A stretch of 64,000 nt of DNA from Catellatospora coxensis (GTDB taxonomy: Bacteria; Actinomycetota; Actinomycetes; Mycobacteriales; Micromonosporaceae): NCBI RefSeq assembly GCF_016862635.1, contig NZ_BONI01000011.1:62001-126000 (forward strand). Reading direction: 5' to 3'. The translations under genes and the position numbers were made by a program. The notes under the pieces are model-generated. The model ran no database searches. It was not told where the DNA came from and saw only the letters and a program-made list of their open reading frames with translations. Positions 1-64,000 of the stretch are shown here, one piece after another. Position 1 is the first letter of the stretch, and the number at the start of each line of letters is the position of its first letter.

Positions 1-600
1 CGCGCAGGCGATCATGCCGATCCGGTGACGGCCGGTGGCGATCAGCCGCGAGGTGATCTCCCGCGCTGAGCCGACGTTGTCGATCCCGACGAACGGGATG
101 GCGTTGTCCAGGTCGGGCGGGTGGCCGATGAACACCGCGGGCATGGCGATCTGCGCGATGAGCCTGGTGATCGGGTCGTAGGCGCGGGCGGAGACGATGA
201 TCGCCCCGTCGACGAAGCCGCCGCTGAGGTAGCGGGCGACCCGTTCGGTGTCGCGGTCGGAGTCGATGACCAGGCTGACCATCTGGTAGCCGGCCAGCGA
301 CAGCACGGCGTTGGCACCGAGCATGATCGCGCCGATGTTGGGGTCTTCGAGCAGGACCGCGTGCGGTTCCAGGGCCAGGAACCCGACCGCTTCGGAGCGG
401 CGGCGTTTGAGGTTGCGGGCGGCGGTGTTGGGGACGTAGCCGACCTCGGCGATGGCCGCCTCGATCGCGGTCCGGGCCTCCGGGGAGACGTAACCGCCGT
501 TGAGCACCCGGTTCACGGTGCCGCGGGACACGCCCGCGGCTGCGGCGATGTCCTTCACGGTCGATCGCCGCGGCGCTCCGGAGGCTGTCACGACCGCCAC
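1..600 (-). CDS. LacI-family transcriptional repressor (partial, C-terminus off the left edge)
   Basis: This is a DNA-binding sugar-responsive repressor. Translating the complement from about 600 leftwards gives a LacI helix-turn-helix (VKDIAAAAGVSRGTVNRVLN, starting about 15 codons in). A hinge region and the start of a periplasmic-binding-protein-like sensor domain follow, with blocks GFLALEPHAVLLEDPNIG and VDGAIIVSARAYDPITRLI. The start is a GTG at 600 or at 591; no ATG is available, and the reading frame runs open through base 1. It diverges from the GH42/ABC importer operon, so it very probably represses that operon and perhaps itself through the two palindromes at 643-707. The effector sugar cannot be read from the sequence; a galactoside is the obvious guess from the neighbour. 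Confidence 0.9.
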   Translation of the reverse strand, partial: MAVVTASGAPRRSTVKDIAAAAGVSRGTVNRVLNGGYVSPEARTAIEAAIAEVGYVPNTAARNLKRRRSEAVGFLALEPHAVLLEDPNIGAIMLGANAVLSLAGYQMVSLVIDSDRDTERVARYLSGGFVDGAIIVSARAYDPITRLIAQIAMPAVFIGHPPDLDNAIPFVGIDNVGSAREITSRLIATGRHRIGMIACA

Positions 601-642
601 TGTAAACGACGCTATTGACGCCACCCAGCGCTATGGCTAGCG

Positions 643-660
643 TGTGTGCTCGTTCACACA
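643..660. promoter_or_regulatory. Candidate LacI-type operator 1
   Basis: TGTGTG(6 nt)CACACA is an inverted repeat centred on a CG step at 651-652. That symmetry is typical of LacI-family operators. It lies between the repressor start and the GH42 operon and shares both arms with a second copy 47 bp downstream. Repressor identity is inferred from position. Confidence 0.65.
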
Positions 661-689
661 TCAGCCATCCGGTGGTCATCTCGACGCGA

Positions 690-707
690 TGTGTGCACGA
701 GCACACA
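690..707. promoter_or_regulatory. Candidate LacI-type operator 2
   Basis: TGTGTG-CACGAG-CACACA is a better inverted repeat than operator 1 (7 of 8 bases per arm pair) and is centred on CG at 698-699. It ends about 40 bp before the GH42 start codon, so a bound repressor would sit at or just after the promoter. Confidence 0.7.
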
Positions 708-747
708 CGCATGAGCAGGGAAAACGCAACCAGGTAAAGGAAGGCAC

Positions 748-2769
748 ATGCCGCACCAGGCACGATCACACCCCGCACCGATGCCGTTCGCCGGCATCGG
801 CCTGGGCTGTGACTACAACTTCGAGCAGTGGCCCGAAGAGGTCTGGCACGACGACATGGCCCTCATGCGCGCCGCGGGCGTCGACCTGGTCGCCGTCAAC
901 ATCTTCGGCTGGTCGAACCTCGAACCGCAGCCCGGCCGGTACGACTTCAGCGCCCTCGACACGATCATGGAGCTGCTGCACGCCAACGGCATCGCGGTCA
1001 ACCTCGGCACCGGCACCGCCTCTCCCCCGCCCTGGCTGACCCACCGCCACCCCGAGGTGCTGCCCGTCACCGCCGACGGCACCACCCGGTTCCCCGGCGG
1101 CAGGCAGGCCTTCTGCCCCAGCTCGCCGGTCTTCCGCGACCACGCGCTCGCCCTGGTCGAGCAGGTGGCGCAGCGCTACGGCGACCACCCGGCCCTGGCC
1201 ATGTGGCACGTGTCCAACGAGCTCGGCTGCCACAACGCCCTGTGCTACGACGAGGCCAGCGCCGAAGCCTTCCGGCAGTGGCTCGCCCGCCGCTACGGCG
1301 ACCTCGACAGCCTCAACCGGGCCTGGGGCACCGCGTTCTGGAGCCAGCGCTACGGCGACTGGGCCGAGATCGCCCCGCCCCGGCTGACGCTGTCCACCCG
1401 CAACCCCGCCCAGCTCGTCGACTTCCACCGGTTCAGCTCGGACGCACTGCTGGAGTGCTACCTGGCCGAGGCCGACATCCTGCGCGGGCACTCCAGCGCG
1501 CCGGTCACCACGAACTTCATGGTCACCGCGCACATCCGCAACCTCGACTACTGGAAGTGGGCACCGGCGATGGACGTCATCGCCAACGACCACTACCTAG
1601 ACCACCGGCTGGCCGACCCCGCCGCCGAGCTGTCGTTCGCCGCCGACCTGACCCGCGGCCTGGCCGGCGGGCGGCCGTGGATGCTCATGGAGCAGTCCAC
1701 CGGCGCGGTCAACTGGCAGCCCCACAACCTGCCCAAGGCCCCCGGCCAGCTGCTGCGCAACTCGCTGACCCACGTCGCGCGGGGCGCCGACGCGCTGTGC
1801 TTCTTCCAGTGGCGCGCCTCGGCGCAGGGTGCCGAGAAGTTCCACTCCGCGATGGTGCCCCACGCGGGCACCGACACGGCGCTGTGGCGCGAGGTCCTCG
1901 ACCTGTCGGCGACCCTCGACCGGCTCGGCGAGCTCGCCGGCAGCACCGTCGCCGCCGACACCGCGCTGCTGTTCGACTGGGAGTCCTGGTGGGCGGCCGA
2001 CACCGAAGCCCGGCCGTCGCAGGCGATGCGCTACCTGGACCAGGTCCACGCCGCCCACCGGGCGCTGCGCGAGCTCGGCGTCACCACCGACGTCGTGGCT
2101 CCGGGCGCGGACCTGAGCCGCTACCGCGCGGTGGTGGTGCCCTGCCTGCACATGGTCTCCGACGCCGAATCGGCCGCGCTGACCGCGTTCGTGCAGGCCG
2201 GCGGGCACGCCGTGGTCACGTTCTACAGCGGGATCGTCGACCGGCACGACCGCGTCCGGCTCGGCGGCTACCCCGGGGCGTTTCGCGAGCTGCTCGGCGT
2301 GGTCGTCGAGGAGTTCGTGCCGCTGCTGCCCGGCGACGAGGTCGGCCTCGACAGCGGCGCCCGCGCCGCCGTCTGGACCGAGCTGCTGCGCACCACCACC
2401 GCCGACACCGTCGACCGGTACGCCGACGGGCCGCTGCCCGGGGTGCCGGCCGTGACCCGCAACCGCCACGGAGCAGGCCAGGCCTGGTATGTGGCGACCG
2501 CGCTGGAGGCGGCGGACCTGCGTGACGTGCTGCGCCGCGCCCTGCGCGAGGCGGCCGTCACCGCCGCCGGCCCGGAAAGCGACGGCACCGTCGAGGTCGT
2601 GCACCGCCACAACGACACCCACCGCTACACCTTCGTGATCAACCACGGCGCCAAGGACATCGAGCACCCCGCCACCGGCCGTGAGCTGGTCACCGGCGAG
2701 CAGGTCGGCGCGGTGCTGCGGGTCCCGGCCGGTACGGTGCGCGTGCTCAGACAGGAGATCACCCGATGA
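748..2769 (+). CDS. GH42 beta-galactosidase
   Basis: This retaining glycoside hydrolase removes terminal beta-galactosyl residues. At 673 residues it has the normal length for GH42. The TIM barrel occupies roughly residues 15-390. The catalytic acid/base is Glu158 in WHVSNELG and the nucleophile is Glu315 in MLMEQSTG; both motifs match the GH42 family. A class I glutamine amidotransferase-like trimerisation domain (about 400-610) and a small beta domain follow. There is no signal peptide, so it is cytoplasmic and would act on imported oligosaccharides. The ATG at 748 has AAAGGAAGG three bases upstream. Its stop overlaps the next start (ATGA), so it is translationally coupled to the sugar importer. 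Confidence 0.95.
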   Translation: MPHQARSHPAPMPFAGIGLGCDYNFEQWPEEVWHDDMALMRAAGVDLVAVNIFGWSNLEPQPGRYDFSALDTIMELLHANGIAVNLGTGTASPPPWLTHRHPEVLPVTADGTTRFPGGRQAFCPSSPVFRDHALALVEQVAQRYGDHPALAMWHVSNELGCHNALCYDEASAEAFRQWLARRYGDLDSLNRAWGTAFWSQRYGDWAEIAPPRLTLSTRNPAQLVDFHRFSSDALLECYLAEADILRGHSSAPVTTNFMVTAHIRNLDYWKWAPAMDVIANDHYLDHRLADPAAELSFAADLTRGLAGGRPWMLMEQSTGAVNWQPHNLPKAPGQLLRNSLTHVARGADALCFFQWRASAQGAEKFHSAMVPHAGTDTALWREVLDLSATLDRLGELAGSTVAADTALLFDWESWWAADTEARPSQAMRYLDQVHAAHRALRELGVTTDVVAPGADLSRYRAVVVPCLHMVSDAESAALTAFVQAGGHAVVTFYSGIVDRHDRVRLGGYPGAFRELLGVVVEEFVPLLPGDEVGLDSGARAAVWTELLRTTTADTVDRYADGPLPGVPAVTRNRHGAGQAWYVATALEAADLRDVLRRALREAAVTAAGPESDGTVEVVHRHNDTHRYTFVINHGAKDIEHPATGRELVTGEQVGAVLRVPAGTVRVLRQEITR

Positions 2770-3710
2770 CCCAGGTCGCCACCACCCAACCGCCGCAGGC
2801 CGAACCCGCGGTCCCGATCGAGCGCGCCGGTCCCGCCAGGCGCGGCAGGCACCGCTACGCCCGGGCCGTCACCGTGTTCGTGGCCCCGTTCGCGGTCCTG
2901 TTCCTGCTGTTCTACGTCGTCCCGATCGTCTACGCCGTCGTCCAGTCGCTGTACGTCGTGCAGCGCACCGGCACGTACGGTCCCGCCCAGGAGGTCTTCG
3001 GCGGCCTGGCGCAGTACCGGCTGGTGTTCAGCGACGGCCCGTTCTGGGCCTCCGTCGGGCGGATGCTGGCCTTCGGCGCGGTCCAGGTCCCGATCATGCT
3101 CGGCATCGCGCTGGCCCTGGCCCTGCTGCTCGATTCGGGGCTGGTCACCGGGCGGCGGTTCTTCCGGCTGGCGTTCTTCGTCCCGTACGCGGTGCCCGGC
3201 GTCGTCGCCGCGATCATGTGGGGGTTCCTGTACTCCCCGAACCTGTCGCCACTCAAACCGATCACCAGCACCGTCGACCTGCTGTCGGCCGACACCGTGC
3301 TGTGGTCCATCGCCAACGTCGTCACCTGGGTCTACGTCGGCTACAACATGCTGATCATCTACTCGGCGCTGATGGCGATCCCGACCGAGCTGCACGAGGC
3401 GGCCCGGATCGACGGCGCCGGCCGGCTGTGGATCGCCTGGTCGATCAAGATCCCGCTGGTCATGCCCGCGATCGTGCTGACCACCGTCTTCTCCATCATC
3501 GGCACGTTGCAGCTGCTGGCCGAACCGCAGGTGTTCCGCAGCTTCAGCTCCGCGGTGTCGAGCACGTACACCCCGAACCTGACCGTCTTCTCGCTGTCGG
3601 CGATCCCGAACTTCAACCTCGCCGCGGCGTTCTCGGTGGTGCTGGCGCTGACGACGTTCGTGCTCTCGTTCGCGTTCCTCAAGTCGACCCAGCGCAGGAG
3701 CAACCCGTGA
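2766..3710 (+). CDS. Carbohydrate ABC transporter permease (MalF/UgpA type)
   Basis: This is an inner-membrane permease of a CUT1-type sugar importer, 314 residues with about six hydrophobic segments. The cytoplasmic EAA loop that contacts the ATPase is visible as EAARIDGAGRLWIAWSIKIP. A short Ala/Pro/Arg-rich cytoplasmic N-terminus precedes the first membrane helix. The start overlaps the GH42 stop by four bases and the stop overlaps the next permease start (GTGA), so GH42, both permeases and the binding protein are one operon. No ATPase gene is nearby; such systems often share a general MsiK-like ATPase encoded elsewhere (family knowledge, not seen here). Confidence 0.93.
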   Translation: MTQVATTQPPQAEPAVPIERAGPARRGRHRYARAVTVFVAPFAVLFLLFYVVPIVYAVVQSLYVVQRTGTYGPAQEVFGGLAQYRLVFSDGPFWASVGRMLAFGAVQVPIMLGIALALALLLDSGLVTGRRFFRLAFFVPYAVPGVVAAIMWGFLYSPNLSPLKPITSTVDLLSADTVLWSIANVVTWVYVGYNMLIIYSALMAIPTELHEAARIDGAGRLWIAWSIKIPLVMPAIVLTTVFSIIGTLQLLAEPQVFRSFSSAVSSTYTPNLTVFSLSAIPNFNLAAAFSVVLALTTFVLSFAFLKSTQRRSNP

Positions 3711-4594
3711 CCGCCGCCCCCGCCACCATCACCCCCGCCGAACACCGGCCGCGCCGGCAGGACGGGCGCATCTCCCGCCTGACGGCGATGCTCGTCATGG
3801 GCGTCTGCACCGTCTACTTCCTCACCCCGCTGTGGTGGCTGTTCGTCGGCGCGACCAAGAGCCGCGACCAGTTCACCGACACCCACTCGCTGTGGTTCGC
3901 CGACTTCCACCTGCTGGACAACGTCGGCGAGCTGCTCGCCTACCGCGACGGGGTGTTCCTGCGCTGGACGCTCAACAGCGTCGCGTACACCGCCGGCGCG
4001 GCCCTGCTGGGCACGGTCCTGGCCGCGATGTGCGGGTACGCGCTGGCCAAGTACCGCTTCCCCGGTCGTGAGCTGATCTTCAACGTGGTGCTCAGCGGCG
4101 TGCTCGTCCCGGCGACCGCGCTGGCACTGCCGCTGTTCCTCATCTTCAGCAAGGTCGAGGCGACCAACACGTTCTGGGCGGTGTTCCTGCCGAGCCTCGT
4201 CAACCCGTTCGGGGTGTACCTGGCCCGCGTCTACGCCTCCGCCGGGGTGCCCGACGGGCTGCTGGAGGCCGCCCGCATCGACGGCTCCGGCGAGATCCGC
4301 ACGTTCCTCACCATCTCCGCCCGGCTCATGTCCCCGGCCCTGGTGACGATCTTCCTGTTCCACTTCGTGGCCGTCTGGAACAACTTCCTGCTGCCGCTGG
4401 TCATGCTCAGCGACGAGCGGCTGTTCCCGGTCACCCTCGGCCTCTACTCCTGGAACACCCAGATCGCCCAGGTGCCCGAGCTGCGAGGCATGGTCATCGT
4501 CGGATCGCTGATCTCCATCGCCCCCCTCGCCGTCGCTTTCCTGCTGCTCCAGCGGTTCTGGCGCACCGGAATCAGCACCGGCGCGGTCAAGTAA
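3707..4594 (+). CDS. Carbohydrate ABC transporter permease (MalG/UgpE type)
   Basis: This is the second permease of the CUT1 importer, 295 residues with about six membrane segments. The EAA loop is EAARIDGSGEIRTFLTISAR, and the N-proximal block LTPLWWLFVGATK is typical of the MalG side. The GTG at 3707 overlaps the preceding TGA, giving a four-base coupled junction; an in-frame extension further upstream exists but would run through the first permease gene. It partners with the MalF-type permease and the lipoprotein at 4637. Confidence 0.93.
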   Translation: MTAAPATITPAEHRPRRQDGRISRLTAMLVMGVCTVYFLTPLWWLFVGATKSRDQFTDTHSLWFADFHLLDNVGELLAYRDGVFLRWTLNSVAYTAGAALLGTVLAAMCGYALAKYRFPGRELIFNVVLSGVLVPATALALPLFLIFSKVEATNTFWAVFLPSLVNPFGVYLARVYASAGVPDGLLEAARIDGSGEIRTFLTISARLMSPALVTIFLFHFVAVWNNFLLPLVMLSDERLFPVTLGLYSWNTQIAQVPELRGMVIVGSLISIAPLAVAFLLLQRFWRTGISTGAVK

Positions 4595-4636
4595 CACCCC
4601 TCTCCCCCGCAATATCCTCACCGAAAGGTCGCCCTG

Positions 4637-5962
4637 ATGAGCGCGTTGCTGCGCACCATTGGCGTGCTGCTGACCTCAGCAGTCGCCGTCACCGCCTGCT
4701 CCAGCCCCGACGCCGCCCCCGGCGGCACCACGGCGTCGGCGTGCGCCCCGGCCGGCGACGGTCCGGTCACGCTGACGTTCACCTCCTGGATCCCCGGTAT
4801 CGAGCAGGTCGTGCAGGCCTGGAACGCCAAGAACCCCGACATCCAGGTCAAGGTGCAGACCGGGCCGAACGGCAACGGCGGCACGTACCAGAACTTCTTC
4901 AACCAGCTCAAGGCCGGCAACGCCCCGGACCTCGGCCAGATCGAGTACGACGCCCTGCCCGGCTTCCGGGTCCAGGACGGCCTGTTCGATCTCGCCGCCT
5001 GCGACATCGTCGCCCAGGCCAAGGACCAGTTCGTGCCGTGGACGTGGGACCAGGTCAGCCTCGGCGACCCCAAGGCGGCGTACGGGGTGCCGCAGGACAC
5101 CGGGCCGATGGCGCTGTTCTACCGCGCCGACCTGTTCGAGAAGAACGGCATCGCCGTCCCGGCGACCTGGCAGGAGTATGCCGCGGCAGCCGAGAAGGTC
5201 AAAGCCGCCGGCGGCTACATCACCAACTTCTCGCAGAGCGACGTCAACCAGTTCGCCGGGCTGGCGTGGCAGGCCGGGGGCCGCTGGTTCGGCAACGACG
5301 GCCAGAAGTGGACGGTCAGCCTGACCGACGACAAGACCACGAAGGTCGCGCAGTACTGGCAGGACCTGATCGACCGCAAGCTCGTGTCGTCGGTGCCGCC
5401 GTGGACGGCCGAGTGGGACAACGCCTACAACACCGACCAGGCCTGGACGTGGGTGTCGGCCGTGTGGGGCGCCAACTCGATCGCGAGCGGCGCGCCCAAG
5501 ACCGCCGGCAAGTGGCGGGTCGCGCCGATGCCGCAGTGGGCCGCCGGTGAAACGGCCGCGGGCAACTGGGGCGGGTCGTCCACGGCCGTGTTCAAGGGGT
5601 CCAAGCACCCGTACGAGGCCGCGAAGTTCGCGCTGTGGCTCAACACCAGCGAAGAGGCGCTGACCCTGCTCAACCAGAAGGCCAACCTGTACCCGGCCAC
5701 CAAGGCCGGCGCGAACCTGCCCGCCCTGGCCGACGGTGTCGCCTTCTACGGCGACCAGAAGATCTACGAGATCTTCGCGAAGGCGTCCACGCAGGTCCCG
5801 GCCGGGTTCACGTGGGGCCCGGCGATGACGGCGACCTATGCCAACGCCTCCGACGGGTTCAAGGCCGCCGTGTCCGGCAAGGGCACCCTCGTCGACGCCC
5901 TGACCGGCGCGCAGACGTTCACCGTCCAGACCCTCAAGAACCAGGCGATCCCCGTCGCCTGA
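4637..5962 (+). CDS. Extracellular sugar-binding lipoprotein (ABC transporter)
   Basis: This is the substrate-binding component of the importer, 441 residues. A short signal peptide ends in the lipobox VTAC, with the lipidated Cys at about residue 21. The mature part has the family 1 solute-binding fold, with blocks LTFTSWIPGIEQVVQAWN, QFAGLAWQAGG and an EAAKFALWLN region near the C-terminus. It follows the second permease by 42 bp and is followed by a strong hairpin terminator, which closes the operon. The bound sugar is probably a galactoside or galactose-containing oligosaccharide, inferred from the GH42 partner. Confidence 0.93.
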   Translation: MSALLRTIGVLLTSAVAVTACSSPDAAPGGTTASACAPAGDGPVTLTFTSWIPGIEQVVQAWNAKNPDIQVKVQTGPNGNGGTYQNFFNQLKAGNAPDLGQIEYDALPGFRVQDGLFDLAACDIVAQAKDQFVPWTWDQVSLGDPKAAYGVPQDTGPMALFYRADLFEKNGIAVPATWQEYAAAAEKVKAAGGYITNFSQSDVNQFAGLAWQAGGRWFGNDGQKWTVSLTDDKTTKVAQYWQDLIDRKLVSSVPPWTAEWDNAYNTDQAWTWVSAVWGANSIASGAPKTAGKWRVAPMPQWAAGETAAGNWGGSSTAVFKGSKHPYEAAKFALWLNTSEEALTLLNQKANLYPATKAGANLPALADGVAFYGDQKIYEIFAKASTQVPAGFTWGPAMTATYANASDGFKAAVSGKGTLVDALTGAQTFTVQTLKNQAIPVA

Positions 5963-5978
5963 TTCCGCCTCCCCGCGC

Positions 5979-6010
5979 GGCGGGCCGGCCACGCCAGTGA
6001 CCGGCCCGCC
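5979..6010 (+). terminator. Rho-independent-type terminator of the GH42/ABC operon
   Basis: A perfect 10-bp GC stem (GGCGGGCCGG / CCGGCCCGCC) has a 12-nt loop and is followed by TGTTT. It begins 17 bp after the binding-protein stop. It could also serve the convergent lipoprotein gene at 6068. Confidence 0.8.
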
Positions 6011-6067
6011 TGTTTCGCACTGGCCACATTCCGTGGTCAAGCGCGGATGACGGTCACCTGTCCCAGG

Positions 6068-6586
6068 TCAGGCCGAGCACAGGGCGCTGACGGCGCTGGT
6101 GTCCGAGAACGCCGACCAGCCATCGCTGATCAAGGTGTAGACCTTGCCCTTGTAGTCGGTGCCCGGCGAGGCGAGCTTCTTGGTCCACGCGTCCAGCCGG
6201 GCCACGTCGGCCGCGAGCGCCTCGGCGAGCCTCGCATCCGTGGTGCCCTTGAGGGTCGTCACCAGGTATGTCCGGTAGCCGGCGACCGCCGTCCTCAGCT
6301 CACCGAGCACCTCCTTCATCGCCGGGGCACCGCCCTGGTAGTTGCCGTTGCGGTAGCCCGCGTACAGCGCCACCGACGTGAAGACCTCCATCAGCGGCTG
6401 CTTGCGTCCCTCACAGAACGCCGCGTAGTCCGCGCCGGCCGGCGACGGGCTCGGCGACGGCGCGGCCGAGGTCACCGCGGGGCTGGGCGACGGGGCCGGA
6501 GCGGCGCTGTCGGCCGCGGACCCCGCGCAGGCGGCCGTGCCCGCCAGGACGGCGGTGAGCAGCAGAGGCAGAACGATACGGCGCAT
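6068..6586 (-). CDS. Predicted lipoprotein of unknown function
   Basis: I do not recognise the family. The 172-residue product begins with a signal peptide (MRRIVLPLLLTAVLAG) and a lipobox TAAC (Cys20). A Pro/Ser/Ala-rich linker (about 25-50) and a mostly helical domain follow. That domain contains two cysteines, one early (AFCEGRKQ) and one near the end (ALCSA), which could form a disulfide outside the cell. It converges on the ABC operon and stands alone. No operon partner suggests a role. Confidence 0.75.
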   Translation of the reverse strand: MRRIVLPLLLTAVLAGTAACAGSAADSAAPAPSPSPAVTSAAPSPSPSPAGADYAAFCEGRKQPLMEVFTSVALYAGYRNGNYQGGAPAMKEVLGELRTAVAGYRTYLVTTLKGTTDARLAEALAADVARLDAWTKKLASPGTDYKGKVYTLISDGWSAFSDTSAVSALCSA

Positions 6587-6758
6587 GGTGTGGCGTACTC
6601 CAAATCATGATCGGGTCGAACGCCTCAGCTTCGCTCACCTCGCCCGGCCGGCGCAGAGCCGTTGCGCCACGTTTCGATCACGAACGGGCTCCCGCTCGCC
6701 CTCGTGGAGCCAGTCCTCCACCCGGGGCACAGGAAGTACGCGTGGGCGGCTTCCACGG

Positions 6759-7301
6759 TCACCAGTGCGGGGACCGTTCCAGGATCGCGCCTGCCGTCTC
6801 GGCGAGCGCGGTTCGTGCGCCGAACGCACGGCGGACCTGGTCGGATGCGTCGCCGGGAGCATCGGCCAGGAGCGGGAGCAGCAGCAGGAAGCGGTCGACC
6901 GGCTCGGTCACTCCTGCCCCGCGACGGGGATTCGTCGCGATCTGCAGCAGCTCGTCCCAGTCGAATACCCGGGCGGGCCAATCTCCCTCGATCGCGGCAA
7001 GGTTCGTGATCGCGCCATCGGCCTGGTGGCGCTCGAAGTCGATGCCGGAATCGTCTGCGAAGTTACGGTAGATGATCACCAGTTCGCCGCCGTCGGCGGT
7101 CGGCAACCTGAAGAACGGCCACCGTTCCGGGTCGATCAGCTGGTCGGCGAGAACGTCCATGTCGCCGCCGTCGACGTCGAGCCGCGACATGAGGTCATGG
7201 ATGTCATGTGCCCAATGCAGGTGCAGCGGCCAGAACGCCGGATTCTGCAGCAACCCCTCGGCATCGACCAGGGGATAGTCTGCGCGGCTGGGAAACTCCA
7301 T
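6759..7301 (-). CDS. Conserved hypothetical protein, cytoplasmic
   Basis: The family is not recognised. The product has 180 residues, is acidic and soluble, and has no signal or membrane segment. The stretch from RADYPLVDAEGLLQNPAFWPL to DWDELLQIATNPRRG reads as a compact domain of the kind found in immunity/SMI1-like or unknown actinobacterial proteins; that comparison is weak. The start ATG at 7301 has no clear ribosome binding site. The last few codons (ERSPHW) end abruptly, while another frame downstream stays open with protein-like text, so a C-terminal frameshift is possible. Confidence 0.65.
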   Translation of the reverse strand: MEFPSRADYPLVDAEGLLQNPAFWPLHLHWAHDIHDLMSRLDVDGGDMDVLADQLIDPERWPFFRLPTADGGELVIIYRNFADDSGIDFERHQADGAITNLAAIEGDWPARVFDWDELLQIATNPRRGAGVTEPVDRFLLLLPLLADAPGDASDQVRRAFGARTALAETAGAILERSPHW

Positions 7302-7437
7302 ACCTGGAGGCTGTCATCTGGGAAGCGTTCTGCACAGCTGCTCATCTTCAATACCGGCGTCGGGAGGCGAAAAGCGCTGCCTCAAGCGGACGTTCGGGAT
7401 GTTGTCGCGCCGTGCGTCCGTGCTAGCCTCCGGCCTC

Positions 7438-8052
7438 ATGCCGGTGAGCACCGTAGTCTTCGACCTCGGCGGTGTGGTGTGCCGTCACCAGCCGGAACTG
7501 CGGCTCCGAGAACTCGCCCGGAGGTACGGCCGGACGGTGGAGGACGTCCACCGGATCCTCTATGCGACCGGCTTCATCGGCGAGACCGAGCTGGGGCACT
7601 GGAACGCCGAGGAGATCGTCTCCGAGATCGGAGCCAGGTTGGGCCGTCCGGTGGACAGAGCCGAACTGGAACCCGCCTGGCTGGCCTCGTTCCCGGTGGA
7701 CGAGCAGGTCCTCGAACTGGTCGGCCGCATCGCGGTGCGGCATCGCACCGCGATCCTCACCAACAACGACCTGCTTCTGCGTGAGGCGCTGCTCGGCGCC
7801 CGTCCGGACTTCGCCGGCCGCTTCGGCGACATCGTGTTCTCAGCCGCGATCCACGCCGTCAAGCCCGCAGCGGAGGCGTTCCGCAGGACTTTGTCGATCG
7901 TGAACGCCGAGCCTTCCGAAACACTCTTCATCGACGACTCGGACTCCCACGTCGCCGGCGCGCTCCAGGCAGGTATCTGCGCGGTGCGTTTCCAGAGCGC
8001 ACGACAGCTCGCCGCCGAGCTGGAAAGACACGGGCTGCTCGACGGCTCGTGA
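7438..8052 (+). CDS. HAD-superfamily hydrolase
   Basis: This is a small phosphatase-type enzyme of the HAD-IA group, 204 residues. Motif I is VFDLGGVV near the N-terminus (nucleophile Asp), motif II is the Thr of ILTNND, motif III is the Lys in HAVKPAAEAF and motif IV is FIDDSDSH. A helical cap lies between motifs I and II. The physiological substrate is unknown. The ATG at 7438 was chosen over an upstream start at 7399 because motif I normally sits about ten residues from the N-terminus. No Shine-Dalgarno is present; a TAGCCT box eight bases upstream suggests a leaderless transcript. Confidence 0.88.
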   Translation: MPVSTVVFDLGGVVCRHQPELRLRELARRYGRTVEDVHRILYATGFIGETELGHWNAEEIVSEIGARLGRPVDRAELEPAWLASFPVDEQVLELVGRIAVRHRTAILTNNDLLLREALLGARPDFAGRFGDIVFSAAIHAVKPAAEAFRRTLSIVNAEPSETLFIDDSDSHVAGALQAGICAVRFQSARQLAAELERHGLLDGS

Positions 8053-8056
8053 AGTG

Positions 8057-8094
8057 GTCGGCCCGCCTCGCCGGTGGGATCCCGCCGGGCCGAC
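8057..8094 (+). terminator. Hairpin terminator after the HAD gene
   Basis: GTCGGCCCG (8057-8065) pairs perfectly with CGGGCCGAC (8086-8094) across a 20-nt loop, starting four bases after the HAD stop codon. Confidence 0.6.
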
Positions 8095-8139
8095 GCGCCT
8101 TCGGCCCCACGGTTGTCCATCGGCACGAGCAACGCACGA

Positions 8140-8164
8140 TGTCCCAGCTCATCGAGCTGGGACA
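8140..8164 (+). terminator. Second hairpin upstream of the next gene
   Basis: TGTCCCAGCTC and GAGCTGGGACA form a perfect 11-bp stem with a 3-nt loop (ATC), 41 bp before the start at 8206. It may be a back-up terminator of the HAD gene or a 5' leader structure; the sequence does not decide between them. Confidence 0.55.
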
Positions 8165-8205
8165 GGCGGCGCACGCGGAAGCCGGTGCTCTGGCACACTG
8201 CAGCG

Positions 8206-8868
8206 ATGCCTACGTTTGATCGACTCTTTGCCGAGCATGTCGCCACCGGATTGGCCCGCCAGCTGGCGCTGGGCGACCTGATCGGCGAGCGCGGCTGGCA
8301 ACTGGACCTGACCAGCGGCACCGTGGTGTTCGGCGACGATCTGCGGTATCGCGTCCAGTTGCTCGGTACGGAGAATCACGACGACGGCAGTTGGCTGTGG
8401 GCGTGGGCGAACGAGGCGAGCAATCTTCGGCCTGAGCTGCTGCACCTGTGCGGCTGGCTGCGCGAGTACGGTCGCCATCAGGGAGTCGCCGAGTTCACCG
8501 AGCCCATGTTCGCGCTCGGGCGCGCCGACGGTCATCGCCTGGCGCTGCTGGCCTCGGGCCTGACCGGCCGGTGTTACTACCGCGGCCCGTACGCCGGCGG
8601 AGCGGTCTTCTTCCACCTGGAAGACGCCCCGCCGCAGATCACCGCACCGGTCCGGCCGGAGCGCGCATTGACCGTGTTGGGGCAGGTCATCCAGAGCTTC
8701 CCGGTCGATCACCGGATCGCCGTGGAGTCGTTCCTGCACCAGCAGTCGTGGCGCCTGGACTCAGCACCCACGTCGGTGACGGCGCAGCACGCCGACGGCT
8801 CCACCCTGCGCGTCGACTTCGACACGCTGGGCCGCATCAGCAACATGTCCGGCACCCTGAGCTCGTAG
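8206..8868 (+). CDS. Hypothetical protein resembling the DUF6882 family
   Basis: This 220-residue soluble protein has no signal peptide. The central block GSWLWAWANEASNL followed by EYGRHQGVAEF resembles DUF6882 proteins, which have no known biochemical role; the match is from memory of the family pattern. Upstream in-frame codons exist back to 8074, but the ATG at 8206 follows the hairpins and gives the expected N-terminus (MPTFDRLFAEHVATGLA). It lies between the HAD gene and two small hypothetical genes on the other strand. Confidence 0.7.
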   Translation: MPTFDRLFAEHVATGLARQLALGDLIGERGWQLDLTSGTVVFGDDLRYRVQLLGTENHDDGSWLWAWANEASNLRPELLHLCGWLREYGRHQGVAEFTEPMFALGRADGHRLALLASGLTGRCYYRGPYAGGAVFFHLEDAPPQITAPVRPERALTVLGQVIQSFPVDHRIAVESFLHQQSWRLDSAPTSVTAQHADGSTLRVDFDTLGRISNMSGTLSS

Positions 8869-8881
8869 CCCGGCGCCATCG

Positions 8882-9142
8882 CTACTCCTCGATGAGCCCC
8901 ATGGTCTCGGGCAGTTCCGCCAGGGCTTCCCGACGCTCGGGATCGGTTTCCAGCGCGGCAACCTGCTCGATCAGCGCGATCAGCTCGGCGGACTCCTCGG
9001 CGGTGAGGTCTCCGAGCAACCCCGCCGTATCACCGAGCAGCTCGGAACCGACTTCGGACGGGATGGCGTCCTCATCCGAAAGATCGATGGAGACCAGCAG
9101 GTTCGCGAACGCGCGTACGAGCTTGTACGTCAACACGCGCAT
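8882..9142 (-). CDS. Small acidic hypothetical protein
   Basis: This 86-residue, strongly acidic, Leu/Glu-rich and probably helical protein is not recognised. It converges on the gene at 8206 with 13 bp between stop codons. The protein-like composition (many Glu, Asp, Leu and Ile, few Arg) in a GC-rich genome argues that it is coding rather than a shadow frame. No RNA or operon partner clarifies its role. Confidence 0.55.
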   Translation of the reverse strand: MRVLTYKLVRAFANLLVSIDLSDEDAIPSEVGSELLGDTAGLLGDLTAEESAELIALIEQVAALETDPERREALAELPETMGLIEE

Positions 9143-9235
9143 CCTCCCGTCATGGTGAGCCGCTCTCTGCGGCGACAGTGACGTTGTGTGGTCACGCGGC
9201 CGACGTCGTTGTCCTGCGATGGATGTGGGCGCCGC

Positions 9236-9580
9236 TCACTGCGAGACACCTCGGACCATCGTGCAGGAACCGGTGGTGACGCTGTAGCCGCTCAACCCGC
9301 GCCGGCGGGCCAGGTCGAGGATTTCGTCGAGCCGGTCGAGCATCCGTGACGGCAGGGTGAGCAGGACGTACTTCGCGTCGTCTTCCGGCGCTTCGAGAAG
9401 GTAGTACGGGGACGGCTCGACGACGTCGGCCAGGTCGGGCCAGCGTTGCAGTAGTTCGCTGCGAAAGCTGGACACGTCGGCGTGCGGATCCAGCCCCTCG
9501 GTTACCCCGTCCGCCAAACCGTCGAAGATCTCACCGGGGTCGCCCTCGCCGGCTTTCCAGAACGCGAAGTCACTACTCAC
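9236..9580 (-). CDS. Hypothetical protein
   Basis: This 114-residue soluble protein is not recognised. It opens with SSDFAFWKAGEGDPGEIFDGLADG and has an aromatic/acidic middle (SPYYLLEAPEDDAKYVLLTLP). The style is that of small proteins found near toxin/immunity or SUKH-type loci in actinobacteria, which is only an impression. It lies 31 bp downstream of the alpha/beta hydrolase gene on the same strand, so the two may be cotranscribed. Confidence 0.6.
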   Translation of the reverse strand: MSSDFAFWKAGEGDPGEIFDGLADGVTEGLDPHADVSSFRSELLQRWPDLADVVEPSPYYLLEAPEDDAKYVLLTLPSRMLDRLDEILDLARRRGLSGYSVTTGSCTMVRGVSQ

Positions 9581-9611
9581 GACGCCGAACCTACCGTCAC
9601 ACGGCTCGGTC

Positions 9612-10436
9612 CTATGACTGCAGGAACGCCAGAAGGTCGGCGTTGATCGTCTCGGCGTGGGTGGTGGGCATCCCGTGCGGGAACCCGGGGTAGGTCTTCA
9701 GAGTGCCGTTGCGCAGGAGCTGCGCCGACAGGGGGCCGGAGTCCGCGTACGGCACGATCTGGTCGTCGTCGCCGTGCATCACCAGGACCGGTACCGTGAT
9801 CTTCTTCAGATCCTCGGTGAAGTCCGTCTGGGAGAAGGCGACGATGCCGTCGTAGTGGGCTTTCGCACCGCCCATCATGCCTTGACGCCACCAGTTCTGG
9901 ATGAGCGCCTCGGAGGCCCGCACGCCCGGCCGGTTGAAGCCGTAGAACGGACCTGATGGCAGCGCTCGGTAGAACTCGGACCGGTTGGCGGCCAGTTGTG
10001 CCTGCAGATCGTCGAACACGCTCTTGGGAAGTCCGCCCGGATTGGCTGCGGTCTGCACCATCAGTGGCGGAACCGCGGCGATGATCGCAGCCTTGCTCAC
10101 CCGGCTCTCGCCGTGCCGGCCGAGGTAGTGCACGACTTCGCCGCCGCCGGTGGAATGGCCCACATGCACGGCGTCTTTAAGATCAAGATAGGCGGTCAGC
10201 GCTGCCAGGTCGTCGGCGTAGTGGTCCATGTCGTGGCCGTCGGACGTCTGTGTCGAACGTCCGTGGCCCCGCCGGTCGTGCGCGATCACCCGGTAGCCAT
10301 GGCGCAGGAAGAACAGCATCTGGGTATCCCAGTCGTCCGCGGACAGGGGCCAGCCGTGGCTGAAGACGACAGGTTGGCCCGTGCCCCAGTCCTTGTAGAA
10401 GATCTCCGTGCCGTCCGTGGTGGTGATCGTTCCCAC
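9612..10436 (-). CDS. Alpha/beta hydrolase, cofactor-free chloroperoxidase/esterase type
   Basis: This 274-residue cytoplasmic hydrolase has the full length of the non-haem chloroperoxidase/esterase family. The oxyanion region is VFSHGWPLS and the nucleophile Ser sits in VGHSTGGGE. The acid is Asp in HGDDDQIVP and the catalytic His is in [10 protein letters not shown]. Such proteins act as esterases or perhydrolases; the true substrate is not evident. There is no link to the RiPP cluster apart from proximity. The 253-bp region between its start and the permease gene at 10690 shows no gene. Confidence 0.9.
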
Positions 10437-10689
10437 TGGAGCCCCCCGCAGCCGCGTGTACCCATGATTCAGTTATCGACGGTAGTCGCCGGTGCGCCTG
10501 GTAGTGGTTCGTTCGGCCAAACATGTTGACCGAACGGCAGTTTGATCGGCGGAGGTGGCACTGTGTGCCGTCAGGGTGCGGGCATGTCGACGGCCTTCAT
10601 CGGCGTCACGGAACCGCATGATCGCGGCCCCGTGACGTCCGACGAGCACCCCGTCCTCGGCCGGTCGGTGCGACGCGCCTCGGGCTGGG

Positions 10690-11522
10690 TCAGACCACGT
10701 CCCGGCGGTTGAAGGTGAACAGTGCGATGGCCAGCGACAGCACGGCGTAGCCGAGCAGCACCGCGACGGCGGCGCCCGGGCCGGTGGCCGCGGTGATGGC
10801 GAAGCCGCCGCCGGCGGACGGGTCACCGCCCTGCGCCTGCGCGATCGCGGCGGAGGCGGGGCCGAGCATGACGGCCCGGATCGGGTTCAGGTCGAGCGCA
10901 CCGAGGAGGCTGCCGAGCACGTTCTCCACCAGCAGCGTCCAGACCAGTCCGATGCCGATCGTCGCGCCGACGTTGCGCGTCACGATGCCGAGGGCGAAGC
11001 CGACGCTCGCCCAGGCGATCTCGACGAGCCACAGCGCGCCGGCGGCGGTCAGGAACTGGCCGAAGCTCGGGAAGACCAGCGGCCGCGCTTCGGCGAGCGA
11101 GACGACGGTGCTGCAGGCGGTGCCGACGACGAGGCTGATGATCGAGACGATCAGCATCACCAGCACGACGGCGGCATACCGGCCTAGCAGCAGGGCGCGC
11201 CGGTCGGCGAACCGGGCCAGGATGGTGCGCAGCGTTCCGTTGCGGTAGTCGCCGGCGGAGACCATGCCGCCGATGATCAGCATCACCGGCCCGCCCCAGA
11301 TCGGCATGGAGCCCACGATGTAGTGGTCGACGCTCGCCGGCAGCAGGCTGGCCAGCAGCGCTTCGGCCTGACCGGCGGCGAAGTCGGCGCCCATCGACAG
11401 GTAGATGACGTACGAGATGGTGTAGGCGAAGAGCAGGATCTGGGCGCTCCAGAACCCCACCAGCACCCAGACCGCGCGACGTCGCCGCAACGCGAACAGC
11501 TCAGCCGTCATGCTGTTGCCGA

Positions 11523-11526
<4 letters not shown>
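10690..11526 (-). CDS. ABC transporter permease (ABC-2 type), putative RiPP export/immunity
   Basis: This 278-residue protein has about six hydrophobic segments and no nucleotide-binding motifs. It is arranged like ABC-2 permeases of self-resistance transporters. The ATG at 11526 overlaps the TGA of the ATPase gene by four bases, so the pair is coupled. It ends with FTFNRRDVV after the last membrane segment. The gene pair diverges from the RiPP biosynthetic genes at 12729. By analogy with bacteriocin clusters it is a candidate for export of, or immunity to, the product; this is inference from position. Confidence 0.85.
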
Positions 11527-12467
<941 letters not shown>

Positions 12468-12580
12468 CAGGCGACACCTCCAACATGGCGGGAAGTTGGT
12501 CGGGAGGGCGGTTGAACTGCGGGCAAGTCTGTCACGTGATCGACGCCGTTCGCGACATCCAGCGGCGCGGCCGTCGCGCT

Positions 12581-12613
12581 AGCGATCCGTCAGCGATCGG
12601 TCAGCGCCGATCG
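12581..12613. promoter_or_regulatory. Three 11-bp tandem direct repeats, candidate SARP-binding site
   Basis: AGCGATCCGTC, AGCGATCGGTC and AGCGCCGATCG occur head to tail without a gap. They keep AGCG in the same register every 11 bp, and the first two share AGCGATC. SARP activators bind heptameric direct repeats with 11-bp periodicity (established for ActII-ORF4/AfsR-type proteins). A SARP is encoded at 25684-27606. The site lies 116 bp upstream of the gene at 12729. I could not see a convincing -10 box at the expected distance, so the assignment is tentative. Confidence 0.5.
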
Positions 12614-12728
12614 ACGGCCGCGCGAGCGGGTGCTGCCACGGTGTGCTCACCGTTGCCGCGGCGGCGGGATCGTCATCGGTCCGCAGCCGTGGCACGTCGA
12701 CCATGCAGTCCCCTGAGGAGGTCGGCCA

Positions 12729-14906
12729 GTGAGCCAGGTAACCACCGCCGCGCAGACCGTGCCCGGCGAGCAGCCGGCGGCGGAACTCGGCGGCATCGCC
12801 GACGTCCGGCCGCGGCTGCGCCACGACGTCGTGTTCGCCGACACCGGGTTCGGCGCGTTCGTGCGCAACACCGACACCGGGTTTCTGATCCGGGGCAAGT
12901 CGGCCTACCGGTGGCTCGCCACGCTGGTGCCGTACTTCGACGGTCAGGCCACCGTCGCGGAGCTGTGCGAGGGGCTGAACACCGATCAGCAGACGGTGAT
13001 CGCGTCGATGATGCAGACGCTGCTGGAGCGGGGTTTCGTCCGCGACAGCGTCCCGGAGCCGGCGGTCGACCTGCCGGCTGAGGTGATCGAGCGGTTCCGC
13101 AGCCAGATCGACTTCATCGCCCACTTCGCCGACGACGCGGTGACGCGGTTCGCCCGCTACCGCCGGGCCGCGGTGCTGATCGTCGGGGACGGCGACACGT
13201 CCCGGGCCATCGCCGCCGGGCTGCTGCGCAACGGCAGCCAGACGGTGGAGATCCGGCGGCCCGGGCCGTCGACGCCGGCCGTTGCGGTGGACACCCCGGA
13301 CGGCCAGGTCCTGTATTCGACCGGTCCGATCGCGGGCGGTCGCCACGACATGGTGGTGATCTGCGCCGACGAGGTCGGGCCCGCGACGGTCTGGCGGGCG
13401 TGCGCGAATCTGGCGCCGGACGGCCCGGCGGTGCTGCCGGTGCTGACGCTCGGCCGGCAGGCGATGCTCGGCCCGGTCACCCGGCACGGCGCGTCGCCCT
13501 GCTGGGGCTGCCTGCTGCTGCGGTTGCAGGCCAACGCCGAAGCAGGCGATCTGGCCCGGATGTGGCAGGCCATCGCGACCGCGCCCGGTGACGGCGACGG
13601 TCACCGATCGGGTCAGCGGCTGCCGAGCGCCTCGGTGGCGCAGATCGTCGGCAGCGCGGCGGCGTTCGACGTGTTCCGGCTGCTGACCGAGGCCCTGATC
13701 GGCGAGAGCGCCGGAGCGGTGCTGGTCCAGGATGTCGACACGCTGGAGTCCACGCGGGAGCGGCTGCTGCCGCATCCGGAGTGCGGCTGGTGCCACGGCG
13801 ACGGGCCGCCTGCTGCCGCCGGGCCGGCGCCGGAGGACCTGGTGGAGCGGGCCGACGGCGGGCCGATGTCCGAGGAGGAGATCCACGAACGTCAGCTGAC
13901 CCTGGTCCGCAAGCATGTCGGGATCGTCACCGCGTTCACCGATCACGGGCTCACGCAGTCGCCGCTGAAGGTGGCCCGCTGCCGGCTGGGGGGTGAGAAC
14001 GCGGCGCTGGAGTCCCGGGAGCTTACCGCGTTCGGCCTGGACACGCTGCTCGGGGCTCGGCAGGCGGTGCTGCAGCTGGCGGCGTCGACGTACGTGGACC
14101 GGCTGGCCGACCTGCGCGCTGCCGTGCCGGGCGACCGGCTTCCCGCGGAGCTGCGGCCGGACCCGTCGCGGCTGCGGATCGCGTCGGGTGTGGCGCTGCC
14201 CGCCGACCAGGCCGGCCCGCACCTGCCGGCGACCGACTTGCGCACCGGCGACCCGTACTGGCTGCCGGCGGCGGCCGTCTACCCGGCCGGGCCGCTCAAC
14301 GCCGCCGCCGCCTTCGAGCCGACCGGCGCCGGCAGCGGTGCCGGCTTGAGCGTCGAGCAGGCCACCGAGCGGGGGCTGCTGTCCGCGCTGGCCTACGAAG
14401 GGCTGCGGCTGGCGGCGTCCGGTGCGCCGGTGGCCGCGGTCGACCCGGCCGAGGTGAACGCCGACGAGCAGCTGTCCTTCCTGGCGACGACGGGCGGCCG
14501 GCTGGGCGTCACGGTGACGCTGTTCCGGCTGCCGGGGGCCGCCCCGGCGCATGCCGTGCTGGCCGCGGCGACAGGTGGCGCGCGTAGGCGCTGGTCGGTC
14601 GCGGCTTGCCTTGATCCCCGCGACGCCGCGGTCACCGCGCTGCGGGACGCGGTCGGGCAGGCGCAGCTCGACGCCGAGGGCATCGGCTTCGACCTGGGCC
14701 CCGACCTGCTGGCCGACTTCGACCCGGCCGCGCTGAAGGTGGATGGCGCGCAGCCGCCGCCGCCCGCTGTCGCGTCCGTCGAGGACCTGCTCGCCGCGCT
14801 GGCCGCCGGTGGCCGGCAGGCGCTGCGGGTGCTGACCACCACGCCCGACCTGGACCTGGTCGAGGTCGTGCACACGGTACGCGTGCTGCTGGTCGACGCC
14901 CGGTAG
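12729..14906 (+). CDS. TOMM leader-binding Ocin-ThiF protein fused to a degenerate YcaO-like domain
   Basis: This 725-residue protein is predicted to bind the precursor leader and activate the YcaO cyclodehydratase. Residues about 35-105 form a PqqD-like RiPP recognition element (TGFLIRGKSAYRWLATLVPY to LLERGFVRD). A ThiF/E1-like cyclodehydratase domain runs to about 360, with a four-cysteine zinc site Cys258/Cys261 and Cys352/Cys355. The C-terminal half keeps the layout of a YcaO domain (VTAFTDHGLTQSPLKVARCRLGG split over two blocks, then EQATERGLLSALAYEGLRLA). It lacks the acidic ATP/Mg-binding residues, so it is probably structural. The GTG start has GAGGAGGTC five bases upstream. A strong hairpin separates it from the precursor genes. 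Confidence 0.87.
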   Translation: MSQVTTAAQTVPGEQPAAELGGIADVRPRLRHDVVFADTGFGAFVRNTDTGFLIRGKSAYRWLATLVPYFDGQATVAELCEGLNTDQQTVIASMMQTLLERGFVRDSVPEPAVDLPAEVIERFRSQIDFIAHFADDAVTRFARYRRAAVLIVGDGDTSRAIAAGLLRNGSQTVEIRRPGPSTPAVAVDTPDGQVLYSTGPIAGGRHDMVVICADEVGPATVWRACANLAPDGPAVLPVLTLGRQAMLGPVTRHGASPCWGCLLLRLQANAEAGDLARMWQAIATAPGDGDGHRSGQRLPSASVAQIVGSAAAFDVFRLLTEALIGESAGAVLVQDVDTLESTRERLLPHPECGWCHGDGPPAAAGPAPEDLVERADGGPMSEEEIHERQLTLVRKHVGIVTAFTDHGLTQSPLKVARCRLGGENAALESRELTAFGLDTLLGARQAVLQLAASTYVDRLADLRAAVPGDRLPAELRPDPSRLRIASGVALPADQAGPHLPATDLRTGDPYWLPAAAVYPAGPLNAAAAFEPTGAGSGAGLSVEQATERGLLSALAYEGLRLAASGAPVAAVDPAEVNADEQLSFLATTGGRLGVTVTLFRLPGAAPAHAVLAAATGGARRRWSVAACLDPRDAAVTALRDAVGQAQLDAEGIGFDLGPDLLADFDPAALKVDGAQPPPPAVASVEDLLAALAAGGRQALRVLTTTPDLDLVEVVHTVRVLLVDAR

Positions 14907-14914
14907 CGCGCAGA

Positions 14915-14944
14915 GCCGCGCGGCAGCGGTCGCCGCCGCGCGGC
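14915..14944 (+). terminator. Hairpin between the leader-binding gene and the precursor genes
   Basis: Two copies of the self-complementary GCCGCGCGGC (14915-14924 and 14935-14944) form a 10-bp stem with a 10-nt loop, starting eight bases after the stop at 14906. It could end or attenuate transcription from 12729, or protect the precursor mRNA after processing. Confidence 0.55.
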
Positions 14945-15025
14945 ACCCACGTTCACCCGGCGCGGTCGGGCCGGCAGTCCCGCACAGGGCACACGGATGA
15001 GCACCCCGAAAGGAGGTGAACACAC

Positions 15026-15229
15026 ATGTCGAAGGTGGGAATGCTCTCGGACGAGCTGGCACAGCTCGAGACCGACACGTTCGAGATCCTCGATGTCGCC
15101 GACATCGCGGAGGACTCGATGGCCTGGTCGAGCTGCAGCACGTCCAGCTGCTGCAGCACCAGCAGCTCGAGCTGCTCCAGCTGCTGCAGCACCAGCTGCA
15201 GCTGCGGCAGCACCAGCAGCTGCGCATGA
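15026..15229 (+). CDS. RiPP precursor peptide 1 (TOMM/thiopeptide-type leader, Ser/Thr/Cys core)
   Basis: This 67-residue precursor has a leader of about residues 1-33 that is acidic and carries ELAQLETDTFEILDVADI. The leader matches the thiazolylpeptide-type pattern (Leu/Glu-rich with TFEI-D). The core, about residues 34-67, starts at Trp34. It contains 18 Ser, 4 Thr and 9 Cys among 34 residues; the rest are one Trp, one Gly and the C-terminal Ala. The ribosome binding site AAAGGAGGTGA is near-perfect and sits six bases before the ATG, as expected for a highly made peptide. The leader/core boundary after SMA is inferred by comparison with precursor 2. The Cys residues should become thiazoles and part of the Ser/Thr dehydroalanine/dehydrobutyrine or oxazole. 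Confidence 0.92.
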   Translation: MSKVGMLSDELAQLETDTFEILDVADIAEDSMAWSSCSTSSCCSTSSSSCSSCCSTSCSCGSTSSCA

Positions 15230-15274
15230 CCGGCGGCTCACGCGCACATCGAGACACCGGGGAGGAGGAACACA

Positions 15275-15481
15275 GTGAAGCACCTGATGCTCAAGGACGA
15301 GCTGGGACAGCTGGAGACGGAGACGTTCGAGATCCACGACATCGCCGAGATCGGCGAGGACCTCGGCGCCACCAGCACCACCAGCTGCGCGTGCAGCACC
15401 ACGAGCACCTGTAGCTGCAGCACGTCGAGCTGCTGCGGCTGCACCAGCAGCAGTTGCAGCAGCACCAGCAGCTGCGCCTGA
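15275..15481 (+). CDS. RiPP precursor peptide 2 (paralogue of precursor 1)
   Basis: This 68-residue precursor has a GTG start at 15275 preceded by GGGGAGGAGG. The leader (about 1-32) carries ELGQLETETFEIHDIAEI and aligns without gaps to precursor 1. The core (about 33-68) has 15 Ser, 9 Thr and 9 Cys among 36 residues, plus two Ala and one Gly. It shares the ending STSSCA with precursor 1 and has the same Cys count, but it is richer in Thr and lacks Trp. The paired genes suggest two related products, or a two-peptide product. After the stop, a shifted frame continues with core-like codons (see findings). Confidence 0.92.
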   Translation: MKHLMLKDELGQLETETFEIHDIAEIGEDLGATSTTSCACSTTSTCSCSTSSCCGCTSSSCSSTSSCA

Positions 15482-15640
15482 CCTGCAGTACCGGCTGCGC
15501 CGGCACCAGCAGCTGCGCCACAGCACCACGTCTCACCGGGGATGACCTGAGCACGGCCGTCGACCCCACCCCTTAATGCGCCACCCATCCATCCGTGTGC
15601 CTTGTGCCGGGCTGCCGATCCGACCCCGCAGCCTGCGGCG

Positions 15641-15669
15641 GGCGGAAGGAGCACGCAGCTCCTTCCGCC
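15641..15669 (+). terminator. Attenuator-like hairpin between precursors and modification genes
   Basis: GGCGGAAGGAGC (15641-15652) and GCTCCTTCCGCC (15658-15669) form a perfect 12-bp stem with a 5-nt loop, about 30 bp before the YcaO start. Such structures in RiPP operons let precursors be made in excess over enzymes through partial read-through (known for lantibiotic operons); that use here is inferred. Confidence 0.7.
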
Positions 15670-15700
15670 TCCTGCTCCATCCGACCGAAAGCGAGAGATC

Positions 15701-17662
15701 ATGACAGCCGAGGTGCTCAACGCGCCACCGACACCGGCGTCCCCGATGGAACACAGCCGCATCCGGGTCGCCGATCACCTCGCCGGGCTGCCCCTGCGGT
15801 CGGCCGACGGCCGGCCGGTCAGCACGTACACCGCGACGCTGGGCGAGACCGACCTGATGGGCGCCGCCCCGGATCTGGGCGGGCTGACCGGCCCGGTGCT
15901 GCCGGTGTACGTCTACCAGCGGGCCGTCGTCGTCGGGCCGCTGAACGAGTTGCCCGCTCCGGCGCAGCCGTGCCTGGTCTGCCTGGCCCGGCGCTGGCAG
16001 AGCCTGCGTTCGGAGGAGGAGCGCGACGTGCTCGAACACGGCGGCCGGATGCAGGGCGTGGCGCCGTCGCCGTTCCTGACCGACCTCGCGCTGCGTGCCG
16101 TCGGCGACCTGGCGGGCTGGCTGGCCCAGGCCGATCCGGGCAGCGTGCGCGACGACAACGGCTACCCCTTCGTGTACGAGATCCGCCTGGACACGCTGCA
16201 GGTGACCCGGCACCCGCTGGTGGCGGAGCCGGGCTGCCCGCTGTGCGGTGACGACGTCGTCGACAGCGCCGAGGCGGCCGTCATCGAACTGCAGTCCCGG
16301 CCGAAGGCGCATCCCGACGACTTCCGGCTGCGGTCGGTGCACGACTACGGGCTGTCGGTGGAGGCCTTCGCCAACCCGGTGTGCGGGATGCTCGGCACCG
16401 CGGCGATGCCCGCCTACGACAGCACCACCACCGCGCCGGTCACCGGCTACACCCGGGTGCGCGGCATGTGGAGCCTCAACGAGTTCTTCTGGAGCGGGCA
16501 CGCCGACACCTACGACGACAGCGCGCTGCTCGGCGTGCTCGAAGGGCTGGAGCGGTACGCCGGCCTGTCGCCGCGCGGCAAGGGCGAGCCGCTGCTGAGC
16601 TCCCTGCGCGAGCTCGGCGACACCCCGGCGCTGGATCCGCGCGACTGCGGTGTCTACATCGACGAGTACTACCAGAACACCTCGCCGCACTACCACCAGT
16701 TCACCGACGACCTGAAGGTGCCGTGGGTCTGGGGGTACTCGCTGCGGGACAAGCGCTCGATCCTGGTCCCCGAGCGGCTGGTCTACTACATGGGCCGCCA
16801 CCCCGGCACCAACTTCGTCCAGGAGTGCTCCAACGGCTGTGCGACCGGCAGTTGCCTGGAAGAGGCGATCTTCTACGGCATGCTGGAGCTGATCGAGCGG
16901 GACGCGTTCCTGCTGGCCTGGTACGGCAAGGCGCGGCTGCCCGAGATCGACCCGGGCAGCTGCCGCAGCGTCGGCACCCGGCAGATGATCGACCGGATGC
17001 GGCTGGTCGGCTACGACGTGCGGCTCTTCGACACCCGGATCGACCTGCAGATGCCGGTGGTGACCGGAGTCGCGGTACGCCGCGACGGCGGCCTCGGCCG
17101 GCTGTGTTTCGCGGCCGGGTCCAGCCCCGACCCGGAGGACGCCGTCCGGGCGGCGCTGTGCGAGATCGCCTCGTACGTGCCGAACTTCGACCACCGGGTC
17201 GAAGACGCGCTCGAGGACACCCGGGCCAGCGTCACCGACTACCGCAAGATCACCGAGTTGAAGCACCACGCGCTGCTGTTCGGGCTGCCGGAGATGGCCC
17301 ACCACGCCGACTTCCTGCTCGCCGACCCGCAGCCCAAGCCGATCGGCGAGATCTACGCCGGCTGGGAACGCGACCGGCCGCGCAACGCCGACCTGCGCGA
17401 CGACGTCCGGTACGGCGTCGACCTGCTGGCCGCGGCCGGCCACGACGTGATCGTCGTGGACCAGACGTCGCCGGAGCAGCGGCAGCTGGGGCTGCGTACC
17501 GCGTGCGTGATCGTGCCCGGTCTTATCCCGATCGACTTCGGCTGGCAGCGCCAGCGGGTGCTGCACATGCCCCGGCTGCGCACCGCGTTCCGGCGGGCCG
17601 GGTGGCGCGACACCGACCTGGCCATCAGCGAGATCAATTTCGTCCCGCACCCGTTCCCGTGA
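15701..17662 (+). CDS. YcaO cyclodehydratase (azoline-forming)
   Basis: This 653-residue enzyme converts Cys (and often Ser/Thr) side chains to thiazolines/oxazolines using ATP. The N-terminal ~200 residues form a TOMM-type partner domain with its own four-cysteine site (Cys91/Cys94, Cys179/Cys182). The YcaO domain begins near residue 240 and has the ATP/Mg blocks GVLEGLERYAG and GSCLEEAIFYGMLELIERDA. The C-terminus ends PHPFP, the proline-rich tail characteristic of azoline-forming YcaO proteins. The ATG at 15701 was preferred over an upstream in-frame ATG at 15602 because the latter would run through the attenuator hairpin. It needs the leader-binding partner at 12729. Confidence 0.93.
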   Translation: MTAEVLNAPPTPASPMEHSRIRVADHLAGLPLRSADGRPVSTYTATLGETDLMGAAPDLGGLTGPVLPVYVYQRAVVVGPLNELPAPAQPCLVCLARRWQSLRSEEERDVLEHGGRMQGVAPSPFLTDLALRAVGDLAGWLAQADPGSVRDDNGYPFVYEIRLDTLQVTRHPLVAEPGCPLCGDDVVDSAEAAVIELQSRPKAHPDDFRLRSVHDYGLSVEAFANPVCGMLGTAAMPAYDSTTTAPVTGYTRVRGMWSLNEFFWSGHADTYDDSALLGVLEGLERYAGLSPRGKGEPLLSSLRELGDTPALDPRDCGVYIDEYYQNTSPHYHQFTDDLKVPWVWGYSLRDKRSILVPERLVYYMGRHPGTNFVQECSNGCATGSCLEEAIFYGMLELIERDAFLLAWYGKARLPEIDPGSCRSVGTRQMIDRMRLVGYDVRLFDTRIDLQMPVVTGVAVRRDGGLGRLCFAAGSSPDPEDAVRAALCEIASYVPNFDHRVEDALEDTRASVTDYRKITELKHHALLFGLPEMAHHADFLLADPQPKPIGEIYAGWERDRPRNADLRDDVRYGVDLLAAAGHDVIVVDQTSPEQRQLGLRTACVIVPGLIPIDFGWQRQRVLHMPRLRTAFRRAGWRDTDLAISEINFVPHPFP

Positions 17663-17684
17663 CCTGCCAGCAGGAGGCGAGCCG

Positions 17685-19298
17685 ATGACGACCACGAGCG
17701 ACTACATCGATGCGGTGCTGCGCCGGGCACGTGCGCCCATGCCGCCGTTCGGCTGGGAGACCGACTGGCACGACCAGCCGCTGCGGCACAAGGTCTACCC
17801 GCAGGTGCACCGGCTGCCGCTGCCCGCCGGTCTCGACCAGCCGGCCGGGCCGCTGGGCCGGGCGCTGACCGTCGGCCCGGCCGGCCCTGCCGACGGGTTC
17901 ACCCTCGACCGGCTCGCCGGGCTGCTGCGGACCTCGTACGGGCTGCTGGAGCGGCGGCTGCGGGTCACCGGCAACGACGACAACGACCGGCGGTACTGGG
18001 GCCAGAACACCACCTGGGGCCGGGGAACCGCGTCCGGCGGCGGCCTGTACCCGCTGGAGATCTACTGGGTCTCGGGGCCGTCCGGGCCGGTGCTGCCGGG
18101 GGTCTACCACTACTCCAGCCCGCACCATGCGATGGAGCGGCTGCTGGCCGGCGACGTCACCGAGCAGGTGCGCGCGGCGGCGCCGCACGCTGCCGAGATC
18201 GCCGCGACGGATCAGTTCCTGCTGGTCACGGTGAAGTTCTGGAAGAACGCGTTCAAGTACAACAGCTTCTGCTACCACGTCGTCACGATGGACCTCGGCG
18301 CGCTGCTGGGCACCTGGCGGCTGTGGAACGCCGCCCAGGGCCTGCCGGCGACCCCGACGCTGTGGTTCGACGACGCGAAGCTCAACGGGCTGCTCGGCCT
18401 CGACGGGTTCGGCGAGAGCGTGCTGGCGGTCGTCCCGCTGCCCTGGGCCCGACCGGCCGCACCGGGCACGGCGTCTGCGGCCGCGCTGCCGGGGGCCGAC
18501 CCGGCCGTCGGCAGGGCCGAGTGGGAGCGTTCGCTCAGCGTGCACCGGTTCACGCAGGTCGAGGCGGTGCACCAGGCGACGTTGCTCGACGCCTCGGCGC
18601 GCCCGCCGGCAGCCGGCGCGGCCGCTGACGCCGCCGCGCGGCCGGTCCGGGTCGCGGCCGAGCCGGTCAGCCTGCCACCGCCCGACTTCGACCGGCTCGA
18701 CGCCGACGTCGCCGCGGTGCTGCGCAGGCGGCGGTCCAGCTTCGGCGCGTTCGTCGGCCGGCCCCGGCTGCCGGCCGAGGACCTGTCGGTGCTGCTGGCG
18801 TCGGCGTCGGCGGCCGCCCGGCTGCCGCTGGACGCCCGCGGGTCCGGCGATCCGCCGTTCACCCGGCTGTGCGTCTTCGTCAACCACGTCGCCGGCGTGC
18901 CGGCCGGCGTCTACGACTACGACGACGCCACCGCGACGTTGCATCCGGTCCGCGCGGCCGCGCTCGGTGAGCTGCTGCAGCGCAACTACTTCCTCGACAA
19001 CTACAACCTGGAGCAGGCCGCCGCGGTGATCGCGGTGGTGGCGCGCCCGGTCCAGGCGGTGGCGGCGCTCGGCGACCGCGGCTACCGGGCGGTCAACGCC
19101 GAGGTCGGGGCCGTCACCCAGGGGGTGTACCTGGCCGCGACCGGGCTCGGCGTCGGCTGCGGCGCGGCGCTGGGCTTCGACAACACATCGCTGGCAGAGC
19201 TCGCCGATCTCGCCGACGGCGACGAGTGGCCACTGATCATCCTGATGGTCGGCAACGAGCGCTCCGACGACGCCGACGTCGACTACCGGCTGTCGTGA
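17685..19298 (+). CDS. SagB-type azoline dehydrogenase with two nitroreductase domains
   Basis: This FMN-dependent oxidase (537 residues) would turn azolines into aromatic azoles. The first nitroreductase-like domain (about 60-270) has the SagB block RGTASGGGLYPLEIYWV and a KFWKNAFKYNSFCYHV segment. An Ala/Pro linker follows. The second domain (about 340-530) starts with RRRRSSFGAF and ends LGVGCGAALGFDN then WPLIILMVGNE. Tandem nitroreductase domains are common in the longer SagB subgroup. GGAGG sits eight bases before the ATG, and the gene follows YcaO by 22 bp. Confidence 0.92.
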   Translation: MTTTSDYIDAVLRRARAPMPPFGWETDWHDQPLRHKVYPQVHRLPLPAGLDQPAGPLGRALTVGPAGPADGFTLDRLAGLLRTSYGLLERRLRVTGNDDNDRRYWGQNTTWGRGTASGGGLYPLEIYWVSGPSGPVLPGVYHYSSPHHAMERLLAGDVTEQVRAAAPHAAEIAATDQFLLVTVKFWKNAFKYNSFCYHVVTMDLGALLGTWRLWNAAQGLPATPTLWFDDAKLNGLLGLDGFGESVLAVVPLPWARPAAPGTASAAALPGADPAVGRAEWERSLSVHRFTQVEAVHQATLLDASARPPAAGAAADAAARPVRVAAEPVSLPPPDFDRLDADVAAVLRRRRSSFGAFVGRPRLPAEDLSVLLASASAAARLPLDARGSGDPPFTRLCVFVNHVAGVPAGVYDYDDATATLHPVRAAALGELLQRNYFLDNYNLEQAAAVIAVVARPVQAVAALGDRGYRAVNAEVGAVTQGVYLAATGLGVGCGAALGFDNTSLAELADLADGDEWPLIILMVGNERSDDADVDYRLS

Positions 19299-19308
19299 GA
19301 GGAATCAG

Positions 19309-22074
19309 ATGAACACGAACACGGCACCGTCGCCCACGGACGCCCGGGCCACCGAGTGGATCCTGCCGCCCTTCTTCATGCTGAGGCTGGCCGGCCTGCC
19401 CTTCGACACCGTCGCCCCGCTGCGGTTCCCGCAGACCGTCGCGTGGACGCAGGCCATGCTGGAGGTGGAGCAGCGGCTGCGCGAGGGCGCGCCGCCGGTG
19501 CTCGACGCGCTGGAAGCGGTGATCAGCGAGGTGGCCGGGCAGACCGAACGCGGCCGGCTGATCGAGATCCGCCGAGACGTCTACAACGGGCGGGCGCCCC
19601 GGCAGCCGGCCGAGGCGATCGCGCTGGTGGGCCGGCACGCGCCGCAAGCCGGGCCGGCGCTGGCCGGGTGGCTGGCCGCCCACGACGAGCTGGCCCGGAT
19701 CCGGGCGACCGGCGCGCAGATCCTGGCCGATGAGCAGCTCGACCGGCAGCGGCACCTGCGCGAGCTGGCCACCCATCCGCAGTTCCGGGCCGGTCTGCTG
19801 CTGTCGTCGCCGTCACTGGACCGCTACCTGCCGACCTTCCTGAGCAACCCGGCCGGTCCGCTGGGCAAGCGGGCCCGGCGGATCGAGCGGTCGCTGCTGG
19901 AATACGTGTACCGCACCGCCTGCAAGACCAGCCCGTTCTCCTGGCTCACCCCGGTCGGCCTGGGCCGGTTCACCCAGGGCAGCGGCGACCCGCTGATCGT
20001 CGAGACGGCGCCGGAGCAGTGGCGCAGCTTCCCCCGGCTCAACCTGGCCGTGCTCGGCCGGCTCGGCGACACCCTGCTCGCCGAGCCGGCGCTGCGGGCC
20101 GACCTGCCGATCCAGGTGACGTCCGGGTGGCGCAACGACCGCAACCGGGTGCGCTACGTGCGCCGGCAGCGCCGGGCCGGTGACGACGACGCGGCCGGCA
20201 GCATGGACATCCTGCAGGAGAACCTGTTCTACCTCACCTCGGGCACCGTGCTCACCGAGCTGCTGGAGACGATCCCCGACGGGACGTCGCTGACGTTCGG
20301 CGAGCTCGTGACACGGCTGCACGACAACGATCCGGAGCACCGCCGCCCGGCCGACATCGACGCCTACCTGGTGCACCTGCTGCGGCTGGGCCTGCTGGTG
20401 GTGCCGCAGCTGCACATCGACCTGCATCACCCCGATCCGGTGCGCGGCTTCCGCGACGGTCTGGCGCAGCTCGGCCGCGGCTGGAGCGCGGAGGTGTGCG
20501 AGCGGCTGGACCTGGTGTCGGGATATGTGCGCGAGTACGCGCACGCCGACCTCGACCGGCGGCGTGACCTGCTGGAGGCGATCCGCGGCGAGCTCGCCGA
20601 GGGTCAGCACGACCTCGGCCGTGCCGAGGCGACTCTGCCCAGGACGGTGCTGTACGAGGACGTGTCGCTCGGCGCGGGCCGGGTCACCGCCGACGAGGCG
20701 CAGTGGCGGGAGAAGATCCTGCCGGCCGCGGCCGGGCTGTCGAAGATCCTGCCCGTCTTCGACCTGATGCTGCCGCACCGGCTGACCGCCAAGGGGTTCT
20801 TCCGGGCACGGTTCGGCCCCGGCGGCCGCTGCACCGACCTGGTGCGGCTGGTGCACGAGTTCCACCAGGACTTCTACGACCAGTTCCTGGAGTCCACCGC
20901 GCGCCGGCGGCCGTTCAACGAGCAGCTGGAGTATCAGCCGCAGGAGAACTGGTTCCAGCTGGCCGAGATCACCGCGCTCGACAAGGCGCGGGTCGAGCTG
21001 GTCCGGCGGATGCGCGAAGCGTACGCGGCGCACCCCGATCCGGCGGCCGACCTGGTGCTCGACGACGACTTCATGGACGGTGTCGCCGAGCTGCTGCCCG
21101 ACAACATCAACGAGTTGAACCCGCGCAGCTTCTTCCTGCACCTGGCCGAGATCGACGGCCGGCCGCAGGCGGTGCTCAACCGGGCCTACAGCGGGCTGAC
21201 GCTGCTGTTCAGCCGGTTCGCGCACTGCTTCGCCGACGGCGGCGAGGTCGAGCACGGGCTGGTCGAGGGGCTGAAGGCGACGCTGGCGCAGCTGGCGCCG
21301 CCCGGGGCGGTGTTCGCCGAGCTGACCGGCGGCTATGACACCACCAACCTCAACCTGCACCCGTCGGTGGTGCCGTACCAGCTGGTGTGTCCCGGCGATG
21401 TCAGCTTCCGGCCGGTCGCCGAGCAGATCCCGGTCGACGACCTGGTGATCGAGGACGATGTCGAGGGCGACCGGCTGCGGCTGCGCTCGCAGCGGCTGGG
21501 CGTCGAGGTCATCCCGGTGTACCTGGGCTTCCTGATGCCGATGGCCCTGCCGGAGGTGCAGCGGATCCTGCTGACCTTCTCCTACACCAACATGTCGGCG
21601 ATCGACATGTGGTCGGGGACCGACCAGCCGCTGGGCGACGACGAGATCGGCGGGCACCCGCGCCTGGTCTACAAGGACCTGGTGCTGACCCGGCGGCTGT
21701 GGAAGATGGACCCGGCGAGCCTGCCGGTCCGGGGCGCCGGGCAGTCCGACGCCGACTGGTTCCTCGACTGGAACCGGTGGGCGCGCAAGCACGGCCTGCC
21801 GCGTCGGGTGTTCGCCTCCCAGGACGCGTCCGCGCCGGCGGTCCGCAAGCCCGGCGCGCCGGCCGGGCCGCCGCCGAGCACCAAGCCGCAGTATGTCGAC
21901 TTCGACAGCTTCATGTCGTTGTCACTGCTCGACAACATGATCAAATCAGCGGGCCGGCGGGTGGTGCTGACCGAGATGCTGCCCGACGCCGAGCACCTGT
22001 GGGTCCGCGCCGACGGAAACCGCTGGGTGACCGAATTGACCGTGGAGATCGACGGCCGGAGGAGCAACCGATGA
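19309..22074 (+). CDS. LanB-type dehydratase, glutamylation protein (split form)
   Basis: This 921-residue protein corresponds to the N-terminal part of class I lanthipeptide dehydratases. It uses glutamyl-tRNA to esterify Ser/Thr hydroxyls of the precursor. Recognisable blocks are the N-terminal FFMLRLAGLPF, SLLEYVYRTACKTSPFSWLTPVG at about 195-215 (split here into SLLEYVYRTACK and TSPFSWLTPVG) and NLNLHPSVVPYQLVCPG near 680-700. The family's C-terminal elimination domain is absent and is supplied by the next gene, as in goadsporin and thiopeptide clusters. GAGAGGA precedes the ATG. The stop overlaps the next start (ATGA), so the two halves are made together. Confidence 0.92.
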   Translation: MNTNTAPSPTDARATEWILPPFFMLRLAGLPFDTVAPLRFPQTVAWTQAMLEVEQRLREGAPPVLDALEAVISEVAGQTERGRLIEIRRDVYNGRAPRQPAEAIALVGRHAPQAGPALAGWLAAHDELARIRATGAQILADEQLDRQRHLRELATHPQFRAGLLLSSPSLDRYLPTFLSNPAGPLGKRARRIERSLLEYVYRTACKTSPFSWLTPVGLGRFTQGSGDPLIVETAPEQWRSFPRLNLAVLGRLGDTLLAEPALRADLPIQVTSGWRNDRNRVRYVRRQRRAGDDDAAGSMDILQENLFYLTSGTVLTELLETIPDGTSLTFGELVTRLHDNDPEHRRPADIDAYLVHLLRLGLLVVPQLHIDLHHPDPVRGFRDGLAQLGRGWSAEVCERLDLVSGYVREYAHADLDRRRDLLEAIRGELAEGQHDLGRAEATLPRTVLYEDVSLGAGRVTADEAQWREKILPAAAGLSKILPVFDLMLPHRLTAKGFFRARFGPGGRCTDLVRLVHEFHQDFYDQFLESTARRRPFNEQLEYQPQENWFQLAEITALDKARVELVRRMREAYAAHPDPAADLVLDDDFMDGVAELLPDNINELNPRSFFLHLAEIDGRPQAVLNRAYSGLTLLFSRFAHCFADGGEVEHGLVEGLKATLAQLAPPGAVFAELTGGYDTTNLNLHPSVVPYQLVCPGDVSFRPVAEQIPVDDLVIEDDVEGDRLRLRSQRLGVEVIPVYLGFLMPMALPEVQRILLTFSYTNMSAIDMWSGTDQPLGDDEIGGHPRLVYKDLVLTRRLWKMDPASLPVRGAGQSDADWFLDWNRWARKHGLPRRVFASQDASAPAVRKPGAPAGPPPSTKPQYVDFDSFMSLSLLDNMIKSAGRRVVLTEMLPDAEHLWVRADGNRWVTELTVEIDGRRSNR

Positions 22075-23129
22075 GCCGACACGAGTTCGCCGCGCCCGTC
22101 GCCGCCGAGCGTGGCGACTGGCTGGCGGTGCACGTCTTCTATGCCAGCAACAATCTGCCGCTGCTGGTCGACTGCATGCTGCCGCTGGTCCGCCAGCTGC
22201 AGCAGCGCGGGCTGATCAGCGGCTGGTTCTTCATCCGGTACTGGATGGAGGGCCCGCACATCCGGCTGCGGCTGCGCCCGGCGACCGCCGCGCACGAGGC
22301 CGAGGTGCGCCGGCAGGTCGAGCAGGAGGTGCAGACGTTCCTGCGGCACCGGCCGGCGCTGTACCACATGGACGAGGAGCTGCTCGGCCCGCTGTACAAG
22401 CAGATGTTCCTGTCGGAGTACACCGAGCAGGAGTGGGAGGACAAGTACGGGGATGGCGGCATGCCGTTGCGCGACAACAACAGCTACGCCTACCTCCCCT
22501 ACGAGCCGGAGTACGACAAGTACGCCGGCCCGGTCGGCATCGAGATCTCCGAGTGGCACTTCGAACGGTCCAGCGACATGGTCATGTCGCTGCTGGAGAC
22601 GACCAACGTGCACATGCGCACGGTCATGTTCGGTCTGGCGACGCAGTTGATGACCGCGATGACGATGACCATGCTGCGGGATCGGGAGTCCGCCGCCGGG
22701 TTCCTGGACAGCTACCGCGACTTCTGGGAGACGGCGTTCCAGACCCCGGACCCGGACCGGCACGCCCGGTTCGACATCACCTACGACGAGATGGCGCCCC
22801 GGATGATCCGCCGGGTCGGTGAGATCTGCGCGGCGATCGACGGCCAGACCCCGCTGACCGGGTTCACCGGGCGCTGGGTCGCGCACTGCGTCGAGCTGCG
22901 CGAGCGGATCACGGCCGCCGCGCAGGCCGGTGAGCTGGTGTTCGCGGCCCGGGACGGGTCCGGGCGCGTCGAAGTGGTCACCGATCCGCAGGCGGCGCTA
23001 CGGGCGCTGCTGTTCAGCTACGTGCACATGACCAACAACCGGCTCGGGGTGAGCATCGTCGACGAGGTCTACCTGTCGTACCTGCTCCACCGCGTGCTGG
23101 CCGAGGCGTACGCGGAGGCGGCCAGATGA
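22071..23129 (+). CDS. LanB C-terminal/thiopeptide-type elimination protein
   Basis: This 352-residue protein belongs to the SpaB-C/thiopeptide-type bacteriocin biosynthesis family. The opening WLAVHVFYASNNLPLLV and the block GWFFIRYWMEGPHIRLRLRP are diagnostic. It most likely removes glutamate from glutamylated Ser/Thr to give dehydroamino acids, completing the reaction begun by its upstream partner. The same fold also makes the [4+2] pyridine synthases of thiopeptides. Because only one copy exists in the cluster, elimination is the safer call. It has four-base coupled overlaps on both sides, and GGAGG lies eight bases upstream of the ATG. Confidence 0.9.
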   Translation: MSRHEFAAPVAAERGDWLAVHVFYASNNLPLLVDCMLPLVRQLQQRGLISGWFFIRYWMEGPHIRLRLRPATAAHEAEVRRQVEQEVQTFLRHRPALYHMDEELLGPLYKQMFLSEYTEQEWEDKYGDGGMPLRDNNSYAYLPYEPEYDKYAGPVGIEISEWHFERSSDMVMSLLETTNVHMRTVMFGLATQLMTAMTMTMLRDRESAAGFLDSYRDFWETAFQTPDPDRHARFDITYDEMAPRMIRRVGEICAAIDGQTPLTGFTGRWVAHCVELRERITAAAQAGELVFAARDGSGRVEVVTDPQAALRALLFSYVHMTNNRLGVSIVDEVYLSYLLHRVLAEAYAEAAR

Positions 23130-24394
23130 CGGCGCAGGCCGCGGCGGCGACGGCCGAGCACGGTGCGACACGTCCTCGGCTGCACCCGAGCGTGCTGCTC
23201 GGACCGGGCCTGACCGACGGCACCTCGGTGACCCACCACCTCAAGGACCCGCGCACCGGCTGGTTCTTCAAGGTGGGCGTCCGGGAGTTCTTCGTGATCA
23301 GCCGGCTGGACGGCGTGCGCAGCCTCGACGACATCGCCGAGGAGTACGCCGCCCGGTTCGGGCGCAGGCTGTCCGAGCAGCACTGGCAGCAGATCATGCA
23401 GCTGCTCGGCGGGCGGCGGCTGCTGGCCGGCCCGGAGGACGCCGACGCGCTGCGCAGGCTGACCGCGTCGGCCCGGGCCGGCAGCCGGGGCAGGCGCAAC
23501 CTGCTGCACTGGCGTATCCCGCTGGCGGCCCCGGCGCGGCTGTTCAGCCGGGTCGAGCCGGCGGTCCGCTGGCTGTGGTCGGCGTGGTTCGTGCTGCCGG
23601 CGGCCGCGGCGGTGCTGGCGATGCTGACCCTGATGTCGGTGCAGGGGGCGCGGCTCTACGACGACGCCCGGCAGCTGGCCGACAGTGTTCCGGTGCTGCT
23701 CGCGTTCGTGGCGATCTACTGGCTGACGCTGGCCGTGCACGAGGCCGCGCACGGGCTGACCTGCATCCACTTCGGCGGGACGTCGCCGGAGATCGGGCTG
23801 CTGTGGCGGTTTCCGCTGCTGGCGCCGTACTGCAAGGCCGACGACGTGATGCTGTTCGCGCGGCGCCGGCACCGGTGCTACACCGCGTTCGCCGGTGTCT
23901 TCGCGCAGCTGCTGACGTTGACGCCGGCGGCGCTGCTGTGGCCTCTGCTGCCGGCGGGTCCGGCACGCACGCTGTGCGCCGCGCTGGTCCTGTACGGCAG
24001 CGGCTCCACGCTGCTGAACCTGATCCCGTTCCTGCAGCTCGACGGGTACTTCATGCTCAACCACGCGCTGAACATGGTGAACCTGCGGGCCGGGGCGTAC
24101 CGGTTCTGGGCCCGGGTCCTCGACCGGCTGCGTGGCCGTGCCGCGACGGGCGAGTACCCGCGCCCGGCGGGCTGGGCGTACGGGGCCTACGGTGTCGCCT
24201 CGTTCGTCTTCGCGACCGGGCTGGTCGTCGGGCTGTTCGCCGTGTGGTTCGGGCAGCTGCGCGGGCCGCTGGGCGCGGCGGCGGCCGCCTCGGTGCTGGG
24301 CGGTGTGGCCCTGTTCGGCGTGGTGATGGCGGTCGTGCTGAGCCGGCGGGCCAGGCGCCGAACCGCCCCGGCCGTCAGCGCGGTGGTCCCGTGA
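23126..24394 (+). CDS. PqqD-like domain fused to an M50/site-2-protease-like membrane metalloprotease
   Basis: This 422-residue protein has a RiPP-recognition-like winged-helix domain at about residues 30-115 (TGWFFKVGVREFFVISRLDG to LLGGRRLLAG). About six or more membrane segments follow. The zinc protease motif HEAAH is at 205-209 and the third ligand is Asp306 in FLQLDGYF, matching the M50 pattern. It resembles YydH-type peptide zinc metalloproteases of RiPP loci. It is a candidate for leader cleavage at the membrane, or for handling the peptide during export. No separate leader peptidase was found in the cluster. It overlaps both neighbours by four bases. Confidence 0.88.
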   Translation: MTAQAAAATAEHGATRPRLHPSVLLGPGLTDGTSVTHHLKDPRTGWFFKVGVREFFVISRLDGVRSLDDIAEEYAARFGRRLSEQHWQQIMQLLGGRRLLAGPEDADALRRLTASARAGSRGRRNLLHWRIPLAAPARLFSRVEPAVRWLWSAWFVLPAAAAVLAMLTLMSVQGARLYDDARQLADSVPVLLAFVAIYWLTLAVHEAAHGLTCIHFGGTSPEIGLLWRFPLLAPYCKADDVMLFARRRHRCYTAFAGVFAQLLTLTPAALLWPLLPAGPARTLCAALVLYGSGSTLLNLIPFLQLDGYFMLNHALNMVNLRAGAYRFWARVLDRLRGRAATGEYPRPAGWAYGAYGVASFVFATGLVVGLFAVWFGQLRGPLGAAAAASVLGGVALFGVVMAVVLSRRARRRTAPAVSAVVP

Positions 24395-25734
24395 CCGGGC
24401 AGCCCGCGATTTCGGGCCCGGAGCAGCCGGCGGGGACGCAGGTTCCCGCGCTCGCGGTCGGCCCGCGGTCCGGGCAGGTCGACGAGACTCTGTCCATCGT
24501 GGTCAGCGGCCTGCGTGCCGGGCAGCGGGTGACGGTGCGGGCTGCCACCCGGGACGGCGCGCTGGTCGACTGGCATTCGACCGCCGACTTCGTCGCCGCC
24601 CCGGACGGGACCGTCGACGTCGGCCGGGACGCCCCGGCGGCCGGCTACCCGGGTGTCGATCCGCTGGGACTGCTGTGGGCGATGCGGCCGACCGACCCCG
24701 GGCGGCAGGTGTTCTTCACCAAACGCCGCCCGACCGCGCTGAAGGTGACCGTGTCCGCGCGGGCCGGCGGCGAGTCCATCGGCGAGGTCGGCATCGAGCG
24801 CTGCTTCGGCGGTGAGCATGTCCTCGGCCGGCCGACCGGCGACGACCTGGTCGGCACCCTCTACCACGATGACGAGCGCCGGCCGGCGCCGGCGGTGCTG
24901 CTGCTGGCCGGCTCGGACGGCGGCCAACTGGACCACGCGGCCGCGCTGCTGGCCGGGCGGGGCTACGCCGCGCTGGCGTTGAGCTACTTCGGGGCCGAGG
25001 ATCTGCCGCCGACGCTGTCACACATCGATCTGGGCTACTTCCGGCGGGCCGTGGACTGGCTGCTCGATCAGCCGGAGGTCGACCGGTCCCGGCCGGCCAG
25101 CGTGATCGGCCTGTCCCGCGGCGGCGAGCTGGCGCTGCAGCTCGCGGCGCTGGACGCGCGGCTGCACAACGTCGTCGCGGCGGCGCCGAGCTCGCTGCGG
25201 CAGGCGGGGCTGACCAGCAACTACACCGACTACGGTCAGCCGGCGTGGGAGCTGGACGGGCGGGCGCTGCCGTTCCTCAAGGGCCGCTACAACTTCGGCA
25301 CGTTCCTGTCGTTCGCGCGGACCTGGCTGCTGGCTCGGCCGATGCGCCAGCGCCGGGCTTTCGAGCGGGCGATGCGCGACGCGGACGCGGTCGCGGCGGC
25401 GCGCATCGAGGTCGAGGCGATCACCGGGCCGGTGCTGCTGATCAGCGGCGCCGATGACCGGCTCTGGCCGTCCGACGTCTACGCCGGCCAGGTCGAACGG
25501 CGTCTGCTGGCGCACGGGCACCCGGCCGAGGTGGTCAACCTGACGTATCCGGGGGCCGGGCACTTCGTCAGCTTCCCGTACGCGCTGCCGGGCATGCCGC
25601 CGATGGTGTCGATCTCACCGATGAGCCGGCTGCGGATCGACTTCGGGGGCAGCGCGCCGGCCAACGCGGCGGCAGCCGTCGACTCATGGCGCCGCGTACT
25701 GGAGTTCCTCGGCCGGCACACGTCCAGGAGCTGA
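24391..25734 (+). CDS. BAAT/acyl-CoA thioesterase-like alpha/beta hydrolase
   Basis: This 447-residue protein pairs an N-terminal Ig-like BAAT_N-type domain (about 20-150: SGQVDETLSIVVSGLRAGQ, HSTADFVAAPDGTVDVG) with a C-terminal alpha/beta hydrolase. The nucleophile is Ser242 in GLSRGGE, the acid Asp is in SGADDRLWPS and the His is in GAGHFVSFPY. Family members hydrolyse acyl-CoA or transfer acyl groups to amines. Here it might acylate or hydrolyse the peptide, or act in self-protection; no direct evidence chooses. GTG at 24391 overlaps the upstream TGA by four bases, so it is truly part of the operon. Its 3' end overlaps the convergent SARP gene by 51 bp. Confidence 0.87.
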   Translation: MTGQPAISGPEQPAGTQVPALAVGPRSGQVDETLSIVVSGLRAGQRVTVRAATRDGALVDWHSTADFVAAPDGTVDVGRDAPAAGYPGVDPLGLLWAMRPTDPGRQVFFTKRRPTALKVTVSARAGGESIGEVGIERCFGGEHVLGRPTGDDLVGTLYHDDERRPAPAVLLLAGSDGGQLDHAAALLAGRGYAALALSYFGAEDLPPTLSHIDLGYFRRAVDWLLDQPEVDRSRPASVIGLSRGGELALQLAALDARLHNVVAAAPSSLRQAGLTSNYTDYGQPAWELDGRALPFLKGRYNFGTFLSFARTWLLARPMRQRRAFERAMRDADAVAAARIEVEAITGPVLLISGADDRLWPSDVYAGQVERRLLAHGHPAEVVNLTYPGAGHFVSFPYALPGMPPMVSISPMSRLRIDFGGSAPANAAAAVDSWRRVLEFLGRHTSRS

Positions 25735-27606
25735 CCGGCCGGGCGTTGCCGCAGGTGGCAGGGTTGCGGCGAAGCAGCGCTGCAGCGGTGCCATCAGGTA
25801 GCCGCCCGGCCCCCGGCGCAACAGGTGGACTGCGGCGAGCCGCTCCAGCAGCGCGGCCGCCTGCGCGGGCAGGCCGTCGAGCAGCTCGGCGGCCTGGCTC
25901 GCCGTCAGCAGCGGCCAGGCGACCGTGCCCAACCGCGCGAACGCGAGCCGGTCGGACGGGCCCAGCGCGTCGAACGCGGCCTGCATGGCGGCCCGGAGGT
26001 TGAACGGCGCGTGCAGGCCCTGCGACAGCCGGTCCAGCGGCCCTTGCTCGACGAGTGTCCCCACGTACTCCGTCATGCTCAGCTCCGGCTGCTGCCGCAG
26101 CTGGCCGGCCGCGAGCCGCAGCGCCTGCGGCAGCCCGCCGCACACGTTGACCAGGCCCTGCACCGCCTGCGGCTCGCGGGCCACCCGGTCGTCGCCGACC
26201 AGCCCACGCAGCAGCAGGCCCGACTCGGCCGCGGTGAGCTCGGGCACCTGGAACGAGCGGCCGCCGTGCAGCGCGGTCAACGCGACCGGATCGGCGCGTC
26301 CGGTGACCAGCACCGCGCAGCCGGCGGCGCCGGGCAGCAGCGGCGCGACCTGGTCCAGGCTGTCCGCGTCGTCGAGCACGAGCAGCACCCGGCGGCCGGT
26401 CAGCGCGGCACGCAGCGCCCCGACCAGCGCCCCTTGCCCGAACGGCATCCGATCACGCGGGACACCGGCGACCTGCAGCAGCTCGGCGAGAGCATCGGTC
26501 GCCGGCCGGGCGGCGCCGCGCCCGGCCCGCAGGTCGATGAACCACTGCCCGTCCGGGAAACGGTCACGGACCTGCCAGGCCACGTGCACCGCCAGGGCGG
26601 TCTTGCCGACGCCGGGAGGGCCGCCGAGCGCGACGATCGCCGGCCGGACCGGGTTGGCTTCCCGCAGGGCCGCGGTGATCTCGGCGGCCAGCTCGGTTCG
26701 GCCGGTGAACTCGTCGGCGTCGATGGGCAGCTGGTTGGCCGGCCACTGCGCCCAGTCGGCCGGCGGCGGCGGAGCGCCGGCCGTGTCGACCGGCGCGGGC
26801 GGTTCCCGGCCCGCCACGATCGCCGGCTGCGGGACCTGCCTGTCTGCGGCGACCTCTTCGCCGTTCAGGATGCGCAGGTGCAGTCCGCGCAGCTCGGGAC
26901 CGGGATCGACGCCGAGCTCCTCGGCCAGGTGCTGCTTGACGGTCTGGTACGCGGCCAGCGCCTCGGACTGCCGGCCGGTGCCGTACAGCGATTCGATCAG
27001 CTGGCTCCAGAACCGCTCCCGGCGCGGGTGTTCGGCGGTCAGCGTGCGCAGCTCGGCGATCAGCTCGCCGCTGTGCCGCAACGTCATCTCGATGTCGATG
27101 CGCCGCTCGATCGCCTTGAGCCGGTACTCGGTCAGCCGGGGCACCTCGTCGCGGTGCAGGGCGTCGCAGTCGACGTTGGACAGCGCCGGGCCGCGCCAGA
27201 TGCTCAGCGCCTTGTCGAGCCGGGCCAGCTCGGCGGTGGTGTCGCCGGCGCGGGAGGCGGTACGGGCCGCGCACAGCTCGCGGTCGAAGCAGATCAGGTC
27301 CAGGGAATCGGCGTCGGCTTCGAAGGTGTAGCCGCCGGGCACGGTGCGCAGCGGGCACCGGCCGATCCGCTGGTGCTGCTGCAGGGTCTTGCGCAGCCGC
27401 ATGATGTAGGTGTGCAGGGTCGCGCGGGCGCTGTCGGGCAGGTCGTCGCCCCACAGCGTCGCCATCGCCTGGCTGGTCGAGACGTACCGGTTGGCGCGCA
27501 GCAGCAGCGAGGCCAGCAGCACCCGGCTCTTGGCCGCGCCGAACGACACGACCTGGCCGGCGAACACCACGTCGACGGGCCCGAGCACCCGGTAGTACCC
27601 GATCAA
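25684..27606 (-). CDS. SARP-family transcriptional activator (AfsR-like, with NB-ARC domain)
   Basis: This 640-residue regulator is probably the pathway-specific activator. It has an OmpR-type winged helix (about 1-95, including ATLHTYIMRLRKTLQQH) and a bacterial transcriptional activation domain (about 100-245). An NB-ARC ATPase (Walker A GGPPGVGKTALA) and an arm domain rich in Leu/Ala follow. The start is a TTG at 27606 (protein begins with IGYYRVLGPVDVVF after the initiator) with GGAGG six bases upstream. Longer in-frame ATG starts upstream to 27816 would add a low-complexity tail typical of non-coding sequence. It lies 118 bp downstream of the response regulator gene, in the same direction. 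Confidence 0.9.
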   Translation of the reverse strand: MIGYYRVLGPVDVVFAGQVVSFGAAKSRVLLASLLLRANRYVSTSQAMATLWGDDLPDSARATLHTYIMRLRKTLQQHQRIGRCPLRTVPGGYTFEADADSLDLICFDRELCAARTASRAGDTTAELARLDKALSIWRGPALSNVDCDALHRDEVPRLTEYRLKAIERRIDIEMTLRHSGELIAELRTLTAEHPRRERFWSQLIESLYGTGRQSEALAAYQTVKQHLAEELGVDPGPELRGLHLRILNGEEVAADRQVPQPAIVAGREPPAPVDTAGAPPPPADWAQWPANQLPIDADEFTGRTELAAEITAALREANPVRPAIVALGGPPGVGKTALAVHVAWQVRDRFPDGQWFIDLRAGRGAARPATDALAELLQVAGVPRDRMPFGQGALVGALRAALTGRRVLLVLDDADSLDQVAPLLPGAAGCAVLVTGRADPVALTALHGGRSFQVPELTAAESGLLLRGLVGDDRVAREPQAVQGLVNVCGGLPQALRLAAGQLRQQPELSMTEYVGTLVEQGPLDRLSQGLHAPFNLRAAMQAAFDALGPSDRLAFARLGTVAWPLLTASQAAELLDGLPAQAAALLERLAAVHLLRRGPGGYLMAPLQRCFAATLPPAATPGRSAPGRVPAEELQYAAP

Positions 27607-27724
27607 CGCCGGCCTCCGGCGGCACGGGCCGACCCTCGCGCGGCTCCGTGCGCCGCGCCACTCCCCTGAGCTCGCATCCGTTCCCCCTGATCGTCGGCTG
27701 TCCACCGGCTGACGTGCGAAGACC

Positions 27725-28372
27725 TCACCCGGGCAGCCGTTCCCTGCCGAGTGCGTCCTCCCGGATTCGTTCGCTGTACTGGCCGCGGTGCCGGATCGGT
27801 CGTCCCGCGTCGGCATACTTCTGCTTGGCCCGGGCCAGGTGGGTGCGGACCGTTCCCGCGGCGATGCCCAGCTGGCGGCCCACCGCGTCGACGGTCATGC
27901 CCCGGCCGTACGCCACCAGCACCTCGTGTTCGCGTGGGGTCAGCTCGGGCCGGTCGGGCCGGTCGTCGCGGCCGAGCCAGAACGCGTGCTCGGTGGTCAG
28001 CGGCGAGTCGCCGTTGGCCACCGCCCGGATGACATCGGCCAGCACGGTCAGGTTCGCGGACTTCGCCACGTACGCGACCGCACCGGCCTCGGTGGTGGCG
28101 AGGATGTACGACAGGTCGGGCACCACGGTGATCACGATGACGGTGAAACCGGCCGTGACCAGCTGGGCCACGTTGTCGACCGGGTCGGTGAAGTCCTCCA
28201 GGTTGAGGTCCAGCAGCACGATGCGGGCCGACACGGTCTGGCTGAGGAAGTCGGCGACCGACGGCGCGGTGGCCGCCAACCGGATGTCGGGCACCCGGGA
28301 AATCCAGGACGCCATGCCCTCGAGCAGCATCTGGTCGTTGTCGATCGCGGCTATCTCGATCACGGTGTCCAC
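27725..28372 (-). CDS. NarL/LuxR-type response regulator
   Basis: This 215-residue regulator has a receiver domain (about 1-125) with phosphoacceptor Asp55 in VLLDLNLED and an acidic pocket at AAIDNDQ. The LuxR-type helix-turn-helix (about 145-205) contains LTPREHEVLVAYGRGMTVDAVGR across two blocks. It overlaps the kinase gene, so the pair forms a two-component system. The start is GTG at 28372 or GTG at 28363. The second gives a four-base GTGA overlap with the kinase stop; the first sits four bases after GGAGG. Its targets may include the SARP gene just downstream. Confidence 0.92.
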   Translation of the reverse strand: MDTVIEIAAIDNDQMLLEGMASWISRVPDIRLAATAPSVADFLSQTVSARIVLLDLNLEDFTDPVDNVAQLVTAGFTVIVITVVPDLSYILATTEAGAVAYVAKSANLTVLADVIRAVANGDSPLTTEHAFWLGRDDRPDRPELTPREHEVLVAYGRGMTVDAVGRQLGIAAGTVRTHLARAKQKYADAGRPIRHRGQYSERIREDALGRERLPG

Positions 28373-29541
28373 AGCACCTCCACTACCGTGCCGTGCCCAG
28401 GACTGGAGGTGACGTCCACCGTCGCGCCCTCCTCGATCGCGCTGTGCCGCAGCTCGCGCATCAGCCCGCGGCCCAGGCGCACGGAGCCGGGCTGGAAGCC
28501 CTTGCCACGGTCCACGATGACGAGCCGTACCCCGTCGCCCTCACCGACCGCGGTCAACCAGGCCTCGTCGACGTCGGCGTGCTTGGCCACGTTGGCCAGC
28601 GCCTCGCGCGCGGCTCCGACCAGCATCGACACGACGGGCGGCGGGACGGCTGCCGGCAGCGCGTGAAACTGCGAGTGCACCCGCAGCCCGAGGGCCTGCT
28701 TGTCGCGCACGACCCCGGCCAGCGCACCGACGACGTCACCGGGGCCGTCGTCGGCCGCGCCGGTCATCAGGCCGCGGAGGAAGTCCGATTCGCGGGCGCA
28801 CAGCGCGCGGACCTCATCGGTGCGGTGATCGAGCCCGCCACGGGCGATCTTGCTCAGCGTGCTCAGCACGGTGTGGTGCAGGACGTCGTACTGCCGGGTG
28901 CGCTCGTCGTAGCGGGCGCTGGCGGTCGCCTCGCGGGCCCGGGCCTCGATCGCGTCGGCGGTGGCGAGGTCGACCTGGCGGGCCAGCTTGCGCAGCAGGT
29001 TGGCGCAGACCCAGGCGAGCAGCCCGAATCCCAGCATGAAGAAGACGTTCACCGCCACGGAGCCGGCCGCGTCCGGGGTCATCCCCCTCCTGGCGACGTG
29101 GCCCCAGATCCCGGCGACGTACGCGCTGACGACGACGAGGGTGCCGACGACCGCGGGGCCGAGCCGGATGAAGATCGTCGCCAGGATGATCGATCCCATC
29201 GCCGACGGGACCACCCACAACTGCCAGCCGGCCGCGCACGACGCGACACACATCTGGGGAACGGCGACCAGCCACATCGAGGCCAGGGCCAGGTCGACCA
29301 GGATCCAGGGCAGCGACACCCGCCGGCGGCGCAGCATCACGGTGAACAGCACGGCCGACCAGACGACCGCCGACAGGTGGCTTCCCACGACCAGCGTCAC
29401 CGAGTGGAAGTCGTCCAGCCCGCCGAAAAGAAGCACCGGCAGGCCCACCGAGAGCTGGATGGCTCGCAGCGTGCACGACGCCTGGATGAGCACCAACTCG
29501 GCGCGTGACCGTGCCCCGTGTACCGTTGCCGCTGGCTGCAC
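28360..29541 (-). CDS. NarL-type sensor histidine kinase
   Basis: This 393-residue membrane kinase has about five or six hydrophobic segments in the first ~190 residues. A coiled segment leads to the phosphoacceptor region YDVLHHTVLSTLSKIARGG. The ATPase domain has the N-box AAREALANVAKHAD and the G boxes VDRGKGFQPG and SSPGHGTVVEV. The input signal is not evident; with a mostly membrane-embedded sensor it could detect envelope stress or the peptide itself. The start is GTG at 29541. A 131-bp region divides it from the divergent hydrolase at 29673. Confidence 0.9.
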   Translation of the reverse strand: MQPAATVHGARSRAELVLIQASCTLRAIQLSVGLPVLLFGGLDDFHSVTLVVGSHLSAVVWSAVLFTVMLRRRRVSLPWILVDLALASMWLVAVPQMCVASCAAGWQLWVVPSAMGSIILATIFIRLGPAVVGTLVVVSAYVAGIWGHVARRGMTPDAAGSVAVNVFFMLGFGLLAWVCANLLRKLARQVDLATADAIEARAREATASARYDERTRQYDVLHHTVLSTLSKIARGGLDHRTDEVRALCARESDFLRGLMTGAADDGPGDVVGALAGVVRDKQALGLRVHSQFHALPAAVPPPVVSMLVGAAREALANVAKHADVDEAWLTAVGEGDGVRLVIVDRGKGFQPGSVRLGRGLMRELRHSAIEEGATVDVTSSPGHGTVVEVLWTP

Positions 29542-29672
29542 GAAGCCAACCTCGCATGTGGACAGCCGCGATGGGAAGTACGCAGAACCGTGTACTTGCG
29601 CGCCAGGGCGTGGCGGATGTCAAACTTGACGCTTGACCCAGTCACGCTGAGACGCCGTTCACGGAGACGCCG

Positions 29673-30644
29673 GTGAGATGGATTCGCGGCGCGGCGCCGG
29701 CCGGCCGGGGCGCGCTGATCGCATGTCGTGCCGTCGTGACGGTCACCGTGCTGCTCAGCGTCTACCTGCTCGGCGCCGGCTGGCTCGCCTCGTCGGTGAT
29801 CGGGGACAAGATGCTGCGCGCCGGCCTGGAGTTCAGCGATGCCCGGCCGGCCGATCCGACGGAGCCGGGCTTCCGGGGCGATCCCCGGCAGGCGTTCGGC
29901 CACGCCTTCTCCGATGTGTCCATCGCGACGCCGGTCGGCCCGGCACCGGCCTGGCTGGTGCCCGGAACAGCCCGCACCTGGGCCATCTACGTGCACGGGA
30001 TCAAAGGCAACCGGGAGGACGGATACCGGCACCTGTCGGTGTTGGCACCGGCGGGCTACCCGACCCTGCTGATCACCTACCGCAACGACGACGGCGCGCC
30101 GCCCGACCCGACCGGCATGGTCAGTTTCGGCCTCAACGAATGGCTTGACCTGCAGGCCGCGGTCGATCATGCGCTCGCGGCCGGCGCGGCCCGGGTGATC
30201 CTGATCGGCACGTCGATGGGCGGCGCGATCATCGGCCAGTTCCTGGCCCGCTCGCCCACCGTCGACCGGGTGGCCGCGGTGGTGCTGGACTCCCCGGCCC
30301 TGGACGGCCCGGCCGTCGTCGAGGACATGCTGCACACCCGGGGGCTGCCCTTCGCGTCCACGATCGGCTCGCTCGGCGTGTGGCTGGCCGATCTGCGCTA
30401 CCCGGTGCAGATCGGCCAGGCCGTCTGCGTCGAGGCCGTGGCCCGCTATCGTGGGCCGCTGTTCATCGCCCACGGCGACCAGGACGAGGTCGTGTCGGTG
30501 GCCGTCTCCGACCGGATGGTGGCCGCCCGGGACGGCCACACGACATACCTGCGCACCCACGGCGGGCATCTTCAGTCATGGCCGGAGGATCCGGGACGCT
30601 ACCGCCGCGAGCTGGCCGCGTTCCTGGCCGGCATCGGTGGCTGA
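29673..30644 (+). CDS. Membrane-anchored alpha/beta hydrolase
   Basis: This 323-residue protein has an N-terminal hydrophobic segment (about 17-40) that would anchor or export it. The hydrolase domain has YVHGIKGNREDGYR near the oxyanion position and the nucleophile Ser in LIGTSMGGA. The acid is Asp in AHGDQDEVVS and the His is in RTHGGHLQSWP. It belongs to the BEM46/FrsA-like serine hydrolases; the substrate is unknown. It starts with GTG at 29673. It diverges from the kinase and converges on gnd with 11 bp between stop codons. It may be outside the RiPP cluster. Confidence 0.82.
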   Translation: MRWIRGAAPAGRGALIACRAVVTVTVLLSVYLLGAGWLASSVIGDKMLRAGLEFSDARPADPTEPGFRGDPRQAFGHAFSDVSIATPVGPAPAWLVPGTARTWAIYVHGIKGNREDGYRHLSVLAPAGYPTLLITYRNDDGAPPDPTGMVSFGLNEWLDLQAAVDHALAAGAARVILIGTSMGGAIIGQFLARSPTVDRVAAVVLDSPALDGPAVVEDMLHTRGLPFASTIGSLGVWLADLRYPVQIGQAVCVEAVARYRGPLFIAHGDQDEVVSVAVSDRMVAARDGHTTYLRTHGGHLQSWPEDPGRYRRELAAFLAGIGG

Positions 30645-30655
30645 CCGGCCGGTCG

Positions 30656-31684
30656 CTACTTCTTCTCGGCGTGACCGCCGAACTGGCTGCGCATCGCGGA
30701 CAGGACCTTGTCGGTGTACTCGCCCAGGCGCCGGGACTCGAAGCGTTCCATCAGCGACGTCGTGATGATCGTGGCCGGAACGCCTTCGTCCACGGCGGCC
30801 AGCACGGTCCATCGCCCCTCGCCGGAGTCGGAGACCCGGCCGGTGAACTCGTCGAGCTCAGGCGAGCGGGCGTAGGCGTCGGCGGTGAGGTCGACCAGCC
30901 ATGAGCTGACGACCGATCCGCGCCGCCAGACCTCGGCGACCTCCGCGACGTCGATGTCGTACTGGTATGCCTCCGGGTCGCGCAGCGGTGTGGTCTCGGC
31001 GTCGACGACCTGGGTCGCCTTGCCGACGTCGGCGTGTTTGATGATGCTGAGCCCTTCGGCGATCGCGGCCATCATGCCGTACTCGACGCCGTTGTGGACC
31101 ATCTTCACGAAGTGCCCGGCGCCGTTCGGGCCGCAGTGCAGGTAGCCGTCGGGGGCGGTGCCGCCGGTGCGGGTCCTGCTCGGGGTGGGCTCGGCGGTGC
31201 CCGCGCCGGGGGCGATCGTCTTGAAGATCGGGTCGAGCCGCTGCACGACGTCGGTCTCCCCGCCGATCATGAGGCAGTAGCCGCGTTCGAGGCCCCACAC
31301 TCCCCCGCTGGTCCCGCAGTCCAGGTAGTGGATCTGCTGGCCGGCGAGGCGTTTGGCCCGCACGATGTCGTCGCGGTAGTAGGAGTTTCCCCCGTCGATC
31401 ACCGCGTCGCCGGGCTCCAGCAGCGGGACGAGCTTGTCGAGGGTGGCGTCCACGATGGCCGCGGGCAGCATGAGCCAGGCGGTGCGGGGCTTGTCCAGCT
31501 TCGCCACGAAGGCTTCCAGCGAGGTGGCGCCGGTCGCGCCTTCGGCTTCGAGCTCCTTGACCACGTCGGGGTTCACGTCGTAGACGACGCAGCGGTGCCC
31601 GTCGCGCATCAGCCGCCGTACGAGGTTGGCCCCCATCCGGCCCAGTCCGACCATGCCGAGCTGCATGGGCCTCTCAGTCGCCAT
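30656..31684 (-). CDS. gnd: 6-phosphogluconate dehydrogenase, decarboxylating (short form)
   Basis: This enzyme oxidises 6-phosphogluconate to ribulose 5-phosphate and CO2 in the pentose phosphate pathway. It has 342 residues, the length of the short YqeC/GndA-type class. The Rossmann motif is LGMVGLGRMGANLV, the substrate block is DGGNSYYRDD, CGTSGGVWGLERG follows, and the catalytic Lys is in GHFVKMVHNGVEYG. It lies 33 bp downstream of pgi in the same direction, so the two are probably cotranscribed. Confidence 0.95.
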   Translation of the reverse strand: MATERPMQLGMVGLGRMGANLVRRLMRDGHRCVVYDVNPDVVKELEAEGATGATSLEAFVAKLDKPRTAWLMLPAAIVDATLDKLVPLLEPGDAVIDGGNSYYRDDIVRAKRLAGQQIHYLDCGTSGGVWGLERGYCLMIGGETDVVQRLDPIFKTIAPGAGTAEPTPSRTRTGGTAPDGYLHCGPNGAGHFVKMVHNGVEYGMMAAIAEGLSIIKHADVGKATQVVDAETTPLRDPEAYQYDIDVAEVAEVWRRGSVVSSWLVDLTADAYARSPELDEFTGRVSDSGEGRWTVLAAVDEGVPATIITTSLMERFESRRLGEYTDKVLSAMRSQFGGHAEKK

Positions 31685-31717
31685 GTCCTGGCTCCTCGGT
31701 TGCGAGACGGTTTCGGT

Positions 31718-33346
31718 TCAGGCTTTCAGTGCCCGGTAGCGCCGGATCAGCGCGTTGGTCGAGGAGTCGTGGCCGAGTTCGGGTTCGGCGGTGCTCGACA
31801 GCTCCGGGATGATCGCCACGGCCAGCACCTTGCCCAGCTCGACGCCCCACTGGTCGAAGGAGTCGACGTCCCAGACGGCGCCCTGGGTGAAGACGCTGTG
31901 CTCGTACAGTGCGACCAGCGCGCCGAGGACGTGCGGGGTCAGCTTCTGGGCCAGCAGCACGTTGGTGGGGCGGTTTCCCTGCATGACCCGGTGCGCCACC
32001 ACCGCCTCGGGGGTCCCTTCGGCGCGGACCTCCTGCTCGGTCTTGCCGAACGCGAGCGCCAGGGCTTGGGCGAAGACGTTGGAGGAGAGGATGTCGTGGT
32101 GGTCGCGCAGCGGGTTGAGGCTCTGGGCGAAGCCGATGAGGTCGACCGGGATCAGCCTGGTGCCCTGGTGGATCAGCTGGTAGAAGCTGTGCTGGCCGTT
32201 GGTTCCGGGTTCGCCCCAGTACACCGGGCCGGTCTGGTAGTCCACGGGCCGGCCGTCGAGGGTGACATGTTTGCCGTTGGATTCCATCGTCAGCTGCTGC
32301 AGGTAGGCGGGGAAGCGCTTGAGGTACTGCTCGTAGGGCATGACGCCGATCGAGGCCGCGCCGAAGAAGTCGGTGTACCAGATGGCGAGCAGGCCCATCA
32401 GCACCGGAAGGTTGCGCTCCAGCGGGGTGGTGCGGAAGTGCTCGTCCATCTCGTGGAAGCCGGCCAGCAGCTGCCCGAACTGCTCGGGGCCCAGCGCCAG
32501 CATGGTCGACAGGCCGATGGCCGAGTCCATCGAGTAGCGTCCGCCGACCCAGTCCCAGAAGCCGAACATGTTGGCGGTGTCGATGCCGAACTCGGCGACC
32601 CGTTCGGTGTTGGTGGACACGGCCACGAAGTGCTTGGCGATCGCGGCCGGGTCGCCGAGCTGGTCGAGCAGCCAGTCGCGGGCCGAGGTGGCGTTGGTGA
32701 GTGTCTCGATGGTGCCGAAGGTCTTCGAGGACACGATGAACAGCGTCTCGTCGGCTGCCAGGTCCCTGGTCGCCTCGGCCAGGTCGGTGGCGTCGACGTT
32801 CGAGACGAACCGGAACGTGAGGTTGCGGTCGGTGTAGTGGCGCAGCGCCTCGTACGCCATCACGGGTCCCAGGTCGGAGCCGCCGATGCCGATGTTGACG
32901 ATGTTGCGGATCGGTTTGCCGGTGTGCCCGCGCCAGGCGCCCGAGCGGATCCTGGTGGCGAAGTCGGCCATCCGGTCGAGGACGTCGTGCACCTGTGCGA
33001 CGACGTCGGTCCCGTCGACGACGAGCGGGGTCCCTTTCGGCATCCGCAGGGCGACGTGCAGCACCGAGCGGTTCTCGGAGACGTTGATCCGGTCTCCGGC
33101 GAACATCGCGTCGCGGCGCGCTTCGAGGTCCGACTCCCGGGCCAGCTGTGCCAGCAGGTTGAGGGTCTTGTCGGTGATGCGGTTCTTGGAGTAGTCGAGG
33201 TACAGCCCGGCGGCTTCGGCGGCGTACCGCTCGCCGCGGGTGGGGTCCTCGGCGAACAGGTCGCGTAGGTGGCGGCCTTCGATCTCGGCGTGGTGCTCGG
33301 TCAGCGCCTGATAGGCCGGACGGTTACGCAACGGCTGGGTCGCCAT
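31718..33346 (-). CDS. pgi: Glucose-6-phosphate isomerase
   Basis: This cytoplasmic enzyme interconverts glucose 6-phosphate and fructose 6-phosphate. It has 542 residues, full length. Signature blocks are [32 protein letters not shown], the catalytic Glu/His region [12 protein letters not shown] through MESNGKHV, and [19 protein letters not shown] near the C-terminus. It is the first gene of a pgi-gnd pair that links glycolysis and the oxidative pentose phosphate route. The 262-bp upstream region to the cyclase gene should hold its promoter. Confidence 0.97.
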
Positions 33347-33608
33347 TCCTCGTGCTCCACGGTTCGGGTGGGAGTGGGTCCGTCTGGTCAGCGGTCACGG
33401 TGCGCGTTCAGCACGGACCGGAATCCGACCTGGACCGGTCAGTCCTCGAATGCCAGCGGTACGCCGTTACTTCCTGAATGTCGCTTCCTGAGGATACGCC
33501 CGTGCCCGCTGTCTCAGGCGGTCAACCGGGCAACCGGGCCGGGTCGCCGACGGCGTCGAGGGCCGCGGCCTGCGCGACGGCACGAGTGTCGTGCCCTCGG
33601 CGGCCGGC

Positions 33609-34565
33609 TCAGAACGTGGCGATCGGGTTGACCGGGCTGCCGGACGTGCCGGCGAAGCGGACCGGCGCGACGGCGAGCTGGAAGTCCCACTGCCCGAGCT
33701 CGGCAGCCGCCGTCGCGCACTGCTCCAGGTCGCAGTTGTCGAGCATCCACAGACCCATGGCGACGAGGCTGACAGCGTGGACCGGCATCAGCACGTCGTC
33801 GTACCCGGAGGGCTGGACGTCCTGGGGGGTGTCGGCGCCGATCAGCGCGACCTGCCGTTCGTGCAGCCAGGGCAGGCAGGACGCGTGCCAGCCGGCCTGC
33901 GTGAAGCCGCCGGCGTCGCCGCGCTCGTGCCGGAAGCGGCCGTAGCCGGTCCGCAGCAGCACCGCGTCGCCGGGCCGCACCCGCACCCCCTGGCGGCGCT
34001 CGGCCTCCTCGAGATCGTCAGGGGTCACACCCCGCCCCGGCTCCAGCCACGGCACGCCGCGGACCTTCGCGACGTCCAGCAGGACACCACGGGTGACGAT
34101 GCCGTCCGCCGCAGCGGTGACGGCCGCCCACGCCGATCCCGTCGCACCGTCGACCAGCGAGTGCGGGCGCCCGTTGTACATCTTGCCGTCCCAGAAGATG
34201 TGGCACGGCGAGTCGAGGTGGGTGATCGTGTTGCCGTGGAACGTGAGGCCGAGCCGCTCCGATGAGAAGCCCCAGCGCCGGTCGGCGTGGAAGGCGGCGA
34301 CCGGCATGTTCTCGGCGCCCGGCATGTCGGCGGCGCACGGGCACGTCGTCGTCGACCGCTCCATCTCGGCCGGCACGGCGACGTCCCACGCGCACGACAC
34401 GCTCCTGCCGTGGCGTACGGCCCGCGCGGCCGCCAGCCGGACGTCGTCGGTGACGTGGTTCAGCGTGCCGCGTTGGTCGTCGTCGCCCCAGCGACCCCAG
34501 TTCGACAGCGTGTCGAAGTATCCGAGCACGTCGTCCTGAGTGGGCATCGGTCGGCTTGCCGTCAT
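33609..34565 (-). CDS. Cyclase family protein (kynurenine formamidase-like)
   Basis: This is a metal-dependent amidohydrolase-like enzyme of the cyclase/KynB family, 318 residues. The metal/active-site block is THLDSPCHIFWDGKMYNG, which replaces the usual HxGTHxDxPxH spacing but keeps His/Asp/His. LIGADTPQDV and a C-terminal QWDFQLAVAPVRF segment complete the fold. The ATG at 34565 was chosen because the extension to 34661 has no homology-like text; GGAGGAG lies 11 bases upstream. Function in aromatic degradation is possible but not shown. Confidence 0.88.
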   Translation of the reverse strand: MTASRPMPTQDDVLGYFDTLSNWGRWGDDDQRGTLNHVTDDVRLAAARAVRHGRSVSCAWDVAVPAEMERSTTTCPCAADMPGAENMPVAAFHADRRWGFSSERLGLTFHGNTITHLDSPCHIFWDGKMYNGRPHSLVDGATGSAWAAVTAAADGIVTRGVLLDVAKVRGVPWLEPGRGVTPDDLEEAERRQGVRVRPGDAVLLRTGYGRFRHERGDAGGFTQAGWHASCLPWLHERQVALIGADTPQDVQPSGYDDVLMPVHAVSLVAMGLWMLDNCDLEQCATAAAELGQWDFQLAVAPVRFAGTSGSPVNPIATF

Positions 34566-34865
34566 CCGAGCATCGACTCCTCCGGTCGTACGGTTCGTGG
34601 CCGCGTGGGTCGGGACGTCCCGCCCTCGCCCGCTGGTGAACCGGCATGACACTACCTGCACGGGCAGACAGCCGGCCGGTCATGGCGTCGGGCGCGGCGT
34701 GCCTGTCGCCGACCGTCACAGTGACCATGCGGTTTGGCCGACGGCGATCAACCGGCCGGCAAGGTGAACCTGTTCGATGCCACCCAGTTCGAACCCCGGG
34801 CGTGCAATTAGTCGGATCAGGTCGGTGAACCGCGGCCGCGCCCCCGGCGCGTCTCGGGCGTGTGC
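34566..34865. other. Intergenic region, no gene seen
   Basis: These 300 bp lie between the cyclase start and the stop of the dehydrogenase gene on the same strand. Open frames here have biased, shadow-like composition. It should contain the cyclase promoter, but no convincing -35/-10 pair or hairpin was found. Confidence 0.5.
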
Positions 34866-35738
34866 TCAGCTCCCGTGGCCGTCGGCGGAGGCTTCGGGCT
34901 GGGTGAAGGCCTCGACCACGGCGGCGATGTCGGCGTCGCCGAGACCGGCTGCGGACGCCCGCGCGTACAGGTCCCTTGTCACCGTCAGCAGTTGCGGCGC
35001 GAGCCCGGTCCGGCCGGCCGCCTCCACCATCAGGTCCAGGTCCTTGCGTATCCCGTCGACCGCGAACGACGGCGCGTAGTCGCCGGACACCATGGCCGCG
35101 CCCTTGATCTGCGCGTACGGCGCGCCGGTCGGGGTGCCGTCGATCGCCTCCAGGAACAGCCACGGGTCCAGGCCGAGGACCCGCGCGAACTGCACGGACT
35201 GCGCGACCCCGGCATTGAGCAGCGCCACCCAGCAGTTGCACACCAGCTTCAACGCGCTGGCCGGTCCCGGCATGTCGCCGACCACCACGGTGCGGGAGCC
35301 GACCGCCTCGAACACCGGCCGGCATCGGTCGAGCAGCGACGGATCACCGGACGCGAGGACCACCAGCGTGCCGTCCTCGGCCGGTTTCCTGGTCCCGAGG
35401 ACCGGCGCGTCGACGATACGGGGCACCCCCTGGGCAAGCTCCCGGATGCCGTCGACGCCGACCGTCGCCGACTGGATCCACACCGCGTCCGGGCCCATCG
35501 CGGCGGTCAGCTCATCCTTGACGGACAGCGTCGCACCCGCGTCGAACAGCATGGTGACCACGGCCTGCGCGCCGGTCACCGCCGCTGCGACCGTCGACGC
35601 CGGCACCGCGCCGGCCGGGGCCAGTTCCCGGGCCCGGGCCGGGTCACGGTTCCACACCGTCACCTCATGCCCGGCGCGAAGCAGCGATCGCGCCATCCCG
35701 GCGCCCATCGCACCGGCCCCTATCACCGCTACTCGCAT
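34866..35738 (-). CDS. NAD(P)-dependent beta-hydroxyacid dehydrogenase / imine reductase-like
   Basis: This 290-residue oxidoreductase belongs to the 6PGDH/3-hydroxyisobutyrate dehydrogenase superfamily. The dinucleotide motif is VIGAGAMGAGMARSLLRAGH, the linker is VDAPVLGTRKPAEDGTL and the catalytic Lys is in SALKLVCNCWV. The C-terminal helical domain ends in an acidic tail. Substrates in this family range from 3-hydroxyisobutyrate to glyoxylate and cyclic imines; this one cannot be assigned. The ATG at 35738 has only weak Shine-Dalgarno sequence (GAAAGG). Confidence 0.9.
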   Translation of the reverse strand: MRVAVIGAGAMGAGMARSLLRAGHEVTVWNRDPARARELAPAGAVPASTVAAAVTGAQAVVTMLFDAGATLSVKDELTAAMGPDAVWIQSATVGVDGIRELAQGVPRIVDAPVLGTRKPAEDGTLVVLASGDPSLLDRCRPVFEAVGSRTVVVGDMPGPASALKLVCNCWVALLNAGVAQSVQFARVLGLDPWLFLEAIDGTPTGAPYAQIKGAAMVSGDYAPSFAVDGIRKDLDLMVEAAGRTGLAPQLLTVTRDLYARASAAGLGDADIAAVVEAFTQPEASADGHGS

Positions 35739-35949
35739 CAGGCGCCTTTCGGTGACTTGTCAGGCCGACGTCGCGCTACTCGACGTCGACGGGGCAGACC
35801 AGCCGCCGGGGGCAGGGCCAGTCTACGGCTCGCCGAGGCCGGCGGGGCCCCTGGCCAAGGAAACCGTCGGTGCGGCGGCTCACCACCGGCACTCTCGATG
35901 TCCAAGACCCCGACACGCCGGGGTGCGCGTCGTACGGTCCGGGAGTGGC

Positions 35950-36480
35950 TCAGCGGGCCTCGGGTGCGCGGGCGCCGGTGGAGCGCTCGCCTCGCGCGGC
36001 CTCGCGTGAGGCGACGATGGCGCCGGTCATCCGGCGGATCACGGCTGCCGCGACGACCAGGTCCTCGGTCGGCAGGTCGACCACGGCCTCGGCCATGCGC
36101 CGGCCGAGCGGCTGGAAGAACTCCCTCGCCATCTCCAATGCGGTGTCGTTCATCGACAGGGTGATGCGGCGGCGGTCGCGCGGGTCGCGGATGCGCTCGA
36201 CGTGCCCGGCGTCCTGAAGCCGGTCGATAAGCGAGGTGGTGGCGGGAGCGCCCAGGCCGAGCCGGGCGGCGAGCTCCCCCGCGGTGATGGGGCGGCCTGC
36301 CTCGTCGCTGACGGCGATCCACATGATGGCGTTGAGGTCGTTGCGGCCGAGGCCGTGGGTGCGGGCGAAGACGTCGACGAACACGTCGCTCTCGACCGAG
36401 CTGGCCTGCAGTGCTCTGGTGAGTTCGTCGAACGCGGCGGCCCGGTCGGTGGGCCCCGTTTGCTCTGCCATGGCCCACAC
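35950..36480 (-). CDS. MarR-family transcriptional regulator
   Basis: This 176-residue winged-helix repressor has the MarR core at about 35-140: LNAIMWIAVSDEAGRPITAGEL (in two blocks), LGLGAPATTSLIDRL as recognition helix, and RDPRDRRRITLSM as the wing. It diverges from an MMPL exporter gene with only 81 bp between starts. A palindrome there (36493-36505) is the likely operator. The usual logic is drug or fatty-acid-like ligand sensing that derepresses the exporter. Confidence 0.93.
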   Translation of the reverse strand: MWAMAEQTGPTDRAAAFDELTRALQASSVESDVFVDVFARTHGLGRNDLNAIMWIAVSDEAGRPITAGELAARLGLGAPATTSLIDRLQDAGHVERIRDPRDRRRITLSMNDTALEMAREFFQPLGRRMAEAVVDLPTEDLVVAAAVIRRMTGAIVASREAARGERSTGARAPEAR

Positions 36481-36492
36481 CCTATCATTTCG

Positions 36493-36505
36493 ATAGTCGA
36501 ACTAT
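36493..36505. promoter_or_regulatory. Candidate MarR operator
   Basis: ATAGT-CGA-ACTAT is a perfect inverted repeat in an AT-rich island within the 81-bp divergent region. It lies 13 bp upstream of the marR start and 56 bp upstream of the MMPL start. Size and symmetry fit MarR dimers. Confidence 0.65.
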
Positions 36506-36561
36506 TCGCTCATCGAATGGTTGCGTCGTCCACGAACTGCCGGAGAACAGGAGCCAAGACC

Positions 36562-38703
36562 ATGGGTGCGCGCCTCGCCACGTGGATCACGAGCCGGCTC
36601 GGAGCGGGACTCATCCTGCTCGCGACCGTGGCTCTGTCCGCGCTGGTGTTCCTGACCAGCCCTGCCCAGCCCGCAGCAGGCCCGACCGACGGCCTGCCCG
36701 AAGGCAAGCAGTCCACTCGCGTCACCGAACTGATGGACCGCTTCGCCGGCGGCCGGACCGAGTCCGCCATCATCGTGTTCGAACAACCCGACGCCGCGCT
36801 CACCGAAACCGACCGCCAGACCCTCGACGGCGTACGCCAGACCGTGTCAGGCCGTGACCACATCGGCGACCTGCCCCCGATCGGCTACGCCGACGACGGC
36901 CGGGCCGCCCTGCTGGTCGTGCCGTTCGAAGCCGACCTGCCCGACGAGGTCAGCAACGCCACGGTCGACGGCCTGCGCGCCGCGCTGCGCGACGCCGCCC
37001 TGCCCGACGGAGTCACCGCACAGGTCACCGGCGGCGCCGCCTTCGGCCGCGACATCTCCGCCGCCTTCGCCGGCGCCGACACCACCCTGCTCGCGTCGAC
37101 CGCGATCGTGGTGGCCCTGCTGCTGCTGGTCACCTACCGCAGCCCGATCCTGTGGATCGTCCCGCTGACCGTGATCGGCCTGGGCGACCAGCTCGTCGCC
37201 AAGCTGCTGCCCTGGATCGGGCACCTGCTCGGCGAGCCCACCGACGCCTCCGTCGCCGGCATCGTCTCCGTGCTCGTCTTCGGTGCCGGCACCGACTACG
37301 CGCTGCTGCTCATCTCCCGCTACCGCGAGGAACTGCGCCGCACCCCCGACCGCCGCACCGCGCTGGCCACTGCCGTACACGCCGCCGGCCCTGCCGTCAT
37401 CGGCAGCGCGGGGACCGTCATCCTGGCCCTGCTCACCCTGGTCTTCGCCGTACTGACCAGCAACCGCACCCTCGGCATCGCCGCCGCGGCCGGCGTCGGC
37501 GTGGCCCTGCTGTTCGGGCTCGTGGTGCTGCCCGCCGCGCTGGCGATGCTGCCCCGCGGGGCGTTCTGGCCACTGGTGCCCGCCGTCGGCAGCGCCGAGA
37601 CCAACGAGACCGGCATCTGGGCGCGCATCGCCCGGCTCGTTGGCCGACGCCCGGTCGGCGTGCTGGCCGCCGCCGCCCTCGTGCTCGTCGCGCTCGGGGC
37701 CGGGCTGCTGACCACCACCATCGGACTGTCGCAGACCGAGCAGTTCCGCACCGAAGTCGAGTCGGTCCAGGCGCAGCAGACCCTGGCCGCCCACTTCCCC
37801 GCCGGATCCTCCCAGCCGCTGCGGGTCGTCGTGCCCGCCACCGCGGCCGGGCAGGCAGCCGACACGGCCCGGCAGACCCCCGGAGTGTCCGCGGTCGGCC
37901 GCGCCGAGCAGTCCGCCGACGGCACGCTGGCGCTGCTGCCGGTGCAGCTGACCGACGAGTCGGGCACCGCAGGCGCCGACCGCGCGGTCACCTCGCTGCG
38001 CGAACGCCTTTCCGCGGTCGCCGGGCCGCAGGCGCTGGTGGGCGGAGCGGCAGCCGCCGACCTCGACCAGCGTGACGCCAACGCCCGCGACAACGCCGTG
38101 GTCGCCCCGCTCGTGCTCGCGGTGGTGCTGATCGTCCTCATCGCACTGCTGCGCTCGGTCGTCGGGCCGCTGATGCTGCTGGCCACCGTCGTGCTCAGCT
38201 TCGCCGCCAGCCTGGGCGCGGCGAGCCTGGTGTTCGCGGCGCTCGACATCCCGGCGCTGGCGTCCAGCGTCCCGTTGCTGGCGTTCCTGTTCCTGGTCGC
38301 GCTCGGCGTGGACTACAACATCTTCCTGGTCAGCCGCGCGCGGGAGGAAACCGTGGCACGCGGCGACACCCGGGCGGGCATGCTGCGGGCGCTGTCGGCG
38401 ACCGGCGGGGTCATCACCTCGGCCGGGGTGCTGCTGGCCGCGGTGTTCACGGTCCTGGGCGTGCTGCCGGTCATCGTGCTGACGCAGCTGGGCATCATCG
38501 TCGGCATCGGTGTCCTGCTCGACACCCTGCTGGTGCGCACCCTGGTGGTGCCGGCCCTGGCGATGCTGCTCGGCGAACGATTCTGGTGGCCGTCGCGCCC
38601 GGCATCCCAGAGCGCCGCGCTCAATGCGCCGCGTCGGGAGTACGCCGCCGACCTCCGCCCGGCCGGTGCCGAACGGCGTGAGACCGCGACGGCCGAACAC
38701 TGA
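36562..38703 (+). CDS. MMPL-family (RND superfamily) membrane transporter
   Basis: This 713-residue exporter has 11-12 hydrophobic segments in the MMPL arrangement. One segment is at the N-terminus, followed by a soluble loop (about 45-185). A five-helix block includes the conserved GAGTDYALLLISRYREEL, then come a second loop and a second block with ALGVDYNIFLVSRAREE. The paired GTDY and GVDY motifs carry the proton-relay Asp/Tyr of the family. It is probably a drug or lipid exporter controlled by the divergent MarR. The ATG at 36562 has AGGAG eight bases upstream; the in-frame extension to 36202 lies inside marR. Confidence 0.93.
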   Translation: MGARLATWITSRLGAGLILLATVALSALVFLTSPAQPAAGPTDGLPEGKQSTRVTELMDRFAGGRTESAIIVFEQPDAALTETDRQTLDGVRQTVSGRDHIGDLPPIGYADDGRAALLVVPFEADLPDEVSNATVDGLRAALRDAALPDGVTAQVTGGAAFGRDISAAFAGADTTLLASTAIVVALLLLVTYRSPILWIVPLTVIGLGDQLVAKLLPWIGHLLGEPTDASVAGIVSVLVFGAGTDYALLLISRYREELRRTPDRRTALATAVHAAGPAVIGSAGTVILALLTLVFAVLTSNRTLGIAAAAGVGVALLFGLVVLPAALAMLPRGAFWPLVPAVGSAETNETGIWARIARLVGRRPVGVLAAAALVLVALGAGLLTTTIGLSQTEQFRTEVESVQAQQTLAAHFPAGSSQPLRVVVPATAAGQAADTARQTPGVSAVGRAEQSADGTLALLPVQLTDESGTAGADRAVTSLRERLSAVAGPQALVGGAAAADLDQRDANARDNAVVAPLVLAVVLIVLIALLRSVVGPLMLLATVVLSFAASLGAASLVFAALDIPALASSVPLLAFLFLVALGVDYNIFLVSRAREETVARGDTRAGMLRALSATGGVITSAGVLLAAVFTVLGVLPVIVLTQLGIIVGIGVLLDTLLVRTLVVPALAMLLGERFWWPSRPASQSAALNAPRREYAADLRPAGAERRETATAEH

Positions 38704-38760
38704 CCACCCTGTGTCCACTCTGCGCGGGTAAACGGACAACCATTCGCCAGCGCGAACGAA

Positions 38761-38786
38761 GCGGCGGCCCGTCGTCGGGCCGCCGC
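38761..38786 (+). terminator. Terminator of the MMPL gene
   Basis: GCGGCGGCCCG and CGGGCCGCCGC form a perfect 11-bp stem with a TCGT loop, 57 bp after the MMPL stop. No U tract follows, as is common in actinobacteria. Confidence 0.75.
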
Positions 38787-38827
38787 ACCGGGCAGGCGAC
38801 CGCGACACCAAGCTGTGGTTCCTCGTC

Positions 38828-38968
38828 ATGCACCTCGGCGACCAGTATCGGGTGCCGGTCGCGGCGGCGATGGCCGTCATCGGAGTGGCCCTGCTCTGGT
38901 GGGGCACCGTCCTGTCACGCCGATGGGAACGGATGGCGTCGCTGGAGCCAGAAGTGCCCGAACCCTGA
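38828..38968 (+). CDS. Possible small single-span membrane protein
   Basis: This 46-codon frame encodes MHLGDQYRVPVAAAM, then a hydrophobic run (VIGVALLWWGTVL), a basic stop-transfer (SRRWERM) and an acidic tail. The pattern is that of a real type of small membrane protein and differs from the Arg/Pro-rich shadow frames around it. The codons just upstream (TKLWFLV) are also hydrophobic, so the true start may be earlier. There is no clear ribosome binding site. It lies in the 408-bp gap between the MMPL and FBP genes. Confidence 0.4.
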   Translation: MHLGDQYRVPVAAAMAVIGVALLWWGTVLSRRWERMASLEPEVPEP

Positions 38969-39111
38969 GCGTGGGACGTCCGGTCGAAGGGCAAGGCAAG
39001 CCCGCGTTCGCGGGCATGCTCTGCCTTTCGCCCTCACCTGCGCGAAATCGAGTGGACGGGTGCCGCGCGACCGGCCACTGTGGGCCACGCCCCCTGACCT
39101 GACCTGACAGG

Positions 39112-39636
39112 ATGATCATGCAAACCATGACCGCTGCCGAGATCCGGAACTGCTTGGCGAACACGTCGAAAGGCGAGGCCCAACGGCTGACGCTGCCCGC
39201 GTCACCCGAGCTCGTCCCCTGGGCTGACCTGGACTTCCTCGGCTGGCGCGACGCCAAGGCGCCAGGTCGGGCATACCTGGTGACACCGTTGGACGCCACG
39301 GTCGTCGGGCTGGCGCTGAGCGCGACCGTACCGCCCCGGAGCCTGATGCGGTCGAACATGTGCCAGTTCTGCCACACCATGCACGACGCGGCCTCCATCG
39401 CCCTGTTCTCGGCCCGGCTGGCCGGTGCGGCCGGACGTGCGGGCAACACGGCCGGGACATATGCCTGCACCGACCTGGCGTGCTCGCTTTACATTCGCGA
39501 CCTGCGCAAACCGTTCCTGCCACAGCCGCAGGAAACGCTCACCGCGCCGGAGCGCGTCGCACGGCTGCGGCTCAAGGTGGCCGCGTTCGTCACCCGGGTG
39601 CTCGACGGCTCATCGGGCTCGCGCCGAGCAGCGTGA
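39112..39636 (+). CDS. FBP-domain (FusB-like, EF-G-binding) zinc-finger protein
   Basis: This 174-residue protein resembles the C-terminal treble-clef domain of elongation factor G-binding proteins (FBP family, related to FusB). The four-cysteine zinc site is visible as NMCQFCHT with a distant YACTDLACSLYIRD. In Gram-positive bacteria FusB-type proteins release EF-G from stalled ribosomes and confer fusidic acid tolerance. Many actinobacterial FBP proteins have not been tested. The start is ATG at 39112, or at 39118 with better spacing to AGGATG. Confidence 0.88.
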   Translation: MIMQTMTAAEIRNCLANTSKGEAQRLTLPASPELVPWADLDFLGWRDAKAPGRAYLVTPLDATVVGLALSATVPPRSLMRSNMCQFCHTMHDAASIALFSARLAGAAGRAGNTAGTYACTDLACSLYIRDLRKPFLPQPQETLTAPERVARLRLKVAAFVTRVLDGSSGSRRAA

Positions 39637-39690
39637 AAGGGACTGCTTCGGCAGACCTCGCGTCGCCACGTGCCTGCTGATCGACAGCGG

Positions 39691-40347
39691 CTACTTGTCA
39701 CGCACGCGCGAGCGCCGAGGCTCGCTGCCCGGCGAGGGGCGGCGAAAGACTCCGTACCACCAGGTTGCGGCCAGCTCGCGGGCGGCGGCGTCGTCGCTGT
39801 TGTCCTCGCTCGTGGTGACGTGCCGCAGCAGGAAACGGTCGCCACCGTCGATCATCAGCCGGGTCGCCGCCTCGACGTGGACGTCCGCAGGCGTGCGCCC
39901 GGCCGCCAGCTCCTCGGCGAGCACCTGCCGGACGTTGGATCGGAACGGTTCGAGCCGGGAGTCCCAGAAGTCACGCACGATCGGGTCGTACGCCGATGCT
40001 TCGTGTACCGCGGCGAGGATTTCGGCGTTGGCCCGGTAGGTGGCGATGACCTCGCCGAACGTGGCGGTAAGCGCGTCCAGGCCGGCCAGCGGACGCCACG
40101 CGGAGGCGATGCCGAAGGAGGTCTGGCTCATGGTGTCGGCCAGCCGCAGCAGGAGCTGCGTCTTGTCGGCGAAGTACAGGTAGAACGTCGACCGCGCCAC
40201 GCCCGACTCGGCCGCGATGCGCTGCACGCCCAGCTCGGTGTAGCCGGCGCCCTCGCGCAGCAGGCGGCTGACCGTGCCGAGGATCTGCGCCTCGACCGGC
40301 AGGCGGCGCTCGGCACCAGCGGACGGGCGTCGAGTGATGGACGGCAT
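39691..40347 (-). CDS. TetR-family transcriptional regulator
   Basis: This 218-residue repressor has the N-terminal TetR helix-turn-helix (about 20-65: RIAAESGVARSTFYLYFADK). The helical ligand domain contains VIATYRANAEILAAVHEASA. A TAAGAT box six bases upstream of the ATG indicates a leaderless transcript. The target is unclear; the SDR gene and a small ORF lie upstream on the same strand. Confidence 0.92.
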   Translation of the reverse strand: MPSITRRPSAGAERRLPVEAQILGTVSRLLREGAGYTELGVQRIAAESGVARSTFYLYFADKTQLLLRLADTMSQTSFGIASAWRPLAGLDALTATFGEVIATYRANAEILAAVHEASAYDPIVRDFWDSRLEPFRSNVRQVLAEELAAGRTPADVHVEAATRLMIDGGDRFLLRHVTTSEDNSDDAAARELAATWWYGVFRRPSPGSEPRRSRVRDK

Positions 40348-40494
40348 ACGCGGATCTTAGAACGTCCTGCGTCGTGGCCGATGGTGGCAGCGGCGTGGCC
40401 GGATTCGGATGACCTGCCGCTGCCACCCTGCGCCTTTCTGGCGGGCGGAGCAAGGTGCCGCCGCCGTGCCCGTGTGCTTGTGCCGTTGCTCGGT

Positions 40495-40653
40495 TCAGCG
40501 CCGGATGAAGTTGTACGGTGCCAGCCCATACCGTGACAGGCTGCCCAGCGAGATTCGGGCGCGGTTGTTGACCTTGCGGTGGCGGCCGCGGTGCGACCAG
40601 CGTTTCATGGTGGAAGCCACGAGGGCGATTCCGCGCGGTTGAATCGAGAACAT
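40495..40653 (-). CDS. Small basic ORF of unknown function
   Basis: This 52-residue peptide begins MFSIQPRGIALVASTMKRW, followed by a strongly basic middle and SLGSLSRYGLAPYNFIRR at the C-terminus. GTGGAG lies eight bases upstream of the ATG. It is not recognised. The distinct residue mix (Tyr, Asn, Ile, Phe) argues against a shadow frame, and local GC is lower than in the surroundings. It lies 82 bp downstream of the SDR gene, in the 388-bp gap before tetR. Confidence 0.45.
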   Translation of the reverse strand: MFSIQPRGIALVASTMKRWSHRGRHRKVNNRARISLGSLSRYGLAPYNFIRR

Positions 40654-40735
40654 CGGTTCGACTCCACTGTTCGCGAAACGTGATTCGGTTTCGGTGATTG
40701 GCCGCACGCGTGTGCGTTCTTGGAGATTTCGTTGC

Positions 40736-41572
40736 TCAGGGTGTGGCGAAGTCGGTGCTCAGAGAGATTTCGCGCCATATGTCCAGCTCGGCGCGTGCGG
40801 AACACAGTTTGTTCTCGATGTCGTGGACCGCGGCTGCGCCGAGGGCGAGCCGGGCAGGCATCGCATCGGTGTCGACCACCGCCAGGATCGCCTCGGCGGC
40901 CTTGACCGGATCCCCGTCCTGGGCGTGATTGCTGCCGTCGGCCCACGCGCGCATCGCACCGGCGCTGTCGCCGTAGCCCTCGATCTCGACCGCGGCGCGG
41001 TGCAGGGAGCTGCTGTCCAGGAAATCGGTGCGGAACGGGCCCGGCTCGATCGCGGTCGCCTGGACGCCCAGCGGCCCGAGCTCGACTCGCAACGACTCCG
41101 TGAGCGCTTCGACGGCGAACTTGGTCGCGCAGTAGACACCCCAGCCGGGCCAGGACACGAACCCGCCGACGGAGCTGAGGTTCACGATGCGGCCCTTACC
41201 GCGCGCCCGCATGACCGGCAGCACCGCCCGTGTGACGGCCAGCAGACCGAACACGTTGGTCTCGAAAACTGCGCGGACCTCCGCGTCCGAGGCCTCTTCG
41301 ACGGCGCCGAGCAGGCCGCGACCGGCGTTGTTGACCAGTACGTCGATGCCGCCGAACCTCGCGCTCGCTGCCGCGACGGCGGCTCTGGCCTGTGCCTCGG
41401 AGGTCACGTCAAGTTCGACGGCCAGCAGTTGCTCGGCGAATCCCGGCAACGACTTCTCCGCGACCTGCGGGTCGCGGGCGGTGGCCACGACGTTGTCGCC
41501 GCGCTGCAGGGCCTGGCGGGCGATCTCCAGTCCGAAGCCGCGGGACGCTCCGGTGATGAACCATGTCGTCAC
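40736..41572 (-). CDS. Short-chain dehydrogenase/reductase
   Basis: This 278-residue NAD(P)-dependent oxidoreductase has the classical cofactor motif TGASRGFG at about residues 7-14, NNAG, the catalytic Ser in NLSSVGG and the catalytic YCATK. The substrate is not evident. The GTG at 41572 is chosen because the frame upstream is a shadow of the divergent regulator region. It faces an XRE/MmyB-type regulator gene across 160 bp, a recurrent actinobacterial pairing in which the regulator controls the SDR. Confidence 0.93.
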   Translation of the reverse strand: MTTWFITGASRGFGLEIARQALQRGDNVVATARDPQVAEKSLPGFAEQLLAVELDVTSEAQARAAVAAASARFGGIDVLVNNAGRGLLGAVEEASDAEVRAVFETNVFGLLAVTRAVLPVMRARGKGRIVNLSSVGGFVSWPGWGVYCATKFAVEALTESLRVELGPLGVQATAIEPGPFRTDFLDSSSLHRAAVEIEGYGDSAGAMRAWADGSNHAQDGDPVKAAEAILAVVDTDAMPARLALGAAAVHDIENKLCSARAELDIWREISLSTDFATP

Positions 41573-41732
41573 GTGTATGCCTTTCGCAGTGGACCGCTGA
41601 CCGGCCCGGTGGACGCCTTCGACGGTGCCCGGGCGGACCGGGCCGGGCCAGGCAGCGCTGCACCGTGGGCAGCTCGTGCCTGGGATTGCCAGTACCAGGC
41701 AGCCGGCGCGGCGGTGCGCCGATAATGGCCGT

Positions 41733-42614
41733 ATGGGCAGGCGGGAAGAGGCCGGCACGGCGCTGGGGGACTTTCTGCGCGCGTGCCGCAGCCGTGTGCG
41801 CCCGGATGAGGTCGGGCTGCCTGAGGGGAGCCGAAGCCGGCGGGTTTCCGGGCTGCGACGCGAGGAGCTCGCATCCTTGGCGCACCTGAGTGTCGACTAT
41901 CTGGTCCGTCTGGAGCAGGGCCGGGCTGTTCGGGTTTCGCCGGAGGTGCTGCAGGCCCTGTCGCAGGCGCTGCGGTTACGACCTGACGAGCACGAGTATC
42001 TGATGCGGGTGGGACAGGTGCGCCCCACGGCTCGGCCGGCGCCGCAGCGGGTTCAGCCCCGGACGCGGCAGCTGCTGGACGGATGGCGGGAGTTCCCCGC
42101 GCTGCTGCTGGGTCGCCGCATGGACGTGCTGGCATGGAATCCGCTCGGTTCGGCCCTGATGGGCGATTTCGGCGCGCTGCCCGCGGGGCGGCGAAATCTG
42201 GTTCGGCAGGCGTTCACCGACCCCGCATACCGCACGTTGTACGCAGATTGGGCCGCCTCGGCCCGCGAGTGCGTGGCTTACCTGCGCATGGACGCGGCCC
42301 GATGGCCTGACGATGCGGCGCTGGGCGAACTGGTGCAGGAGCTGTCGGAGCAGGATGCCGACTTCCGGCGCTGGTGGGGTGACCACCGGGTCCGGGCGCG
42401 GGCGTCTGGACGTAAGCGGCTGCAGCATCCGGTCGCCGGGCCGATGGACCTGGAGTTCCAGTCACTGACGGTCGCTGACGACCCGGACCAGGTGCTGTTC
42501 GTGTACACCGCCGCCCCCGGTTCGCACACGCAGGAGGCGCTGCGGTTCCTGGCGGCCTGGTCCACCGGCCCGCAGGAGCCCGCGACCGGTAGGCGACACC
42601 GCCGCGCCGCGTAG
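41733..42614 (+). CDS. XRE-type regulator with MmyB-like ligand domain
   Basis: This 293-residue regulator has an N-terminal helix-turn-helix (about 10-90, with SRSRRVSGLRREELASLAHL split over two helices and VDYLVRLEQGR). A PAS-like MmyB ligand-binding domain follows (LDGWREFPALLLGRRMDVLAWNP, in parts), with FTDPAYRTLYADW and a final FVYTAAPGS segment. The family may bind fatty acids. GATAAT lies six bases upstream of the ATG, so it is probably leaderless. It diverges from the SDR gene. Confidence 0.93.
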   Translation: MGRREEAGTALGDFLRACRSRVRPDEVGLPEGSRSRRVSGLRREELASLAHLSVDYLVRLEQGRAVRVSPEVLQALSQALRLRPDEHEYLMRVGQVRPTARPAPQRVQPRTRQLLDGWREFPALLLGRRMDVLAWNPLGSALMGDFGALPAGRRNLVRQAFTDPAYRTLYADWAASARECVAYLRMDAARWPDDAALGELVQELSEQDADFRRWWGDHRVRARASGRKRLQHPVAGPMDLEFQSLTVADDPDQVLFVYTAAPGSHTQEALRFLAAWSTGPQEPATGRRHRRAA

Positions 42615-42695
42615 CGGCTCCGGGTTTTCCGGAGCATGTCCCGAGGCGTCCGCGCCGCCGGTGCGGTGTCGGCCTGGTGGCTTGACCCCGGTCGG

Positions 42696-42737
42696 CCGGA
42701 GGACCCGCGGAGCGTCGATGTCCGGCGGGTCCTCCGG
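42696..42737. terminator. Bidirectional terminator between XRE and wrbA genes
   Basis: CCGGAGGACCCGC (42696-42708) and GCGGGTCCTCCGG (42725-42737) form a perfect 13-bp stem with a 16-nt loop between two convergent genes. It ends eight bases before the wrbA stop. Confidence 0.75.
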
Positions 42738-42744
42738 TGGCCTT

Positions 42745-43368
42745 TCAGGAGGCGTGGCCGCTCTTGAGCGCCCGGGCGATCTCGACGACGCGCGTGGCCT
42801 GGTGCCTGGCGGCGTTTCGGGTGTCCGCGGCGACCGAACCGATCTCGTTGCCGGGCTCCACGAGGTGGGAGGTGCCGTAAGGGTTGCCGTCGACGAGTTT
42901 GACGGGGTCTGTGTAGCCCGGCGGCACGATGATCCCGCCGAAGTGATGGATGGTGTTGTACAGCGCCAGCAGGGTCGATTCGTGGCCGCCGTGGCGGGTC
43001 GTGGCGGAGGTGAAGCCGCTGTAGACCTTGTCAGCGAGCTTGTTCTGGCTCCACAGCGGCGAAAGCGTGTCCAGGAACTGCTTGAGCTGGGAGGCGATGT
43101 TGCCGAATCGGGTAGGCGACCCGAAGATGACGGCGTCGGCCCATTCGATGTCGTCGAAACTCGGGGCCGGGATGGTGCTGGTGGCGGCGTGATGGGCGGC
43201 CCACGCCGGGTTGGCGCCGATTGCCGCAGGTGGAGCGAGTTCGCTCACCTTTCGGACGCGGACCAGTGCGCCGGCATCTTCGGCTGCCTTGCTCATCTCG
43301 TTGACGATCTCGGTGCCGGTGCCTGTCGCGGAGTAGTAGATCACTGCAAGGTTGATGGGGTGGGACAT
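42745..43368 (-). CDS. wrbA: NAD(P)H:quinone oxidoreductase, WrbA type
   Basis: This 207-residue FMN flavodoxin-fold enzyme performs two-electron reduction of quinones, which avoids semiquinone radicals. The FMN phosphate loop is YYSATGTGTEI, and GSPTRFGNIASQLKQFLDT and SATTRHGGHESTLLALY are family signatures. The ATG at 43368 sits within GGATCAGAG; longer frames upstream are shadows of the MFS gene. It is one of several redox enzymes on this island and may protect cells during aromatic catabolism (inference). Confidence 0.93.
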   Translation of the reverse strand: MSHPINLAVIYYSATGTGTEIVNEMSKAAEDAGALVRVRKVSELAPPAAIGANPAWAAHHAATSTIPAPSFDDIEWADAVIFGSPTRFGNIASQLKQFLDTLSPLWSQNKLADKVYSGFTSATTRHGGHESTLLALYNTIHHFGGIIVPPGYTDPVKLVDGNPYGTSHLVEPGNEIGSVAADTRNAARHQATRVVEIARALKSGHAS

Positions 43369-43451
43369 CTCTGATCCTTTGCTGGGTGGGGCGTGGTTGG
43401 TACAGCGGGTGTCCGCGGCAGGCTCGTGAGGAACACTGGCCTGGGCGGGCG

Positions 43452-43472
43452 AGCAGCAGCAGCAGCAGCAGC
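43452..43472. repeat. AGC trinucleotide repeat, seven units
   Basis: Seven perfect AGC units lie in the 143-bp gap between wrbA and the MFS gene, upstream of wrbA. It could vary by slippage; no coding role is evident. Confidence 0.8.
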
Positions 43473-43511
43473 CTGAGATGCAGGACGTGGTGGACCGGCT
43501 GGCTGCGGAGG

Positions 43512-44927
43512 TCAGGGCTGAGTCGTCTTGGACTGCGCGTCGGGTTGGACTCGTCGGGGCAGCAGCAGCGACACCGCTGTTGCGGCTAGCCCGGCGACGG
43601 CCAGGATCCAAAATCCGCGGGTGAAGCCGGTTTCTGCCGGGCGACCGTCGGCCCGGGTGTACGCGCCGACGACAGCCGCCATGATCACCACGCCGAGCGA
43701 GCCGCCGATGGTTCGCACGTTGGCGGTGACGCCGTTGGCCACGCCCGTCTGGTCGGGGCGCACGGCCGCCACGATGACGTTCGACATGGTCGAGATGCCG
43801 ATACCCAGAGCTACTCCGAGCAGCGACAGCGCGGTAAGTACCAGCCACCTGCTGTCGTGGCCGAGTGCGAGCATCACGGTCGAGGCCGCCTGCGCCGCCG
43901 ACGCTGCGACGAGCACGGCACGTGACCCGTGCCGTCGTTCCAGCCCTGCGGCGGCCAGGCCTCCGGCGAACATGGTCACGGTCATCGGCAGCAGGATCAG
44001 TCCCGCTTCGGTGACGCTTGCCCCGAACCCGTAGCCGGCTTCGGGCGGGGTCTGCACGTACACGGGCAGGAACGTCATGACCGCGAACAGGCCGATGCCG
44101 AACAGCAGCGATACGAGGTTGGTGGCCCAGATCGCGGTGGCGCGCATCATGCGAAGGTCGATCAGTGGCCGGTCCGAGCGCCGCTCGACCATGACCCAGG
44201 CGATGGCCAGCACGCCGGCGGCGGCCAGCGGGAGGATCACCGACGGGGACGTCCAGCCCCAGCGGGCTGCCTGGGTCAGCGGAACCAGCAATGCGATCAG
44301 CCAGCCGGCCAGCAGCATGGTGGCCGGCCAGCTGACAGGGCTGGGATTGCGCGACGGCGACGGGGGGACCCCGACCTTGGCGGCTGCGGCCGCTGCGATG
44401 CTCAGTGCGGCCGGGATCCAGAACAGCGAGCGGATGCCGAAAGCGTCGGTCAGCGGTCCGGCCAGGACCGTGCCGGCGCCGCCGCCCACCGCGGTGAGCG
44501 CCGACACGATGCCGATGACGCCCGGCACTTCAGCCCGGGGAACTTCGTCGCGCACGATGCCGAAGGCCAGTGGCAGCACGCCGCCACCGACGCCCTGGAT
44601 CACCCGTCCCACGAGCATGAGTTCGATCCCGGGCGCCAGTGCCGACAGCACCGATCCGGCCGCAAGCGTGACGAGCGACGCGAACAGGAGGCGATCCTTG
44701 CCGTGGCGGTCGCCCAGGCGCCCGATCACCGGCGTGGCCACGGAGGCCGACAGCAGGAAGGCTGTCATCACCCAGGTCACCAGGGTCGGCGTGGTGTGGA
44801 GTTCTTGCTGCAGGGCCGGCAGCACCGGGGTGAGAAACGATTGGAACAAAGCGAAGATGAACGCGGCCAGCAGAACGGCTGCGATGACGGTTCGTGGTGC
44901 GGTTGCGTGCGTGGTCGTCGGTGACAT
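43512..44927 (-). CDS. MFS multidrug transporter (EmrB/QacA, DHA2 type)
   Basis: This 471-residue proton-driven exporter has about 14 hydrophobic segments. The family motif A is GRLGDRHGKDRLLF between helices 2 and 3, and the antiporter motif C region is ALTAVGGGAGTVLAGPLTD. The last block ends in a basic tail (LLLPRRVQPDAQSK). The start ATG at 44927 lies within GGACCAACATG, with a weak ribosome binding site. It is separated from the upstream MBL-fold gene by a strong terminator, so it has its own promoter in the 115-bp gap. Confidence 0.92.
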   Translation of the reverse strand: MSPTTTHATAPRTVIAAVLLAAFIFALFQSFLTPVLPALQQELHTTPTLVTWVMTAFLLSASVATPVIGRLGDRHGKDRLLFASLVTLAAGSVLSALAPGIELMLVGRVIQGVGGGVLPLAFGIVRDEVPRAEVPGVIGIVSALTAVGGGAGTVLAGPLTDAFGIRSLFWIPAALSIAAAAAAKVGVPPSPSRNPSPVSWPATMLLAGWLIALLVPLTQAARWGWTSPSVILPLAAAGVLAIAWVMVERRSDRPLIDLRMMRATAIWATNLVSLLFGIGLFAVMTFLPVYVQTPPEAGYGFGASVTEAGLILLPMTVTMFAGGLAAAGLERRHGSRAVLVAASAAQAASTVMLALGHDSRWLVLTALSLLGVALGIGISTMSNVIVAAVRPDQTGVANGVTANVRTIGGSLGVVIMAAVVGAYTRADGRPAETGFTRGFWILAVAGLAATAVSLLLPRRVQPDAQSKTTQP

Positions 44928-44990
44928 GTTGGTCCTGCCAGAGGTGCGGGAGAGCCGGCGATCGCGGAGCGGTGACGGCCGGTGTGGAAT

Positions 44991-45026
44991 GCGGCTCGTG
45001 CCCGCCGGAGTCCGGGCACGAGCCGC
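44991..45026 (-). terminator. Terminator of the MBL-fold gene
   Basis: GCGGCTCGTGCCCG (44991-45004) and CGGGCACGAGCCGC (45013-45026) form a perfect 14-bp stem with an 8-nt loop, 17 bp beyond the MBL gene stop. Confidence 0.8.
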
Positions 45027-45042
45027 GTCGAGCAGGGGGCGG

Positions 45043-46107
45043 TCAGGCGATGTACGCAGGGCCGCCGTTGCCCTCGGCCTGGTAGCCGTGGTGGGTACGC
45101 TCGGTGCGGGTGGTCTCGGCGACCGTCCAGGCGTGGTACTTCGTCCACACCGTCGCGCCGGCCAGCCGCTCAGGCCAGGTCTGACCGTTGGAGGTCGTCT
45201 TGGTGAGCGTCTTCTCGGTCGCGTAGTTCGCGATCGAGTTGATCCAGTTCTCCGCGCCGACCATCTGGTTCTCCCGGCCCAGGCCCACGACGAAGCCTTG
45301 CAGGGCCTCGGCGTTGCTCATCTCCCACAGCGCCTCTTCGGCGTAGCCGAGCAGGTCGTGCCAGTACTCGCGGACGACCTCGACGTCTTCGCGGGTGCCC
45401 CAGCGGGAGATGTGACCGCCGATCAGCGCCTTGAAGTCGTAGGAAAGGATGTCGTCGTGGGCCTGGTAGAACCCGCTGATGTTCTCCGACACGTCGCAGT
45501 GGGCGAACGTCACCGAGCCAGGGCTGACGATGTCGATCTTCGTGAGGACCTTCTGCGCCGGCCCGTAGATGTAGATGTTGCCCGGGCAGTGGTCGGCGCC
45601 CTTGTAGGACAGCTCCAGCTTGGTGCCGCCCACGTCCAGGGTCGCGTCGGTGCTGAACGTCTCCGTCGGGAGCGGCCGGTACCTGTCGGGGAAACGGGTA
45701 AGCAGCTCACGGGTGATGTCGTGCGCGATGATCTTCACGTTGGGACCGAACTGGGACGCCGCGCCGATGTGGTCGGAGTGCCAGTGGCTGTAGACCAGGT
45801 GCGTGACCGGCTCCCGGGTCACTGACCTGATCGCCGACTGCAGGTTCTCCCCCAGCCCGGGCGGGGCGTCGATGACGATCACGCCGTCGCCGGTCACCAC
45901 GAATCCGGCGTCGTACCCGGCAGGGCTGGTCACCCAGTAGAAGTTGCCGCCGTCGCCGACGTTCTCGACGTGGTAGCCCTTCGCGTAGAAGGACGGGTCG
46001 TCGAGGTAGTCGGGCATGAACTGCTTGGGCGACGGAGCGTTGCCCTCCACCACGGACTTCGGGAAGCCCCACTTGCTCGGGTAGAAGTCGCCGTACTTGC
46101 TGGCCAT
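45043..46107 (-). CDS. Metallo-beta-lactamase-fold hydrolase
   Basis: This 354-residue zinc hydrolase has the MBL signature HWHSDH in LVYSHWHSDHIGAASQFG, a later His in YKGADHCPGN and His in ALIGGHISRW. An N-terminal extension (about 1-50, rich in aromatic residues) and a helical C-terminus frame the domain. The resemblance is to the SoxH/alkylsulfatase-lactonase side of the family, not to antibiotic beta-lactamases. The ATG at 46107 has AAGGAAGG seven bases upstream. It diverges from the LLM-FAD fusion gene across 330 bp that contain repeated palindromes. Confidence 0.9.
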   Translation of the reverse strand: MASKYGDFYPSKWGFPKSVVEGNAPSPKQFMPDYLDDPSFYAKGYHVENVGDGGNFYWVTSPAGYDAGFVVTGDGVIVIDAPPGLGENLQSAIRSVTREPVTHLVYSHWHSDHIGAASQFGPNVKIIAHDITRELLTRFPDRYRPLPTETFSTDATLDVGGTKLELSYKGADHCPGNIYIYGPAQKVLTKIDIVSPGSVTFAHCDVSENISGFYQAHDDILSYDFKALIGGHISRWGTREDVEVVREYWHDLLGYAEEALWEMSNAEALQGFVVGLGRENQMVGAENWINSIANYATEKTLTKTTSNGQTWPERLAGATVWTKYHAWTVAETTRTERTHHGYQAEGNGGPAYIA

Positions 46108-46287
46108 TCTCTTGCCTTCCTTGTGTGAGCGCGGCCTGTTGACCGCACGAGCCGGTCGATCGTACACATCGTCGGACACTGTGTCCGATCGCTGCTAAGC
46201 TCGACCGACCTGCGAAATTGCCCCCCGACGCATTCGCTGCTTTCGCTCTCTGATGAGCCGTGCGATAAATGTTGTTGGGCAACTCAT

Positions 46288-46298
46288 TTGTTCAACAA
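46288..46298. promoter_or_regulatory. Candidate MarR-type operator A
   Basis: TTGTTCAACAA is a perfect palindrome (5-bp arms, one central base) in the AT-rich divergent region between the MBL and LLM-FAD genes. It recurs as TTGTTCAACTA at 46404. A MarR regulator is encoded 3.5 kb away at 49979. Confidence 0.5.
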
Positions 46299-46371
46299 TA
46301 CATCTGCTCGACAACGCGTCCAGTCGTCGTGACCCACGTCTCGCACGACCCCGAACCCACCAGATAGGTTG

Positions 46372-46414
46372 TTGACCAAAACTTTTGCTGACTACACTAT
46401 CGATTGTTCAACTA
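46372..46414 (+). promoter_or_regulatory. Candidate promoter and operator B of the LLM-FAD gene
   Basis: TTGACC (46372-46377) and TACACT (46393-46398) could be -35 and -10 boxes with a short 15-bp spacer. TTGTTCAACTA (46404-46414) falls at the expected transcription start and repeats operator A 116 bp away, close to eleven helical turns. That placement would suit repression by a dimeric regulator. Confidence 0.45.
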
Positions 46415-46437
46415 CTTGAGAGCTGGGAGCACGGGCC

Positions 46438-48720
46438 ATGCCCGATTACGGACACGAGTTGCTGTTCGGAACCTTCATCACGCCAGGCGCCGATGATCCC
46501 GACCGCGTGGTGGCGCTCGCCGAGCTGACCGAGGCCGCCGGCCTCGACCTCGCCACCTTCCAGGACCACCCGTACAACCCGGGCTTCCTCGACACCTGGA
46601 CCCTGCTGAGCTGGGTGGCGTCGCGTACCCAGCGGCTGCGGGTCTCAGCCAACGTGCTCAACCTGCCACTGCGCCCGCCTGCCGTGCTGGCCCGCGCCGC
46701 GGCCAGCCTTGACCTGCTGTCCAAGGGCCGCTTCGAGCTGGGCCTCGGGGCCGGAGCGATGTGGGACGGGATCGAGGGCATGGGCGGCCGCCGGCTCACC
46801 CCTGGACAGGGCGTGCAGGCGCTGCGCGAAGCCATCGACATCCTGCGCGGCGCCTGGGACACCTCCACCCGCGCCCTGTTACGTCAGGACGGCAAGCACT
46901 ACTCCGTTCCCGGGATGCGCCGCGGCCCGGCGCCGGCTCACGACATCGGCATCTGGCTCGGCGCCTACAAGCCCAAGATGCTCGAACTGACCGGCGCGGC
47001 AGCCGACGGCTGGCTGCCGACGCTGGAATACCTGCAGTCCCCGGACCGGTTCACCGCCAACCGGCTCATCGACGAGGGAGCAGAGAAAGCCGGCCGTGAC
47101 CCGCGCCAGATCCGTCGGCTGCTCAACCTGTTCCAGGTCGACTTCGCCGCCGCCGGCCGCGGATTCCTGCAGGGCCCACCCGGCCAGTGGGTCGAGCAAC
47201 TGCTGCCGATGGTGCTCGACGAGGGCTTCAGCGCGTTCATCATCGGCCGCGACGACCCCCGGCTCATCCAGATGTTCGCCCAGGAGGTCGCCCCCGCACT
47301 GCGGGAGGCCGTCGCCCGCGAAAGGGCCCGCACCGGTGTTCCCGCCGCGAGCTCGCGCCCGGCGGCAGTGCTCGCGCAGCGACTACCCGGCCTCGACTAC
47401 GACGCCCTTCCTCCCGCACTGGCCGCGCACGCGGTGGAACCCGGCGACCGCGACTACGAACGCGCCCGGCACAGCTACATCCGCCGGGGTTCGCCCGCGC
47501 TGGTGCTGCGGCCCGGCGTCGCCGCCGAGGTCGCCGACGCGATCCGGTACGCCCGCGGTCAGGGCGTGCCGTTGTCGGTACGCAGCGGCGGGCACGGCAT
47601 CAGCGGCCGCTCCACCAACGACGGCGGCATCGTCATCGACCTGTCCCGCATGAACAGCGTCCAGGTGCTCGACCGCGACCGGCGGCTCATCCGCCTCGAA
47701 CCGGGCGCCCGCTGGGGCGAGGTCGCCCGCCAGCTCGCACCGCACGGCCTGGCGATGAGCTCCGGCGACTACGGCGACGTCGGCGTCGGCGGCCTGGCCA
47801 CCACCGCCGGCATCGGCTACCTCGCCCGCCGCTACGGCCTCACCATCGACCACGTCGTGGCCGCCGAGATCGTCACCGCCGACAGCCGCATCCTGCGCGT
47901 CGACGCCGGACACCACCCGGACCTGTTCTGGGCGATACGCGGCGCGGGCGGCAACTTCGGCGTCGTCACCGCCCTGGAGCTGGAGGCCTACGAGGTCGCC
48001 GACGTCGCCGTCGCCCAGCTCACCGTCGACGCCGACGACACCGCGGGCCTGCTGACCCGCTGGGCGGCCCTGGTCGAGCAGGCCCCGCGCGAACTGAGCA
48101 GCTTCCTGTCGGTGTTCGGCACTGCTCGCGGCCCGATGGCCCGGGTCACCCTGGTCTACGCCGGAGACGACGTCGAGTCGGCGCAGCACGCGCTCACCCC
48201 GTTCGTCGACATCGGTCCGCTCCTCGGCCAGCAGGCGCAGCTCATGCCGTACGCGACGCTGGTCGCACCACCGCACAACCGCCACCACGGCCAGGGACTC
48301 GAGGACACCCGCAGCGGGCTGCTGCACCACATCACCGCCGAAGCCGCGGCGAGCATGCGCTCGATGATGCACTCCGGCGAGGTGTCGGTGATGCAGATTC
48401 GCAGCGTCGGCGGCGCCGTCAACGACGTGGAGCCCGAGGCCACCGCGTACGCCCACCGCAGCCAGAACTTCTCCGTGATCGCCGCTACCGACCCCGAACG
48501 CGTCGCGCACCTGGACCGGCACTGGGCCGACCTGCGGCCCCACCTGGACGGCATGTACCTCAGCTTCGAGACCCGCGACGACCCGAAGCTGCTGACCGAG
48601 GCGTTCCCGGGGCCGACGCTGAGCCGGCTGCGCCGGATCAAGGCCGAATACGACCCCGACAACGTGTTCAACCGCAACTTCCCGATCCCTCCGGCGCGCG
48701 ACGTCGTGCCACAACGCTGA
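46438..48720 (+). CDS. Fusion of LLM flavin monooxygenase and FAD-linked (BBE-type) oxidoreductase
   Basis: A single 760-residue frame joins two flavoenzymes. Residues about 1-295 form a luciferase-like (LLM class) barrel: LLFGTFITPG, TFQDHPYNPGF, GRFELGLGAGAMWDGIEGMG (blocks separated) and GIWLGAYKPKMLELTG. After a short linker, residues about 340-760 form an FAD-binding type-4/berberine-bridge-like oxidase. His386 in VRSGGHGISG is the usual 8-alpha-histidyl FAD site. The second covalent Cys of BBE enzymes is absent, so attachment would be by one bond. The C-terminal BBE helix YDPDNVFNRNF is intact. No internal stop or ribosome site was seen at the junction. It heads an operon with an alcohol dehydrogenase. 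Confidence 0.9.
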   Translation: MPDYGHELLFGTFITPGADDPDRVVALAELTEAAGLDLATFQDHPYNPGFLDTWTLLSWVASRTQRLRVSANVLNLPLRPPAVLARAAASLDLLSKGRFELGLGAGAMWDGIEGMGGRRLTPGQGVQALREAIDILRGAWDTSTRALLRQDGKHYSVPGMRRGPAPAHDIGIWLGAYKPKMLELTGAAADGWLPTLEYLQSPDRFTANRLIDEGAEKAGRDPRQIRRLLNLFQVDFAAAGRGFLQGPPGQWVEQLLPMVLDEGFSAFIIGRDDPRLIQMFAQEVAPALREAVARERARTGVPAASSRPAAVLAQRLPGLDYDALPPALAAHAVEPGDRDYERARHSYIRRGSPALVLRPGVAAEVADAIRYARGQGVPLSVRSGGHGISGRSTNDGGIVIDLSRMNSVQVLDRDRRLIRLEPGARWGEVARQLAPHGLAMSSGDYGDVGVGGLATTAGIGYLARRYGLTIDHVVAAEIVTADSRILRVDAGHHPDLFWAIRGAGGNFGVVTALELEAYEVADVAVAQLTVDADDTAGLLTRWAALVEQAPRELSSFLSVFGTARGPMARVTLVYAGDDVESAQHALTPFVDIGPLLGQQAQLMPYATLVAPPHNRHHGQGLEDTRSGLLHHITAEAAASMRSMMHSGEVSVMQIRSVGGAVNDVEPEATAYAHRSQNFSVIAATDPERVAHLDRHWADLRPHLDGMYLSFETRDDPKLLTEAFPGPTLSRLRRIKAEYDPDNVFNRNFPIPPARDVVPQR

Positions 48721-48784
48721 GGCAACGGACCCCCCGAGCCATCACCGGCCGGGCAGCAACACCCTTCGAGAAAGAGGAACACCC

Positions 48785-49912
48785 ATGCAGATACGAGCCG
48801 CAGTGTCGACCGGGCCAGGCGAGCGCTTCGCCTTCGAGAACCTGCAACTCGACGAACCGCGCGGCGACGAGGTCCTGGTGCGTATCGTCGCCACCGGCAT
48901 CTGCCAGACCGACGCCCACGCCCGCAACGGGCACCTGCCCGTGCCTCAGCCGATCGTGCTGGGCCACGAAGGCGCGGGAGTCGTCGAGCGGGTCGGCCCC
49001 GACGTCACCGACCTGCGACCGGGCGACCATGTCGTGCTGTCGTTCCAGGCCTGCGGGGGATGCCCCCAGTGCCTGTCCGGCCACCCCGCATACTGCGAGC
49101 AGGCCATGCCGGCCAATTTCTCCGGCGCGCGGATCGACGGCACCCGAGGAGTGCACCGCATCGGCCCGGACGCCCGTCCGGTGTCGGGGCACTTCTTCGG
49201 GCAGTCTTCTTTCGCCACTCACGCACTGGCCACCCGGCGCAACACCGTCAAGGTCGACAGAGCTCTTCCGCTGGAGCTGCTCGGACCGCTGGGCTGCGGC
49301 TTCCAGACCGGTGCCGGTGCTGTGCTCAACACCTTCTCCGTATCCGCGGGTGACACGATCGCGATCTTCGGTGTCGGCGCAGTCGGGTTCGGTGCTCTCA
49401 TGGCGGCGCACCTGGCCGGAGCCGCCACGATCATCGCCGTCGACGTCAACCCCCAGCGCCTGGCCCTGGCAGCCGACCTGGGTGCGACCCACACCGTCAA
49501 CGCGCTCGAACACGAGGTCGCCAAGACGATCCAGGAGATCACGGGGGCGGGTGTCGGCTACGTGCTGGACACGACCGGACGTGCCGACATGCTCGACAAC
49601 GCCGTCGACGCCCTGCGGCCACTGGGCCGGGTGGGCCTGGTCGCGGGTGGAGCGCCCGACAGCGTCGTGCCCGCCGCGAAGCTGGCTTTCGGCAAGACCG
49701 TGTCGGGGATCGTGCAGGGCGACGCGGTGCCGCAACTGTTCATCCCTCGGCTGGTCGAGCTGTTCGCCTCGGGTCGCTTCCCCGTCGACCGGCTGATCCG
49801 TTTCTACGACTTCGACGACATCGAGGCCGCATTCGCCGCGGCTGCCAGCGGCGAGGCCGTGAAGCCGGTACTCAGAATGCCACCTGCCGAAGAGCGCGCA
49901 GCCAGGCCGTGA
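48785..49912 (+). CDS. Zinc-dependent alcohol dehydrogenase (aryl-alcohol/class III-like)
   Basis: This 375-residue medium-chain dehydrogenase oxidises primary alcohols with NAD. The catalytic zinc ligands are Cys in GICQTDAH and His in GHEGAGVVERVG. The structural zinc cysteines are spaced as usual in CGGCPQCLSGHPAYC. The Rossmann motif is FGVGAVGFGALMAA. A loop between about 120 and 145 matches the longer aryl-alcohol dehydrogenases. AGAGGAA precedes the ATG. It follows the LLM-FAD gene by 64 bp and converges on marR. Together with the aldehyde dehydrogenase at 50621 it would take an alcohol to the acid. Confidence 0.93.
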   Translation: MQIRAAVSTGPGERFAFENLQLDEPRGDEVLVRIVATGICQTDAHARNGHLPVPQPIVLGHEGAGVVERVGPDVTDLRPGDHVVLSFQACGGCPQCLSGHPAYCEQAMPANFSGARIDGTRGVHRIGPDARPVSGHFFGQSSFATHALATRRNTVKVDRALPLELLGPLGCGFQTGAGAVLNTFSVSAGDTIAIFGVGAVGFGALMAAHLAGAATIIAVDVNPQRLALAADLGATHTVNALEHEVAKTIQEITGAGVGYVLDTTGRADMLDNAVDALRPLGRVGLVAGGAPDSVVPAAKLAFGKTVSGIVQGDAVPQLFIPRLVELFASGRFPVDRLIRFYDFDDIEAAFAAAASGEAVKPVLRMPPAEERAARP

Positions 49913-49978
49913 GCACCGCGACGGACCGTCGTGCCGGGAACTGGCCGACCCGCTGCGGCGCAGGTGCCGACGGACGAA

Positions 49979-50506
49979 TCAGGCAGCCGGGGCGGGCTGG
50001 TCGATCACGCTCTCCACGGCCAGACACGGGTCGGTGCCCGGCGCAGCGGTCACGATCGCCTCGGCCGCGCGCTCGGCCGCCTCCCGGAAACCGGCACGTT
50101 GCTGCGGGGTCAGCCCGCCGAGCACGTAGTCCTCGGCCCGGGCGACTCGCTCCTCGGCGTCGGCGAGCACCTGGCGGCCCTTGTCGGTGGCCACGATGCG
50201 GCGGGCTCGCCGGTCGCGGGGGTCCAGCTGCCGCTCGATCAGACCGGCGGCTTCGAGGTCGTCGATGACGTATGTCAGCACGCTGCGGTCGATGACCAGC
50301 CGCGTGGCCAGGGCGCCTTGAGTCGGGACGTCTTCGTGCACGACCACGGCGAGGATGTGGTAACCGCGGCTGCCGTGGGGAAGATCCTGCAGCACTTCCT
50401 CGACGAACTCCTGCCACCGCCGCAGCACCATGCCCAGTGACCAGCCGAAGTTGACTCCGCGTTGGCGGTCGGCCGGAGCGGGCAAAGCGTCTGTAGCAGC
50501 TGACAT
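49979..50506 (-). CDS. MarR-family transcriptional regulator of the redox island
   Basis: This 175-residue repressor has a MarR winged helix: GYHILAVVVHEDVPTQGAL, RLVIDRSVLTYVIDDLEAAG in the recognition region and the wing RQLDPRDRRARRIV. It diverges from the aldehyde dehydrogenase gene across 114 AT-rich bp. Likely targets are that gene and the divergent LLM-FAD/MBL region, which has related TTGTT/AACAA palindromes. The ligand is perhaps an aromatic alcohol, aldehyde or acid (inference). Confidence 0.92.
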   Translation of the reverse strand: MSAATDALPAPADRQRGVNFGWSLGMVLRRWQEFVEEVLQDLPHGSRGYHILAVVVHEDVPTQGALATRLVIDRSVLTYVIDDLEAAGLIERQLDPRDRRARRIVATDKGRQVLADAEERVARAEDYVLGGLTPQQRAGFREAAERAAEAIVTAAPGTDPCLAVESVIDQPAPAA

Positions 50507-50545
50507 GTACCCGACGATAGCACAGTGTGTTGATCACAACATCGA

Positions 50546-50575
50546 TTGACGAACAAATCATTTGCTGGACATAAT
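50546..50575 (+). promoter_or_regulatory. Candidate sigma70-type promoter of the aldehyde dehydrogenase gene
   Basis: TTGACG (50546-50551) and CATAAT (50570-50575) are separated by 18 bp in the AT-rich divergent region. The GTG start follows at 50621. GTTGATCACAAC just upstream (50529-50540) has GTTG/CAAC arms and may be a MarR site. Confidence 0.55.
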
Positions 50576-50620
50576 AGTTTTGGATAACCGATCAGGTACC
50601 AACCGAAACGGAGCACCACC

Positions 50621-52036
<1,416 letters not shown>

Positions 52037-52342
52037 CCGCGAAGGCCGGCTTCGTCCTGCTCGTCGCAGGGCACCGGGCTGAGCGCGTGCCGGGTCGCAC
52101 CGCTCCGGCGACGGAGGACCACCGAGGGTTCGGTGCCGCGACTCCGAAGCGCCGCCGAACCCACAGGTCAGCACATCGGCCTTCGAGGCGGCGAGCCGAC
52201 TGCCCACACGCACAAGCCTCGGCGTGCCGACGGTCGGCGGTCGGCGATGCGGGTGGTATCGAGCGCCGATGAGAAATGGCGCCGACAGTAGTGTGAGCAC
52301 GGTCCGGTGCAATGCGCTGCGCGCATCAAGGGAGTGCAAGAC
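52037..52342. other. Intergenic region, no gene seen
   Basis: These 306 bp lie between the aldehyde dehydrogenase and the RibD-like gene. Only shadow-type frames occur. A TAGTGT box at 52289-52294 could be the -10 of the downstream gene, 50 bp before its start. Confidence 0.5.
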
Positions 52343-52909
52343 GTGAGACCACTTCGATACTCGATCAACGTCACACTGGACGGCTGCTGCCATCACGAGG
52401 CGGGGCTCCCGCCCGACGAGGAGTCGATGCGCTACTGGACCGCGGAGATGGCACGAGCCGACGCGCTGCTGTTCGGCCGGGTGACCTACGAGATGATGGA
52501 GTCGGCGTGGCGGCGGCCGGCCTCCGGCACGTGGCCCGACTGGATGGGTGAGTGGCAGATCCCGTTCGCCGAGACCATCGACGGTGCGAAGAAGTACGTC
52601 GTGTCGAGCACGCTGAGCGGGGTCGACTGGAATGCCGAGCTGGTGCGGGGCGATTTGGGGCAGGCGGTTCAGCGGCTCAAGCAGGAGCCGGGCGAGGGCC
52701 TGTTCGTGGGTGGCGTGACGCTCCCCCTGGCGTTGGCGCAGCTGGGACTGATCGACGAGTACGTGTTCGTCGTGCAGCCGGTGCTCGCCGGACACGGGCC
52801 GACGTTGCTCGCCGGTCTGCGCGAGCGCATCCAGCTCGAACTCGTGGATCGCCATGAGTTCCGGTCGGGGGCCGCCGCCCTGCGATACCGGCCGCGGGTA
52901 ACGGCCTGA
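52343..52909 (+). CDS. Dihydrofolate reductase-like (RibD C-terminal) protein
   Basis: This 188-residue protein has the DHFR/RibD-C fold: LRYSINVTLDGCC at the start, ADALLFGRVTYEMM, KKYVVSSTL and GLFVGGVTLPLALAQLGLIDEY in blocks. Members of this YwjB/YyaP-like group are NADPH-binding reductases of unknown substrate and are not the cellular folate enzyme. The GTG at 52343 is chosen with GGAG eight bases upstream; an in-frame ATG at 52307 is an alternative. Confidence 0.9.
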   Translation: MRPLRYSINVTLDGCCHHEAGLPPDEESMRYWTAEMARADALLFGRVTYEMMESAWRRPASGTWPDWMGEWQIPFAETIDGAKKYVVSSTLSGVDWNAELVRGDLGQAVQRLKQEPGEGLFVGGVTLPLALAQLGLIDEYVFVVQPVLAGHGPTLLAGLRERIQLELVDRHEFRSGAAALRYRPRVTA

Positions 52910-52916
52910 CGTTCCC

Positions 52917-52948
52917 GCAGTGCCGCCGCTGTGGCGCGGCGGCACTGC
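52917..52948. terminator. Bidirectional terminator
   Basis: GCAGTGCCGCCGC and GCGGCGGCACTGC form a perfect 13-bp stem with a 6-nt loop between the convergent RibD-like and GH54 genes. Confidence 0.85.
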
Positions 52949-52979
52949 GAGGGTGGTCAGGGCCGAAGGCCCGTTCGTG

Positions 52980-54500
52980 TCATCGGTAGCCCGCGGCGAC
53001 GATGTTGGCCTGGACGGCGTTCTCGACGGCATCGGACGGGTAGCCCGCCACCATGGCGCCCTCGTAGAACGTGCCAGCGCTGGCGTTGGCGCCGCCGTCG
53101 GGTTTGCAGCAGTCTCCGCCGCTGCCCAGCACGATGGCTCCCTGCTTCTTCATCGGGCTGTACCCGTTGGGAAGCGCGCCGTCCCACAGCGTGAACAGGC
53201 CCCCGGACTGGGCGTTGCTGCCCTTGATCGCGAACCGCGACACGCCGTTGTTCTTCAGCGTCGCCGTGACGAACTTGCTGGTGAACGCCCGCTGGTTCGG
53301 GTTCCAGGTGCTGCTGCCGCCCGGGAACAGGCCCCATTCGAGATCGGCCTGCACCCACGGCCCCGAACCCGAGCAGCCGCCGAACCAGCAGCTCGTGCCG
53401 AAGTAGATCGCGTCCATGGCACCGGCCGCGTCGGCCTTGCGGGTGGTCTCGCTGTTGCCGTAGTCGAAACAGCAGCCGCTGTTGACGTGGGTGCCGCTGG
53501 TGACCATGTACATCCCCTCGGGTGCGCTGCCGGTCGGGACACCGGTGAGGTGGCCGTCGCGCCAGTAGCTGTTGCCGGGGTTGATGTACAGCGAGTACGC
53601 CTTGCTGCCGCCGACCGTCAGCGACTCGGTCGTCGCCACGGCCGGACGGCTCTGCGGTGATCCGGGGACCACGCTGGATCCCTGGTACCACAGGTCGTTG
53701 CCGCGCCCGGACTGGTCGAACAGCACCGTGATGACGCACGTGGTGTTCGCGCAGAACGAATCCTGCGCCGCCGCGTTGGCGGTGCCGCCGGTGCTCAGGA
53801 CGCCGATGTTGCGGGTGGTGTTGTCCGACGAGCGCCTGACCTGGTACAGGTTTCCGCTGTACGCCTGGTAGAGGGCTCGGGTGGTGCTGTGCGCCGCGAT
53901 GCAGGGCGTGCCGCCGGCACCGTAGATGTCGCACGGGCCGCCCCCCGGCGGAGGCGCCGAGGTCGTCGGGGTCGGGCTCGGCGAGCCCGGCACCGACTGC
54001 GCCCACTGCTGGTTGGCCCCGCCGTGGCAGGCCCAGAGCAGGATCTTCGTGCCGTTGGCCGTCCCTGCGGCGTTGGCGTCCAGGCACAGGCCGGACTGCA
54101 CGCCGGTGATGGTGCCGTTGGCGTTGACGTTCCACTGCTGGTTGTTCTGGCCGTTGCAGTCCCAGATGATGGCCTGCGTGCCGTTGGTGGTGCCCCGGCC
54201 GGATGCGTCGAGGCATTTGTTGCCGTAGACCGTCAGCTGGCCCGACGTGGTGAGAGTCCAGGCCTGGCCGGCGGAGTTGTTGCAGTCCCAGAGCTGGGCC
54301 TGCAGGCCGTTGCTGGTGCCGGAGTTGGGCACCTCGAGGCACCGTCCGGACGGGCCGCCGACGATTCGGGTGGGCGTGCCGACCGTCGCCGCCTGCGCGA
54401 CTTCGGCCTGCACGGCGACGACCACGCCCGCCGATGCCAGGGCCAGGGCCAGGGTGGCGGCTGCCGCCCACCGGGAGCGGCCTTTGCTCATCTGAACCAT
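52980..54500 (-). CDS. Secreted GH54 alpha-L-arabinofuranosidase with N-terminal CBM13
   Basis: This 506-residue exported enzyme removes arabinofuranosyl side chains from arabinan or arabinoxylan. A signal peptide covers about residues 1-38. A ricin-type lectin CBM13 (about 40-168) follows, with repeated QLWDCN/QQW elements, then a Pro/Ser/Thr linker. The GH54 (AbfB) catalytic domain runs from about 185 to the end, starting GPCDIYGAGGTPCIAAHSTT. By comparison with the fungal enzyme, the nucleophile Glu is in ADLEWGLFPGG and the acid/base Asp is in LGSGGDCCKPDGG. The typical CBM42 at the C-terminus is missing. GAGGTGA lies four bases before the ATG. It starts 40 bp after the ThuA gene stop, so the two may be cotranscribed. 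Confidence 0.92.
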   Translation of the reverse strand: MVQMSKGRSRWAAAATLALALASAGVVVAVQAEVAQAATVGTPTRIVGGPSGRCLEVPNSGTSNGLQAQLWDCNNSAGQAWTLTTSGQLTVYGNKCLDASGRGTTNGTQAIIWDCNGQNNQQWNVNANGTITGVQSGLCLDANAAGTANGTKILLWACHGGANQQWAQSVPGSPSPTPTTSAPPPGGGPCDIYGAGGTPCIAAHSTTRALYQAYSGNLYQVRRSSDNTTRNIGVLSTGGTANAAAQDSFCANTTCVITVLFDQSGRGNDLWYQGSSVVPGSPQSRPAVATTESLTVGGSKAYSLYINPGNSYWRDGHLTGVPTGSAPEGMYMVTSGTHVNSGCCFDYGNSETTRKADAAGAMDAIYFGTSCWFGGCSGSGPWVQADLEWGLFPGGSSTWNPNQRAFTSKFVTATLKNNGVSRFAIKGSNAQSGGLFTLWDGALPNGYSPMKKQGAIVLGSGGDCCKPDGGANASAGTFYEGAMVAGYPSDAVENAVQANIVAAGYR

Positions 54501-54540
54501 GGAGTCACCTCACCAATCTCGGTTACGGATCGCGGCCGCA

Positions 54541-54900
54541 TCAGGGCAGGGTCCACTTCTGGTTGGCGCCGCCGTTGCAGGTCCACAGGGCCACGACCGT
54601 GCCGTCGGCCGAGTTGTTGCCGGAAACGTCCAGGCACTTGCCCGACTGCGGGTTGCGCAGCGTCTGGTCCGAACTCTGGTATGTCCAGTTCTGCGCCGCG
54701 CCACCGGTGCACGTCCACAGCTGGATCTTCGTGCCGTTGGCGGTCCCTCCCCCGCTGACGTCCAGGCACTTGCCGAGCGCCCGCAGTGTCGAACCCGACA
54801 CCGTCCACGTCTGCGGGGCACCGCCGTTGCACGTGTACAGCTGGATCTGCGTGCCGTCGGCCGACGAACCGCCGCGCACGTCCAGGCACTTGCCCGCCAG
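54541..54900. repeat. CBM13-encoding segment, copy 1 of a near-identical pair
   Basis: The 3' end of the ThuA gene and of the sugar dehydrogenase gene (56724-57085) match over about 360 bp with scattered silent and a few coding changes. Flanking CBM6 regions are clearly less similar. This indicates recent duplication or gene conversion of the carbohydrate-binding tail. Confidence 0.85.
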
Positions 54901-56649
54901 GCCCTTGACCGGGCCGGTGCCCGTGGATGCGGTGCCCTTGACCAGGACGAACTCGTCCACGTCGAAGAGGAAGCCGCTTGATCCGGTGAAGGTCAGGTAC
55001 AGATTCTGGGTGCTGGACGGGACGCCCGACAGGGTCGTGGTGACGTTCTGGAAGTTCGTCCAGCTGCCGGTGTTGGGCACCGCGACGGAGCCGAGCACCG
55101 TCCCGCTGACCGAGCCGGTCCGGACCTGGATCGTGCCGCCGGAGCCCGCGGAGGCCACCCGGGCCCGGAACGAGGTGCTGCCGGTCAGGTCGAGGCTGTT
55201 GTACGCCGCCCAGTCGCCGGACTCGATGTTGCCCAGGACCTGGCCGCCGTTGGCCCCGGACTTGGACAGCGCCGAGACTCCACCGGCCGAGGAGAACGAC
55301 TCGGCCTGGCGGGTGATGTCGCCGGTGGGCGGGGTGCCGCCCAGGTCCTTGATCCGGATGTTGCGGAAGGAGACGTCGTCGCCCGAGCCGTGGTTCTGGA
55401 TGCCGATGTAGCCGGCCATGGAGCGGGCCGGGTTGGTGTTGGTGTAGTCGTTGATCTTCGAGCCGTTGAGGAAGACCTGCAGCCGCTCCCCCTCGACGAG
55501 CAGTTCGAAGGTGTTCCACTCCCCCGGCGGGTTGAGCGCCGCGTCGCGGGCGGTGATGTCGGCCGACTGCAGGGCGTAGATCGCGCCGGTGGTCCGGTCG
55601 GCGGAGTCGGTGGCGTCGATCTGGACCTCATAGCCGTTGTCCAGCGCGCCCTGCGCGGTGCTGCCCGCGGGGAACCCGATGACCACGCCGGAGTTGTCGT
55701 CGCCGGGCACCCGCCAGTCGAGTTTGAGCGAGTAGTTGACGTACTCGCGGGTGGTGTAGGAGAGCATGCCCATGCCGCCCGACGAGGTGAGCGTGGCGTC
55801 GGAGTTGCCGAAGCTGCCCGGCCCGGTCTGCGCCCAGCCGGTGGTGGAGCCGTTGTAGAGGGCGGTGTAGCCGGTCTCCGGGCGGCAGTCGGCCTTGGCC
55901 CGGCCCGCGGCGTAGCGGATCCCGCCGAGCAGGTGGCCGCGGAATGCCGTCTCGGAGTACGCCGACTGCGAGTGCCCGCCGCCGGTGTAGAAGGACCTGC
56001 CGCCGCTGTAGGTCTTGCACCAGGAGTGCGGGTGGTCGGCGCCCATGGAGCCGCCGGAATAAGAGGACTCGTCGACGGTGGCCAGCACCCGGGCGGTGGA
56101 GCGGGCGTTGGTCTGGTAGTTGTACCACTCCTCGGTGCGGGTCCAGGTCGGCGACAGGTGTGCGGTGGCCGGGTGGGCCCGGTTCTCGACCTTGATGTTG
56201 GCCTGCTGGATCGCCGGGTGGGAGGCGAAGTACGCCCCGACGAGGTTGCCGTAGAACGGCCAGCTGTACTCGGTGTCGGCGGCGGAGTGCACGCCGACGA
56301 AGCCGCCGCCGGAGCCGATGTAGGACTCGAACGCGGTCTGCTGGCTGGAGTTGAGCACGTCGCCGGTGGTGTTGAGGAAGACGACCGCCTCGTACTGCGC
56401 GAGGTTGCCGGTGCTGAAGGCGGAGGCGTCCTCGGTGGCGGTGACGGTGAAGTTGTTGGCCGAGCCGAGCGCCTGGATGGCCGAGATGCCGGCGGCGATC
56501 GAGTCGTGCCGGAACCCGGCGGTCTTGGAGAAGACGAGCACGTCGTACGGGGCGTCGGCGGCGCTGGCCGGGCTGGCCGGAGCGGTGGCGGCGAGGACGG
56601 CGAGGACGGCGGTGGCCGCGCCGAGTGCGGGTCGCAGGAGTCTGCGCAT
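54541..56649 (-). CDS. Secreted ThuA / DUF1080 / CBM6 / CBM13 protein
   Basis: This 702-residue exported protein has four modules. After the signal peptide (about 1-31) comes a ThuA-like domain (about 34-265: VLVFSKTAGFRHDSIAAG, GGGFVGVHSAADTEY). Next is a 3-keto-disaccharide hydrolase/DUF1080 lectin-like domain (about 275-450: GYTALYNGSTTGW, YEVQIDATDS). A CBM6 domain (about 460-575) and a ricin-type CBM13 (about 580-702) follow. ThuA and DUF1080 proteins act on oxidised (keto) sugars. The neighbour at 56724 is a sugar dehydrogenase, so the two could work in sequence outside the cell (inference). AAGGAGA lies six bases upstream of the ATG at 56649. Confidence 0.9.
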   Translation of the reverse strand: MRRLLRPALGAATAVLAVLAATAPASPASAADAPYDVLVFSKTAGFRHDSIAAGISAIQALGSANNFTVTATEDASAFSTGNLAQYEAVVFLNTTGDVLNSSQQTAFESYIGSGGGFVGVHSAADTEYSWPFYGNLVGAYFASHPAIQQANIKVENRAHPATAHLSPTWTRTEEWYNYQTNARSTARVLATVDESSYSGGSMGADHPHSWCKTYSGGRSFYTGGGHSQSAYSETAFRGHLLGGIRYAAGRAKADCRPETGYTALYNGSTTGWAQTGPGSFGNSDATLTSSGGMGMLSYTTREYVNYSLKLDWRVPGDDNSGVVIGFPAGSTAQGALDNGYEVQIDATDSADRTTGAIYALQSADITARDAALNPPGEWNTFELLVEGERLQVFLNGSKINDYTNTNPARSMAGYIGIQNHGSGDDVSFRNIRIKDLGGTPPTGDITRQAESFSSAGGVSALSKSGANGGQVLGNIESGDWAAYNSLDLTGSTSFRARVASAGSGGTIQVRTGSVSGTVLGSVAVPNTGSWTNFQNVTTTLSGVPSSTQNLYLTFTGSSGFLFDVDEFVLVKGTASTGTGPVKGLAGKCLDVRGGSSADGTQIQLYTCNGGAPQTWTVSGSTLRALGKCLDVSGGGTANGTKIQLWTCTGGAAQNWTYQSSDQTLRNPQSGKCLDVSGNNSADGTVVALWTCNGGANQKWTLP

Positions 56650-56681
56650 GGTGGCTCTCCTTGGGAGGGAAGGTGAGACGA

Positions 56682-56717
56682 GGCCCCTCACCGGTGTGGG
56701 AGCACCGGTGAGGGGCC
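56682..56717 (-). terminator. Terminator of the sugar dehydrogenase gene
   Basis: GGCCCCTCACCGGTG (56682-56696) and CACCGGTGAGGGGCC (56703-56717) form a perfect 15-bp stem with a 6-nt loop, six bases beyond the stop at 56724. It separates this gene from the ThuA gene. Confidence 0.9.
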
Positions 56718-56723
56718 TTCGGG

Positions 56724-59594
56724 TCAGGGCAGGGTCCACTTCTGGTTGGCGCCGCCGTTGCACGTCCACAGGGTCACGATCGTGCCGTCGGCCGAGTTGT
56801 TGCCGGACACGTCCAGGCACTTGCCCGACTGCGGGTTGCGCAGCGTCTGGTCGGAGGACTGGTAGGTCCAGTTCTGCGCCGCACCGCCAGTGCACGTCCA
56901 CAGCTGGATCTTCGTGCCGTTCGCGGTGCCTCCGCCGCTGACGTCCAGGCACTTGCCCAGCGCCCGCAGCGTCGAACCCGACACCGTCCACGTCTGCGCG
57001 GCGGCCCCGTTGCACGTCAGGAGCTGGATCTGCGTGCCGTCGGCGGTCGCGCCGTTGCGCACGTCCAGGCATTTGCCCGCCAGCCCCTTGACCGGGCCGG
57101 CGCCCGGGGTGGTGGTGCCGGTGGCCAGGGTGAACGAGTCGACGTCGTACAGGAACCCGGTCCCGGACCCGGCGAAGGTCAGGTACAGGGTGGTGGTGCC
57201 GCTCGGCGGACTGGTGATCGAGCCGGTGACCGTGGCGAAGGTGTCCCACGAGCCGGTGACCGGCACGGTCGCCGAGCCGAGCACGGTGCCGGTCGCCGAG
57301 CCGGCCCGGATCTGCAGCGTGCCACCGCTGCCCGCCGACGAGACGCGGGCACTGAAGCCGGTCACGTTGCTGATCCGGTACGGCTGGAACGCGATCCAGT
57401 CGCCGTTGTGGATGTCACCGACGGTCTTGCCGCCCTCGGCGGCGCTCTTGTCGAAGGTGGCCACCCCGGACGAGGTCTTGAAGTGCTCGGCCTGCCGCTT
57501 GCGCGGCTGCAGGGTGTGCTGGGTGTGCGTGGTCAGGCCGCCCGCGTCGGTGTACTCGGCGTCGAAGACCCCGAAGATGTTGGCAGCGTCGTCGTGCTCG
57601 CCGTCGACGGGGACCGCGATCGACCCGTTGCAGCCGTTCTGCGAGGTGATCTGGTGGCCGTGGCTGTCGTGGCCGAGCACGTAGGTCATCTTGACCTTGG
57701 TGCAGTCGATGGTGCCGTCCTCGGGGTCGGACACCGTGATGCTGAACGGCACGGTCTCGCCGAAGCCGAACAGCTGCCCGTTGGCGGGGCTGGTGATGGT
57801 GACCGTCGGCGCGGTGTTGCCGACGCCGATCTGCACGCTCGCCGAGCCGGTGGCGCCCTGCGGGTCGCGGACCGTCAGCGTGGCGTTGTACGTGCCGTTG
57901 GCACTGTAGGTCTTGCTCGGGTTGGCGGACGTGGAGGTGGTGCCGTCGCCGAAGGCCCAGGAGTAGGCCAGCGTCCCGCCCTCGGGGTCAGACGATCCCG
58001 ACGAGGAGAAGTTCACCGTCAGCGGGGCCGCGCCGGAGGTCCGGTCGGCGCTCGCCACGGCGGTCGGGGCCCGGTTGCCGCTGCCCACGTAGTCGTAGCG
58101 GTACAGCGCCGAGTTGGCGTCGCCGTTGTAGTAGCCGGTGCCGTAGTCCAGCACGTACAGCGCGCCGTCGGGTCCGAAGGCCATGTCCATGACCTGCTTG
58201 CCGTTCCACGGGAACGTCTCGATGGCGCCGCGGGTGCCGTCGGAGTTGACGTGGATCGGCTTGACCCAGCCCCGGCCGAACTCGCCGGCGAAGAACTGCC
58301 CGTCGAAGCCCTGAGGGAACTTGGTGCTCGACGTCGACGAGGCGTCGTACCGGTAGACGGGGCCGCCCATCGGCGACTCCGAGCCGCTGCCGAACTCCGA
58401 CGGGCTGCCGGAGTCGCCGGCGTAGCGGATCCAGGCCGTCTTGGCGGCCGGCAGGGTCGGCAGGCCGGTGTTGCGGAAGCTGTTGTTGGTCGGGCCGCCG
58501 CCGCAGTTGTACTTCGATCCGGCGCTGTTGCTCGCGAAGTCCCACTCGGCGTAGGTCTCGCTGGAGCTGTTGGTGCCGGTGCAGTAGGGCCAGCCGTAGA
58601 AGCCCGGCCCGGTGACCCGGTTGAACTCGACCTGCCCGCTCGGGCCGCGGCTGGTGGTGCTGCCGGAGTCCGGGCCGTAGTCGCCGACGTAGACCACGCC
58701 GGTGGCCTTGTCGACGCTGATCCGGAACGGGTTGCGGAAGCCCATCGCGTAGATCTCCGGCCGGGTCCGGCTGTCGGAGTCGACGAACATGTTGCCGTCG
58801 GGGATCGAGTACGACCCGTTCGCGTTCACCTTGATCCGCAGGATCTTGCCGCGCAGGTCGTTGGTGTTGGCCGCGGACCGCTGGGCGTCGTAGGCGGGGT
58901 TGCGGTTGGTCCGCTCGTCGAGCGGGGAGAACCCGGCGGACTCGAACGGGTTGGTGTCGTCGCCGGTGGACAGGTACAGGTTGCCCACCGCGTCGAAGTC
59001 GATGTCGCCGCCGGTGTGGCAGCAGATGCCCCGGTCCGCGGCGACGTCGAGGATGTCGACCTTGCTTGACTGGTTGACGGTGAAGTCGGAGTTCAGGGTG
59101 AACCGGGAGAGCCGGTTGACGCCCTGCCAGGCCGACCAGTTCGTGCCGGTGGACGGGGCGTCGCCGCCCGGGGTCGACAGCGGCGGGGCGTAGTACAGGT
59201 AGATGTGCCGGTTGGTCGCGAAGTTCGGGTCGACCCCGACGCCCTGCAGTCCCTCCTCGTCGTGGGTGTAGACCGCGATGGTGCCCACGACCGAGGTGTT
59301 GCCGGACGCGTCGGTGCGGCGCAGCGTGCCGTTGCGCGCGGTGTGCAGGACCGACCGGTCCGGCAGCACCGCCAACGTCATCGGCTCGCCCGTCTCGGAC
59401 AGTCCCTTGGCGAGGGTGACCTGCTGGTAGTCGGTGCTGACGATGGTGTGCGCCTGCGCCGGCGCGGGGCCGCCGAGCCCGGCGGGGCCCGCGGTGAGGA
59501 TGGCGGTCGCGCCGCTCGCGGTCAGCAGCAGCGCCGAGCCTGCGGAGAACCATCGTCTGGTGCGGTGCGGGGGGAGGCCGTCCCTGATGGACAT
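56724..59594 (-). CDS. Secreted glucose/sorbosone dehydrogenase-like protein with PKD, CBM6 and CBM13
   Basis: This 956-residue exported protein has a long twin-arginine-like signal region (HRTRRWFSAGSALLL, about 10-48). A six-bladed PQQ-dependent sugar dehydrogenase domain (about 50-480) contains VDPNFATNRHIYLYYAPP, CHTGGDIDFDAVGNLYLSTGD (in parts) and GFRNPFRIS. A PKD domain (about 485-570: SWAFGDGTTST), an Ig-like domain, a CBM6 (about 710-830) and a CBM13 tail follow. Family members oxidise sugars at C1 using PQQ; PQQ synthesis genes are not in the window. The ATG at 59594 is preceded by GGAAGGG. Divergent from GH43, with shared operator-like repeats between them. Confidence 0.9.
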   Translation of the reverse strand: MSIRDGLPPHRTRRWFSAGSALLLTASGATAILTAGPAGLGGPAPAQAHTIVSTDYQQVTLAKGLSETGEPMTLAVLPDRSVLHTARNGTLRRTDASGNTSVVGTIAVYTHDEEGLQGVGVDPNFATNRHIYLYYAPPLSTPGGDAPSTGTNWSAWQGVNRLSRFTLNSDFTVNQSSKVDILDVAADRGICCHTGGDIDFDAVGNLYLSTGDDTNPFESAGFSPLDERTNRNPAYDAQRSAANTNDLRGKILRIKVNANGSYSIPDGNMFVDSDSRTRPEIYAMGFRNPFRISVDKATGVVYVGDYGPDSGSTTSRGPSGQVEFNRVTGPGFYGWPYCTGTNSSSETYAEWDFASNSAGSKYNCGGGPTNNSFRNTGLPTLPAAKTAWIRYAGDSGSPSEFGSGSESPMGGPVYRYDASSTSSTKFPQGFDGQFFAGEFGRGWVKPIHVNSDGTRGAIETFPWNGKQVMDMAFGPDGALYVLDYGTGYYNGDANSALYRYDYVGSGNRAPTAVASADRTSGAAPLTVNFSSSGSSDPEGGTLAYSWAFGDGTTSTSANPSKTYSANGTYNATLTVRDPQGATGSASVQIGVGNTAPTVTITSPANGQLFGFGETVPFSITVSDPEDGTIDCTKVKMTYVLGHDSHGHQITSQNGCNGSIAVPVDGEHDDAANIFGVFDAEYTDAGGLTTHTQHTLQPRKRQAEHFKTSSGVATFDKSAAEGGKTVGDIHNGDWIAFQPYRISNVTGFSARVSSAGSGGTLQIRAGSATGTVLGSATVPVTGSWDTFATVTGSITSPPSGTTTLYLTFAGSGTGFLYDVDSFTLATGTTTPGAGPVKGLAGKCLDVRNGATADGTQIQLLTCNGAAAQTWTVSGSTLRALGKCLDVSGGGTANGTKIQLWTCTGGAAQNWTYQSSDQTLRNPQSGKCLDVSGNNSADGTIVTLWTCNGGANQKWTLP

Positions 59595-59857
59595 GAAGAC
59601 CCTTCCTGACAAGTGATGGCCAGGCGGGCGCGACTCGTCGCGCCGGATGCCGTGGGGGGGGTGCTGCCTGCCAGGTGCCGCACCTGACAGGTGGCGGCCT
59701 CTGACGGCGGATGGAGCCATCACAGATCGCCAGTCGATGGGTCCCGCGCCGCCGGTACGCCTCGACGAAAAACTTGCCGATCCTGCCGATCCCGTCGCCA
59801 CATGTCGCCATGGGGGCCAGGTCATATGACGTGTTATCAGGTAGTCGGCTCGGTCGA

Positions 59858-59871
59858 TGTTATCGGTCACA
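59858..59871. promoter_or_regulatory. Candidate LacI-type operator, copy 1
   Basis: TGTTATCGGTCACA is an imperfect palindrome with a central CG. It differs by one base from the copy at 59990. It lies in the 665-bp divergent region between the sugar dehydrogenase and GH43 genes, which contains no gene. Confidence 0.55.
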
Positions 59872-59989
59872 TCGTGGTTGTCAACCCGCCCTCAAACATC
59901 GATCTTCTCCTGTTGATCAGCTCCCACCTGGACGGTCTAGCTGACCTGCGCACACGCGAAACCTTTTCGTCACATCTTGACTCAAGCGC

Positions 59990-60003
59990 TGTTATCGTTC
60001 ACA
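59990..60003. promoter_or_regulatory. Candidate LacI-type operator, copy 2, overlapping a promoter
   Basis: TGTTATCGTTCACA repeats copy 1 at 132 bp distance. TTGACT (59977-59982) could be a -35 box whose -10 would fall inside the operator near 60000, which fits repression of GH43. The regulator gene is not in the window. Confidence 0.55.
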
Positions 60004-60259
60004 TTCGACTGATCGCGGGATGGTCGGCACCTTCATCCGCAACGGCTGGCAGGGCACCGATCGAGCACGTCAGGGCAGGTCGGGCCAGAGGTGCGGCGTG
60101 CTCAGACGTCATACAGCACCCGTCAAGTTCCGCATACAAGTCGACCTTCGGCGCGGTTCTCCCCCTTGGCGCGGCCTGCCGGACCCGGCGGCTGGTCGCC
60201 GATGGGCACGCCCTCGAACGCGGCGTCGCACCAGGTCGGCGACTTCCGAAGGAGAGCAC

Positions 60260-62098
60260 GTGAAACACCCGCTCACCCGCCGCACCGGCCGGAGCCTGCG
60301 ACGGCTTGCCGCCGTCGCGGCCGGCCTGCTCCTGGCGCTCACACTCGCGCCGGTCAGCGCCGGCGCGGACAACCCGATCGTGCAGACGATCTACACAGCC
60401 GATCCCGCCCCACTGGTCCACAACGGCCGCGTGTACCTCTACACCGGTCACGACGAGGACGGCTCGACCTATTTCACGATGAAGGAGTGGCGGGTCTACT
60501 CCTCGGCCGACATGGTGAACTGGACCGACCACGGCGTGCCGATGAGCCTGTCCACCTTCAGCTGGGCCAGCGCCGACGCCTGGGCCGGGCACGTGGCCTA
60601 CCGCAACGGCAAGTTCTACTGGTACGTCCCGGTCAAGAACCGGGCCACCGGCGGCATGGCCATCGGGGTGGGCGTGTCCAGCAGCCCCACCGGCCCGTTC
60701 ACCGACGCCCTCGGGCGGCCGCTGGTCGAGAACGGCGAGATCGACCCCAACGTCCTCATCGACGACGACGGCCAGGCCTACCTGTACTGGGGCAACCCCC
60801 GCCTGTGGTACGTCCGGCTGAACACCGACATGATCTCCTACTCGGGCGGCCCGACCCAGATCCCGCTGACCACCAGCGGCTACGGCACCCGCACCGGCAA
60901 CACCAGCCGCCCGACCCTGTACGAGGAAGGCCCCTGGGTCTACAAGCGCAACGGCATGTACTACAACGTGTTCGCGGCCGAATGCTGCTCGGAGTTCATC
61001 GGCTACTCCACCGCGACAGGCCCCACCGGGCCCTGGACCTACCGCGGGACCGTCATGCCGCGCCAGGGCGCCAGCTTCACCAACCATGCCGGCGTCGTCG
61101 ACTTCAACGGCGGCTCGTACTTCTTCTACCACAACGGCGCCCTGCCCGGCGGTGGCGGCTACACCCGGTCGGTGGCCGTCGAGAAGTTCACCTACAACAG
61201 CAACGGCACCATACCGACGATCAACATGACCAGCTCCGGCGCGCCGCAGATCGGCACTCTGAACCCGTACGTGCGCCAGGAGGCCGAGACGATCGCCTGG
61301 GAGACCGGCGTCGAGACCGAGCCCGCCAGCGAGGGCAGCCTCAATGTCGGCTGGATCGACAACGGCGACTACATCAAGGTCAAGGGCGTCGGCTTCGGCA
61401 CCGGTGCGACGTCGTTCACCGCACGGGTCGCCTCGGCGGGCGCGGGCGGCAACATCGAGCTGCGACTGGACAGCCTGACCGGCCCCGTCGCGGGAACGTG
61501 CGGGGTGGCCGGCACCGGCGGCTACCAGACCTGGGCGACGGTCACGTGCGCGGTGTCCGGGGCGACCGGCACCCGTGATCTGTACCTGCGGTTCACCGGC
61601 AGCGGCGGCGGCCTGTTCAACGTCAACTGGTGGCAGTTCGGCGGCGGCACGTCCAGCGGCAACCAGCTCACCAACGCCGACATGGAGTCGGGCACGACCG
61701 GGTGGGCCGTGTTCGGCAGCGGCACCCTGGCGTCCAACACGTCAGTCGTGCACGGCGGCAGCAGGTCGGTGCTGCTCACCGGCCGCACCGCCGCCTGGAA
61801 CGGCGTCCGCCAGGACGTCACCGCCACACTCGTCAACGGCAAGAGCTACACCACCAGCGTCTGGGTACGCACCCAGAGCGGCACCCCGTCGGCGAAGGTC
61901 ACCCTCGCCGTGACCGCCAACGGGTCGACCGGATACGTGCAGCTCACCCCTGCCGCGACGGTGAACTCCGGCGGATGGACCCAGCTGACCGGCACCACGA
62001 CCGTCTCCTGGACCGGAACCCTGTCCGGCGCGAGCCTCTACGTCGAGACGGCGGCCGGCACCGACGGCTACTACCTCGACGACGCCTCCTTCCAGTGA
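60260..62098 (+). CDS. Secreted GH43 glycosidase with CBM6 and CBM4/9-like module
   Basis: This 612-residue exported enzyme is probably an arabinan- or arabinoxylan-active arabinosidase/xylosidase. A signal peptide covers about residues 1-35. The five-bladed GH43 domain (about 37-330) has the base Asp in YTADPAPLVHNGRVYLY, the pKa-modulating Asp in EIDPNVLIDDDGQAYL and an acid Glu in LYEEGPWVYKRNGMYY. A CBM6 (about 335-465) and a C-terminal CBM4/9-type beta-sandwich (about 470-612: NADMESGTTGWAVFGSG) follow. The GTG at 60260 has GAAGGAGAG four bases upstream; longer frames lack a signal peptide at the start. Confidence 0.9.
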   Translation: MKHPLTRRTGRSLRRLAAVAAGLLLALTLAPVSAGADNPIVQTIYTADPAPLVHNGRVYLYTGHDEDGSTYFTMKEWRVYSSADMVNWTDHGVPMSLSTFSWASADAWAGHVAYRNGKFYWYVPVKNRATGGMAIGVGVSSSPTGPFTDALGRPLVENGEIDPNVLIDDDGQAYLYWGNPRLWYVRLNTDMISYSGGPTQIPLTTSGYGTRTGNTSRPTLYEEGPWVYKRNGMYYNVFAAECCSEFIGYSTATGPTGPWTYRGTVMPRQGASFTNHAGVVDFNGGSYFFYHNGALPGGGGYTRSVAVEKFTYNSNGTIPTINMTSSGAPQIGTLNPYVRQEAETIAWETGVETEPASEGSLNVGWIDNGDYIKVKGVGFGTGATSFTARVASAGAGGNIELRLDSLTGPVAGTCGVAGTGGYQTWATVTCAVSGATGTRDLYLRFTGSGGGLFNVNWWQFGGGTSSGNQLTNADMESGTTGWAVFGSGTLASNTSVVHGGSRSVLLTGRTAAWNGVRQDVTATLVNGKSYTTSVWVRTQSGTPSAKVTLAVTANGSTGYVQLTPAATVNSGGWTQLTGTTTVSWTGTLSGASLYVETAAGTDGYYLDDASFQ

Positions 62099-62123
62099 CC
62101 GGCCTGCCCTGACGGTCACCCGG

Positions 62124-62150
62124 ACCGGCCGGTGGCCACCACCGGCCGGT
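62124..62150 (+). terminator. Terminator of the GH43 gene
   Basis: ACCGGCCGGTGG and CCACCGGCCGGT form a perfect 12-bp stem with a CCA loop, 25 bp after the GH43 stop and 65 bp before the GH95 start. Confidence 0.8.
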
Positions 62151-62214
62151 CCCCTCCGCCTCCACGTACCAGCCAACTGTCCATTCACCCTGTTCGCTCC
62201 GAGGGAGTCGACCG

Positions 62215-64000
62215 ATGTCGGATCTGACACGCAGACAAGTGATCAAGACCGGTGCCGTGGGCGCCGGGGCCCTGCTCTCGCCGTTGCCGTGGACCGCCGA
62301 AGCCCAGGCCGGTTCGGCGGCGCCCGTCGAGGTGCTCGCGGCCGGCGACCTGGCACTCTGGTACAACCAATCCGCCGGCACCGACTGGCTGCGCGCCCTG
62401 CCCATCGGCAACGGCCGCCTGGGCGCGATGGTGTTCGGCAACGTCGACACCGAGCGGCTCCAGCTCAACGAGGACACGGTGTGGGCCGGCGGACCGCACG
62501 ACCCGGCCAACACGGCGGGAGCGGGGGCGCTGGCGGAGATCCGGCGGCTGGTCTTCGCCAACCAGTGGGGCCCAGCGCAGGACCTGATCAACCAGCGCAT
62601 GCTCGGCAAGCCGGTGGGGCAGCTCGCCTACCAGCCGGTCGGCAACCTCCGGCTGACCTTCCCCACCTCCGGCAGCGCCTCGCAGTACCACCGCCGCCTG
62701 GATCTGACCACCGCCACCACCTCGGTCAGCTACGTGATGAACGGCGTGCGCTACCAGCGTGACGTGTTCGCCAGCGCGCCCGACCAGGTGATCGTCATGC
62801 GCCTGACCGCCGACCGCACCGGGGCGGTCACGTTCACCGCGGCGTTCGACAGCCCGCAGTCGTCGAGCGTGTCCAGCCCGGACGGCAGCACCATCGCTCT
62901 GAACGGCACCTCGGGCTCGATGGAAGGGGTGACCGGGGCGGTCCGGTTCCACGCCCTGGCCGGGGTGAGCGCCAGCGGCGGCACCGTCTCCAGCTCCGGC
63001 GGCACGCTGCGGGTCACCGGCGCGACCAGCGTGACCCTGTTCGTGTCGATCGGGTCGAGCTACGTCAGCTACCGCGACGTGAGCGGCGACCACCAGGGCA
63101 TCGCCCGCCGCCACCTCAGCGCCGCCCGCGGCGTCTCCTACGACCAGCTGCTCGCCAGGCACACCGCCGACTACCAGGCGCTGTTCAACCGGACGACCCT
63201 CGACCTCGGCCGCACCTCCGCGGCGGACCAGCCCACCGACGTCCGCATCAGCCAGCACGCCTCCGTCACCGACCCGCAGTTCTCCGCACTGCTGTTCCAG
63301 TACGGCCGGTACCTGCTCATCGCGTCCTCGCGGCCCGGCACGCAGCCGGCCAACCTGCAGGGTATCTGGAACGACCAGATGGCCCCGCCGTGGGACTCCA
63401 AGTACACGATCAACGCGAACCTGCCGATGAACTACTGGCCGGCCGACACGACGAACCTGGCCGAGTGCCACGAGCCGGTGTTCGCGATGATCCGGGATCT
63501 CGCGGTCACGGGGGCCCGGACCGCCCAGGCGCAGTACGGGGCGAGCGGCTGGGTCACCCACCACAACACCGACGCGTGGCGGGCGACCTCGGTGGTCGAC
63601 GGCGCGTTCTGGGGCATGTGGCAGACCGGCGGCGCGTGGCTGGCGACCCTGATCTGGGACCACTACCGGTTCACCGGCGACGTCGGGTTCCTGAGCGCCA
63701 ACTACCCGGCGATGAAGGGCGCGGCCCAGTTCTTCCTCAGCACGCTGGTCACCGAGCCGAATCTCGGCTACCTGGTGACCAACCCGTCGAACTCCCCCGA
63801 GCTGGCCCACCACTCCAACGTCAGCGTCTGCGCCGGTCCGACGATGGACAACCAGATCCTGCGGGATCTGTTCGACGGGTGCGCCGCGGCGAGCGAGGTG
63901 CTCGGCGTGGACGCCGACTTCCGTACGCAGGTCCGCGCGGCCCGCCAGCGCTTGGCGCCGATGAAGGTGGGTTCGCGGGGCAACATCCAGGAGTGGCTGG
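62215..64000 (+). CDS. Secreted GH95 alpha-L-fucosidase (partial, C-terminus off the right edge)
   Basis: The frame is open from the ATG at 62215 to the window end (595 residues seen; the family is usually about 750-800 or more). A twin-arginine-type signal (TRRQVIKTGAVGAGALLSPL) opens the protein. The N-terminal beta-domain starts LWYNQSAGTDWLRALPIGNGRLGAMVFG (in parts), which is diagnostic of GH95. The (alpha/alpha)6 barrel contains the catalytic Asn pair region ANLPMNYWPADTTNLAECHEP and the TNPSNSPE motif near the general acid. GH95 enzymes release alpha-1,2-L-fucose or L-galactose from plant xyloglucan or glycans by inversion. GAGGGAG lies seven bases before the start. Confidence 0.93.
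   Translation, partial: MSDLTRRQVIKTGAVGAGALLSPLPWTAEAQAGSAAPVEVLAAGDLALWYNQSAGTDWLRALPIGNGRLGAMVFGNVDTERLQLNEDTVWAGGPHDPANTAGAGALAEIRRLVFANQWGPAQDLINQRMLGKPVGQLAYQPVGNLRLTFPTSGSASQYHRRLDLTTATTSVSYVMNGVRYQRDVFASAPDQVIVMRLTADRTGAVTFTAAFDSPQSSSVSSPDGSTIALNGTSGSMEGVTGAVRFHALAGVSASGGTVSSSGGTLRVTGATSVTLFVSIGSSYVSYRDVSGDHQGIARRHLSAARGVSYDQLLARHTADYQALFNRTTLDLGRTSAADQPTDVRISQHASVTDPQFSALLFQYGRYLLIASSRPGTQPANLQGIWNDQMAPPWDSKYTINANLPMNYWPADTTNLAECHEPVFAMIRDLAVTGARTAQAQYGASGWVTHHNTDAWRATSVVDGAFWGMWQTGGAWLATLIWDHYRFTGDVGFLSANYPAMKGAAQFFLSTLVTEPNLGYLVTNPSNSPELAHHSNVSVCAGPTMDNQILRDLFDGCAAASEVLGVDADFRTQVRAARQRLAPMKVGSRGNIQEWL

Follow-up and report, generated by a model that had tools for sequence, protein, structure and literature searches.

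Among the closest described systems is goadsporin, a linear peptide with azoles and dehydroalanine (Dha), for which the god cluster of Streptomyces sp. TP-A0584 encodes a cyclodehydratase, a dehydrogenase and the split LanB pair GodF/GodG. According to the available text of PMC5303826, azoles are formed first in goadsporin, and glutamylation was not seen without them. Coryneazolisins, named from Corynebacterium genomes only, have a Cys/Ser/Thr-rich core and combine YcaO with lanthipeptide-like dehydratases without a [4+2] enzyme; they are predicted not to be macrocyclic (PMC4603692, available text). Lactazole and other thiopeptides are made with a leader-binding protein and YcaO, a dehydrogenase and a split LanB (available text of PMC7210931 and PMC4603692). 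Dehydrazoles, such as carnazolamide, carry azoles and dehydro residues on a 30-residue peptide (PMC10676384, available text).

We analyzed a stretch of 64,000 nucleotides from Catellatospora coxensis (the window), which spans positions 62001-126000 of a 158,697-base contig in a genome of 9.35 Mb. Two small genes in it, P1 and P2, are best read as RiPP precursors of an uncharacterized actinobacterial branch of azole/dehydroamino-acid peptides. Their products would probably be linear peptides of about 26-37 residues that carry azoles and dehydroamino acids and arise by goadsporin-like chemistry, not thiopeptides; we give this reading, including its predicted route, a probability of about two in three.

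Gene cluster and precursor genes

Pfam and NCBIfam scans place P1 and P2 in a cluster with the order ABC pair, F (ocin-ThiF) protein, P1, P2, YcaO, SagB dehydrogenase, LanB N half (LanBN), LanB C half (LanBC), HExxH protease and BAAT-like protein (Table 1). A 598-aa frame at 10690-12486 on the minus strand was dropped since it runs over the ATPase gene. The C-terminal part of the F protein (residues 498-717) is a degenerate YcaO-like region (PF02624, 32.2 bits). In phmmer searches LanBN matched 6ec7 (E 5e-28) and the goadsporin protein 9jhq (E 3e-17), which we take to be TbtB and GodF, respectively. In the protease, HEAAH lies at residue 205, and four stretches are hydrophobic. A BAAT-like gene was found outside the window in one locus only (L004, 18592-19848, also coupled to the protease gene) among the 25 and 9 loci searched, and some of these loci stop shortly past the protease gene; acylation, if any, therefore looks like a local trait. 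The minus strand beyond the cluster encodes a BTAD/NB-ARC regulator, a LuxR-type regulator and a kinase-like protein, the last below its Pfam cut-off. The cluster thus contains the YcaO, leader-binding partner and azoline dehydrogenase that serve to recognize thiopeptide clusters. If LanBC is read as an eliminase, the cluster also matches the goadsporin type, in which YcaO, a dehydrogenase and a split LanB occur with no additional cycloaddition enzyme.

Table 1. Features of the precursor cluster in window coordinates.
Feature	Position	Strand	Evidence and remarks
ABC-2 type permease (exporter/immunity subunit)	10690-11526	-	PF12679 36.7 bits; start approximate; relatives in 14/25 loci
ABC transporter ATPase	11523-12467	-	PF00005 98 bits; relatives in 22/25 loci
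F protein, ocin-ThiF-like, putative leader-binding cyclodehydratase partner	12729-14906	+	TIGR03882 56.7 bits (cut-off 36.9); TIGR03693 84 bits (below cut-off 561.9)
Precursor P1	15026-15229	+	ATG start; 67 aa, 67 codons
Precursor P2	15275-15481	+	GTG start; 68 aa, 68 codons
YcaO cyclodehydratase (predicted azoline formation)	15701-17662	+	TIGR03604 315.5 bits (cut-off 219.25); TIGR03882 99 bits (cut-off 36.9)
SagB-type flavin dehydrogenase (predicted azoline to azole)	17685-19298	+	TIGR03605 148 bits (cut-off 78.4), two stretches; PF00881
LanB N-terminal half (LanBN), predicted glutamyl-tRNA dependent Ser/Thr glutamylation	19309-22074	+	PF04738 143 bits
LanB C-terminal protein (LanBC), read as glutamate eliminase	22071-23129	+	PF14028 163 bits; HMTNNR motif
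HExxH (M50-like) membrane metalloprotease, likely leader peptidase	23126-24394	+	NF041824 162 bits (below cut-off 300); PF02163 17.1 bits (below cut-off)
BAAT-like acyl-CoA thioesterase/acyltransferase	24391-25734	+	PF08840 112 bits; PF04775 78 bits; start overlaps protease stop

P1 and P2 are both real genes. An AGGAGG-like stretch was seen by eye 5′ of each start. The original prediction of Ser/Thr/Cys-rich twin precursors was borne out in its frames and composition: Ser, Thr and Cys make up 31 of the last 34 residues in P1 and 33 of 36 in P2, with nine Cys in each, and the single Trp it named is present in the C-terminal part of P1. These spans use the core starts chosen in that prediction, with a putative border between leader and core. 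The putative cores are approximately 33-34 residues in P1, from near WSSCSTSSCC, and 36-37 residues in P2. The leaders had been called near-identical, yet they share only 19 identical positions in a 34-column alignment and are related rather than near-identical. The 15 bases immediately ahead of the P2 stop (15464-15478) recur out of frame 41 bases downstream, at 15505-15519, with Ser/Thr/Cys-like codons around them, perhaps as a remnant of a duplicated precursor end.

The DNA is repetitive and further open frames run across the same stretch, so P1 and P2 might be low-complexity frames that are open by chance in a GC-rich AGC/TGC repeat rather than genes. We give that idea practically no credence, since the leaders belong to one family and relatives show identical cores with synonymous codon changes, by which it is already contradicted. 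The frequency of Ser, Thr and Cys together is 0.113 in ten other window proteins, which gives binomial tails of 1.7e-26 for P1 and 2.5e-28 for P2. More telling than these tails, 20 other clusters pair similar peptides with the same enzymes.

Related clusters and core A

With the YcaO protein as query, 9 loci were found in genome contigs, and at E <=1e-120 the order-level search matched 19 of 298 genomes, the phylum-level search 5 of 396 and the family-level search 33 of 250. These counts overlap one another and include the window's own genome. Without composition correction, tblastn returned numerous low-complexity matches, and a corrected run was used in its place. The fetched neighborhoods are of two kinds, one with a single YcaO and long-core precursors and the other with two YcaO genes and short ones; the HExxH motif of the protease is present in all 22 relatives of both kinds, as in the window. 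The one-YcaO kind comprises 21 loci, the window included, with 1-7 precursors each and 65 in all by pattern; at least one of the frames counted, in L136, is eroded. Thus the number two, foreseen correctly for this locus, is not fixed in the family. The cassette F, precursors, YcaO, SagB, LanBN, LanBC and HExxH keeps the same order in the window and its relatives, where sequence covers it. By one operational rule, the 44 distinct precursors of the one-YcaO type have cores of 26-37 residues, with a median of 30. The P2 core is identical to two Modestobacter precursors (L004) at 33 of 36 positions. For P1 the nearest cores are in L039 and L004, the best relative being identical at 29 of 35 aligned positions.

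Before counting, L038, L044 and L045 (duplicates of L004, L010 and L011) and one spurious frame in L009 were dropped. L001, L013-L037 and L057 lie outside the precursor scan, and L040 ends at the contig end. Outside the 21-locus count are the two-YcaO loci L006, L012, L049-L052, L054-L056, L066-L072 and L138-L140, as well as L048 and L134. Where recognized, precursors of the two-YcaO sister clusters number 1-3 and have cores of about 22 residues; none was recognized in L050, L052, L056, L068-L071, L139 and L140. Several of these short precursors end in SSTTSTTSC(S/T)A in different genera (L006, L012, L049, L051, L054, L055, L066, L067, L072 and L138). Precursor-like frames with eroded cores also lie beside intact ones, at L133:11418-11873 and L136:7330-8196.

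Micromonospora clusters hold at most three core types (A, B and C); L135 shows A and B only. The 29-residue core A occurs unchanged in Kribbella (L008), Actinomadura (L009), Micromonospora (L011 and others) and a strain labelled Streptomyces (L007), and in 10 of the 21 loci it is identical over its whole length. In five pairs of loci with core A, the leaders match at 14-22 of 31-32 positions, and the match between the six enzymes is 33-75%. Synonymous differences affect 7-9 of the 29 core codons. Swaps between TCN and AGY codons for Ser number 3-4 in four pairs; the closest pair (L008/L009) has none. At the composition of core A the chance of 29 identities is about 4e-13, a value computed for core A. 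The genes, the family and the conserved order of Ser, Thr and Cys in this core of a relative are established, as is one LanB C protein per cluster.

A core kept letter for letter while the surrounding genes changed points to an uncharacterized family of linear, heavily modified peptides. Core A stays constant between genera in spite of a leader and enzymes that differ by about half, which indicates that the order in which its Ser, Thr and Cys stand is read very exactly. We suggest, tentatively, that the family may be a new class of long linear azole/dehydro peptides, modified almost throughout. Each strain would co-produce several of them, and their precise sequence would be kept constant across actinobacterial genera. 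Such constancy would suit a conserved physiological role, as a signal, in development or at the surface, more than that of a fast-changing weapon.

LanBC and the proposed route

The original prediction also expected long polyazole/dehydro products. This fits the YcaO, F protein, SagB, split LanB and core lengths, but the thiopeptide frame it implied fits less well, with no separate pyridine synthase found in the window cluster and with a single LanB C protein genome-wide in 6 of 11 relatives. If there is no pyridine synthase, the product would not be a thiopeptide macrocycle. There is one PF14028 protein per cluster where sequence covers it. Among the 11 related genomes searched, exactly one PF14028 match was found in six, one of them a single-contig genome, and two or three in five; the window's own genome has five.

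LanBC was compared with the LazF-like and LazC-like proteins of six clusters found via the LazC-like protein of the window's genome, plus that protein; these reference clusters are presumably lactazole-like, judging from their LazA-like leader. The roles of LazC and LazF are those given in PMC7210931. The LazC-like protein of the window's genome belongs to a lactazole-like thiopeptide cluster located where a contig ends (L093, G000:C130:6000-15748), beside two precursor-like frames and a LanB N protein. A LanBC profile scored 63-97 bits on LazF-like and 12-29 bits on LazC-like proteins. The HMxxNR motif is present in 23 of 23 LanBC proteins and in all six LazF-like eliminase domains. TIGR03891 was passed by the four LanBC proteins scanned (86-110 bits), among them the longer frame of the window protein (86.7 bits, cut-off 48.45), and by the six LazF-like proteins, which all carry a SagB domain over its cut-off as well. 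For the five LazC-like proteins scanned, of seven, NF045556 (pyridine synthase) alone was listed, below its cut-off of 325. The elimination domains of NisB and MibB align with LanBC at the same motifs; the alignment was computed, and the roles of NisB R784, E823, R826 and H961 are assumed.

The evidence on pyridine synthase activity is nevertheless split. The motifs and TIGR03891 fall on the eliminase side, and the fold comparison and the NF045556 scores do not. The predicted fold of LanBC is nearest to the pyridine synthases TbtD/PbtD in a comparison that had no stand-alone eliminase structure (GodG, TbtC), and its NF045556 scores of 89-117 bits (116.8 for the longer window frame) lie between those of LazF-like and LazC-like proteins. 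Either LanBC or a protein encoded elsewhere could then be a pyridine synthase that joins two Dha into a macrocycle with release of the leader, leaving a long-tailed thiopeptide, and the LazC-like protein of the same genome would suit this. The sister-type precursors scanned, including L048, all pass TIGR03892 (4 of 4; one also passes NF033400, and one is exactly at the cut-off), and two of five long-core relatives pass NF033400 or TIGR03892. P1 and P2 themselves score 20.6 and 24.4 bits with NF033400 (cut-off 30), and P2 12.2 with TIGR03892 (cut-off 25), so neither is recognized by these curated models. We consider the long-tailed thiopeptide unlikely: LanBC is far under the NF045556 cut-off, though LazC-like proteins are also under it and none of 396 genomes searched exceeds it; LanBC keeps HMTNNR, which is missing from seven of seven LazC-like proteins; it passes TIGR03891, which is not listed for any LazC-like protein scanned; and LanBN would be without an eliminase in the six genomes with a single PF14028 protein.

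Two other fates of the Ser, Thr and Cys residues were weighed. Peptide aminoacyl-tRNA ligases exist and are relatives of LanB, so the LanB pair might have another role on a linear azole peptide, for instance attaching a residue, with no Dha formed; this is improbable, since a LanB C protein adjoins in the clusters where sequence covers it. The many Cys and Ser/Thr and the LanB pair might also suggest a lanthipeptide-like product, in which Dha/Dhb react with Cys to give thioether rings, possibly by non-enzymatic cyclization. That outcome is likewise improbable given the presence of YcaO, F protein and SagB, and no LanC-like protein was found among the genes scanned (9612-29541).

For the linear azole and dehydroamino-acid peptide we infer the enzymatic steps, cleavage site and export as follows, with goadsporin and lactazole as models for the order of the steps. 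The F protein would bind the leader through ELxxLExxTFEI and present the core to YcaO, which would cyclize mainly Cys and perhaps some Ser/Thr to azolines. The SagB enzyme would oxidize these to azoles. LanBN may then glutamylate the leftover Ser/Thr from Glu-tRNA, and the sole LanBC may eliminate glutamate to give Dha/Dhb. The membrane HExxH protease would cut off the leader, and the ABC pair would export the linear product. M50 proteases act in the maturation of epipeptides and pearlins (PMC10885120, available text).

Comparison with known systems

Goadsporin differs from the window in its 19-residue core, single structural gene, GNAT acetyltransferase and peptidase-ABC transporter (PMC5303826, available text). 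The window has cores of about 34-37 residues of almost only Ser/Thr/Cys, several precursors and an F protein; Pfam scans of the cluster genes gave no GNAT acetyltransferase or peptidase-ABC transporter and instead a separate ABC pair, an M50-like protease and a BAAT-like protein. Coryneazolisins, unlike the window, have two D proteins and a core of ten Cys/Ser/Thr, an Ile and then 5-7 more (PMC4603692, available text). The window core is about twice the 12-18 residues quoted for thiopeptides in the original prediction. The thiazolylpeptide precursors covered by NF033400 and TIGR03892, including those of the two-YcaO sister clusters, share the LExETFEI leader type with P1 and P2, although sister cores are shorter. 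Dehydrazoles are dehydrated by a DUF4135 LanMbC enzyme (PMC10676384, available text), and DUF4135 had no match among the window cluster genes scanned.

The azole/dehydro RiPP branch is real, and among the matches listed no description of its precursor family was recognized in the open PMC literature, a scope in which descriptions elsewhere would be missed; core and leader strings gave one unrelated match there, to a bridging code in a paper on lanthipeptides. The pairing of azole and LanB enzymes in the absence of a cycloaddition enzyme is not new, because coryneazolisins and goadsporin already show it (PMC4603692, available text). The most striking feature is that core A keeps its three residue types in a fixed order. 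Such a system would be a clean test for how a cyclodehydratase and a LanB dehydratase share the same residues, and it could give backbone-rigid peptides longer than goadsporin.
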